This document shows, piece after piece, positions 1 to 38,660 of a stretch of 38,660 nucleotides of DNA (positions are counted from its first letter, which is position 1; every line of letters begins with the position of its first letter). The position numbers and the translations under genes are program-made. The stretch comes from Rhizobium sp. Q54 (GTDB lineage: Bacteria; Pseudomonadota; Alphaproteobacteria; Micropepsales; Micropepsaceae). The notes beneath the pieces are model-generated. The model did no database searches. It was given only the letters and a program-made list of their open reading frames with translations, and was not told where the DNA came from. The DNA lies in contig CAMCWK010000028.1 in assembly GCA_945882615.1 (NCBI GenBank), positions 1-38,660 on the forward strand, written 5' to 3'.

Positions 1-2580
1 GCCCGTCAGTTCATAGCCGACCTCCTTGGGCAACTGCTTGAAGATGGCGTCCATCTCCTGCAGTGCCGTACCGGACGAGATGCCCGGCGCGCCCGCACCC
101 ATCAACTGGATGGAGGGAAAGCCGTTATAGCGCGTCAGCGAGGCGGGCCCCTGCGTCCAGGCCGAGCTGGCGAAAGACGAGAAGGGCGTCATGTCGCCGG
201 CATTGTTGCGCACATACCAGCGGTTCAGGTCTTCCGGCTTCATGCGATAGGGCGCATCGCCCTGCATATAGACGCGCTTGACGCGGCCCCGGTCCAGGAA
301 GTCGTTGATATAGGCGCTGCCCCAGGCGGCGCTGAGGGTGGAGTTGATGTTGGACGGCAGCACCCCCAGCGTGTTGGCCTTGGCCTGGTCGATATCGATG
401 TGAAGCTGCGGCGTGTCGTCCAGGCTGTTGGGGCGCACGCCCTGCAGCTTGGGATTCTGCGCCGCCATGCCCAGAACCTGGTTGCGATACTGCATCAGGG
501 CGGCGTGGCCGACATTGCCGCGGTCCTGCATCTGGATGTCGAAGCCGGACGACTGGCCAAGCTCCTGCACGCTGGGGGGCACCAGCGCGAAGACCTGCGC
601 GTCGGGCAGTGACATGAATTTCATGAAGGCGCGCTGGGCGACGGCCTGGGCGGTGTTCTGCTTGCCTTTGCGCTGGTCCCAGTCCCTCAACTTGGTGAAA
701 GCGAGGCCGGCATTCTGCCCGGAGCCGGAAAAACTGAATCCGGCGATGACGAAGGTGAACTCCACGTTGTCCTTCTCGTCTTCCAGATAGAATTTCGAGA
801 CTTCCTTGGCCACCGCCATGGTGCGTTCCTGCACCGCGCCGGTGGGCAGGGTGATCTGGGTGATGACAAAGCCCTGGTCCTCGTCGGGCAAAAACCCGGT
901 CGGCAGGCGCAGGAACAGAAACGTCATGATGCCAACGATCACCAGGAAGGCCGCCATGACTTTCCAGCTGTTGTGCAGGAACCAGGCCGTGCGCTTCTGG
1001 TACCACGCCCGGAAGGCTTCGAAATTGCGGTTGAACCACAGGAAGAAGCGCATCTGCGGCTTGTGCTCGGTTTCGGCCGGCTTGAGCATGGTGGCGCAAA
1101 GCGACGGCGTCAGGATCAGCGCCACCAGGATCGACAGCGTCATGGCCGAGACAATGGTGACGGAGAATTGCCGGTAGATCACACCCGTCGAGCCGCCGAA
1201 GAAGGCCATGGGCAGGAACACCGCCGTCAGCACCAGTCCGATGCCGATCAGCGCGCCGGTGATTTCCTGCATGGATTTGAGGGTGGCGTCGTAAGGACTT
1301 AAACGCTCCTCGTGAATGATGCGCTCGACATTTTCGACCACCACAATGGCGTCGTCGACCAACAGGCCGATCACCAGCACCAGCGCGAACAAGGTGAGCG
1401 TGTTGATGGTGTAGCCGAACATGGCGAGGATGCCGAAGGTGCCCAGCAGCACCACCGGCACGGCAATGGCGGGGATCAGCGTGGCGCGCCAGTTCTGCAG
1501 GAAGATGTACATCACCAGCACCACCAGGGCGATGGCTTCGATCAGCGTCACCACCACGTCGTGAATGGACAGGCGGATGAAGGTGGTGTTGTCCACCGGA
1601 TAGACCATCTTCATGCCCGGCGGCAGGGTGGCGCGCAGTTCCTCGGCACGTTCCTTGACCGCGGCCACGGTGCTCAGCGCATTGGCGCCCGGCGCCAGCA
1701 TCACCGCGACGCCGGCGGCGGGATAGCCGTTGAACAGGCTGGTGATTTCATAGGATTCCGCGCCCAGTTCGACGCGGGCAACATCGCGCAGCCGGACCAC
1801 GGCGCCGCCGGGCGAGGTCTTGAGCACGATCTCGCGGAACTGTTCGGGGGTCTGCAGACGTGACTGGGCGGTGACGGTGGCGTTCAGCTGCTGGCCGGGC
1901 ACGGCGGGTTGCTGGCCGATCTGGCCGGCGGAAACCTGCACGTTCTGGGCCTGCACCGCGGCGCTGACGTCGGACGGCATCAGGCTGAAATTCTTCAGCT
2001 TGAACGGATCCAGCCAGATGCGCATGGCATATTGCGCGCCGAACACCTGGGTGTTGCCCACGCCGGGCACGCGGCTGATCTGGTCGGCCATGCGGCTGGA
2101 GATGAAGTCCGACACGTCCACATTGTTATAGCGGCCGGTATCATCATAGACGCCGATGACGATGATGAAGCTGGGCTGGTTCTTGACCACGGTGACGCCG
2201 ATCTGCTGCACCTGGGAGGGCAGCTTGGGCACGGCGGCCTGCACCTTGTTCTGCACCTGCACCTGGGCGATGTCGGGATCGGTGCCCGGCGCGAAGGTGA
2301 CGGTGATGCCGACCGAGCCGTTGGCGTTCGACGCGGATGAGAAATAGAGCAGGTTGTCCAGGCCGGTGAGCTGCTGCTCGATCACCTGGGTGACGGAGTT
2401 CTGCACCGTCTGGGCATCGGCGCCCGGATACATGGCGTTGATCACCACCGCCGGCGGGGCGATGGTGGGATATTGCTCGATCGGCAGGCTGGTGGCGGCG
2501 ATGCCGCCCGCCAGCATGGTGACGATTGCGATGACCCAGGCGAAAACCGGGCGGTCGATGAAGAAGCGCGAGAGCGACAT
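1..2580 (-). CDS. RND efflux pump inner-membrane permease (AcrB/MexB type), C-terminus cut off
   Basis: This is the proton-driven inner-membrane pump of a tripartite multidrug efflux system. The 860 codons present begin MSLSRFFIDRPVFAWVIAI, the standard HAE1-family start with the first membrane helix, followed by a periplasmic porter domain (motifs GTDPDIAQVQVQNK and PGVGNTQVFG). The proton-relay helix reads GLLVDDAIVVVENVER, with the paired aspartates of TM4. Family members are about 1040-1050 residues, so roughly 190 C-terminal residues, including the relay lysine helix, lie outside the window. The ATG at 2580 directly abuts the stop of the adaptor gene at 2581, so the two are translated from one message. 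The substrate cannot be read from the sequence. I see no outer-membrane channel gene or dedicated regulator beside it. Confidence 0.95.
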   Translation of the reverse strand, partial: MSLSRFFIDRPVFAWVIAIVTMLAGGIAATSLPIEQYPTIAPPAVVINAMYPGADAQTVQNSVTQVIEQQLTGLDNLLYFSSASNANGSVGITVTFAPGTDPDIAQVQVQNKVQAAVPKLPSQVQQIGVTVVKNQPSFIIVIGVYDDTGRYNNVDVSDFISSRMADQISRVPGVGNTQVFGAQYAMRIWLDPFKLKNFSLMPSDVSAAVQAQNVQVSAGQIGQQPAVPGQQLNATVTAQSRLQTPEQFREIVLKTSPGGAVVRLRDVARVELGAESYEITSLFNGYPAAGVAVMLAPGANALSTVAAVKERAEELRATLPPGMKMVYPVDNTTFIRLSIHDVVVTLIEAIALVVLVMYIFLQNWRATLIPAIAVPVVLLGTFGILAMFGYTINTLTLFALVLVIGLLVDDAIVVVENVERIIHEERLSPYDATLKSMQEITGALIGIGLVLTAVFLPMAFFGGSTGVIYRQFSVTIVSAMTLSILVALILTPSLCATMLKPAETEHKPQMRFFLWFNRNFEAFRAWYQKRTAWFLHNSWKVMAAFLVIVGIMTFLFLRLPTGFLPDEDQGFVITQITLPTGAVQERTMAVAKEVSKFYLEDEKDNVEFTFVIAGFSFSGSGQNAGLAFTKLRDWDQRKGKQNTAQAVAQRAFMKFMSLPDAQVFALVPPSVQELGQSSGFDIQMQDRGNVGHAALMQYRNQVLGMAAQNPKLQGVRPNSLDDTPQLHIDIDQAKANTLGVLPSNINSTLSAAWGSAYINDFLDRGRVKRVYMQGDAPYRMKPEDLNRWYVRNNAGDMTPFSSFASSAWTQGPASLTRYNGFPSIQLMGAGAPGISSGTALQEMDAIFKQLPKEVGYELTG

Positions 2581-3705
2581 TTAGTGGGCCGTCGGATTGG
2601 CAGGCGCGGCCGGTGCGCCGGCAGGGGCTGCGGGTTTGGAGCCTGCGGGGCGCGGCGCCACCGGCATGTCGGGCTGCACGCGCTGCAAGCCTTCGACGAT
2701 GATGCGCTCGCCGGGCTTGAGGCCGTCCAGCACCTGCCAGTCGCCGCCGATCGAGCGGCCGGTCTTCAGGACGCGCAGGCGGGCGAAATTCTTTTCGTCC
2801 ACCACCAGCACGGTGGGCTCGCCCTTGGCGTTGCGGCTGACGCCCTGTTGCGGCGCCAGGATGCCGTGGGGATCGGTGCCCTGGGTGACGGTGGCGCGAA
2901 CATAGAGTCCGGGCAGCAGCAACCCTTCGGGATTGGGGAAGATGGCGCGCAGCCGCACCGCGCCGGTGGAAGGGTCCACCGTCACATCGGTGAACTGCAA
3001 CTTGCCTTCATGGGCATAGTCGCTGCCGTCTTCCAGCTTCAGCTTCACGACTGCCGTGCCGTCTGCGCTGACATTGCCGGCCTGCGCGGCGCGCCTGAGC
3101 GCCACCAGTTCCGAGCTGGACTGATCGACATCGACATAGATGGGATCGAGCGTGGAGACCGTGGTGAGCGCAGTGGGCTGCTGCGCCGTCACCAGCGCGC
3201 CGACCGTCACGCTGGAAGCACCGATACGCCCCGAGATCGGCGAGGTGATGCGGGTATAGTTGAGGTTGATGCGCGCGGCGTCGGCCTGCGCCTTGGCCTG
3301 CAGATAGGTGGCGCGGGCATCGTCATTGGTCTGGGGCGCGATGGCGTTTTCCTTGAGCAGGATTGCGTACCGGTCGGCGCGGGTCTTGGCGCTGGCCAGC
3401 GTCGCGGCGGCGGCGGCATAGGCGGCCTCATACGGCGCCGGATCGATCTGATAAAGCGCCTGACCCGCCTTGACGGAGGAGCCTTCCACGAACAGCCGCG
3501 CCTTGACGATGCCGGTGATCTGGGGGCGGATTTCCGACACCGCAAAGGGGCTGGTGCGGCCCGGCAATTCGGTGGTCAACGCCACCGGCGTTTGCTTGAT
3601 GGTGACCACGCCAACCGAAGGCGGCGGCATCTGCTGCTGCGGAGCTTCGCCGCAACCGGCCAGGACAAGAGAGGAGGCCAGGGCGAAAAGGAAAAGGCGC
3701 GACAT
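2581..3705 (-). CDS. RND efflux periplasmic adaptor lipoprotein (AcrA/MexA type membrane-fusion protein)
   Basis: This adaptor bridges the inner-membrane pump and an outer-membrane channel. It has 374 residues. A lipoprotein signal peptide ends in a lipobox with LAG before Cys18, followed by GEAPQQQ, so the mature protein should be lipid-anchored in the periplasm. The lipoyl/barrel-sandwich halves flank an alpha-hairpin, with typical motifs VKAGQALYQIDPAPYEA and YTRITSPISGRIG, then beta-barrel motifs (PNPEGLLLPGLYVRA, LKPGERIIVEGLQRV). The tail is rich in Ala and Pro. An in-frame ATG four codons upstream (3717) is possible, but the GGGGA Shine-Dalgarno sits between the two and fits the start at 3705. 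The gene lies 99 bases after the dus stop on the same strand, and its own promoter is probably in that gap. Confidence 0.94.
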   Translation of the reverse strand: MSRLFLFALASSLVLAGCGEAPQQQMPPPSVGVVTIKQTPVALTTELPGRTSPFAVSEIRPQITGIVKARLFVEGSSVKAGQALYQIDPAPYEAAYAAAAATLASAKTRADRYAILLKENAIAPQTNDDARATYLQAKAQADAARINLNYTRITSPISGRIGASSVTVGALVTAQQPTALTTVSTLDPIYVDVDQSSSELVALRRAAQAGNVSADGTAVVKLKLEDGSDYAHEGKLQFTDVTVDPSTGAVRLRAIFPNPEGLLLPGLYVRATVTQGTDPHGILAPQQGVSRNAKGEPTVLVVDEKNFARLRVLKTGRSIGGDWQVLDGLKPGERIIVEGLQRVQPDMPVAPRPAGSKPAAPAGAPAAPANPTAH

Positions 3706-3804
3706 GCAAGTCCCCAATAGCTGCTTGAGAATGACGAACGGGCAAGGCCGTAACAGACATCCGTCAATAAATAACGATCCCCCAGCGTATGCTGCCGGCG
3801 CCCC

Positions 3805-4866
3805 TTACATATGTGCAACTGCGAAAATTGGAAGGCCCGAATGGGACGAAAGTGGGGCCCATAATGCGGTTAAGGCGGATTCTACGCTGCGCGGGTTGTC
3901 AATTTGACACAAACGAGCCTTGTGCATGCGCCGCGCGCAAGTATCGAACGGCATCGATGCCTGTTCGACATACCAGCCCAGATGCTTTCGGAATACTTTT
4001 AGGCCCAGCGTATCGCCGTAAAAACGCAGAGTGTCCCTAAAATGATCAAGGGCAATGTCCAAACGAGAGGCAGTATCCGGCTCTGACATTTCAGCGCCAC
4101 TGTCCAAGACGCGGTCCAGCGCCGATGCAATCCAGGGCCGGCCATAGGCCCCGCGCCCGATCATGATCGCATCCGCGCCCGACTGCGCCAGCGCATCGCG
4201 GGCGGACACCGCGTCAATGATGTCGCCGTTCACGATCACCGGCAGGCGTGTGGCTTTCTTCACCTCGGCCACCGCGCGCCAGTCAGCCTGGCCACGATAG
4301 AATTGCTGGCGGGTGCGGCCATGCACGGTGATGGCTTTGACGCCCAGGCTTTCCGCCAGCGCGGCGATCTCAGGCGCATTGCGGTTGTTGTCATCCCAGC
4401 CCAGCCGCATCTTGAGCGTAACCGGACGCGAGGTGCCATTCACGGCGGCCTCGATCAATCGCGCCGCCAGTTCGGGTTCGCGCATCAGCGCCGATCCCGA
4501 CAAGGCGCCGGTCACTTCCTTGGCCGGGCAACCCATGTTGAAATCGATGATGTCGGCGCCGGCTTCTTCCGCCAGCCTGGCGCCTTTGGAAATCCATTCG
4601 GGCGTGCGTCCGACCAGCTGGATCACCATCAGGGGCAGTGCGTGTTCATCTTCCCTGGCGCCAATGGCGGCGCGGCGCACCACATCGGGGCGTCCGCGCG
4701 CGAAGCTGTCGCAGGCCACCATCTCGGTCGCCACATAGGGCGCGCCGCAGCGGCTGGCGATGCGCCGAAAAGGCAGGTCCGACACTCCCGTCATCGGCGC
4801 AGTCAGGACCCGGCCGGGAATGGTGACGTCGCCTATTTTCAAGCTGGTCTTGAGGCTGGCGGACAT
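3805..4866 (-). CDS. dusB: tRNA-dihydrouridine synthase, DusB/NifR3 family
   Basis: This FMN enzyme reduces specific uridines of tRNA to dihydrouridine with NADPH. The 353-residue protein has the full set of Dus motifs: LTAPMTGVSDLPFR at the N-terminus, DFNMGCPAKEV with catalytic Cys113, KMRLGWD, the histidine segment VHGRTRQQFYRGQADW, VNGDI, and the phosphate-binding IGRGAYGRPWI. The DusB/NifR3 subtype is inferred from these motifs and from the usual alphaproteobacterial complement. In many relatives nifR3 lies next to ntrB; here it lies between an envelope operon and an efflux operon. The start codon is preceded by a strong hairpin (4870-4888) and has no obvious Shine-Dalgarno sequence. It may be cotranscribed with the DUF2807 gene that ends 45 bases upstream. 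Confidence 0.93.
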   Translation of the reverse strand: MSASLKTSLKIGDVTIPGRVLTAPMTGVSDLPFRRIASRCGAPYVATEMVACDSFARGRPDVVRRAAIGAREDEHALPLMVIQLVGRTPEWISKGARLAEEAGADIIDFNMGCPAKEVTGALSGSALMREPELAARLIEAAVNGTSRPVTLKMRLGWDDNNRNAPEIAALAESLGVKAITVHGRTRQQFYRGQADWRAVAEVKKATRLPVIVNGDIIDAVSARDALAQSGADAIMIGRGAYGRPWIASALDRVLDSGAEMSEPDTASRLDIALDHFRDTLRFYGDTLGLKVFRKHLGWYVEQASMPFDTCARRMHKARLCQIDNPRSVESALTALWAPLSSHSGLPIFAVAHM

Positions 4867-4869
4867 GGG

Positions 4870-4888
4870 GGCGGGACATAGTCCCGCC
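4870..4888 (-). promoter_or_regulatory. Perfect 8-bp hairpin directly before the dus start codon
   Basis: The plus strand reads GGCGGGAC, ATA, GTCCCGCC, a perfect 8-bp stem with a 3-base loop. It lies 3 bases upstream of the dus ATG and 23 bases after the stop of the upstream DUF2807 gene. There is no U-run, so it is not a classical terminator. It could limit read-through or fold over the dus ribosome-binding region. The palindrome is seen directly; the role is inference. Confidence 0.45.
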
Positions 4889-4911
4889 GGCCCGGTTTGT
4901 CGAGTTAAAGC

Positions 4912-5628
4912 CTAGTTGCCGACATTGCGGACGCGGCCCGGCCCGGCGATGTCGGTGTCCACTTTTTTGGGGTTGCTGTGCAGCCGGACTTCACCGGGGC
5001 CTGCGATCTCGATCCTGGCTTCTTCGCTGGGCGCGATGTCGGCCTTGCCGATGCCCGCAATCTCCACCCGCGTCTCACGGGATGTCACCTGGCCGAAATC
5101 GGCATGGCCGATGCCCGCCATCTCGATTTCCACCCGATCAACCTTGCCATTGGCTTCGACCTTGGCGACGCCGGCCATCTCGATCTTCAGGTTCTCCTGG
5201 TCCAGCGCATCCAGGGTCAGCTTGCCGGTGCCGGCGATTTCAAAGCGCTTGAAGACGCGACCCGGCAAGGTGATCTCCAGGTCCTTGGTGCGGCTGCCCC
5301 AGCCGCGGCAGTCCAGCTGGATATCGCCCTGATCGACTTCGAGATGTGCCAGCACCTGGGGATCGCCGGTGACATGCACCCGGTCGTCGGTGCCGGGACG
5401 ATAACGGGCATGGCCGCGCAGCGACAGGCCGACATGATCGCTGCCGTCCCAGTTCAGGATACGGCTGGTGGCCGTCGCGCCGGGAACGACCTTGCAGCGG
5501 TCCTTGTCGCCGAAGGCAATCATATCCAGGCCGGACAGCGCACCGCCGCCGATGGTGGCGGCCGCGCCCATGCAGACCACCGATGCGGTCAGGCCGACAA
5601 TGGCGATCACGGCTAGCTTGCGGCCCAT
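4912..5628 (-). CDS. Secreted GIN-domain (DUF2807) beta-helix protein, paralogue B
   Basis: The function is unknown. The family is the DUF2807 'putative auto-transporter adhesin head GIN domain'. The 238-residue protein has an N-terminal signal/anchor segment (about residues 4-27). It then has six repeats centred on IAGxG or MAGxx at about residues 131, 151, 170, 190, 208 and 227, spaced 18-20 residues apart, as expected for rungs of a small beta-helix. Cys45 and Cys107 are conserved in the neighbouring paralogue at the same 62-residue spacing and could form a disulfide. The ATG at 5628 is preferred over a GTG one codon earlier because GGAGA lies 7 bases before the ATG. It is the last gene of the padR operon, 18 bases after its paralogue. 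Confidence 0.82.
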   Translation of the reverse strand: MGRKLAVIAIVGLTASVVCMGAAATIGGGALSGLDMIAFGDKDRCKVVPGATATSRILNWDGSDHVGLSLRGHARYRPGTDDRVHVTGDPQVLAHLEVDQGDIQLDCRGWGSRTKDLEITLPGRVFKRFEIAGTGKLTLDALDQENLKIEMAGVAKVEANGKVDRVEIEMAGIGHADFGQVTSRETRVEIAGIGKADIAPSEEARIEIAGPGEVRLHSNPKKVDTDIAGPGRVRNVGN

Positions 5629-5646
5629 CACATATTCTCCGATGCG

Positions 5647-6390
5647 TCAGATATTGTTGCCGCTGCCCGCGACATTGTGGATGCGACCCGAACCGGCGAT
5701 GTGGGTTTCGACCTTGCGCGGATTGGTGTGCAGATTGACGTCGCCCGATCCGGCGATGTGAATCTGCGCCTCGCCGCGTGGCGCGATATCGGCATTGCCG
5801 CTGCCGGCGATCCGGACCGTCACATCATTGGCCGCCACGCGGCCCAGATCGGCATCGCCCGATCCGGCGATGGAAATGCGCAGCTCTTCCACCTTGCCGC
5901 TGGCCTTGATGCTGCCCGAACCGGCGATGGAGACGCGCAGGTCGCCCTGGTCGAGGTTTTCCAGTTCGAGCTTGCCGCTGCCGGCGATGCGGAACTTCTC
6001 CATTGGCGTGCCGGGCAGGGTGATCTGCAACCTGTCGTCGTTCCTGCCCCGGCCGCGGCAGTCCAGCTCGATACGGCCATCCCGCACGCGCACATGCGCC
6101 ACCACGTCCGGATCGCCGCTGACATGCAATTGTTTGCTGCCATTGGGTGTGTAACGCGCCGTCGCCGGCACGTTGAGGGAAACCTCGTGGCTGCCGTCCC
6201 ATTCCAGGGTGCGGCTGCCGGGAGCGTCGGCGGCGACCTTTTCGCAGCGCGGTCGGTCGCTGAACATGGAGAAATCCATGTCTTCGAAGCCGGCGCCGAA
6301 TTCCTTGGCACCTATCGCCACGGCCGCGCCCATGGCGACCGCGGAAACCACCAGGCCCGTGAAAGCGACGATAGCGAGTTTGTGAACCAT
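5647..6390 (-). CDS. Secreted GIN-domain (DUF2807) beta-helix protein, paralogue A
   Basis: This 247-residue DUF2807 protein is predicted to be exported or inner-membrane anchored through residues 4-27. Its repeats are very regular: IAGSG occurs at residues 135, 155, 174, 194, 212 and 231, with alternating hydrophobic and charged residues between, giving six predicted beta-helix rungs. Cys49 and Cys111 match the cysteine pair of the next gene. A good Shine-Dalgarno (GGAAG) precedes the ATG. It lies 11 bases after the DUF1700 gene and 18 before its paralogue, so the pair looks like a tandem duplication that has since diverged. The biochemical role is not known. The context suggests an envelope protein controlled by a PadR repressor. 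Confidence 0.83.
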   Translation of the reverse strand: MVHKLAIVAFTGLVVSAVAMGAAVAIGAKEFGAGFEDMDFSMFSDRPRCEKVAADAPGSRTLEWDGSHEVSLNVPATARYTPNGSKQLHVSGDPDVVAHVRVRDGRIELDCRGRGRNDDRLQITLPGTPMEKFRIAGSGKLELENLDQGDLRVSIAGSGSIKASGKVEELRISIAGSGDADLGRVAANDVTVRIAGSGNADIAPRGEAQIHIAGSGDVNLHTNPRKVETHIAGSGRIHNVAGSGNNI

Positions 6391-6401
6391 GAGCGTCTTC
6401 C

Positions 6402-6974
6402 TCAGATGGAATCGTTGGCGGATTTGAAAAGGCGGAAGTGCAGCCGGGCATACTGGATCAGCGCCCGCGCCACCCAGTCCAGGATCATCAGCAGCAGAGC
6501 GCCGCCGCCAATGCCGCCGCTGAGCAGGCCGACGCCGGTCAGCGTTTGCAGCGCGGTGTTGCCCATCATCAGTTCCCAGCCGCCGGGGATCAGGTTCCCC
6601 AAAAGGATGGCGCCGCCGATCAGGCAGCCGACACAGGCCAGGGCGATGACAAAGAACACCGCCAGCATCACGCCCAGGATGGGCAGCAGGAACATGATGT
6701 CGATGGTGGCCAGGCCGACCAGCGCCAGCACCACGCCGACGAAGTTGCCGGCGCTGCGTTGCTGTTCCCAGCGCTTGAAACCGACTTCGGCGCGCAGCTC
6801 GCGCGCCAGCCGCGCGGGATCGCCCAGCGCTTCGGCGACTTCATCCTCGCTGCGTCCGGCGGCCATGCCGTCGGCGAAATGGGATTCATAGTCGGCGATG
6901 ATGTCGTTGATGTCGCTTTGATGCAGGCCCGACAGGCCGGCGCGAAGTTGCGCAATGAAGTTCGCGCGGTTCAT
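6402..6974 (-). CDS. DUF1700 family membrane protein (HAAS-like N-terminal domain)
   Basis: This is a 190-residue membrane protein. Residues 1-65 form a soluble helical region (FIAQLRAGLSGLHQSDINDI, then YESHFADGMAAGRSEDEVAEALGDP) typical of DUF1700/HAAS proteins. Several hydrophobic segments follow, at about residues 76-100, 100-125 and 135-170. Such proteins are encoded beside PadR regulators in many bacteria and may act as anti-regulator or envelope-stress partners, but no reaction is known. The start overlaps the stop of padR by 4 bases (ATGA), which indicates translational coupling. Confidence 0.82.
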   Translation of the reverse strand: MNRANFIAQLRAGLSGLHQSDINDIIADYESHFADGMAAGRSEDEVAEALGDPARLARELRAEVGFKRWEQQRSAGNFVGVVLALVGLATIDIMFLLPILGVMLAVFFVIALACVGCLIGGAILLGNLIPGGWELMMGNTALQTLTGVGLLSGGIGGGALLLMILDWVARALIQYARLHFRLFKSANDSI

Positions 6975-7297
6975 GTGACTTCCCCCAGGATTTTTCGCAC
7001 GGCAATTTCGAAGGCGAGCCAGTCCGAGATCTGCGCCTTCAGGGCATTGGCCCCGGCCTTGGTGAGCTTGTAATATTTGCGCGGCGGGCCGCTGCCGGAT
7101 TCCTGCAGGTAGGTCGTGACCAGCCCGTCATTCTGCATCCGGCGCATCAGGGGATAGATGGTGCCTTCGCCCATGCCCACCGCCTCAGCCATGCGGCTGG
7201 CGATGTCATAGGCGTAATTGTCGCCCTTGGAGAGCAGCGCCAGGACACACATTTCCAGGACGCCTTTCTTGAGCTGGATTTGCAGCGATTCTGTCAT
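6971..7297 (-). CDS. PadR family transcriptional regulator
   Basis: This is a 108-residue winged-helix repressor of the short PadR type. The N-terminus (QLKKGVLEMCVLALLSKGDN) and the segment YDIASRMAEAVGMGEGTIYP, followed by LMRRMQNDGLV and PPRKYYKLTKAG, are the classical PadR helix-turn-helix and wing. It is the first gene of a four-gene operon with DUF1700 and two DUF2807 genes, and probably represses its own operon. An inverted repeat lies 13 bases upstream of its start. The effector is unknown. Its upstream region is also the leader of the divergent deacetylase gene. Confidence 0.92.
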   Translation of the reverse strand: MTESLQIQLKKGVLEMCVLALLSKGDNYAYDIASRMAEAVGMGEGTIYPLMRRMQNDGLVTTYLQESGSGPPRKYYKLTKAGANALKAQISDWLAFEIAVRKILGEVT

Positions 7298-7309
7298 GAC
7301 CTATTACCT

Positions 7310-7329
7310 ATCACACGATACCTTGTGAT
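7310..7329. promoter_or_regulatory. Candidate PadR operator: inverted repeat ATCACA-N8-TGTGAT
   Basis: ATCACA at 7310-7315 and TGTGAT at 7324-7329 form a perfect 6-bp dyad with an 8-base centre. A smaller TATC-N4-GATA dyad (7309-7320) overlaps it. The site lies between padR and the divergent deacetylase gene. PadR family operators are typically short dyads with centres of 8-10 bases near their own promoter, so autoregulation is plausible. The assignment is inferred from position and symmetry. Confidence 0.4.
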
Positions 7330-7399
7330 GCAAGATACCAATTCCCTTTTCTTTGGCCATTACCCGGCCCTTAAGGCTTTTGGCGGTAAAAATCCCGCC

Positions 7400-8140
7400 A
7401 TGCGCCTGAAAACCCAGCTCGCCAGCCTGATCGGCCGCCATATCCGGGTGCGCCCCGCCCGCCTGGCGGGACACCGGCCGGTGGCCAGCATCAGTTTCGA
7501 CGATTTCCCCAAATCGGCCTGGAGTCTGGGCGGGCAGGTGCTCGCCCGGCATGGGGTGCGCGGTACTTATTATACGGGTGGCAGCTTTTGCGGCCAGACC
7601 GTGGAGGGCACGCCCTTCTATGATGCACAGGATCTGACGGAGCTGGCGGCGGCGGGGCACGAGATCGGCTGCCATGGTTTTGGCCACCGCCCGGTTTCGG
7701 AACTGTCGTCTGACGAGCTCGCGCAGGATGCGCGGCGCAACCAGGATTTCCTCAAGCCGTTCCTGAACGGCGCGGCGCCGGTCAGCTATGCCTATCCCTT
7801 TGGCCGCGTCAGTCCGCGCAGCAAGCATTTTCACGCACCGCATTTTTCGTCGCTGCGCGGCACCCATGAAGGGGTCAATGTGGGTCGGGTGGATCTGGCG
7901 CAGCTGGACGTGATTTCCCTGGAAACCCGGCTGTGGGACGAGGGCCGCATCCAGGACGCGATCCAGCGCGCGCTGCACGATCATGGCTGGCTGATCCTGT
8001 ACACCCATGGCGTGTCGGACAATCCGGGCCTGTATGGCTCGACCCCGCAGATGCTGGACTGGACGCTGTCGCGCCTGAAAGCCGCGCGCATCGAAACCCT
8101 GCCGGTGCGCGACGCGTTGCCGGTGGCGTTGGGCCACTAG
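7400..8140 (+). CDS. Polysaccharide deacetylase (NodB homology) family protein
   Basis: This is a predicted metal-dependent sugar deacetylase of carbohydrate esterase family 4. From the ATG at 7400 it has 246 residues. The NodB fold is visible as ASISFDDFP (the Asp pair), EIGCHGFGHRPVSEL (the HxxxxH metal ligands), SYAYPFG, and a late ILYTHGVSD histidine. No clear signal peptide is seen, which is unusual for cell-wall-acting members, so an intracellular nucleotide-sugar or lipid-linked substrate is possible. An in-frame ATG at 7328 lies inside the putative PadR operator and has no Shine-Dalgarno; I prefer 7400, although its GGCGG is a weak site too. The gene converges on the ThDP enzyme gene. 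Confidence 0.8.
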   Translation: MRLKTQLASLIGRHIRVRPARLAGHRPVASISFDDFPKSAWSLGGQVLARHGVRGTYYTGGSFCGQTVEGTPFYDAQDLTELAAAGHEIGCHGFGHRPVSELSSDELAQDARRNQDFLKPFLNGAAPVSYAYPFGRVSPRSKHFHAPHFSSLRGTHEGVNVGRVDLAQLDVISLETRLWDEGRIQDAIQRALHDHGWLILYTHGVSDNPGLYGSTPQMLDWTLSRLKAARIETLPVRDALPVALGH

Positions 8141-8166
8141 GCTTCGAAGTGGCGCTGGGCCACTAG
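8123..8166. repeat. Tandem copy of an 18-base palindromic unit at convergent gene ends
   Basis: GTGGCGTTGGGCCACTAG (8123-8140) recurs as GTGGCGCTGGGCCACTAG (8149-8166), with one mismatch and a 26-base period. Each copy is a hairpin (GTGGC, 5-base loop, GCCAC). The first copy encodes the last codons and stop of the deacetylase. The second holds the stop of the opposing ThDP enzyme gene. A bidirectional terminator role is possible, though there is no T-run. Confidence 0.6.
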
Positions 8167-9830
8167 CCCCTCAACGCCTTTTCGCGGATTGCCGTCAGCG
8201 TTGTCACAGGCGTGATGCCTTCGGCGTCGTATTTCACATGGATGATGGAAGGCAGGCCGCTGGCCTCCGCCGCCAGGAAGGCGGGCGCGAAATCGTCCGT
8301 CTTCTCAACGGTCGCGCCGAAGCCGCCAAAGCTTCTGGCCATGGCGGCGAAATCGGGATTGCGAAGGGCGGTGCCGGAGACGCGCCCGGGATATTCGCGC
8401 TCCTGGTGCATGCGGATGGTGCCGTAACAGCCATTGTCATAGACGATCACGATCAACGGCAACCGGTACTGCATGGCGGTGGCGAATTCCTGCCCCGTCA
8501 TCAGAAAATCCCCGTCACCGGCCAGCACGATGACGGGACGTTCGGGATACAGGCTCTTCATCGCCAGGGCGGCCGGCAACCCATAGCCCATGAAGCCGCT
8601 GATCGGCGCGACCTGCGTGCCGAAGCGGCGAAAGCGGTAGAAGCGGTGAATCCAGGCGGCGTAATTGCCCGCGCCATTGGTCAGCATGGCATCGGCGGGC
8701 AGGTGGCTGCGCAGCCAGATCATGATCTCGCTCATGTTCACGGCGCCCGGTTGCGGCGTCGGCTTTTCCGACCAGCCCAGATATTCCTGGCGGGCTTGCG
8801 ACACGTCGCGCGCCTGGGTGGGCGACAATCCGGCCAGCGCAGGGGCGAAGGCCCGCGGGCTGGCATGGATGCCGAGGGTGGGGCGCCACACCCGCCCGAT
8901 CTCTTCGGCACCGGGATACAGGTGTACTGTCTTCATCTGCGGCTCGGGGAGATCAAACAACGTATAGCCCTGCTGGGTCAGCTCATTGGGCCGCCCCCCA
9001 GCCACGATCACCAGATCGCTGTCCTTGAACCGAGCCACCAGTTTGGGATTGGCACCGAGCCCCAGATCGCCGGCATAATTGGGATGGGCGCTATCGAACA
9101 GATGGGCGCGGCGAAAGCCGGTTGCCGCCGGAATGCCAAAGCTTTTCGCGAACGCCATCATCGCGTCACAGGAAGGCTGGTCCCAGCGTGAACCGCCCAA
9201 CAGCAGCATGGGGCGCTGGCTTTGGGCGAGCAGATTTTGCAGTTCTGCCAGCTGCTGGGCACCGGGGGCGGTCTCGGCCACTTCCACAGCGGCGCCGTCA
9301 GGCGCCGCGGAGGCGCGCGACAGCATGTCATGGGGCAGCGCCAGCACCACCGGCCCCGGACGTCCGCTCATCGCTTGCGTGAACGCCCGGCTGACATACT
9401 CGGCCATCCGGTCGGGATCGTCGATCTCGGCGGTGAACTTGGTCATGCTGCCGAACACGGCCGCAAAATCCAGTTCCTGGAACGCGCCGCGGCCGCGATT
9501 GTAACTTTCCACCTGGCCGGCAAACAGGATCATGGGCGTGGAATCCTGCTGGGCGATATGGATGCCGCCAGACGCATTGGTGGCACCGGGCCCACGGGTG
9601 ACGAAGCAGATGCCGGGACGGCCAGTGGCCTTGCCATGGGCTTCGGCCATCATCGCCGCGCCGCCCTCGTTGCGGCAAACAACAACCTCAATGCCGCTGT
9701 CCTTCAGCGCATCCAGCACGGCGAGATAGGATTCACCCGGCACGCAGAACACCCGTTGCACGCCCTGGATGTGCAATTGTTCCACCAAAACCTGTGCGGC
9801 AGTGCGGACTGCGGGGCCTGTGTGCGTCAT
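8163..9830 (-). CDS. Thiamine-diphosphate-dependent enzyme, acetolactate synthase large-subunit-like
   Basis: This 555-residue protein is an IlvB-like ThDP enzyme that would decarboxylate or ligate a 2-keto acid. The N-terminal PYR domain has FCVPGES and CRNEGGAAMMAEAHG; Glu55 matches the ThDP-activating glutamate of the family. A central FAD/nucleotide-type domain follows. The C-terminal PP domain carries the Mg-ThDP motif AGDGDFLMTG ending in VYDNGCYG. No small regulatory subunit (ilvN) is adjacent, so this is probably not the housekeeping acetolactate synthase. Related uncharacterised paralogues act on various keto acids, and the substrate cannot be told here. The ATG at 9830 is chosen; a GTG at 9857 would add nine unlike residues. 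It is divergent from the MetA-like gene. Confidence 0.85.
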   Translation of the reverse strand: MTHTGPAVRTAAQVLVEQLHIQGVQRVFCVPGESYLAVLDALKDSGIEVVVCRNEGGAAMMAEAHGKATGRPGICFVTRGPGATNASGGIHIAQQDSTPMILFAGQVESYNRGRGAFQELDFAAVFGSMTKFTAEIDDPDRMAEYVSRAFTQAMSGRPGPVVLALPHDMLSRASAAPDGAAVEVAETAPGAQQLAELQNLLAQSQRPMLLLGGSRWDQPSCDAMMAFAKSFGIPAATGFRRAHLFDSAHPNYAGDLGLGANPKLVARFKDSDLVIVAGGRPNELTQQGYTLFDLPEPQMKTVHLYPGAEEIGRVWRPTLGIHASPRAFAPALAGLSPTQARDVSQARQEYLGWSEKPTPQPGAVNMSEIMIWLRSHLPADAMLTNGAGNYAAWIHRFYRFRRFGTQVAPISGFMGYGLPAALAMKSLYPERPVIVLAGDGDFLMTGQEFATAMQYRLPLIVIVYDNGCYGTIRMHQEREYPGRVSGTALRNPDFAAMARSFGGFGATVEKTDDFAPAFLAAEASGLPSIIHVKYDAEGITPVTTLTAIREKALRG

Positions 9831-9966
9831 GCATGTTTTTCCGTCGGAATAAATCACATGATAGCGCGGGCTTGTCCCAGATTGAAACGGCCGGTCACTC
9901 TGCTATTGCGCCGCTATTTTGTTAATCCAACCCGCCTAAAATGCCGCTCGTCATTGGGGTCATACG

Positions 9967-10938
9967 ATGAACCGGGTTGAGAATTTTCTGTTGGGCGGGC
10001 GGCACAATCGTTCCGCCATCCATGTCGGTCTGGTGAACAACATGGCCGATGCGGACATGCGCGCCACCGAGCTGCAATTCGCCAAGCTGCTGAAGGAATC
10101 CGCAGGCGCGCTGGACGTGCGGCTGCGGCTTTTCTCATTGCGCGGCATCGCGCGGGGCGAGCAGGCGCGTTCGCGTATGGACGGCTTCTATGACGATGCC
10201 GCTTTTCTACAGGCGGCCAATATCGATGCCCTGATCGTGACCGGCGCGCCCGATGACGGCGGCGATCCCAAGGCGCAGGCTTACTGGCCGGAACTGACGC
10301 AGCTGATCGACTGGGCCGAGACCGGCACGTTTTCCACGCTGTTTTCCGGCCAGGCGGCAGCAGCCGGCGTGCTGCATCTGGACGGCATCGCAGCCCGTCC
10401 CCTGCACCGCAAGCTCTCGGGCGTGTTCCCCGCCATGCGGGTGGAAGACGATCCGCTGTTCTTCGGCCAGACGCTGACCCTGCCGGTGCCGCATGGGCGC
10501 AGTCACGAAATCGCCGAGGCCGATCTTTCGCAAAGGGGTTATCGCGTGCTGTCGCGGCTGCCCAGCGGCCAGGTTGACATCTTCACCCGCGAACCGGCGG
10601 GCCAGAGCCGCTTTGTCTTCCTGCAGGGACATCCCGAATATGACCGGGCTACGCTGGGCCGCGATTATCTGCGCGACCTGGAGCGTTTTCATGCCGGCGA
10701 TCTGGCCGCGGCCCCCGCGATTCCTGAGAATTATTTCGATCGCGCCACGGAAAACCAGCTCAGCGAAGCCGGCACGGATATGGCGCGCGTTCGCGAGATC
10801 GTGGCCGGGGCGCTGACCTTGCAGTCCTGGCGGCTGCATACCGGCCGGCTGTTCGCCAACTGGCTCACTCTGGTGGCGGCGGCCAAGGCCCGCCGCACGA
10901 CATCGCGCAGCGTTCATACCCGCAAGCGCGCGTCTTAG
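9967..10938 (+). CDS. MetA-family (homoserine O-acyltransferase-like) protein lacking the catalytic cysteine
   Basis: This 323-residue protein belongs to the MetA homoserine trans-acylase family (PF04204), which acylates homoserine in methionine synthesis. Recognisable segments are HVGLVNNMADADMRATELQF, IVTGAP, RKLSGVFP, PHGRSHEI and FLQGHPEYD. The last holds the family's catalytic His and Glu. The nucleophile region, however, reads STLFSGQAAAAGVLHLDGI, whereas E. coli MetA has STLFVCWAVQAALNILYGI. By direct alignment the catalytic Cys is replaced by Gly128. A different acyl-transfer chemistry, the neighbouring Ser127 as nucleophile, or a non-catalytic role are all open, so I withhold the gene symbol. 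The basic C-terminal tail is an extension. Its stop overlaps the convergent TPR gene by 4 bases. Confidence 0.8.
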   Translation: MNRVENFLLGGRHNRSAIHVGLVNNMADADMRATELQFAKLLKESAGALDVRLRLFSLRGIARGEQARSRMDGFYDDAAFLQAANIDALIVTGAPDDGGDPKAQAYWPELTQLIDWAETGTFSTLFSGQAAAAGVLHLDGIAARPLHRKLSGVFPAMRVEDDPLFFGQTLTLPVPHGRSHEIAEADLSQRGYRVLSRLPSGQVDIFTREPAGQSRFVFLQGHPEYDRATLGRDYLRDLERFHAGDLAAAPAIPENYFDRATENQLSEAGTDMARVREIVAGALTLQSWRLHTGRLFANWLTLVAAAKARRTTSRSVHTRKRAS

Positions 10939-12761
10939 GCTGGCACCACATCAAATGCGATCGTGGTCCGCGCCGCCTTGTCACGGAACGGCACGGTGCC
11001 GTGCCACATGTAAGACGGAAACAGCACCAGCCGGCCTGGCAGCGGCTGGATGGCGCGGCGGATGGGCGTCTTCAGTTCGACCTCCAGGGCGGGCTCGCCG
11101 AACTTGATCCAGCCCTGGCGCGCGGTTTCGTCCTTGGTCGCGTCCGGCACCGACACGTAATAGCAGGAGCTGATCCATCCATCGGGATGGATGTGATTGA
11201 CGTGGAAACCGCAGTCCCTGAGCCGCGACGACCAGGATCCGGCATAGCGAAAATCGCCGGCCCGCCGCGCCCGCAGGGGGTGCGCCGGATCCTCGCCCAT
11301 TTCCGCGATATAGCGCGCCACCGTTTCGTCGATGCGCTGCTTCAATTTCGTCACCAGCGGCAAGGCGGCGGGAAAGAGGTGGCCGGGGGTCTGGGTGCCG
11401 CCGCGCAAGGACTGGCTGACGAATTCGCGGGTTTGGGGATGCAGGCGATCCAGCTCGGCATTGAGTTCGTGATTGAAGCTTTCCATGTCGGAAAAGCCTT
11501 CGGGCGGCTCCAGATCGAAACTGCGCACCAGCGCGTCATAATCATTGAGGAAATCCTCGCGCCCGTCTTCCAGCAGGCGCGAGGCGATGCTGAGGATGGC
11601 GAGGCTCGCGCCGTCGCCGGGTATCATCTGCAGGGCCTGTTCACACAGCCAGGCCGCCTTCCCAGGGTCGCCGGTCAGGATGGCCGGTTCAGCGGCGCGG
11701 CGCAGCAGGTCCGCATCATTGCCATGGCGCGCCAGCATCGCTTCAAAGGCTGAAAGGGCTTCGCCATGGCGCTTCATCATTGTCAGTTCGTTGGCGGCGC
11801 ACAGCGCCGCGACCCGGTCGCCAGGAGCGCGGGCCACGAGGCTGGAATAGATGGCATGGGCTTCCGCGTCGCGTTTTTCGTGGCTGAGGAAAAAGGCCTT
11901 GTCCATCAGGACCTCGCGGGTCTGCGGCGCCCGATCGTAGGATTTGAGGAATTCATCGCTGCGGCCAAGCTGATAGAGCAGGGCGTTGTAATCGTGATGC
12001 AGCTCGGCATTGCCGGGGCTGCGCGCCAGTTCGCTCTGAAGGATCGCCAGCGCTTCGTCAAAGCGCTCCAGATTTTGCAGCGTTTCGGCGCGGTGCAGCG
12101 CCAGGTTGGGTAAAGCGGGAAACAATGCCTGGGCCTGGTCCAGCGCGGCCAGAGCGTCTTGATCCTTGCGCTGGCGGCGCAGCGCCTGACCCAGTTGCAG
12201 ATAGAGTTGAGCCTTGAGCAGCGGCTCCGCCGTTTCGCTCAGCGCCCGGCGCAGCGGCGCTTCGGCATCGCCCGGCCGCCGCGCATCCACCAGCACCGCC
12301 GCCAGCGCCAGCTTGGCGCGCACATGCGCAGGGCTCAGCCGCAGCAGATGGCGGAACTGCTTTTCCGCCTCCTCCAGCCGTCCGCTCCGGTGCAGCAGCG
12401 CCCCCAGTTCGAAAATCGCTTCGGGAAAATCAGATTTGCGCTTGAGCGCGGCGCGCAAGGCGCTTTCCGCTTCTACCGTCTGTCCCAACCGCGACAGCGC
12501 CAGTCCGTGGTTGAAGGCATAAAGCGGTTCGCGCGGCGCGGCCTTAAACGCCTGCGCAAACAGCCCCGCCGCTTCGCCCAGCTGGCCCTGGTTCATCCGC
12601 AGCGTGCCCGCGAGGTTCAGCAGATCGGGATTGGTCGGCAGGCCGGCGGTGAAATAGGGCGCCAGCGCCATTTCCGCGATCGGCAGATTGCCGCCCTGAA
12701 GCGCCCGCGTGGCAGTCGCCAGGGCTTGCTGCAGGGCCGGAGAGGAAGACGAGGTGAGCAT
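10935..12761 (-). CDS. TPR-repeat protein with C-terminal putative 2OG-Fe(II) oxygenase domain
   Basis: This is a 608-residue two-part protein. Residues about 15-400 are alpha-helical tetratricopeptide repeats (for example EAIFELGALLHRSGRLEEAE and PLYAFNHGLALSRLGQTVEAE). Residues about 500-608 resemble the putative 2OG-Fe(II) oxygenase family PF13759/TIGR02466: FHVNHIHPDGWISSCYYV with candidate iron ligands at His523/His525 and Asp527, then SYMWHGTVPF with distal His587, and Arg598 in ARTTIAFDV as candidate 2-oxoglutarate binder. It would hydroxylate an unknown, perhaps TPR-bound, protein or peptide. There is no signal peptide, so it is cytoplasmic. A weak GGTGA precedes the ATG. It is divergent from hpnI across about 195 bases and converges on the MetA-like gene. 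Confidence 0.82.
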   Translation of the reverse strand: MLTSSSSPALQQALATATRALQGGNLPIAEMALAPYFTAGLPTNPDLLNLAGTLRMNQGQLGEAAGLFAQAFKAAPREPLYAFNHGLALSRLGQTVEAESALRAALKRKSDFPEAIFELGALLHRSGRLEEAEKQFRHLLRLSPAHVRAKLALAAVLVDARRPGDAEAPLRRALSETAEPLLKAQLYLQLGQALRRQRKDQDALAALDQAQALFPALPNLALHRAETLQNLERFDEALAILQSELARSPGNAELHHDYNALLYQLGRSDEFLKSYDRAPQTREVLMDKAFFLSHEKRDAEAHAIYSSLVARAPGDRVAALCAANELTMMKRHGEALSAFEAMLARHGNDADLLRRAAEPAILTGDPGKAAWLCEQALQMIPGDGASLAILSIASRLLEDGREDFLNDYDALVRSFDLEPPEGFSDMESFNHELNAELDRLHPQTREFVSQSLRGGTQTPGHLFPAALPLVTKLKQRIDETVARYIAEMGEDPAHPLRARRAGDFRYAGSWSSRLRDCGFHVNHIHPDGWISSCYYVSVPDATKDETARQGWIKFGEPALEVELKTPIRRAIQPLPGRLVLFPSYMWHGTVPFRDKAARTTIAFDVVPA

Positions 12762-12956
12762 CCGGTCACCCTATAATGAGAGAGCGGGAATTTCCCAGCC
12801 GGTGGCAGGTATGACGGATTGTCAGAAATTATCATTAAATAACAATAGGTTACGACCAGGATTTTGCCCGTCGCAATCTGTCACCGAATGTCCCTCCCCC
12901 CCGGGGGAGCGATGATCTAATAACTGTCAGCCTGCGGGGGCGAACGCGCGTTGGAC

Positions 12957-14108
12957 ATGGATTCGGTTTTCACCACATTGGGCCTAGCCTTTTGCGCCAT
13001 TGCGCTGATCGGTGCGGGCTATGCCTTGCTGTCTGCCCTGTTGGCGGCGCGTTTCATGCGCCGCGCATCCACGGCCAATGCCGATCATCCCGCTGTCTCC
13101 ATTCTCAAGCCGCTGCATCAAAGCGAGCCGGACCTGGCCAAAAACCTGGAGACGGTCTTCAACCAGGCTTATCCGCATCCGGTGCAGATCGTGTTTGGCG
13201 CACATGATCTGGCCGATCCCGCCCTCGGCGTGGTGCGCGCGCTTCAGGCGAAGTACCCGCAGGTTGACACCGTCATTGTGGCCAGCGCGGCCTCCCATGG
13301 CGCCAACGCCAAGATTTCCAACCTGATCAACATGCTGCCGGCGGCCAAGCACGATGTGCTGGTGCTGTCGGACAGCGATATCGCGGTGAAACCGGACTGG
13401 TTGGAACAGGTCGTGTCTGCGCTGCATCGCCCCAACGTCGGCGTTGTGACCTGCTTTTACACCGGCGAGCCGGCGCAGGGGGCACACAGGCTGTGGTCGG
13501 GCCTGGCGGCGATGGGTACTTCTTACGGCTTTCTGCCCAATGCCATTGCGGGTTTCAGCCTGGGCCTGGCGGCGCCCTGTTTTGGTTCGACCATCGCGCT
13601 GCGGCGCCGGACGCTGAACGAGATCGGCGGCTTTGCGGCCTTCGCCGACCATCTGGCCGACGATTATGAGATCGGCCATGCCGTGCGCAGAGCCGGCCAT
13701 ACCCTAGCGGTTCCCGCCCTAGCGGTTGGCCATACCGCCGCGGAAAACAGCTTTGCAGACCTTTTCCGGCACGAGCTGCGCTGGACCCGGACCATCCGGC
13801 TGGTGAACCCGGCCGGCCACTTCGGCAGCATCGTCACCCACGGCTTGCCCTTTGCCCTGATGGGGGCGGTGCTGCTGGGATTTTCCCCCGCCGCGCTGGT
13901 GATTCTGGGCGCGGTCCTGGGCGCGCGTCTGGCCCTGAAATGGCGGATTGACCGCCTTTTTGCCACCCATGCCGGGCCCTGGTACCTGCTGCCGGTGCGA
14001 GATTTGCTGAGTTTTGTGGTGTTCCTGGCCTCCCTGTTCGGCGAAACAGTGCATTGGCGCGGAAGTCACTTTACGGTACAGCGCTGCGGCGCAATATCTT
14101 CCGGTTGA
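12957..14108 (+). CDS. hpnI: Hopanoid glycosyltransferase HpnI (ceramide glucosyltransferase-like)
   Basis: HpnI adds N-acetylglucosamine to bacteriohopanetetrol, the first step towards the cyclitol-ether head group. The 383-residue protein has an N-terminal membrane segment (about 5-32) and then a family-21-like GT-A domain: VSILKPLHQSEPDL, the metal-binding LSDSDIAV (138-141), DDYEIGHAVRRAG, and the acceptor motif ELRWTRTIR. Two or three membrane helices close the protein. The ATG at 12957 is chosen; a TTG two codons earlier is possible. It is the first gene of the long plus-strand hopanoid operon. A 15-base in-frame tandem duplication lies at 13702-13727. Confidence 0.93.
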   Translation: MDSVFTTLGLAFCAIALIGAGYALLSALLAARFMRRASTANADHPAVSILKPLHQSEPDLAKNLETVFNQAYPHPVQIVFGAHDLADPALGVVRALQAKYPQVDTVIVASAASHGANAKISNLINMLPAAKHDVLVLSDSDIAVKPDWLEQVVSALHRPNVGVVTCFYTGEPAQGAHRLWSGLAAMGTSYGFLPNAIAGFSLGLAAPCFGSTIALRRRTLNEIGGFAAFADHLADDYEIGHAVRRAGHTLAVPALAVGHTAAENSFADLFRHELRWTRTIRLVNPAGHFGSIVTHGLPFALMGAVLLGFSPAALVILGAVLGARLALKWRIDRLFATHAGPWYLLPVRDLLSFVVFLASLFGETVHWRGSHFTVQRCGAISSG

Positions 14109-14136
14109 CGTTCCTGAAGTTCCCGAGGTTTTGACC

Positions 14137-15570
14137 ATGTCGATGAAGACCCTTTTCCTGCAGGCCCCGTCCTTTGACGGCTTTGATGGCGGCGCCGGCT
14201 CGCGCTACCAGGCCAAGCGCGAGATCAAGAGCTTCTGGTATCCGACCTGGCTGGCCCAGCCCGCCGCGCTGGTGGAAAACTCCAAGCTGATCGACGCTCC
14301 GCCGCACAACACCTCGCTGGCCGAAGTGGTGGGCCAGGCCAAGGACTTTGACCTGGTGGTCGCGCACACCTCGGTGCCGTCCTTCAAGTCGGATGTGAAG
14401 GTGATCGAGGCCATGAAGGCCGCCAACCCGAATCTCAAGGCCGGGCTGATCGGCGCCAAGGTTGCCGTCAATGCCGAAGGGAGCCTGCGCGAAGGCGCGG
14501 CGATCGACTTCGTCGCCCGCAACGAGTTCGATTTCACCATCAAGGATGTCGCCGACGACATGCCCTGGGGCGAGATCAAGGGCATCTCCTACCGCAACAA
14601 GCAGGGCGTGATCGTGCACAATGCCGATCGCCCGATCATCGAGAATATGGACTCGCTGCCCTTCGTCACCCCGGTCTACAAGCGCGACCTGGTGATGGAG
14701 AATTACTTCATCGGCTATCTCAAGCACCCCTATATCTCGATCTATACGGGTCGCGGCTGCAAGTCGCGTTGCACCTTCTGCCTGTGGCCCCAGACCGTGG
14801 GCGGCCACAATTACCGCACCCGTAGCGTCGGCCATGTGGTGGAGGAGATCAAATGGGCGATGAAGGCCTTCCCCCAGACCAAGGAATTCTTCTTCGACGA
14901 CGACACCTTCACCGACGACCTGCCGCGCGCCGAAGCCATCGCCAAGGAGCTGGGCAAGCTGGGCATCCATTGGTCGTGCAACGCCAAGGCGAACGTGCCC
15001 TATGAATCGCTCAAGAAGCTGAAAGAGGGCGGCCTGCGCCTGCTGCTGGTCGGCTACGAATCCGGTAACCAGCAGATCCTGCACAACATCAAGAAGGGCA
15101 TGCGCATCGAGGTGGCCGAGAAGTTCACCCGCGACTGCCACACGCTGGGCATCCAGATTCACGGCACCTTCATCCTGGGCCTGCCGGGCGAAACCCTGGA
15201 AACCATGCGCGAAACGCGCGAATTCGCCAAGCGCATCAATCCGCACACCGTGCAGATCTCGCTGGCGGCGCCCTATCCCGGCACCTTCCTCTACAATCAG
15301 GCCTTGCAGAATGGCTGGCTGGACGAAGCCAATGCCGAACTGATCGACGAGAACGGCATCCAGATCGCGCCACTGCACTATCCCCATCTCAGCCACAAGG
15401 AAATCTTCGACTCGCTGGAGACCTTCTACCGCCAGTTCTATTTCCGTCCCGGCAAGATCGGCTCCATCGTCAAGGAGATGGTGACCCAGCCCGACATGAT
15501 GAAGCGTCGCCTGCGCGAGGGCGTGGAGTTCTTCCACTTCCTGAAAGACCGCAAGCAGCACGCCGCCTGA
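14137..15570 (+). CDS. hpnJ: Hopanoid radical SAM protein HpnJ (cyclitol ether formation)
   Basis: HpnJ converts glucosaminyl-bacteriohopanetetrol to the cyclitol ether by ring contraction of the sugar. The 477 residues comprise an N-terminal B12-binding-like domain (about 1-180) and a radical SAM barrel. The [4Fe-4S] motif is GRGCKSRCTFCLW, with Cys208, Cys212 and Cys215, followed by EFFFDDDTFTDD and GTFILGLPGET. The length is usual for HpnJ. The ATG at 14137 has a GAGG site 9 bases upstream. It sits 28 bases after hpnI and 4 bases before hpnK, matching the order I-J-K found in other bacteria that make the cyclitol ether. Confidence 0.95.
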   Translation: MSMKTLFLQAPSFDGFDGGAGSRYQAKREIKSFWYPTWLAQPAALVENSKLIDAPPHNTSLAEVVGQAKDFDLVVAHTSVPSFKSDVKVIEAMKAANPNLKAGLIGAKVAVNAEGSLREGAAIDFVARNEFDFTIKDVADDMPWGEIKGISYRNKQGVIVHNADRPIIENMDSLPFVTPVYKRDLVMENYFIGYLKHPYISIYTGRGCKSRCTFCLWPQTVGGHNYRTRSVGHVVEEIKWAMKAFPQTKEFFFDDDTFTDDLPRAEAIAKELGKLGIHWSCNAKANVPYESLKKLKEGGLRLLLVGYESGNQQILHNIKKGMRIEVAEKFTRDCHTLGIQIHGTFILGLPGETLETMRETREFAKRINPHTVQISLAAPYPGTFLYNQALQNGWLDEANAELIDENGIQIAPLHYPHLSHKEIFDSLETFYRQFYFRPGKIGSIVKEMVTQPDMMKRRLREGVEFFHFLKDRKQHAA

Positions 15571-15574
15571 TACC

Positions 15575-16417
15575 TTGAAACAGCTGATCGTCACGGCGGA
15601 TGACTTCGGCGCGGCGCTTGAAGTCAACAAGGCCGTCGAGCGCGCCCATCGCGACGGCATTCTGTCCGCCGCCAGCCTGATGGTGGCCGGCGAAGCGGCC
15701 GGCGACGCGGTGGCTCGCGCCCGCGCGCTTCCCTCACTGCGCGTGGGACTGCATCTGGTGCTGGTGGAGGGACGGCCGGTATTGCCGGCGTCCGCCGTTC
15801 CCGATCTGGTGGATTCCACCGGCCATTTCCGCACCGACATGGCGCGTGCCGGGGCCGCGATGTTCTTCTTGCCCAAGGTGCGCCGCCAGCTGGCGTGCGA
15901 GATCGAAGCCCAGTTCGCCGCCTTCGCCGCCACGGGCCTCAGGCTCGATCACGTCAATGCCCACAAGCATTTCCACCTGCACCCCACCATCGCAGGCGAA
16001 ATCCTGCGGGTAGCGCGCCAACACCGGGTGCGTGGCGCCCGGGTGCCGCTGGAGCCGCAGGCCGTGCTGGGCCGTATCGAACCGCACAAGGCTTCCGGCG
16101 TGGTGGCGCTGACCGCGCCTTTCGCAAGGATGCTGCGCGCCCGCTTCCGCCGCGCCGGCATCAAGGCCCCTGATGCCGTGTTTGGCCTGGCCTGGTCGGG
16201 CGCGATGACGGCGGACCGACTGGCGGGCCTGATCACCCACCTCCCGGAGGGCCTGACCGAGATCTACATGCACCCGGCCACGGGACCCTATCCCGGCTCG
16301 GCGCCCGGCTATCAGTATGAGCGTGAGCTGGCGGCGCTGACAGATCCGCGCATGCCCGCCCTGCTGGCGGCCGGGGGCATAAAAACCGGCGGCTTTTGGG
16401 ACTTCCCGGGCCAGTAG
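15575..16417 (+). CDS. hpnK: Hopanoid deacetylase HpnK (YdjC-like)
   Basis: HpnK removes the acetyl group from N-acetylglucosaminyl-bacteriohopanetetrol, giving the glucosamine form used by HpnJ. The 280-residue YdjC-family protein shows the metal-site motifs LIVTADDFG at residues 4-12, VGLHLVLVEG, and VNAHKHFHLHP. It starts with TTG at 15575, immediately after the hpnJ stop; no ATG lies near, and the family N-terminus (KQLIVTADDFG) begins right there. The unusual start may lower its expression relative to HpnJ. After its stop comes a 94-base gap carrying an FNR-like box, the only sizeable break inside the I-to-F gene run. Confidence 0.93.
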   Translation: MKQLIVTADDFGAALEVNKAVERAHRDGILSAASLMVAGEAAGDAVARARALPSLRVGLHLVLVEGRPVLPASAVPDLVDSTGHFRTDMARAGAAMFFLPKVRRQLACEIEAQFAAFAATGLRLDHVNAHKHFHLHPTIAGEILRVARQHRVRGARVPLEPQAVLGRIEPHKASGVVALTAPFARMLRARFRRAGIKAPDAVFGLAWSGAMTADRLAGLITHLPEGLTEIYMHPATGPYPGSAPGYQYERELAALTDPRMPALLAAGGIKTGGFWDFPGQ

Positions 16418-16422
16418 TTTCA

Positions 16423-16436
16423 ATGATTTAGATCAA
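16423..16436. promoter_or_regulatory. FNR/FixK-like binding site upstream of the di-iron gene pair
   Basis: The sequence ATGAT-TTAG-ATCAA matches the FNR/FixK consensus TTGAT-N4-ATCAA at nine of ten half-site positions. It is centred 82 bases upstream of the GTG of the first di-iron gene. It lies in the only substantial gap within the hpnI-to-shc gene run, so it may drive an internal oxygen- or redox-responsive promoter for the di-iron genes and everything downstream. The match is seen in the sequence; binding is inferred. Confidence 0.5.
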
Positions 16437-16511
16437 ATACGGCCGCCCATATTTTGCGGTTCAATTGGCTGGCCCAAAGGGGTATTGCAGAAGCGAATTC
16501 GGAGACCTTTC

Positions 16512-17417
16512 GTGAGCAGCCAGGCTTTCGCCATTCCGCCCGACCTGACCCGTGATACCGGCAACTGGCCGGGCGATGGGCCCATCCGTTTGGGCTCGGA
16601 CGAGCACAAGCGGCTGTTCTGCAAGACCCTCCTGGACACCCATGACCCCTACAAGCCGGCGGTGCTGGACTGGCCCAGGCTCGAAGCCGAGGCCGAGAAG
16701 CGCATCACCGCGCTGCCCATCTGGGATATCGCGGTGCAGACCGAGAACAAGGCGGGTCTGAATGTCTGCACCTATGCCGAGGGCGTGGGCGATGCGCTGC
16801 TGCGCAAGGCCATCGAACTGAACGGCTTTGAAGAACGCCGCCACCGCCATGTGCTGGCGAACCTGGTCGAGGCCTATGGCGTCAAGCTGGCGCCCGAACC
16901 GGTGCCGCAAAAGCCCAAGGACCCGGAATGGGCCTTCATGGTCACCGGTTACAGCGAGTGCATCGACAGCTTCTTCGCCTTCGGCCTGTTCAAGGCCGCC
17001 AAGGACACCGGCTATTTCCCGCCGGAACTGGTGCAGACCTTCGATCCGGTGGTGAATGAAGAGGCGCGGCACATCCTGTTCTTCGTCAACTGGATCGCCT
17101 GGCATCGCCGCAACATGCCTATCTGGCGCCGTCCTTACTTTGAACTTAAGGTGCTCGCGGTCTGGATTTTCCTGATCTATGAGCGCATCGGCATCGCCAA
17201 GGATGTTGGCCATGGCGAGCAGGATGCCAACTTCACCGTCAACGGCGCCGAGGCGCTGGGCTCCGACATCAATGTCGGAGAACTGGTCGCCCTATGCCTG
17301 GCCGAGAACAACCGCCGCCTGGCGCCCTATGACGCGCGCCTCAAGCGCCCGCGCTTTGTGCCGTTCATGGCAAAACTCGCCTTGAAGTTCATCGGTCCGA
17401 AAAAGAAAGCCACTTAA
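16512..17417 (+). CDS. Ferritin-like di-iron protein 1 in the hopanoid operon
   Basis: I do not recognise a named family. The 301-residue protein shows a complete four-helix di-iron ligand set: Glu78, Glu108-x2-His111 (in GFEERRHRHV), Glu149 (GYSECIDSFF) and Glu184-x2-His187 (NEEARHILFFVNW). This pattern is typical of carboxylate-bridged di-iron oxygenases, desaturases and related proteins. A hydrophobic stretch at about 211-224 could touch the membrane. The C-terminal motif ENNRRLAPYDARLKRPRF recurs in the next gene. The GTG start is set by GGAGA six bases before it. By position (after hpnK, before hpnL) it probably oxidises a hopanoid or its head group; a role in another lipid or as an oxygen-scavenging protein is possible. 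Confidence 0.82.
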   Translation: MSSQAFAIPPDLTRDTGNWPGDGPIRLGSDEHKRLFCKTLLDTHDPYKPAVLDWPRLEAEAEKRITALPIWDIAVQTENKAGLNVCTYAEGVGDALLRKAIELNGFEERRHRHVLANLVEAYGVKLAPEPVPQKPKDPEWAFMVTGYSECIDSFFAFGLFKAAKDTGYFPPELVQTFDPVVNEEARHILFFVNWIAWHRRNMPIWRRPYFELKVLAVWIFLIYERIGIAKDVGHGEQDANFTVNGAEALGSDINVGELVALCLAENNRRLAPYDARLKRPRFVPFMAKLALKFIGPKKKAT

Positions 17418-18266
17418 ATGAAGATCGGATCGCTGGAACATCGCGACACTTTCTGCCGCCACTTCATGCAGACTTATACGGAGTTCGATCCCGATACGCT
17501 GCCCTGGCCGGAGCTGGACGAAGAGGCGCTGAAGCGCCTGAAATCCGTACCCTTCTGGGAGGAGGTTTTCTACACCGAGCGCCGCGCCGGGGCGATCGTC
17601 GCCGAATTCGTCAAGACCGTGAAAGACCCGGTGATGCGCGAAGCCGTGGCGTTGCAGGGGTTCGAGGAAGCCCGTCACGCCAAGCTGATCCGGGTGATGA
17701 TCGAGAAATATGGCATCGATGCCGCCGAACGCCCGCTGGAAGACGTCAGCGACAATATTGAAACCCGCTTCAAGGATTTTGGCTTTGGCGAATGCATGGA
17801 TTCCTTCCTGGGCTTCGGCGTCTTCAAGATCGCCATGCAGTCCCAGTTTCTGCCCAAGGAGATGTTCGCCATCTTTGAAACCCTGATGTACGAGGAAACC
17901 CGCCACATCGTCTTCTTCGTCAACTGGATGGCCTACAATCAGGCGCAGAAGGGCTTTCTGGCGCGCGCCATGCTGCCGCTGACCGACTTGCGCTATTACA
18001 TGCGCGCCCTGGGCCGCATGATCGGCACCGCCAAGCGCGGCAAGGACCTGAATGATGGCAAGGAATTCTCCGCCACCCAGGCCAGCGTGTTCCTGGACGG
18101 CTTCACCTTCCGCCGCTTCCTGGAAGACTGTTATTCCGAGAACCGCCGCCGCATGGGTGCGTTTGAAGCGGAAATGCTGCGCCCCAGCTTCCTGCCCCAG
18201 CTGGCGCAAACCGCGCTGGGCGCCATGCGCCTGTGGAGCTTTCGCGCCAAGCCGCTTCCAGCTTGA
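17418..18266 (+). CDS. Ferritin-like di-iron protein 2 in the hopanoid operon
   Basis: This is a paralogue of the preceding gene, starting on the base right after its stop (TAA then ATG). The 282 residues keep the same ligand set: Glu54, Glu84-x2-His87 (GFEEARHAKL), Glu125 (GFGECMDSFL) and Glu160-x2-His163 (YEETRHIVFFVNW). The spacing between ligands is identical in both proteins (30, 38 and 35 residues between successive helices), so the four-helix core has no insertions. The C-terminal ENRRRMGAFEAEMLRPSF matches the other copy. The two may form a heterodimer or perform successive oxidations. It lies 16 bases before hpnL. Function is inferred from context only; the ligand set itself is plain. 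Confidence 0.82.
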   Translation: MKIGSLEHRDTFCRHFMQTYTEFDPDTLPWPELDEEALKRLKSVPFWEEVFYTERRAGAIVAEFVKTVKDPVMREAVALQGFEEARHAKLIRVMIEKYGIDAAERPLEDVSDNIETRFKDFGFGECMDSFLGFGVFKIAMQSQFLPKEMFAIFETLMYEETRHIVFFVNWMAYNQAQKGFLARAMLPLTDLRYYMRALGRMIGTAKRGKDLNDGKEFSATQASVFLDGFTFRRFLEDCYSENRRRMGAFEAEMLRPSFLPQLAQTALGAMRLWSFRAKPLPA

Positions 18267-18282
18267 TGAAGCGGGCTGACGG

Positions 18283-19275
18283 ATGAAGTGGGGAGTCGTC
18301 CTGGCACTGCTGGCCGGCGTGGTCGCGGCGGTCTATCTGGTCTGGTCGATCGGCTTTGACCCGGTATGGGATGCCGTGGCGCGGGCCGGGTTCGGCGGGC
18401 TGGCGCTGCTTTGCCTCTATTCGGCGGTCATGTTCATCAGCCTGGCATTTGCCTGGTATTTCCTGATGCCCCCGGCCGAGCGCAGCCGGCTGTGGAATTT
18501 CTACATTGCTCGGCTGGTGCGCGATTCCATCGCCGAAATCTCGCCCTTCTCGCCGGTCGGCGGCATGGTGGCATCGGCGCGGCTGATGATCCTCAAGCGC
18601 ATGACGCCAGCCTATGCCGCGGGCTCGGTGGCGGCCGACACCACCACCGAAGCCATGGCGCAGGTGGTGTTCCTGGCCTTCGGGCTGGGGATTGGTCTGA
18701 CCCAGTTCCGCAACCTGGACGGCGCGGGCCCTCTGACCCTCTCAATGATCGTCATTCTGCTGCTGGCGGTGCCGGGCATTGCGCTGCTGATCTTTTTGCA
18801 GAAGCGCGGCGCCGGTTTTGCCGAGCGCATCGCCCGCAAATTCTTCCCCCAGATGCAGCAGGGCGTGTCGTTCCATCAGGCGATTGTCGAGCTTTACAGC
18901 TCGCCTTCGCGGCTGGCCGCGTCGGCGGGCTGGCACCTGGTGGCCTGGATCGGCAGCGGCGTCGGCACCTTCATCGCTTTCCGCCTGGTGGGCGGCGAGA
19001 TCAGCCTGCTCAATGCCATCGCCCTGGAAGCCCTGCTTTGCACCCTGCGCAGCATCGCCGCGCCCGTCCCCGCAGGCATTGGGGTGCAGGAATGGGGCTA
19101 TGCCATGCTGGCGCCGCAGTTCGGCATGCCGGCCGAGATGGGCCTGGCCGTGTCGCTGCTCAAGCGGGCGCGCGAGATTGTGCTGGGTGTCCCGGCTTTG
19201 CTGTACTGGCAGGCATTCGAAGGGCGCGCTGCATGGCGCGAGCCCCAACGCGCGGCGGGGGATCCCAATGTCTGA
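18283..19275 (+). CDS. hpnL: Hopanoid-associated membrane protein HpnL (LPG synthase TM-domain-like)
   Basis: This 330-residue integral membrane protein of the lysylphosphatidylglycerol-synthase/UPF0104 type has about seven to eight hydrophobic helices beginning at residue 3. Motifs ARLVRDSIAEISPFSPVGGM and PVPAGIGVQEWGYAML are typical of HpnL. Its role is not firmly established; lipid flipping or transport is a common suggestion. The last 8 bases overlap the start of hpnA, so translation is coupled. It directly follows the di-iron pair, so the three form a unit between hpnK and hpnA. Confidence 0.88.
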   Translation: MKWGVVLALLAGVVAAVYLVWSIGFDPVWDAVARAGFGGLALLCLYSAVMFISLAFAWYFLMPPAERSRLWNFYIARLVRDSIAEISPFSPVGGMVASARLMILKRMTPAYAAGSVAADTTTEAMAQVVFLAFGLGIGLTQFRNLDGAGPLTLSMIVILLLAVPGIALLIFLQKRGAGFAERIARKFFPQMQQGVSFHQAIVELYSSPSRLAASAGWHLVAWIGSGVGTFIAFRLVGGEISLLNAIALEALLCTLRSIAAPVPAGIGVQEWGYAMLAPQFGMPAEMGLAVSLLKRAREIVLGVPALLYWQAFEGRAAWREPQRAAGDPNV

Positions 19276-20257
19276 TATCGCTCTGGTGACAGGCGCTTCC
19301 GGCTTTGTCGGTTCGGCCGTGGCGCGCGCTTTGGTGGCCCGCGGCATGCGGGTGCGGGTGCTGATGCGCCCCACCGCTTCCCACGACAATATCGCGGGCA
19401 CCGCCTGCGAACCGGTTATCGGCGACATGCGGGATGAAGCATCGATGACCGCGGCGCTGAAGGGCGCGCGTTATCTGTTTCATGTCGCGGCCGATTACCG
19501 GCTTTGGGCGCGCGATCCGGGCGAGATCGAACGCAACAATCTGAAGGGCGCGCAGGCCGCGATGGGCGCGGCGCTGACATGCGGTGTGGAGCGGGTGGTC
19601 TACACCTCGTCCGTCGCCGCCCTGAAGCCGGGCGAGGCGGCGGTCGATGAAAGTTCGCGCCACACGCCCCAAAGCGTGATCGGCGCCTACAAGCGCAGCA
19701 AGCTGGTCGCCGAACGCGAGGTCGAGCGCCTGATCGAAAAGGAAGGACTGCCCGCCGTGATCGTGGCGCCGTCCACCCCCATCGGCCCGCGCGACATCAA
19801 GCCGACGCCGACGGGCCGCATCATTGTCGAAGCCGCGACGGGGCGCATGCCCGCCTTTGTCGATACCGGCCTCAATCTGGTCCATGTGGATGACGTCGCC
19901 CAGGGCCATCTGCTGGCGCTGGACAAGGGACGGGTGGGCGAGAATTACATCCTGGGCGGCGAGGACGTGTCGCTGGAAGTCATGCTGGCCGACATCGCCG
20001 CCATGGCCGGACGCAAGGCCCCCACCATCAAGCTGCCGCGCGCGCCGCTGTTCCCGCTGGCCTGGGGCGCGGAGTTCATCGCCCGCCTGACCGGCAAGGA
20101 ACCGTTCCTCACCGCCGATGCCTTGCGCATGTCGCGTTACCGCATGTTCTTTTCGTCGGAAAAGGCAAAACGCGAACTGGGCTATACCGCGCGGCCCTAT
20201 CGCGAGGGCCTGTCCGACGCACTCTCCTGGTTCGCCCAGCACGGGTACCTCAGATGA
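19268..20257 (+). CDS. hpnA: Hopanoid-associated sugar epimerase/dehydrogenase HpnA
   Basis: This 329-residue extended short-chain dehydrogenase has the N-terminal NAD(P)-binding motif LVTGASGFVGSAVA, the segment YTSSVAALKPG, and the catalytic pair in GAYKRSKLVAE (YxxxK). HpnA is conserved in hopanoid clusters and is thought to act on the side chain or sugar head group, but its exact reaction is not settled. The ATG at 19268 lies inside the end of hpnL, and the stop overlaps the hpnB start by 4 bases. The start is chosen because the Rossmann motif begins seven residues in. Confidence 0.92.
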   Translation: MSDIALVTGASGFVGSAVARALVARGMRVRVLMRPTASHDNIAGTACEPVIGDMRDEASMTAALKGARYLFHVAADYRLWARDPGEIERNNLKGAQAAMGAALTCGVERVVYTSSVAALKPGEAAVDESSRHTPQSVIGAYKRSKLVAEREVERLIEKEGLPAVIVAPSTPIGPRDIKPTPTGRIIVEAATGRMPAFVDTGLNLVHVDDVAQGHLLALDKGRVGENYILGGEDVSLEVMLADIAAMAGRKAPTIKLPRAPLFPLAWGAEFIARLTGKEPFLTADALRMSRYRMFFSSEKAKRELGYTARPYREGLSDALSWFAQHGYLR

Positions 20258-21417
20258 TCGCGGGTATTCTGTTCGGCTTTCTGCCGCTGGCGGTGTGGCT
20301 GTATCTGCTGCTGTTTCACAGGGGCTTCTGGCGGCTGCGCGAACGCGACACGCTTGCCGTGCGCGAGCCCGACCGCTGGCCCTCGGTGGTGGCAGTGGTG
20401 CCGGCCCGCAACGAGGCCGATGTGATCCAGCGCAGCATCGGCAGCCTGATCGCCCAGGACTATCCGGGTCAATTTCATATTGTGCTGGTGGACGACCAGT
20501 CGGGTGACGGCACCGCCGATCTGGCCAAGGCGCTGAACGCGCCGCGCCTGACCGTGCTGACCGGCGCCGACCGGCCGGCTGGCTGGACCGGAAAGCTGTG
20601 GGCGATGCATCAGGGCAGCGAACAGGCCGCCCTGCGCGCGCCTGAGTTCATCTGGTTCACCGATGCCGATATTGCCCATACGCCGGAAAATCTCAGCCGG
20701 CTGGTGGCGCGCGCCGAGGAAGGGGGCAAGGTCCTGGTGTCGCTGATGGCGCGGCTCTCGTGCAAGACGGCGTCCGAGCATTTCCTGATCCCCGCCTTTG
20801 TCTTTTTCTTCGACATGCTGTTTCCCTTTGGCGCGGTCAACGATCCCGAATCCAAAGTCGCGGCGGCGGCGGGCGGCTGCATGCTGGCGCGGCGCGGCGC
20901 GCTGGAAAAGGCCGGCGGCATTGCCGCCATCCGCCACAATATCATCGATGATTGCGCCCTGGGTCGGGCCATGAAGGGCCAGGGGCCGATCTGGCTGGGA
21001 CTGACCGACCGCGCATTGTCCTTGCGCTCTTACGAGCATCTGGCCGAGATCCGCCAGATGGTGGCGCGCTCGGCCTATGCCCAGCTGAACTATTCGCCCT
21101 TGCTGCTGGTGGGCACACTGCTCGGCCTGATGATGGTCTATATCGCCCCGGTGATGACGGCGCTGTTCGCCTGGGGCATCTCTCAGCTTGCCGGATGGGC
21201 GGCCTGGCTGATCATGGCGGTTATGTTTCAGCCCATCCTGCGCTTTTACCGCCTGTCACCCTTATGGGGCGCGGCCTTGCCGCTGATCGGCGCTTTCTAT
21301 GCCGCCTTCACCCTGGAATCGGCGATACAATACTGGTCCGGCAAGGGCGGCATGTGGAAAGGCCGCGCGCAAGCTGGAGCCGAGAAGGCCAATGCGGGTG
21401 GAAGCGAGAAGGCATGA
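20254..21417 (+). CDS. hpnB: Hopanoid-associated glycosyltransferase HpnB
   Basis: This 387-residue membrane glycosyltransferase of family 2 has an N-terminal membrane helix (about 2-21) and then a GT-A domain with VVPARNEADVI, LVDDQSGDGTADLA, the DxD segment WFTDADIAHT and RHNIIDDCALGRAM. Three to four C-terminal helices follow. HpnB is standard in hpn clusters; its acceptor is presumed to be a hopanoid intermediate, which is inference. Both ends overlap neighbours by 4 bases (ATGA), so it is tightly coupled with hpnA and hpnC. The C-terminal tail of Ala, Gly and Lys is poorly conserved and of no clear function. Confidence 0.92.
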   Translation: MIAGILFGFLPLAVWLYLLLFHRGFWRLRERDTLAVREPDRWPSVVAVVPARNEADVIQRSIGSLIAQDYPGQFHIVLVDDQSGDGTADLAKALNAPRLTVLTGADRPAGWTGKLWAMHQGSEQAALRAPEFIWFTDADIAHTPENLSRLVARAEEGGKVLVSLMARLSCKTASEHFLIPAFVFFFDMLFPFGAVNDPESKVAAAAGGCMLARRGALEKAGGIAAIRHNIIDDCALGRAMKGQGPIWLGLTDRALSLRSYEHLAEIRQMVARSAYAQLNYSPLLLVGTLLGLMMVYIAPVMTALFAWGISQLAGWAAWLIMAVMFQPILRFYRLSPLWGAALPLIGAFYAAFTLESAIQYWSGKGGMWKGRAQAGAEKANAGGSEKA

Positions 21418-22259
21418 GCGCGGTCGCCGAACTTCAGTCGGGCAAGGGTCACAAGGACGAGAATTTTCCCGTCGCCTCGGTCCTGATCGCGCCGCGTCAC
21501 CGCCCGCCGGTGCTGGCCTTCTACCGTTTCGTGCGCGCCGCCGACGACGTTTCGGACAATCCATCCGCCACACCGGAAGAAAAGCTGGCGCTGCTGGAAC
21601 AGATGCGCGCCAGCCTGGTGGGCGAAAGCGATGCCGTACGTGAAGGCGTGGCATTGCGGACGATCCTGGCCGAGCGCGGTCTGTCGCCGGTCCATGCGTT
21701 GGACCTCCTGGAGGCCTTTCGCCGTGATTGCACCAAGCTGCGCTACCAAAGCTGGGACGAGCTGATCGATTACTGCCGCTACAGCGCCATGCCGGTGGGC
21801 CGCTTTGTGCTGGAGGTGCATGGCGAGCCGCAGAGTCTGTGGCCCGCCAATGACGCGCTGTGTGCTGCGCTGCAGGTGATCAACCACTTGCAGGATTGCG
21901 GCAAGGATTACCGCGAGCTGAACCGCGTTTATATTCCCGAGCCGCTGCTGGCCGGCATCGGGGTCGAGAGGCTGGCCGGGGACAAGGCCAGCCTCGCTCT
22001 GGCGGGCGTGATCGCGGAGCTTGCCCGCCGCAATGCCGAGCTGCTGGCACGCTCCCGCGCCTTTTCGCAGGGCATAAAGGACAGCCGGCTTGCGCTGGAG
22101 GTCGATCTCATTCAGACACTGGCCGACGATCTTAACACCTTGCTGATGACCCGCGATCCGCTGTCGCAATCGGTGCATCATTCCAAATGGGATGTGGCGA
22201 CGCTATTCCTGAAACGCCTTCCTGCCTTCGCGCTGATGCGCCTGAGACGCTCCCGATGA
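21414..22259 (+). CDS. hpnC: Hydroxysqualene synthase HpnC
   Basis: HpnC turns presqualene diphosphate into hydroxysqualene, the second step of the HpnD-HpnC-HpnE route to squalene. The 281-residue trans-isoprenyl synthase-like protein has the first Asp-rich motif RAADDVSD (Asp44, Asp45, Asp48) and a degenerate second one, INHLQDCGKDYRELN, followed by VYIP. Squalene/phytoene synthase fold features such as YCRYSAMPVGRFVLEV are clear. The ATG is in the hpnB stop (ATGA), and its own stop overlaps the start of hpnD by 4 bases. Assignment as HpnC rather than HpnD rests on gene order and on the degenerate second motif. Confidence 0.93.
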   Translation: MSAVAELQSGKGHKDENFPVASVLIAPRHRPPVLAFYRFVRAADDVSDNPSATPEEKLALLEQMRASLVGESDAVREGVALRTILAERGLSPVHALDLLEAFRRDCTKLRYQSWDELIDYCRYSAMPVGRFVLEVHGEPQSLWPANDALCAALQVINHLQDCGKDYRELNRVYIPEPLLAGIGVERLAGDKASLALAGVIAELARRNAELLARSRAFSQGIKDSRLALEVDLIQTLADDLNTLLMTRDPLSQSVHHSKWDVATLFLKRLPAFALMRLRRSR

Positions 22260-23110
22260 ACAATGCAGAAAATATCGGCGGCGCGGCCGCCGCCGCGGTG
22301 CAAAAAAAAGCCGCCGGCAGTTCCTTCTACATGGCCATGCGGCTGATGCCGCGCGAGGAACGCGACGCCATGTTCGCGATCTATGCCTTCTGCCGCAAAG
22401 TGGACGACATCGCCGATGACGGCATCGGCACCCGGCCCGAGCGTCACGAAAAGCTGGAGCAATGGCGCGCCGACCTGGCCGGCCTGTATGCCGGTACAAA
22501 GCCGCCGCGCGTCGCCTTCCTGGCGCCGGCCGTGACGCAGTACGGCCTCAGGCTCGATGATTTCATCGCCGTGCTGGATGGCATGGATATGGACGTGGCC
22601 GAAGACATTGTCGCACCCGACCTGGCCACGCTGGATATCTATTGTGACCGGGTGGCGAGCGCGGTGGGGCGGCTGTCCATCAAGGTGTTCGGCATGGACG
22701 AGGGGCCGGGCTTTGATCTGGCCCATCATCTGGGCCGGGCGCTGCAGCTGACCAATATCCTGCGCGACATCGATGAAGACGCCGCCATCGGCCGCCTCTA
22801 TCTGCCGCGCGAATATCTGCAGGAAGCGGGCATCACCGCGCTCGATCCCAAGGCCATCATCGCCAGTCCCTGCATCGACACCGTCTGCCGCCGCGTCGCC
22901 AGCCTCGCGCATCATCATTATGACGAAGCGCAGCGCATTCTGGCCGCCCGTCCCAAGGGCCGTATCAAGACCCCGCGCCTGATGGGTGCGGTCTATTCCG
23001 AGATTCTCAAGGCCAGTGAAGCGCAAGGGTTCGCCGCGCCGCGCCGCCGTGTTTCGCTCCCCCGGCGCCGCTTGCTGTCGCTGGTGCTGCGCCAAGGGCT
23101 CTTTTCTTGA
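22256..23110 (+). CDS. hpnD: Presqualene diphosphate synthase HpnD
   Basis: HpnD joins two farnesyl diphosphates head to head, giving presqualene diphosphate. The 284-residue protein shows both metal-binding motifs of the squalene/phytoene synthase family: FCRKVDDIADDGIG and LTNILRDIDEDAAIGRLYLP, with YCDRVASAVGRLS between them. A run of eight A residues (22302-22309) encodes Gln-Lys-Lys in the poorly conserved N-terminus and could promote slippage. It overlaps hpnC upstream and hpnE downstream by 4 bases each, so the three squalene-forming enzymes should be made in step. Confidence 0.95.
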   Translation: MNNAENIGGAAAAAVQKKAAGSSFYMAMRLMPREERDAMFAIYAFCRKVDDIADDGIGTRPERHEKLEQWRADLAGLYAGTKPPRVAFLAPAVTQYGLRLDDFIAVLDGMDMDVAEDIVAPDLATLDIYCDRVASAVGRLSIKVFGMDEGPGFDLAHHLGRALQLTNILRDIDEDAAIGRLYLPREYLQEAGITALDPKAIIASPCIDTVCRRVASLAHHHYDEAQRILAARPKGRIKTPRLMGAVYSEILKASEAQGFAAPRRRVSLPRRRLLSLVLRQGLFS

Positions 23111-24378
23111 CGGGCAAGGCCTACATTGTGGGCGGCGGCCTTGCCGGCCTGTCCGCCGCCACCGTTCTGGCGGGGCGCGGCGTATCGGTCGAGGTGATTG
23201 AAGCGGCGGGGCAGGCGGGCGGCCGCTGCCGCTCCTATTTCGATCCGGCCATGGGCTGCGTGATCGACAATGGCAATCATTTGGTGCTGTCGAGCAACCA
23301 GGGGGTGAATACCTATCTGGCGCGCATCGGTGCGAGAGATGCGCTGGCCGGTCCGCGGAAAGCCGAATTTCCCTTTGCCGATTTGCGCGACGGCACGCGC
23401 TGGACCTTGCGCCCCAATGAAGGACCGATCCCCTATTGGTTTGCATTGGGCAAGCGCCGGGTCCCGGGCAGCCATGCCGGCGACTATCTGCAGTATGCGC
23501 CGCTGATGTGGGCGGGCCCCCAGGTGCGGCTGGACGCGGTGGTCCATGAGCGCGGCCAACTATGGCAGCGTCTGATGCGGCCTTTCCTGCTGGCGGCGCT
23601 GAACACCGCACCGGAGGAATCTTCCGCCAAACTAGCGGGTGCGATCCTGCGCGAGACCCTGGCCAAGGGCGGGCGTCATTACCGCCCGCGCATCGCCCAT
23701 CCCACCCTGGCGGCGGCCTTTGTCGAGCCGGCGCTGAAATATCTGGAAGAGCACAAGGGGAGCTTGCGCCTCAGCACCCGCCTGCGCGGCATGACCCTGG
23801 GTCCGCGCGAAGTCATGACGCTCGACATCGCCGATGCCACCTTACCCGTGGGCCCGGGCGATGCGGTGGTGCTGGCGGTACCGCCCTGGGCCGCCTCCGA
23901 CCTGATCCCCGGCCTCACCGTGCCCGACGATTTTCGCGCCATCGTCAACGCGCACTTCAAGATGACGCCGCCCCCCTCGTTCCTTGCGAAGAATAGCGCG
24001 CCCGCCATGCTGGGGGTGATCGGCGGCACGGCGGAATGGATTTTCGGCTTCGACGACCGGATCTCGGTGACGGTATCGGGCGCCGACGCCATCGTGGATC
24101 AGGACCGTGAAGACCTGGCAATGCGCATCTGGGCCGATGTCGCCAAGGCGCTGAATATCGACGCTCCGATGCCGGCATGGCAGATCGTCAAGGAAAAGCG
24201 CGCCACCTTCGCCGCCACGCCGGCGCAGGATGCCCGCCGTCCACACCCGAAAACCCGCTGGCGCAACCTGTTCCTGGCCGGCGACTGGACCCAGACCGGA
24301 CTGCCGGCGACCATCGAGGGCGCCCTGCGTTCGGGTGAAACCGCGGCCGCTTTGGCGCTGCGTCACCTCGGCTTATAG
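23107..24378 (+). CDS. hpnE: Hydroxysqualene dehydroxylase HpnE (FAD amine-oxidase fold)
   Basis: HpnE reduces hydroxysqualene to squalene. The 423-residue flavoprotein has an N-terminal dinucleotide-binding motif AYIVGGGLAGLSAATVLAGR and the second signature EAAGQAGGRCRSY. The C-terminal FAD motif is LFLAGDWTQTGLPATIEGA. It starts with TTG at 23107, overlapping the hpnD stop as TTGA; the FAD motif begins four residues in, so no later start is acceptable. It is followed after 7 bases by shc. The weaker start codon may set a lower level than HpnC and HpnD. Confidence 0.94.
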   Translation: MTGKAYIVGGGLAGLSAATVLAGRGVSVEVIEAAGQAGGRCRSYFDPAMGCVIDNGNHLVLSSNQGVNTYLARIGARDALAGPRKAEFPFADLRDGTRWTLRPNEGPIPYWFALGKRRVPGSHAGDYLQYAPLMWAGPQVRLDAVVHERGQLWQRLMRPFLLAALNTAPEESSAKLAGAILRETLAKGGRHYRPRIAHPTLAAAFVEPALKYLEEHKGSLRLSTRLRGMTLGPREVMTLDIADATLPVGPGDAVVLAVPPWAASDLIPGLTVPDDFRAIVNAHFKMTPPPSFLAKNSAPAMLGVIGGTAEWIFGFDDRISVTVSGADAIVDQDREDLAMRIWADVAKALNIDAPMPAWQIVKEKRATFAATPAQDARRPHPKTRWRNLFLAGDWTQTGLPATIEGALRSGETAAALALRHLGL

Positions 24379-24385
24379 TTCGGCC

Positions 24386-26314
24386 ATGAACCAGCTCAAC
24401 CCGGGCGAATTTGCCAGCGTGGAAGGCGCCATCCGCGCCGCTACCGACGCGATTCTGGCCCAGCAAAAGCCGGACGGACACTGGGTCTATGAGCTGGAAG
24501 CCGATGCCACCATCCCGGCGGAGTATGTGCTGCTGGTACACTATCTGGCGGAAGAGCCGAACCTGGAGCTGGAAAAGAAGATCGGCGTCTATCTGCGCCG
24601 CATTCAGGGCGCCCATGGCGGCTGGCCGCTTTATCACGAAGGCGCCTTCGATATCAGCGCGACGGTGAAAGCCTATTTCGCCCTCAAGATGATTGGCGAC
24701 GATATCAACGCCGATCACATGGTACGTGCCCGCGCGGCGATCCGGGAACGCGGCGGCGCGATCAAGGCCAATGTCTTCACCCGCATCCTGCTGGCGCTGT
24801 ATGGCCAGACCAGTTGGGCCAATGTCCCCACCGTACCGGTCGAGCTGATCCTGCTGCCGCGCTGGTTCCCGGTGCACTTGTCCAAGATGAGCTATTGGGC
24901 GCGCACCGTGATCGTGCCGCTGCTGGTGCTGGCGGCCAGGCAGCCGCTGGCGCGCAACCCGCGCGGCGTCCATATCCCCGAACTGTTCGTGGAGGGGGTA
25001 CCCGCCGCCTCAAAGCGCGCGCCGCACCAGAGCGCCGGCTGGTCCTTCTTCTTCAATGCGCTGGACCGGGTGCTCAAGATCGTGCCCTGGCCCAAGGGCT
25101 TGCGCGACCGTGCCATTGAAAAATGCCGCGTGTGGACCACCGAGCGTCTGAACGGCGAAGACGGGCTGGGCGCGATCTATCCCGCCATGGCCAACAGCGT
25201 GATGATGTATGACGTGCTGGGCTATCCGCAAAGCCATCCCGACCGCGCCATTGCGCGGCGGTCGGTTGAGAAGCTGCTGGTGATCAAGGAGGATGAAGCC
25301 TATTGCCAGCCCTGCGTCTCGCCGGTGTGGGACACGGCGCTGGTCGCCCATGCCTTGCTGGAAACGGGCGATGCCCGGGCGCTGGATGCGGTTACGCGTG
25401 GCCTGAACTGGCTCAAGCCCTTGCAGGTGCTGGACGTCAAAGGCGACTGGGCCGAGGAAAAGCCCGATGTGCGCCCCGGCGGCTGGGCCTTCCAGTACCG
25501 CAACGACCATTATCCCGATCTGGACGATACCGCCGTGGTGGTGATGGCGATGGACCGTGCAGCCACCCGCGCCGAACACCAGGACGGCATCGCGCGGGGC
25601 GCGGAATGGGTCAAAGGGCTGCAAAGCCGCGATGGCGGCTGGGGCGCCTTCGACGCTGACAATTCCTATTACTATCTCAACAACATTCCCTTTGCCGATC
25701 ACGGTGCGCTGCTCGACCCGCCGACCGAAGACGTGTCGGGCCGCTGCGTCGGCATGCTGGCGCAATTGGGCGCGAAGCCCGATGACCCCAAGCTGAAGGC
25801 CGGCATCGAATATCTGATCAAGACCCAGCGCGATGATGGCAGCTGGTGGGGCCGCTGGGGCGTCAACTACATTTACGGCACCTGGTCGGCGCTGGCGGGT
25901 CTGAACGGCGCGGGTCTGGGCCCCGATCATCCTGCCATGAAAAAGGGCGCGGACTGGCTGGCCGCGATCCAGAATCCCGATGGCGGCTGGGGCGAGAATT
26001 GCGACAGCTACAAGCTGGATTATCGTGGCTATGAGCCCGCACCCTCGACCGCGTCACAGACCGCCTGGGCGCTGCTGGGCCTGATGGCGGCGGGCCAAGT
26101 GGATCATCCGGCGGTGGCGCGCGGCGTCGCCTATCTGAAAGCCACCCAACAGAGCGATGGCCTCTGGACCCAGGCCCATTACACCGGCGGCGGCTTTCCA
26201 CGCGTCTTCTATCTCAACTATCACGGCTATCCGAAATTCTTCCCGCTCTGGGCGCTGGCGCGCTACCGCAATCTCAAGAGCAGTAATTCTCGCCGCGTGG
26301 AATTTGGCCTGTGA
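24386..26314 (+). CDS. shc: Squalene-hopene cyclase (HpnF)
   Basis: This monotopic membrane enzyme cyclises squalene to hopene and hopanol. It has 642 residues, the normal length. The catalytic acid motif DLDDTA spans residues 378-383, with Asp380 equivalent to the protonating aspartate of Alicyclobacillus SHC. Several QW motifs are visible (LQSRDGGWGAFD, QRDDGSWWGRWG, IQNPDGGWGENC, QQSDGLWTQ). The segment PPTEDVSGR and the terminal GGGFPRVFYLNYHGYPKFFP are typical. The ATG at 24386 lies 7 bases after the hpnE stop. A dispersed palindrome follows the gene and separates it from hpnG. Confidence 0.97.
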   Translation: MNQLNPGEFASVEGAIRAATDAILAQQKPDGHWVYELEADATIPAEYVLLVHYLAEEPNLELEKKIGVYLRRIQGAHGGWPLYHEGAFDISATVKAYFALKMIGDDINADHMVRARAAIRERGGAIKANVFTRILLALYGQTSWANVPTVPVELILLPRWFPVHLSKMSYWARTVIVPLLVLAARQPLARNPRGVHIPELFVEGVPAASKRAPHQSAGWSFFFNALDRVLKIVPWPKGLRDRAIEKCRVWTTERLNGEDGLGAIYPAMANSVMMYDVLGYPQSHPDRAIARRSVEKLLVIKEDEAYCQPCVSPVWDTALVAHALLETGDARALDAVTRGLNWLKPLQVLDVKGDWAEEKPDVRPGGWAFQYRNDHYPDLDDTAVVVMAMDRAATRAEHQDGIARGAEWVKGLQSRDGGWGAFDADNSYYYLNNIPFADHGALLDPPTEDVSGRCVGMLAQLGAKPDDPKLKAGIEYLIKTQRDDGSWWGRWGVNYIYGTWSALAGLNGAGLGPDHPAMKKGADWLAAIQNPDGGWGENCDSYKLDYRGYEPAPSTASQTAWALLGLMAAGQVDHPAVARGVAYLKATQQSDGLWTQAHYTGGGFPRVFYLNYHGYPKFFPLWALARYRNLKSSNSRRVEFGL

Positions 26315-26322
26315 CACGGCAT

Positions 26323-26446
26323 GTCATCCCCGGCGAGCGGCGCGCAACGCGCGGCGCGAGGGAAGGGGATCCATGTCCACGTCTGCGGGTATTGATTAGA
26401 TGGATTCCCTTCCCCTCGCGCCTTACGGCGCTCGGCCGGGAATGAC
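26323..26446. repeat. Long imperfect palindrome (dispersed-repeat-like) between shc and hpnG
   Basis: The left arm 26323-26373 begins GTCATCCCCGGCGAGCG and ends GAGGGAAGGGGATCCA. The reverse complement of the right arm 26401-26446 begins GTCATTCCCGGCCGAGCG and ends GAGGGGAAGGGAATCCA. The arms pair almost throughout, apart from a small GC-rich insertion in the left arm; the loop is 27 bases. It contains no open reading frame of note. The look is that of a mobile palindromic intergenic repeat. As RNA it would form a large hairpin between shc and hpnG and could cut read-through. Confidence 0.7.
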
Positions 26447-26463
26447 AATGTGAGTTTGTGGCG

Positions 26464-27126
26464 ATGACGGTTCTTGCGGTGACGGGTCTTGCGAAAGAGG
26501 CCGAAATGGTCGGTGTCGCCGGCGTGGTGGCGGTGGCGGGCGGCGGTGACGGGGAATGTCTGGCGGCCAAGCTCAATGCCCTGCATGGCGATATTCGCGG
26601 CGTGATCTCCATCGGGCTGGGCGGCGGATTGTCGCCGCATCTCAAGGTGGGTGACGTGGTGATCGCCGATCGCATCATTACCGGCGCGGAAAGCTGGGAC
26701 TGTCATGAAGGCTGGCGGGTGCGGCTGATGTCGCGCCTGCCGCTGGCCCATCAGGGTCAGATCTTCGGCAGCGACATCATCATCCATGAGGCTGTGACCA
26801 AGACCGGCCTGCACGACACCACCGGCGCGCTGGCGGTGGACATGGAATCCCAGGTGGCGGCGCGCTTTGCCGCCAAACGCAATCTGCCGCTGGCGGCATT
26901 AAGGGTGATTTCGGATGACGCGGCGCATGTGCTGCCGCCGGCCGCATTGGTGGCGATGAAGCCGGATGGCGGCATCGCCATCGGCCGGGTTCTGGGATCG
27001 CTGCTGCGCCGTCCCACACAGATACCGTCGCTGATCCGCACCGCGCGCGGATCGAACAAGGCCTTTGCGGAATTACTCCGCTGCCGCGATCTCTGTGGTG
27101 TTGGAATTGCCGGCCTTGATCTGTGA
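26464..27126 (+). CDS. hpnG: Adenosylhopane nucleosidase HpnG
   Basis: HpnG removes adenine from adenosylhopane, giving ribosylhopane (or its phosphate) on the way to bacteriohopanetetrol. The 220-residue protein has the nucleoside-phosphorylase fold: VLAVTGLAKEAEM at the start, ISIGLGGGLSPHLKVGDVVI, and the purine-site signature LAVDMESQVAARFA. ATG at 26464 is chosen; a GTG two codons upstream is equally in frame. The last 54 bases overlap, on the opposite strand, the 3' end of hpnH, the enzyme that supplies its substrate. It is the last gene of the long plus-strand run. Confidence 0.93.
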   Translation: MTVLAVTGLAKEAEMVGVAGVVAVAGGGDGECLAAKLNALHGDIRGVISIGLGGGLSPHLKVGDVVIADRIITGAESWDCHEGWRVRLMSRLPLAHQGQIFGSDIIIHEAVTKTGLHDTTGALAVDMESQVAARFAAKRNLPLAALRVISDDAAHVLPPAALVAMKPDGGIAIGRVLGSLLRRPTQIPSLIRTARGSNKAFAELLRCRDLCGVGIAGLDL

Positions 27127-28218
27127 CATCTTGTGCTCGACATGGCGCGAGAAGGTGAACTCCGCCGGGCGCTGATTGGCCAGTGAGATTTCTGGCGCCA
27201 TCGGGCCGTCGGTCTTCACGCCGCGCATCAGGATGGGCAGCATTTTCAGCGGCTTCTTGATGCTGTCGGTGGCGGCGGTGCCTTCAAAGCCGCAATGGAC
27301 CATGCAGTTGGCGCATTTCTCGTACTTGCCGACGCCATACTTCTCCCACTCCGTGCCTTCCATCAGCTCGGTGAAGGTCTTGGCATAGCCTTCGCCCAGC
27401 AGGTAGCAGGGCTTCTGCCAGCCGAACACGGTCAGCAGCGGCATCGACCAGGGGGTGCATTCATAGGTCTGGTTGCCCGCCAGGAAGTCCATGAACAGCG
27501 GCGAGTTGGTGAACTTCCAGTCCCTGCCGCCGCGGCCGCGCGCAAGGATGTCGCGGAACATGTTCTTGGTGCGCTCGCGATTCAGGAAGTGCTCCTGGTC
27601 AGGGGCGCGCTCATAGGCGTAGCCCGGCGAGACGGTGATGCCGTCCACGCCCATTTCCATCATCAGGTCGAAGAATTTGGCGGTGCGCTCGCCATCGGCG
27701 CCGTCGAACAAGGTGCAGTTGATCTGGGTGCGGAAGCCCTTGGACTTGGCCAGCTTGATCGCGGCGATGGCGCGGTCATAGGTGCCGTCCTGGCAGACCG
27801 ACTTGTCGTGCATCTCCTTGTCGCCATCCAGGTGGATCGACCAGGTGAAATTGGGGTGCGGCTTGTACTGGTCGATCTTCTTGGCCAGCAGCAGCGCGTT
27901 GGTGCACAGGATCACGAACTTGTCGCGTTCCAGATAGCCTTCGACGATCCTGGCCATGTCGCGGTGGAGCAGGGGCTCGCCGCCGGCGATCGAGACGGCG
28001 GGCGCGCCGCATTCGTCGATCGCGTCCATGCAGGCCTGCACCGAGAGGCGCTGGTTGAGGATCTCATCGGGATAATCGATCTTGCCGCAGCCGGCGCAGG
28101 CCAGGTTGCAGCGGAACAGCGGTTCCAGCATCAGCACTAGCGGGTACTTCTTGCCCGACAGCTGCTTCTTGACGACATAGGCGCCGATCTTGGCGGCCTG
28201 GCGAAACGGAAGTCCCAT
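27073..28218 (-). CDS. hpnH: Adenosylhopane synthase HpnH (radical SAM)
   Basis: HpnH uses a SAM-derived adenosyl radical to attach adenosine to hopene, the first step of side-chain building. The 381-residue protein carries FRCNLACAGCGKIDYP with Cys37, Cys41 and Cys44 binding the [4Fe-4S] cluster. It then has SIAGGEPLLH and a cysteine-rich C-terminal region (KCANCMVHCGFEG) that may hold further metal. The ATG at 28218 lies 3 bases after the ispH stop, so the two Fe-S enzymes are cotranscribed. The gene converges on and overlaps hpnG by 54 bases. The tail after about residue 365 is low in conservation, which makes that overlap tolerable. Confidence 0.95.
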   Translation of the reverse strand: MGLPFRQAAKIGAYVVKKQLSGKKYPLVLMLEPLFRCNLACAGCGKIDYPDEILNQRLSVQACMDAIDECGAPAVSIAGGEPLLHRDMARIVEGYLERDKFVILCTNALLLAKKIDQYKPHPNFTWSIHLDGDKEMHDKSVCQDGTYDRAIAAIKLAKSKGFRTQINCTLFDGADGERTAKFFDLMMEMGVDGITVSPGYAYERAPDQEHFLNRERTKNMFRDILARGRGGRDWKFTNSPLFMDFLAGNQTYECTPWSMPLLTVFGWQKPCYLLGEGYAKTFTELMEGTEWEKYGVGKYEKCANCMVHCGFEGTAATDSIKKPLKMLPILMRGVKTDGPMAPEISLANQRPAEFTFSRHVEHKMSQIKAGNSNTTEIAAAE

Positions 28219-28221
28219 GAC

Positions 28222-29145
28222 TTAAGCCCTCAGCTCGGCGGGCAGGCGGAACTCGATATGTTCCTTCTTGCCGTCCATCGTTTCCACTTCCACATCTTCG
28301 ATCTCGCCCAGCGCCTCGATCACGTGGCGCACCAGTTCTTCGGGGGCGCTGGCGCCGGCGGTCAGGCCGACCACCTTCTTGCCGCGCACCCATTCGGGCT
28401 TGAGATCGCTGCCGTCATTGATCAGGTAGGAGGGAATGCCTTCCTCGATGCCGATCTCGCGCAACCGGTTGGAGTTGGAGCTGTTGGCCGCCCCCACCAC
28501 CAGGATCACATCCGCCAGCTTGGCCAGTTCGCGCACGGAAGTCTGGCGGTTCTGGGTGGCGTAGCAGATATCGCTGGTCTCGGGCCCGACGATGTCGCTG
28601 AAACGGTTCTTCAGGGCGACGATAATGCCCTTGGTGTCGTCGATCGAAAGCGTGGTCTGGGTGATATAGGCGACCGGGGTATTGACCGGAATGCCCAGGG
28701 TGGTGACGTCGGCTTCGTTCTGCACCAGATGCACCGGCGCGCCGACCTGGCCCATGGTGCCTTCCACTTCGGGATGGCCGGCATGACCGATCAGGATCAG
28801 GGTGCGGCCATGGGCGACGTAACGCTTGCCCTGATTGTGCACCTTGGAGACCAGCGGGCAGGTCGCGTCCAGCACGGGCAGACCGCGGTCCTGGGCGGTC
28901 TTGACCACCGACTGGGGCACGCCATGGGCGCTGAACACGGTGACGGCGCCATTGGGTACTTCGTCCAGTTCCTCGACGAAACGCGCCCCCTTGCTCTTGA
29001 GGGTGTTCACCACATGCTTGTTGTGCACGATCTCGTGGCGCACATAGACGGGCTCGCCATACTTATCGAGCGCCTTTTCGACGATATCGATGGCGCGCAC
29101 GACGCCGGCGCAAAAGCCGCGTGGCTGGGCAAGGATAACTCGCAT
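28222..29145 (-). CDS. ispH: 4-hydroxy-3-methylbut-2-enyl diphosphate reductase IspH
   Basis: IspH is the last enzyme of the MEP pathway, reducing HMBPP to IPP and DMAPP. The 307-residue protein has the three conserved cysteines (GFCAGV near residue 12, [11 protein letters not shown] near 96, [10 protein letters not shown] near 197), the catalytic Glu in [11 protein letters not shown], and the substrate motif ANSSNSNRL. The start at 29145 gives the conserved [15 protein letters not shown] terminus with an AAGG site; an upstream in-frame extension to 29205 lacks family similarity. Cotranscribed with hpnH and divergent from ispA, it ties precursor supply to hopanoid synthesis. Confidence 0.97.
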
Positions 29146-29213
29146 CTGAACCTTCGAAATCCTAGGTTGCGCTACGGGCAGCACGTAAGCCCCCGCTCGC
29201 GGCACTGCAACAT

Positions 29214-29280
29214 GCCATTGTCCTGCATTGGGTAAAGGGGTGCAACCCCTGGCCCTGCATGGCTAATGGCTTGCGGGAGA
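29214..29280. other. Nested stem-loop in the ispH-ispA intergenic region
   Basis: An outer inverted repeat GCCATT (29214-29219) and AATGGC (29275-29280) encloses paired TGCA segments and an inner perfect hairpin AGGGGT-GCA-ACCCCT (29236-29250). It lies upstream of ispA and between divergent genes. It could be part of an ispA leader or a DNA-level site. Only the symmetry is directly seen. Confidence 0.4.
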
Positions 29281-29329
29281 TACCCCATTCGGGCCGGGGA
29301 ACCCAAGCCAAAAGCGGGCTGGAAAAAGC

Positions 29330-29363
29330 GCCGGCTTAGGGGCTAAAAGCGGCCCCAGCCGGC
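29330..29363 (+). promoter_or_regulatory. GC-rich two-part hairpin in the ispA leader
   Basis: GCCGGCT (29330-29336) pairs with AGCCGGC (29357-29363), and GGGGC (29339-29343) with GCCCC (29352-29356), leaving a 2-base bulge and an 8-base loop. It ends 23 bases before the GTG of ispA. The Shine-Dalgarno AGGGA (29376-29380) follows outside the stem, and no U-run follows, so a leader structure is likelier than a terminator. Confidence 0.45.
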
Positions 29364-29386
29364 CCTCAGGGCAAAAGGGAAATATC

Positions 29387-30325
29387 GTGTCAGACAATGT
29401 GAAAATGGCGGCCCAGGCCGACCTGGCAAAGCTTCCTGGGGCGATCGCGGCCAGCGCCAGGCTGGTGGATCAGGCCCTGGATTCGGTCCTGCCCCCGCCG
29501 GCTGGCCCCCAGGCCCGGGTCCAGGAAGCCATGCGCTATGCCATCATGGCGGGGGGCAAGCGCCTGCGCCCCTTCCTGGTGCTGCATTCGGCAAGGCTGT
29601 TCGGGGTGGATGATTCGCGCAGCCTTCGCGTGGGTGCCGCCATCGAGGCGCTGCACACCTACAGCCTCGTGCATGACGATCTGCCCTGCATGGACGATGA
29701 CGACATGCGCCGCGGCCGTCCCACCACCCATATCGCCTTTGACGAGATGACAGCGGTTCTGGCCGGCGATGCGCTGCTCACCATCGCTTTTGAGATTCTT
29801 TCGGACGCCCGCACCCATCCGTCCGGCGATGTGCGCTGTGCGCTGATTGCGCGGCTGGCGGAAGCCTCGGGCCATAGCGGCATGATCGGGGGCCAGATCA
29901 TCGACATGCTGGCCGACACTTTAAGATCGGAAGGTGGGGGCTTCGGCATTGCGGACGTGATCAACCTGCAGCGTCTCAAGACCGGGCAACTTTTTGAATT
30001 TTCCTGCGAAGCCGGACCGATCCTGGGCGGGGCGTCGGGACAGGACCGCGCCCGGCTGAAATCCTATGCCGAGGAGATGGGCGTGGTGTTCCAGATCACC
30101 GACGACCTGCTGGACGTGACATCCACCCCCGAGAAAACCGGCAAGGCGGTGGGCAAGGATGCCGACAGGGGCAAACAGACATTGGTGACCTTGCTGGGGG
30201 TGGAGGGTGCGCGGGCCGAAGCGCAAAAGCGCGCCAACCATGCGGTGGACGCACTTGGTCCCTATGCCGCGCGGGCGCCGGAATTGTCGGCACTGCCCTT
30301 TTTCCTGCTGGGCCGGGACGCCTGA
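29387..30325 (+). CDS. ispA: Farnesyl diphosphate synthase (IspA type)
   Basis: This enzyme condenses DMAPP and IPP to farnesyl diphosphate, the substrate of HpnD. The 312-residue trans-prenyltransferase has the first Asp-rich motif SLVHDDLPCMDDDDMRRGRP (Asp97 to Asp106) in the form typical of bacterial FPP synthase, and the second QITDDLLDVTSTPEKTGK. GGKRLRPFLV at 57-66 binds IPP. Two residues of insertion in the first motif favour a C15 product, though a C20 product cannot be excluded. The GTG start is supported by AGGGA seven bases upstream. The leader is strongly structured. hpnM follows after 89 bases. Confidence 0.93.
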   Translation: MSDNVKMAAQADLAKLPGAIAASARLVDQALDSVLPPPAGPQARVQEAMRYAIMAGGKRLRPFLVLHSARLFGVDDSRSLRVGAAIEALHTYSLVHDDLPCMDDDDMRRGRPTTHIAFDEMTAVLAGDALLTIAFEILSDARTHPSGDVRCALIARLAEASGHSGMIGGQIIDMLADTLRSEGGGFGIADVINLQRLKTGQLFEFSCEAGPILGGASGQDRARLKSYAEEMGVVFQITDDLLDVTSTPEKTGKAVGKDADRGKQTLVTLLGVEGARAEAQKRANHAVDALGPYAARAPELSALPFFLLGRDA

Positions 30326-30401
30326 CGGCCCGTCACAGAGGCCAAAAAAAGCCGTCTTCTGGCGTGAACGTCGGGCTTCATGTGCGTTACACTGGGGCAT
30401 A

Positions 30402-30414
30402 GGGAGTTTTTTTT
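30402..30414 (+). promoter_or_regulatory. hpnM ribosome-binding site with a T8 spacer
   Basis: A GGGAG Shine-Dalgarno is separated from the hpnM ATG by exactly eight T residues (30407-30414) in otherwise GC-rich DNA. A change in tract length by slippage would alter the spacing and hence translation. Confidence 0.6.
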
Positions 30415-31035
30415 ATGAGCCGCATTCTGACATCCTTTGCCGTGGCGATGACATTGGCCGGCGCCCCCACCCTTCTGACCGTTCCGTCTCAGCCCGCCCA
30501 GGCGCAGGCCGCCGATCCGGCCGCAACCCAGGTGCGGGGTTTTTATGAAGTCCTCACCGCGTCCATGAAAATGGGCGGCAGCACCAAGGGGCGTTATGAC
30601 AAGCTGCGCCCGGCGGTTGAAAAGGCCTTCGACCTGCCGGCCATGACCGCGATCGCCGTCGGCCCCAGCTTCGCGACCATGTCGGATGCCGACAAGAAGG
30701 CGCTGATCGAAGCCTTCACCCGCATGACCGTGGCCAATTATGCCAAGAATTTTAATTCCTTCGGTGGCGAGACGTTCACGGTGGAGCCCGCTTCGATTGC
30801 GCGCGGCAGCGACCGCTTCGTCAAGAGCACGATGAAGACCAGCAAGGAAACGATCGCGTTCAATTACCGCACCCATCAGGTGGGTGACGAGTGGAAGGTC
30901 ACGGACGTTTATCTGGCAGGCAATATCAGCCAGATGGCGCAAAAGCGTTCCGACTTCGCCAGCACGCTGGCCAGCAGCGGCGCGTCGGGGCTGACCAAGC
31001 GGATCAATGCGCTGACGGATCAGATGCTCGGCTAA
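30415..31035 (+). CDS. hpnM: Hopanoid-associated periplasmic phospholipid-binding-like protein HpnM (MlaC/Ttg2D family)
   Basis: HpnM is a periplasmic MlaC-like lipid carrier, thought to work with HpnN in moving hopanoids to the outer membrane. The 206-residue protein has a Sec signal peptide (residues 1-31, cleavage likely after AQAQA). The mature part begins ADPAATQVRGFYEVLTAS and contains FTRMTVANYAKNFNSFGGE and HQVGDEWKVTDVYLAGN, as in the toluene-tolerance family. It converges on hpnN, with a perfect hairpin between them. Unlike in many clusters, hpnM and hpnN are not in one operon here. Confidence 0.9.
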   Translation: MSRILTSFAVAMTLAGAPTLLTVPSQPAQAQAADPAATQVRGFYEVLTASMKMGGSTKGRYDKLRPAVEKAFDLPAMTAIAVGPSFATMSDADKKALIEAFTRMTVANYAKNFNSFGGETFTVEPASIARGSDRFVKSTMKTSKETIAFNYRTHQVGDEWKVTDVYLAGNISQMAQKRSDFASTLASSGASGLTKRINALTDQMLG

Positions 31036-31112
31036 AGTCGAGCAGGTTGAAGCAAAGGCACGGCGCAAACTTCACGACTGCCGCGCGGCTTCGCCGCTTG
31101 GCGTTCGCCGGG

Positions 31113-31135
31113 CAAAAGGTCCGCTGGACCTTTTG
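31113..31135. terminator. Candidate bidirectional terminator between hpnM and hpnN
   Basis: CAAAAGGTCC (31113-31122), loop GCT, GGACCTTTTG (31126-31135) is a perfect 10-bp stem between two convergent genes. The four A and four T residues inside the stem give a U-run on either strand. A smaller hairpin (GCGGC-TTC-GCCGC, 31085-31097) lies just before it. Confidence 0.7.
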
Positions 31136-31145
31136 CTGATCCGGC

Positions 31146-33749
31146 TCACACTTCCGGATCGTGCATTTCTAGCGTGTGCGGCGGCGGGCCCAGCAGCGCC
31201 GGGAACAGGAACAGGGTCGTCACCAGTGACCAGCCCAGCGAAATCATCAACAGTTCGCCCATGCTGGCCGTACCGGGATGGATGCTGAGCCAAAGCGTAC
31301 CGAAGCCAGACGCAGTGGTGGCCGCGGAGAAGATCACCGCGCGGGTCAGGGGCGAGGCCAGGAAGCAACGCTGGCCGTGCCGCCAGGCCATCACGAAATA
31401 GATATTGAAAGCCACGCCGATGCCCAAAAGCAGCGGCAGGGCGATGACATTGGCGAAATTGAGCCGCAAACCCAGCACCACACAGGTGGCAAGGGTCAGA
31501 AGGAAAGCCAGCACCAGCGGCGCCATCGTCATCAGCACATCATGGAAACTGCGCAGCACCACCGTCAGAAGAAGGGTGATGACGACGAAGGACAGAATGC
31601 CGGCCTCGGTGAAAGCGCCGACAATGGTCTTGCCGGATTCGCGGATGGAAATGGGAGCGCCGGTGGCCTCGGGCGCGATCCGCAAGACCTGATCGGAGAA
31701 GGCAGACAGGGCGGCGGGCTCATTGCTGGTGTCCTTGGGCGAGACCTGGATGCGTGCGGTGCCGTCCTTGGCCACCCAGTCCGCGCGGATTTCGGCGGGG
31801 ATGGTCTGGGCCGTGAAGGGCGCGGCCTTGAGGGAATCCGAAACCTGGGCCAGCATGGTCTGCAGGCCCGGTACCAGGGCTTCGGTGGCGCGGGCGCGCG
31901 CCGCGGGACCGGCTTTGATCAACGCCTCCAGGCTGGCAGCCAGACGGCGGGCATTTGCGGCCGGGCCGTCCTGATTGGTCCGGGCGGCGGCGCGCAGCGC
32001 TTGCGCGGTTTTCTTAAAGCTTTCCACCACTTGCGCATCGCTGGGTGGCGGCGCCACGTCAAAGGGATTGATGGTGGCGTCCAGCAGCGAATTGGCGTCT
32101 GCGATCAGCGCGACCTTTTCGGCCTGCTGGTCGGGCACGAAGCTGGAAAGCGTGATGGCCTGGGCCACCAGCGATCCTTGCGCGATGCGGTCGCGCAAAT
32201 CGTCGGCCGCCACCAATGAGCCGGCGGGCACGTCAATCTGGTTGGGGGAGGTCTGGGGATTTTTCATCAGGTCCAGCAAGGTGGAAACCGACTCCACTTT
32301 GGGACTGCGCAGATTGAGCGGATTGGAATCGAATTGCACAAAGGCCGCCAATACCAGCGAGATCACGCCGGCGGCCAGCGCCACCTGCTTCACCCGCTGG
32401 CGGTTGCGGGCCATGAAATCGTCCATCGGCGCCAGTGCGGTGAAACCGACTTCCTCGTCCTCGCCTGGCGGACTGAGCAGCATCAGCAGAGCGGGCAGCA
32501 TGGTGATCGACAGCGCGAAGGCCACGATCATGCCGATGCCCGCCACCTTCCCGAGTTCGGCAACACCGGTATAGGTGGTGGGCAGGAACGAGAAGAAGCC
32601 AACCGCCGTGGCGGCGGCGGCCAGGGCCAGCGGAACGCCCACGCCATAGCCCGCGGCGCTCAGGGACCGTGGCAGGCTGTCATCGAGATATCGTTCGTGC
32701 CGGTATCGGACCGACAACTGGATGCCGAAATCCACCCCCAGTCCCACGAACAGCGCGATGAAGGCGATGGAGATGATGTTGAAGACGCCCACCAGCATCA
32801 GGCCCGCGCCCATGGTGATGGCCAGACCCACGAACAGCGTCACCAGAATGGCGGAAATGATCTTGAAGGATTTGAGCGCCAGCCACAGGGTCAGCAGCAC
32901 ACCGCCCATCATTGCGGCCGTCATCAGATAGACACGGTCGGTGAGGGTGGCGAATTCCTCGTCCGCCAGCGGTATCGGTCCTGTCAGCCGCACCGTGACG
33001 CCATGTTCAGGGGTCAGGTTCAATGCGTGCGCGGCGGCGCGGATGGCGCTGCTGGCCTGGGCGCCCGGCTCCAGCGCATTGAAGTCCAGCCGCGGCTTGA
33101 CTTCGATGAAGCGCCGAATTTCTTCGGGACGCGCCGGCGTACCGGTGATCAGCGAGCGCCAGGACATGAATTCGGTCTTGCCCGCAGCTGCTGCGCTGAA
33201 GGTATCGGCAAACCGCGCCATCGGGCCGTCAATATCGGCCAGCCTGGCGTCCCCCGTGCTGACACCCAAAAGCATGGTGTCCAGATTGGTCATGATGCCG
33301 CGCAAGGACGGATCGCTGGCGAGCCCCCCCAGGAAAGGCTGGGCCTTGATCAACTGCTGGGTGGTGTCGCGCACTTCGTCCAGCGACAGGAACAGGAGGC
33401 CGTTCTGGTTGAAGAAGGCGCCGCCATCGGGGCGGCGGACAAGGGTGAACAGCTTGGGGTTGGCCTGCAGCTTCTCAGTCAGCCGGGCGGCGGCGGATTC
33501 GGCCAGCTCCGGCGTCTTGCCGTCGATCACCACCACCGTCAGGTTGGTTTTTTGCGGGAAGGCCTCGTCGATGCGCGCCTGACGCATCCGCCAACCCACC
33601 TTGGCGTCGATCAGCTGCTCGCTGTCGGTGTTCATGGCGAAATTCTGGCTGGTGTACCAGCCCCCGCCCAACGCCAGCAGCAGCGACAGCGCGATGACCA
33701 TCAGGGGCCAGCGGCAGCAGAAGGCGACGATGCGCTCCACGATCTTCAT
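31146..33749 (-). CDS. hpnN: Hopanoid transporter HpnN (RND/MMPL superfamily)
   Basis: HpnN is an inner-membrane RND-type lipid transporter that delivers hopanoids to the outer membrane. The 867 residues show an N-terminal helix (about 13-31), a large periplasmic loop, a first bundle of membrane helices (about 270-440, with GVDFGIQLSVRYRHE and FLPTTYTGVAELGK), a linker RMR/KQ segment, a second periplasmic loop and a final helix bundle (about 700-860, LLLGIGVAFNIYFVMAWRHG). The duplicated layout is that of HpnN and eukaryotic NPC1-like sterol pumps. The ATG at 33749 is the only sensible start. It converges on hpnM and is divergent from the chorismate mutase gene. Confidence 0.94.
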   Translation of the reverse strand: MKIVERIVAFCCRWPLMVIALSLLLALGGGWYTSQNFAMNTDSEQLIDAKVGWRMRQARIDEAFPQKTNLTVVVIDGKTPELAESAAARLTEKLQANPKLFTLVRRPDGGAFFNQNGLLFLSLDEVRDTTQQLIKAQPFLGGLASDPSLRGIMTNLDTMLLGVSTGDARLADIDGPMARFADTFSAAAAGKTEFMSWRSLITGTPARPEEIRRFIEVKPRLDFNALEPGAQASSAIRAAAHALNLTPEHGVTVRLTGPIPLADEEFATLTDRVYLMTAAMMGGVLLTLWLALKSFKIISAILVTLFVGLAITMGAGLMLVGVFNIISIAFIALFVGLGVDFGIQLSVRYRHERYLDDSLPRSLSAAGYGVGVPLALAAAATAVGFFSFLPTTYTGVAELGKVAGIGMIVAFALSITMLPALLMLLSPPGEDEEVGFTALAPMDDFMARNRQRVKQVALAAGVISLVLAAFVQFDSNPLNLRSPKVESVSTLLDLMKNPQTSPNQIDVPAGSLVAADDLRDRIAQGSLVAQAITLSSFVPDQQAEKVALIADANSLLDATINPFDVAPPPSDAQVVESFKKTAQALRAAARTNQDGPAANARRLAASLEALIKAGPAARARATEALVPGLQTMLAQVSDSLKAAPFTAQTIPAEIRADWVAKDGTARIQVSPKDTSNEPAALSAFSDQVLRIAPEATGAPISIRESGKTIVGAFTEAGILSFVVITLLLTVVLRSFHDVLMTMAPLVLAFLLTLATCVVLGLRLNFANVIALPLLLGIGVAFNIYFVMAWRHGQRCFLASPLTRAVIFSAATTASGFGTLWLSIHPGTASMGELLMISLGWSLVTTLFLFPALLGPPPHTLEMHDPEV

Positions 33750-33913
33750 GGAGGCGGGTTAGAGCATTTTTGCACCGACCTTAAAAGACGGATGCGCCTG
33801 GAAAGTCCGGCAATTTGGCACGATCCGTGTCGGCGGCGCGAGCGCTTGGCTGGGGCACGGGCTTGGCTTAAACAGTCCGGTGTACCCTGCTGCGCGGACT
33901 TCGAAAGATCGTC

Positions 33914-34201
33914 ATGACCCATCCGGAACTGCTGCGTTTGCGAGACAGCATCGACAATATCGATGCGGCGCTGATCCATCTTCTGGCCGAGCGGTTCAAG
34001 TGCACCCAGGCGGTCGGTGAGTACAAGGCGACGCACGACCTTCCGCCGGCCGACCCGTCGCGCGAGGCCGCCCAGATCGCCCGGCTGCGCGACCTGGCCG
34101 CCGGGGCGAAGCTCGACCCGGACTTCGCCGAGAAATTCCTGAACTTCATCGTGAAAGAAGTCATTCGCCATCACGAAGCGATAGCGAAAAATAGAGCTTA
34201 A
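33914..34201 (+). CDS. Chorismate mutase, AroQ type
   Basis: This 95-residue all-helical protein converts chorismate to prephenate. Family residues are visible: LLRLRDSIDNIDAALIHLLAERF (an N-terminal arginine and the long helix), YKATHDLPPADPSRE (the lysine and the loop with the second arginine) and a C-terminal helix with FLNFIVKEVIRHHE. The size matches stand-alone monofunctional AroQ. It is divergent from hpnN and unrelated to hopanoids; its neighbour across the next gap is the serine operon. The Shine-Dalgarno is weak (AAAGA). Confidence 0.9.
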   Translation: MTHPELLRLRDSIDNIDAALIHLLAERFKCTQAVGEYKATHDLPPADPSREAAQIARLRDLAAGAKLDPDFAEKFLNFIVKEVIRHHEAIAKNRA

Positions 34202-34207
34202 GGATCT

Positions 34208-34290
34208 TCTCCATGGGCGGGCTTGACCCGCCCATCCAACTTTTTTGTATGCGTAAAAATGGATGGCCGGCTCAAGGCCGGCCATGGAGA
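34208..34290. repeat. Pair of inverted REP-like hairpins between chorismate mutase and serA
   Basis: Two 31-base arms (34208-34238 and 34260-34290) are inverted copies with 27 of 31 matches. Each arm is itself a perfect 8-bp hairpin with a 5-base loop (TGGGCGGG-CTTGA-CCCGCCCA; and, on the minus strand, TGGCCGGC-CTTGA-GCCGGCCA). The four differences are two compensatory pairs. The spacer holds a T6 and an A5 run. Besides being a REP/BIME-like repeat, it can end transcription of both convergent genes. Confidence 0.75.
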
Positions 34291-34313
34291 GGGTTGGTTG
34301 TCGCGACAGTCGT

Positions 34314-35906
34314 CTAAAACTCCAGCGGCTTGGCGTGTTTGACTTGCGGCAGCTTGGCGACCGCTTCGGCCACCTCCGCCGGCACCGGCCCGTCCACTTC
34401 GATCAGGGCGATGGCATCCTGTCCCGGCGCGCTGCGGCCCAGCGTGAAGTTGGCGATATTGACCTTGGCGTCGCCCAGCATGGTGCCCAGCTTTCCGATA
34501 AAGCCCGGCTTGTCCTCATTGACGATGTAGAGCATGTGCGGCGCGAAGCCGGAATCCAGGTTGATGTCCTTGATCTGGATCAGGCGCGGGCGGCCATCGG
34601 AGAAGACGGTGCCGGCGACGCGGCGCGTGGAGTCGCCCCCCTTCGGATCGGTCATGCTCACCACGATCTTGATATAGCCTTCATAAATGCCCTGCGCGTC
34701 GCGCCGGGTCTCGCTTACCTTGATGCCGCGATCCTTGGCGATCACCGGCGCATTGACCATGTTGACCTCCGACAGCATCGGCTTGAGGAGGCCCGCCAGC
34801 GCCGCCTGGGTCAAGGCGCGGGTGTTGAGCATCGAAGGCGTGCCTTCATAGATGATCTCCACCGCCGTCAGGCTGGTGCCGGTGAGCTGGCCCGCGAACG
34901 AGCCCAGCTTTTCCGCCAGGGAAATCCAGGGCCGCACCTTCTGCGCTTCGCTGGCCGAGATCGACGGCATGTTCAGCGCATTGGTGATGGCGCCGGTCAG
35001 CAGATAATCGGAGATCTGTTCGGCCACTTGCAGCGCGACATTCTCCTGCGCCTCGCTGGTGGACGCGCCCAGATGCGGTGTCGCCACGACTTTCTCATTG
35101 CCGAACAGGATGTTTTCTCTGGCCGGCTCGGTCTCGAACACGTCCAGCGCCGCGCCAGCGACATGGCCGTTGTCGAGAGCGGCTTTCAACGCCAGCTCAT
35201 CAATCAGTCCGCCACGGGCGCAATTGATGATGCGAACGCCCTTCTTGGTCTTGGCGATGGCGTCGGCGGAGAGAATGTTCTTGGTCTCCGGGGTCATCGG
35301 CACATGCAGGGTGATAAAATCGGCCCGCGCCAGAAGATCGTTCAGTTCGACCTTCTCGATGCCAAGATCGTTGGCCCGTTCCTGCGACAGGAAGGGATCA
35401 TAGGCGATCACCCGCATCTTCAGGCCCTTGGCGCGGTCGGCGACGATCGAGCCGATATTGCCCGCGCCGATCAGCCCCAGAACCTTGCCGGTGATCTCCA
35501 CGCCCATGAAGCGGTTCTTTTCCCACTTGCCGGCCTGGGTGGAAGCATTGGCGGCAGGCAGTTCGCGGGCCAGCGCCAGCATCAGCGAGATGGCATGTTC
35601 GGCGGTGGTGATGGAGTTGCCGAAGGGGGTGTTCATCACGATCACGCCGGCGGCGGTGGCGGCGGGAATGTCGACATTGTCGACGCCGATACCGGCCCGG
35701 CCAACCACTTTCAGATTCTTGGCGGCCTTGAGCACATCGGCGGTCAGCTTGGTGGCCGAGCGCACGGCGATGCCGTCATACTGATCCACGATCTTGATCA
35801 GTTCTTCCTTGGTGAGACCGGTCTTCACATCGGCTTCGACGCCGCGTTCCTTGAAGATGGCGACGGCGGCGGGGGACAGTTTGTCGGCGATCAGTACCTT
35901 GGGCAT
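34314..35906 (-). CDS. serA: D-3-phosphoglycerate dehydrogenase SerA (long form with ACT domain)
   Basis: SerA catalyses the first step of serine synthesis from 3-phosphoglycerate. The 530-residue long form has an N-terminal substrate domain, the NAD motif GLIGAGNIGS, the RAGIGVDNVD and CARGGLIDE segments, and the catalytic His in ATPHLGASTSEA. The intervening ASB-like domain is at about residues 320-450 and a C-terminal ACT domain (HMLYIVNEDKPGFIGKLGTM) at about 455-528 is the usual serine-sensing part. It lies 24 bases after sseB in the operon serC-sseB-serA. Its stop is close to the REP-like hairpins that probably end the transcript. Confidence 0.97.
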   Translation of the reverse strand: MPKVLIADKLSPAAVAIFKERGVEADVKTGLTKEELIKIVDQYDGIAVRSATKLTADVLKAAKNLKVVGRAGIGVDNVDIPAATAAGVIVMNTPFGNSITTAEHAISLMLALARELPAANASTQAGKWEKNRFMGVEITGKVLGLIGAGNIGSIVADRAKGLKMRVIAYDPFLSQERANDLGIEKVELNDLLARADFITLHVPMTPETKNILSADAIAKTKKGVRIINCARGGLIDELALKAALDNGHVAGAALDVFETEPARENILFGNEKVVATPHLGASTSEAQENVALQVAEQISDYLLTGAITNALNMPSISASEAQKVRPWISLAEKLGSFAGQLTGTSLTAVEIIYEGTPSMLNTRALTQAALAGLLKPMLSEVNMVNAPVIAKDRGIKVSETRRDAQGIYEGYIKIVVSMTDPKGGDSTRRVAGTVFSDGRPRLIQIKDINLDSGFAPHMLYIVNEDKPGFIGKLGTMLGDAKVNIANFTLGRSAPGQDAIALIEVDGPVPAEVAEAVAKLPQVKHAKPLEF

Positions 35907-35930
35907 GGGATCAGTCCTTGTTCGAAGGAA

Positions 35931-36680
35931 TTAGTTGAGAAGCTGGCCGGGAACGGCGCCGCCGCGCCGATAGAAGGGCTGGGCCTGGAGCAGCGCGCCG
36001 GCCATGCCGGTGGGCCGCGTGCGATCCACCCGCTGCACGTCGAACACGATTCCGGGCGCGTCTTGGGCGGCGGCGTGCTCGATGTCGGCCACCAGCGCGG
36101 CCATGTCGCCGCTGGTCTCAACGCCGACCAGCGGCTGGACCTGGCTGTCCGCATCACCGATTCCAATGCGGATCATCCAGGCGGTCTGCACTTGCGGGTG
36201 CTTTTCGAACACCGAGGCCAGGGCATTGATCAGCGCCATGGGGTAGAAGGCGTCGCTGGTTGTGAGCGCAACTGGCGCCGAAGGCGCCATGGGATTGAGC
36301 AATTGCTCCACTTCGCCTGGGGTGAGTTCGCGGCCATATTCGGAGGCGGGGTTGAGGATGACCGGGGAGCCGCGCGTCAGGTCGAGCAGGGCGCGGCCGT
36401 TGACGGAGAGATACTTGCTCTCCTCCTTCACATATTCCTGCATGCGCGCCAGCGACGAGAATATGGGAAGGAATTTTTCGCCCTTGTTCTCGCCGGTGAC
36501 GAGCTGCAGCTGGCCGCCCGGCTCCAGGCTGAACTTTTCGCTGCCGTCCTGCCCTTCGACCGTGCCCAGTACCAGGAGGTCGCTTTCCAGCAGCAGGCGA
36601 TAGAAGTCGGGCGCGGTGGCGGGGCTCTTGACCGCGCGCACCAGGGCTTCTTCCAGCTTGTTTTGCGAAATGAACGGCAT
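35931..36680 (-). CDS. sseB: SseB family protein (enhanced serine sensitivity protein)
   Basis: This 249-residue two-domain cytoplasmic protein resembles SseB. The N-terminal domain (about 1-120) has ALVRAVKSPATAPDFYRLLL, LPIFSSLARMQEYV and NGRALLDLTRGSPVILNP, typical of SseB_N. The C-terminal part (about 140-249) fits SseB_C. The E. coli gene gave enhanced serine sensitivity, but the biochemical role is unknown. Here it lies between serC (16 bases) and serA (24 bases), which makes a true link with serine metabolism more credible. No catalytic motif is seen. Confidence 0.85.
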   Translation of the reverse strand: MPFISQNKLEEALVRAVKSPATAPDFYRLLLESDLLVLGTVEGQDGSEKFSLEPGGQLQLVTGENKGEKFLPIFSSLARMQEYVKEESKYLSVNGRALLDLTRGSPVILNPASEYGRELTPGEVEQLLNPMAPSAPVALTTSDAFYPMALINALASVFEKHPQVQTAWMIRIGIGDADSQVQPLVGVETSGDMAALVADIEHAAAQDAPGIVFDVQRVDRTRPTGMAGALLQAQPFYRRGGAVPGQLLN

Positions 36681-36696
36681 GAGGCGTTTCCTTCAG

Positions 36697-37869
36697 TTAG
36701 GCTTTGACGTGTTGGCCTTTGACTTGGCCCCAGGCCCAGTCGAGCCAGGGCGTGAGCGCTTCCAGGTCGGATTGTTCCACCGTGGCGCCGCACCAGATGC
36801 GAAGCCCTGCCGGCGCGGCGCGGTAGCCGGCGATGTCCAGCGCCACGCCTTCCTTGTCCAGCAGCGAAGCGATCTTCTTGGCTGCGTCGGCCTTGGCCTC
36901 GTCGCCCAGCGATTCAAACCAGGGATCGGTGATCTTGATGCAGACGCTGGTGTTGGAGCGGATGGATTTGTCGTCCGCCAGGAAGCCGGCCCAGTTCGAG
37001 CCCGCCACCCAGTCTTCCAGAACCTTGAGATTGGCGTTGGAGCGCTGGATCAGGCCCTTGAGCCCGCCCACACTTTGTGCCCAGGTCAGGGCGTCGAGAT
37101 AATCTTCCACCGCCATCATCGATGGCGTGTTGATGGTTTCGCCTTCGAAGATACCTTCGACGATCTTGCCGCCCTTGGTCATGCGGAAAATCTTCGGCAT
37201 CGGCCAGGGCGGGGTATAGGATTCCAGCCGCGCCACGGCGCGGGGGCTGAGGATCAACATGCCATGCGCGGCTTCGCCGCCCAGCACCTTCTGCCAGGAG
37301 AAGGTGACGACATCGAGCTTGTCCCAAGGCAGCTCCATGGCGAAGGCGGCCGACGTCGCGTCGCAGATGGTCAGGCCTTCGCGGTTTTCTGGAATCCAGT
37401 CGCCATTCGCCAGCTTCACGCCGCTGGTGGTGCCGTTCCACACAAACACCGCGTCATGGGCGGGATTGTACTGTGCCATGTCGGGCAGCTGGCCGTAGGG
37501 CGCCTTGAAGACGCGCGCGTCCTTGATCTTGAGCTGCTTGACCGTGTCGGTGACCCAGTCCTCGGAAAAACTTTCCCAGGCGAACAGGTCCACGGGCCGC
37601 GCGCCCAGCAGCGACCACAGCGCCATCTCGACCGCGCCGGTATCCGATGCCGGCACGATGCCGCAGCGATAGCCTTCGGGCAGGCCCAGCAGCGTCTTGG
37701 TGCGGTTGATCGCATCCGAAAGCTTGGCCTTGCCGGGTTTGGAGCGGTGGGAGCGTCCCACCAGCGCGCCCTTGAGCGCTTCCGCCGTCCATCCCGGCCG
37801 TTTGGCGCAGGGTCCGGACGAAAAAAAAGGCCGCGCGGGACGCACAGCCGGACGAACAATCTCAGTCAT
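36697..37869 (-). CDS. serC: Phosphoserine aminotransferase SerC
   Basis: SerC is the PLP-dependent second enzyme of serine synthesis (3-phosphohydroxypyruvate to phosphoserine). The 390-residue protein belongs to the alphaproteobacterial form: [46 protein letters not shown], and [20 protein letters not shown] just before the PLP lysine in [30 protein letters not shown] is also typical. The N-terminal coding region has a T8 run (37821-37828 on the plus strand reads A8). It is the first gene of serC-sseB-serA, preceded by a two-hairpin leader. Confidence 0.95.
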
Positions 37870-37875
37870 CGCGGT

Positions 37876-37914
37876 TCATTCCTTCCAGAATGATAGCACC
37901 TCGTTGGGGAGGTG
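37876..37914 (-). promoter_or_regulatory. Candidate serC leader: two adjacent hairpins, the second enclosing the Shine-Dalgarno
   Basis: Read on the minus strand, the first hairpin is CACCTC-CCCAAC-GAGGTG (37914-37897). After three bases (CTA) the second is TCATTC-TGGAAG-GAATGA (37893-37876). Both have perfect 6-bp stems and 6-base loops. The Shine-Dalgarno GGAAGGA lies in the loop and 3' stem of the second hairpin, 7 bases before the ATG, so folding would control translation. A conserved serC leader motif is known upstream of serC in Alphaproteobacteria; I believe this is it, but could not run a covariance search. Confidence 0.6.
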
Positions 37915-38028
37915 TGGCCCGGCGTCGGTATAGGGGTGCGCCATGGCCCGCGTCAACGTCCAATCCGCGCGGGAACGACGCACCCGGTTTGCGCGTTTCA
38001 CCAGAAGAGAAAAAACACAGGAAATTCC

Positions 38029-38544
38029 ATGGTTTCGCTCACATCCACCTTTGGCACTTCGCGCAAATCCGCCCAGGAGCCTTCGCTCAACCTGCCGCTG
38101 GACAAGGTGAGTTTCATTATCCTGAAGGCGCGCGAATATGACGTGAAGGAAAGCGATGTCGATCCCGACACCGGTTCCAACGCCATCGATGACGGCCAGA
38201 CGGACGTCCTGACGGACAAGGCCGAGGACCCGGTGCGCGAGGAATTGCTGGGCGCGATTCGCGGCTTGAATGACGATGAGCGTGTCCGGCTGGTGGCGCT
38301 GGCCTGGCTGGGACGCGGGACGTTCGCCCTTGACGAATGGAAAGAGGCGATCGCCACCGCCAAGTCCGAACATTCCCGCCGCACGGCGGAATATCTGCTC
38401 GGCCTGCCGCTGTTGGGAGACTATCTGGAAGACGGGCTGGCCATGTTCGACGAAGGCATTGTGGATGAAGCCGACACCCGCGAAGGACTGAACAGCCAGA
38501 ACGAGCCGTTGGGCAATATGCGCGATAAACCGGCGCGGCAATAA
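38029..38544 (+). CDS. DUF3775 domain-containing protein
   Basis: The function is unknown. The 171-residue acidic protein has the DUF3775 core: LDKVSFIILKAREYDVKE, a variable acidic linker, LLGAIRGLNDDERVRLVALAW, LGRGTFALDEWKEAIATAK, and SRRTAEYLLGLPLLGDYLEDGL. DUF3775 proteins are common in Alphaproteobacteria and have no assigned reaction; no membrane segment or signal peptide is seen here. The ATG at 38029 is chosen for its AGGAAA site; an in-frame upstream extension has no family similarity. It is divergent from the serine operon. A hairpin follows the stop. Confidence 0.85.
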   Translation: MVSLTSTFGTSRKSAQEPSLNLPLDKVSFIILKAREYDVKESDVDPDTGSNAIDDGQTDVLTDKAEDPVREELLGAIRGLNDDERVRLVALAWLGRGTFALDEWKEAIATAKSEHSRRTAEYLLGLPLLGDYLEDGLAMFDEGIVDEADTREGLNSQNEPLGNMRDKPARQ

Positions 38545-38557
38545 ACTAAAATGTCAT

Positions 38558-38577
38558 GGCCCGCCGGAGTGCGGGCC
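38558..38577 (+). terminator. Hairpin after the DUF3775 gene
   Basis: GGCCCGC (38558-38564), a 6-base loop and GCGGGCC (38571-38577) form a perfect 7-bp GC stem 13 bases after the stop. No T-run follows, so it may be a weak or factor-assisted terminator. The remaining 83 bases to the window end contain no gene that I can support. Confidence 0.45.
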
Positions 38578-38660
38578 ACCCCGTTGAAAGTTGGCTGAAC
38601 TTCAGAAGATTGATCCGAAACTCGTCTGAATCAGATGATGCGATGTCACCTGTCATGGGG

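Follow-up and report, generated by a model that had tools for sequence, protein, structure and literature searches.

What do two paralogous genes of ferritin-like type contribute to the hopanoid gene set of Rhizobium sp. Q54? The pair, here called P1 and P2, lies in a stretch of 38,660 nucleotides (contig CAMCWK010000028.1, referred to as the window). According to the part of a November 2025 survey cited here, the genes for pentol and hexol side chains are unknown, and scanning the surroundings of hpn genes brought up no candidates (PMC12583986). Likewise, in the open-licence PMC literature we found no paper assigning a gene to the pentol or hexol step. The relevant features of the window are the following.

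12951..14108, plus strand: hpnI, BHT glycosyltransferase (TIGR03472, 435.9 bits)
14014..15570, plus strand: hpnJ, B12/radical SAM protein (TIGR03471, 811.5 bits; true start inside the open frame, model match from about 14143)
15575..16417, plus strand: hpnK, deacetylase (TIGR03473, 362.7 bits)
16512..17417, plus strand: P1, 301 aa, predicted ferritin-like di-iron protein and candidate hydroxylase of C-31 in the hopanoid side chain
17418..18266, plus strand: P2, paralogue of P1, 282 aa, candidate C-30 hydroxylase that would use the P1 product
18283..19275, plus strand: hpnL, flippase-like membrane protein adjoining P2 (TIGR03476, 250.4 bits)
19280..20257, plus strand: hpnA (TIGR03466, 463.1 bits; start approximate, model match from residue 155 of the open frame at 18818)
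20254..21417, plus strand: hpnB (TIGR03469, 523.3 bits)
21444..22259, plus strand: hpnC (TIGR03464, 254.6 bits; start approximate, model match from residue 165 of the open frame at 20952)
22187..23110, plus strand: hpnD (TIGR03465, 316.4 bits)
23107..24378, plus strand: hpnE (TIGR03467, 393.6 bits)
24230..26314, plus strand: shc (hpnF), squalene-hopene cyclase (TIGR01507, 757.7 bits; start approximate, within the open frame)
26458..27126, plus strand: hpnG (TIGR03468, 192.3 bits)
27073..28218, minus strand: hpnH, adenosyl-hopene transferase, marker for the co-occurrence analysis below (TIGR03470, 524.9 bits)
coordinates not given, minus strand: ispH, on the same strand as hpnH
coordinates not given, plus strand: farnesyl diphosphate synthase, listed with hpnM
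30415..31035, plus strand: hpnM (TIGR03481, 160.4 bits; cut-off 160.1)
31146..33749, minus strand: hpnN, hopanoid RND transporter (NF052374, 1104.3 bits)

A preceding sequence-only reading had placed the pair between hpnK and hpnL within a complete hopanoid operon. The placement is confirmed, the plus-strand order being hpnI, J, K, P1, P2, L, A, B, C, D, E, shc and G. The gene set from hpnA to hpnN is complete as well, every member passing its NCBIfam cut-off; because hpnH, ispH and hpnN lie on the minus strand, however, the set is not a single operon. P1 starts with GTG at 16512 (in frame with a TTG at 16485) and ends with TAA at 17415-17417, directly followed by the ATG of P2 at 17418. The open reading frames, this stop-to-start junction and all ligand positions that had been assigned (E78, E108, H111, E149, E184 and H187 in P1; E54, E84, H87, E125, E160 and H163 in P2) match the sequence, as does the identical ligand spacing of 30/3/38/35/3 in both proteins. 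The two are indeed paralogues (33% identity across 267 residues, E = 3e-60), each present as a single copy, and no third family member was found in the window's genome.

To place the pair within its family, sequences were collected from 40 named loci, genome stretches and two plasmid records. The 118 extracted sequences and the two window proteins were reduced to 107 by dropping 13 (two cut by contig ends and 11 from repeat loci), and fusion proteins entered the alignment with their first 295 or 320 residues as P1 rows. Every one of the 107 members has all six ligands, and 106 keep the ligand spacing, a pattern far beyond chance. Of the C-terminal motif ENxRR...RPxF that had been noted in both window proteins, the E, the last R of RR and the P are invariant across the 107 members and the N and the first R of RR are conserved in at least 95%, but the final F is not conserved. 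In a quick tree, P1-type and P2-type proteins form the two sides of one branch (support 100); this tree carried a long-branch warning that includes the Methylococcus and cyanobacterial rows, which belong to the P2 side and have long branches. Measured over the best aligned segment in 25 close loci, P2 (90.5%) and P1 (84.1%) are conserved at the level of HpnH (88.5%) and Shc (84.1%), with the remaining hpn proteins below both at 67-79%.

The family is sharply bounded: searched with a profile at E ≤ 1e-5, the 397 genomes of a phylum sample yielded 15 carriers whose best matches all had E ≤ 1e-105, and no weaker match. Neither window protein scored above the cut-off of any Pfam or NCBIfam model; for P2, Rubrerythrin reached 13.4 bits (gathering score 22.8) and Ferritin_2 19.9 bits (gathering score 24.7). 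Rubrerythrin matches at E ≤ 0.1 were obtained for 18 of the 40 relatives, the best of which (E 5.4e-6) is better than those of the window proteins, and some relatives may pass the Rubrerythrin cut-off. Sequence comparison with solved structures revealed no relative of P1 or P2 (best profile match, E 0.042).

An AlphaFold2 model of P1 built from 38 rows (pLDDT 86.9, pTM 0.87) adopts a ferritin/R2-like fold, in which E78, E108/H111, E149 and E184/H187 sit on four successive predicted helices (residues 71-90, 95-121, 138-166 and 171-201). Foldseek listed R2lox first for this model (E 1.6e-3, TM 0.52), with no match at E ≤ 1e-3, and VIA-align gave Z scores of up to 14.5 for R2lox and the ribonucleotide reductase subunit R2 and of 13.6 for the azoxy synthase VlmB (8wvr). 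As Z values around 14 are only modestly above those of helical bundles, the assignment rests on the fold and the invariant ligands jointly. Together, the ligand set and the predicted four-helix bundle make it likely that P1 and P2 belong to the ferritin-like/R2-like superfamily of di-iron oxygenases.

The relation of the family to hopanoid synthesis was assessed in 387 alphaproteobacterial class genomes and in the 397 phylum genomes, two samples that overlap and hence are not independent, with hpnH instead of shc as the hopanoid marker. In the class sample the family is present in 29 genomes and HpnH in 98, and all 29 carriers are hpnH-positive (Fisher p 1e-19, uncorrected for kinship); counted by genus, the 17 carrier genera fall within 68 of 263 (p 2e-11). 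In the phylum sample, all 15 carriers are among the 49 genomes with HpnH. HpnH had no match in any of 14 control genomes. The sequence-only reading had named homologues in genomes lacking shc as evidence against its proposal; with hpnH as the marker, the family occurs in none of the 289 and 348 hpnH-negative genomes of the two samples. Its tying of a di-iron type of step to hopanoid synthesis is supported. The link of P1 and P2 to hopanoids is one of co-occurrence more than of gene position, and we consider it very probable that the family serves extended-hopanoid metabolism.

Adjacency to hpn genes gives a mixed picture. The sequence-only reading had also counted homologues lying mostly away from hpn genes as evidence against it, and outside the close relatives of the window this is the case: among the 29 class carriers, six have family genes in the main hpn cluster, one (G360) has them beside an hpnL homologue only, and 22 showed no hpn genes within the scanned stretch, which covered about 10 kb on each side where the contig allowed and in several cases ended with the contig. 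Linkage nevertheless recurs in separate groups, namely the window's relatives, the Enhydrobacter type and Cupriavidus. In Enhydrobacter aerosaccus, P2 adjoins hpnN and P1 adjoins hpnA at opposite ends of the hpn cluster, and in Cupriavidus metallidurans P1 lies beside hpnB, hpnA, ispH, hpnH and hpnN. Seven loci from metagenome-assembled genomes (two titled Rhodospirillales) carry P1-P2-hpnL apart from other hpn genes in the stretch examined, the hpnL homologue following the pair in all seven. When all open reading frames within 7 kb of 26 loci were clustered all against all, homologues of hpnL, hpnA and hpnB emerged as recurrent neighbours, besides antisense or overlapping frames of P1/P2 themselves; no recognisable ferredoxin or reductase recurred within this distance as a redox partner. 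Further recurrent neighbours are what we take to be an alanine-dehydrogenase-like protein (four groups; d 16-21 bp in three), an FAD oxidase and an ABC protein.

The two types are distributed in a nested manner. P1-type genes are found in all 29 class carriers (one, G053, being a contig-edge piece assigned by identity), and P2-type genes in nine, each of which also has the P1 type (p 6e-6 under random placement among the 98 hpnH genomes). At six loci P1 and P2 are fused into one protein of 580-582 residues, another such protein is ended by its contig at residue 527, and a further fusion in G282 has a longer linker and about 650 residues. The P1 halves of these two kinds are placed in different parts of the quick tree, which suggests separate fusion events. 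A natural fusion (L037) folded from 15 rows reached a pTM of 0.50, so that the placement of its two halves is not trusted; Foldseek listed R2lox first for this model as well, with no match at E ≤ 0.001.

The genome of Enhydrobacter aerosaccus ATCC 27094, which, like DSM 8914, we take to be the type strain, contains both P1 and P2, and its best HpnJ match (141.7 bits) stays below the cut-off of 577.6. For DSM 8914, Table 3 of the survey gives 77% pentol plus hexol and 1% unsaturated hopanoids (PMC12583986). In the part of the survey cited here, pentols and hexols are described in Rhodospirillales and Sphingomonadales and as essentially lacking in Hyphomicrobiales, with the exception of 1% in one species (Table 3), and hexols are rarer than pentols and limited to Rhodospirillales (PMC12583986). 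The common P1 and the rare P2 parallel the common pentols and the rare hexols. The same source lists 1% pentol plus hexol for the alphaproteobacterium Rhizomicrobium palustre. Beyond this class, 13 Burkholderiales plasmid records have one family copy each, and both copies that entered the tree group with the P1 type. One replicon of Burkholderia cenocepacia has the P1 type only, and a putative bacteriohopanepentol cyclitol ether has been described, in the part of the report cited here, for one strain and medium of this species (PMC8560942). Genotype and phenotype can therefore be matched for one type strain, Enhydrobacter, and at species level for B. cenocepacia, whose sequenced strain differs.

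Other producers indicate that P1 and P2 can be no more than one route among several. The anaerobic sulfate reducer Desulfovibrio is cited in the consulted part of one study as making aminotetrol (31-OH) and trace aminopentol (PMC5100885), which means that an oxygen-independent route of C-31 hydroxylation must exist. In the same part of that study, aminopentol is reported for most of the screened Type I methanotrophs (PMC5100885); in the family of the Methylococcus genome, the gene is present in six of 31 genomes, one copy each, and the one placed falls on the P2 side. Rhodopila LVNP contains a bacteriohopanepentol cyclitol ether and was grown with and without oxygen, the cited part of the report leaving the analysed culture unspecified (PMC8590665).

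We propose that P1 and P2 are paralogous ferritin-like di-iron monooxygenases of bacteriohopanepolyol (extended hopanoid) synthesis. Each protein would activate O2 at its E/ExxH/E/ExxH site and hydroxylate an unactivated CH2 of the C5 side chain beside the existing polyol. P1 would act at C-31, raising the tetrol to the pentol level, and P2 would act second, at C-30, from the pentol to the hexol level. P1 would thereby be independent of P2, P2 would require the P1 product, and the two would be joined in those lineages that have fused them. We infer metal content, O2 use, substrate and position assignment. Taken together, the fold, the ligands, the exclusive co-occurrence, the nested distribution and the single matched strain tilt the balance slightly towards hydroxylation of the hopanoid side chain as the activity of the family. 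The specific allocation of C-31 to P1 and C-30 to P2 is more tentative, and we rate it a little short of even. About evenly poised is the combined picture of a so far undescribed family of di-iron lipid hydroxylases that depend on O2, work stepwise at C-31 and then C-30, supply the missing pentol and hexol genes, sometimes form a fused two-domain enzyme and have a separate O2-independent counterpart route in anaerobes.

The distribution data fit equally well with oxidation instead of direct hydroxylation, in which the di-iron enzyme would dehydrogenate C-32/C-31 to a 32-oxo or enol form and another enzyme would add water. An oxo/hydratase route for pentols has been proposed and a 32-oxo hopanoid in Zymomonas is cited in the part of the survey used here (PMC12583986), but this scheme requires two enzymes per position, and the clustering of neighbours showed no recurrent hydratase or dehydrogenase gene next to P1/P2; we regard it as unlikely. 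The sequence-only reading had offered ring, side chain and cyclitol head group as possible sites, among which the side chain fits and the other two do not. Hopanoid ring desaturation (delta-6 or delta-11) would suit a superfamily fold that is common to soluble desaturases (2uw1, rank 39 in the Foldseek search with the P1 model, E 0.044), and the genes for ring desaturation are unknown according to the cited part of the survey (PMC12583986). It is disfavoured by Enhydrobacter, which has both genes yet 1% unsaturated hopanoids, and appears quite improbable to us. An action on the cyclitol/glucosamine head group, shared with HpnI, HpnJ and HpnK, would explain the window position between hpnK and hpnL, and within the hpnH genomes P1 and HpnJ are positively associated (odds 4.2, p 0.003). 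HpnJ is present in 15 of the 29 class carriers and not in the other 14, however, and 14 of the 29 HpnJ genomes have no P1 (these 29 include three below-cut-off fragments, none from P1 carriers, and exclude the hpnH-negative G059, whose HpnJ match of 209 bits is below cut-off). With half of the carriers lacking hpnJ, head-group chemistry is out as the general role, and the missing above-cut-off HpnJ in Enhydrobacter adds to this; we consider this explanation extremely unlikely.

Tandem genes and P1-P2 fusions are also what would be expected of one heterodimeric enzyme acting once, a possibility raised by the sequence-only reading. As a rule, an obligate heterodimer is disfavoured by the 20 of 29 carriers (including the contig-edge piece of G053) that have the P1 type without the P2 type, and the full ligand set is kept in both proteins; we judge a single joint enzyme very improbable, while the natural fusions still allow a coupling of P1 and P2. 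A role outside hopanoids, such as iron handling, peroxide defence or action on another lipid, which would track hopanoid makers by chance, could draw on the 22 carriers with unlinked genes and on the weak rubrerythrin and ferritin similarity. Against it stand the absence of the family from every hpnH-negative genome of both samples and the repeated hpn linkage in the window family, the Enhydrobacter type and Cupriavidus, and we hold it to be quite unlikely.

Side-chain hydroxylation by P1 and P2 would matter beyond this locus. The two genes are specific candidates for the pentol/hexol step, for which the survey, in the part cited here, had none (PMC12583986). In Acetobacteraceae, sphingomonads and Reyranellaceae, pentol and hexol side chains reportedly make up a substantial share of the hopanoids, and geochemists use them as lipid markers. 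With the enzymes known, producers would become predictable from genomes, and the oxygen need of the step in each lineage would come to light; if the proposal is true, one of two routes to these side chains carries an oxygen requirement.

Among known systems, HpnP, HpnR and HpnJ resemble P1 and P2 in their patchy distribution and in the tailoring of hopanoids proposed for the pair, HpnP and HpnR often lying off the main cluster; they are radical SAM proteins, whereas P1 and P2 are of di-iron type, a type absent from the survey's list in the part cited here (PMC12583986). The N-oxygenases AurF and VlmB share weak profile matches with the family (seen in 16 of the 40 members, with E 0.0074 at best; AurF, PF11583, reaches 11.6 bits for P1 with a gathering score of 29.6) as well as fold similarity (8wvr), but they N-oxygenate amines, in contrast to the lipid CH2 proposed for P1 and P2. 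AcsF, the Mg-protoporphyrin monomethyl ester oxidative cyclase, is a di-iron oxygenase, and its model NF010172 matches P2 at E 1.8e-4 and, at E ≤ 0.1, seven of the 40 members; the match to P2 is short and partial (20.8 bits, cut-off 391), and P1 is not listed. MiaE, the tRNA ms2io6A hydroxylase, is a ferritin-like hydroxylase that differs in substrate class, and its structure (5ux1) gave the second-best profile match among solved sequences, short of significance at E 0.056. The closest predicted fold and the same carboxylate/ExxH type of metal site are found in R2lox and ribonucleotide reductase R2, from which P1 differs by an identity of about 16% and by showing no sign of a Mn/Fe cofactor or radical tyrosine; the R2lox model NF006200 picked up one of 40 members at E 0.045, below cut-off, and is not listed for P1 or P2. 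Alkane hydroxylation by an R2lox has been reported, in the part of the study cited here (PMC10867098).

The flippase-like HpnL is tied to the P1-P2 pair of tandem ferritin-like paralogues by an hpnL homologue (33-37% identity) that comes after P1-P2 in each of seven loci (L029, L030, L032, L034, L035, L037 and L038), including loci in which no further hpn gene was found. The window's own hpnL is:

18283-19275 (+), hpnL

In one relative the two paralogues are joined in a single frame, and its genome (G282) also carries hpnH and hpnJ:

L094:9273-11222, fused P1-P2 protein, about 650 aa long, with a linker that is charged

Cyanobacterial MAGs (Xenococcaceae and Gloeomargarita; loci L040, L041 and L042) contribute one family member each, all placed on the P2 side of the tree with long branches. 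None of the window's hpn genes was found in the vicinity of these members, apart from a weak hpnJ-like match in L040. In three families (L104, L099 and L100), a gene that we take from its sequence to be alanine-dehydrogenase-like starts or ends 16-21 bp from P1.

Further genes of the window are:

4912-5631 (-) and 5647-6390 (-), DUF2807 proteins, tandem partners of each other
7280-8140 (+), protein that carries a polysaccharide-deacetylase domain (PF01522, E 4e-16)
36697-37869 (-), 390-aa open frame with no Pfam match, adjoining SseB-type and phosphoglycerate-dehydrogenase genes, all on the same strand

A second oxygenase gene adjoins the hpn set, an association that may be one of shared synteny only:

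10935-12761 (-), TPR protein that has a 2OG-Fe(II) oxygenase domain at its C-terminus (PF13759, E 3.3e-22)

This gene is transcribed divergently from hpnI and is present in 12 of 25 closely related loci.
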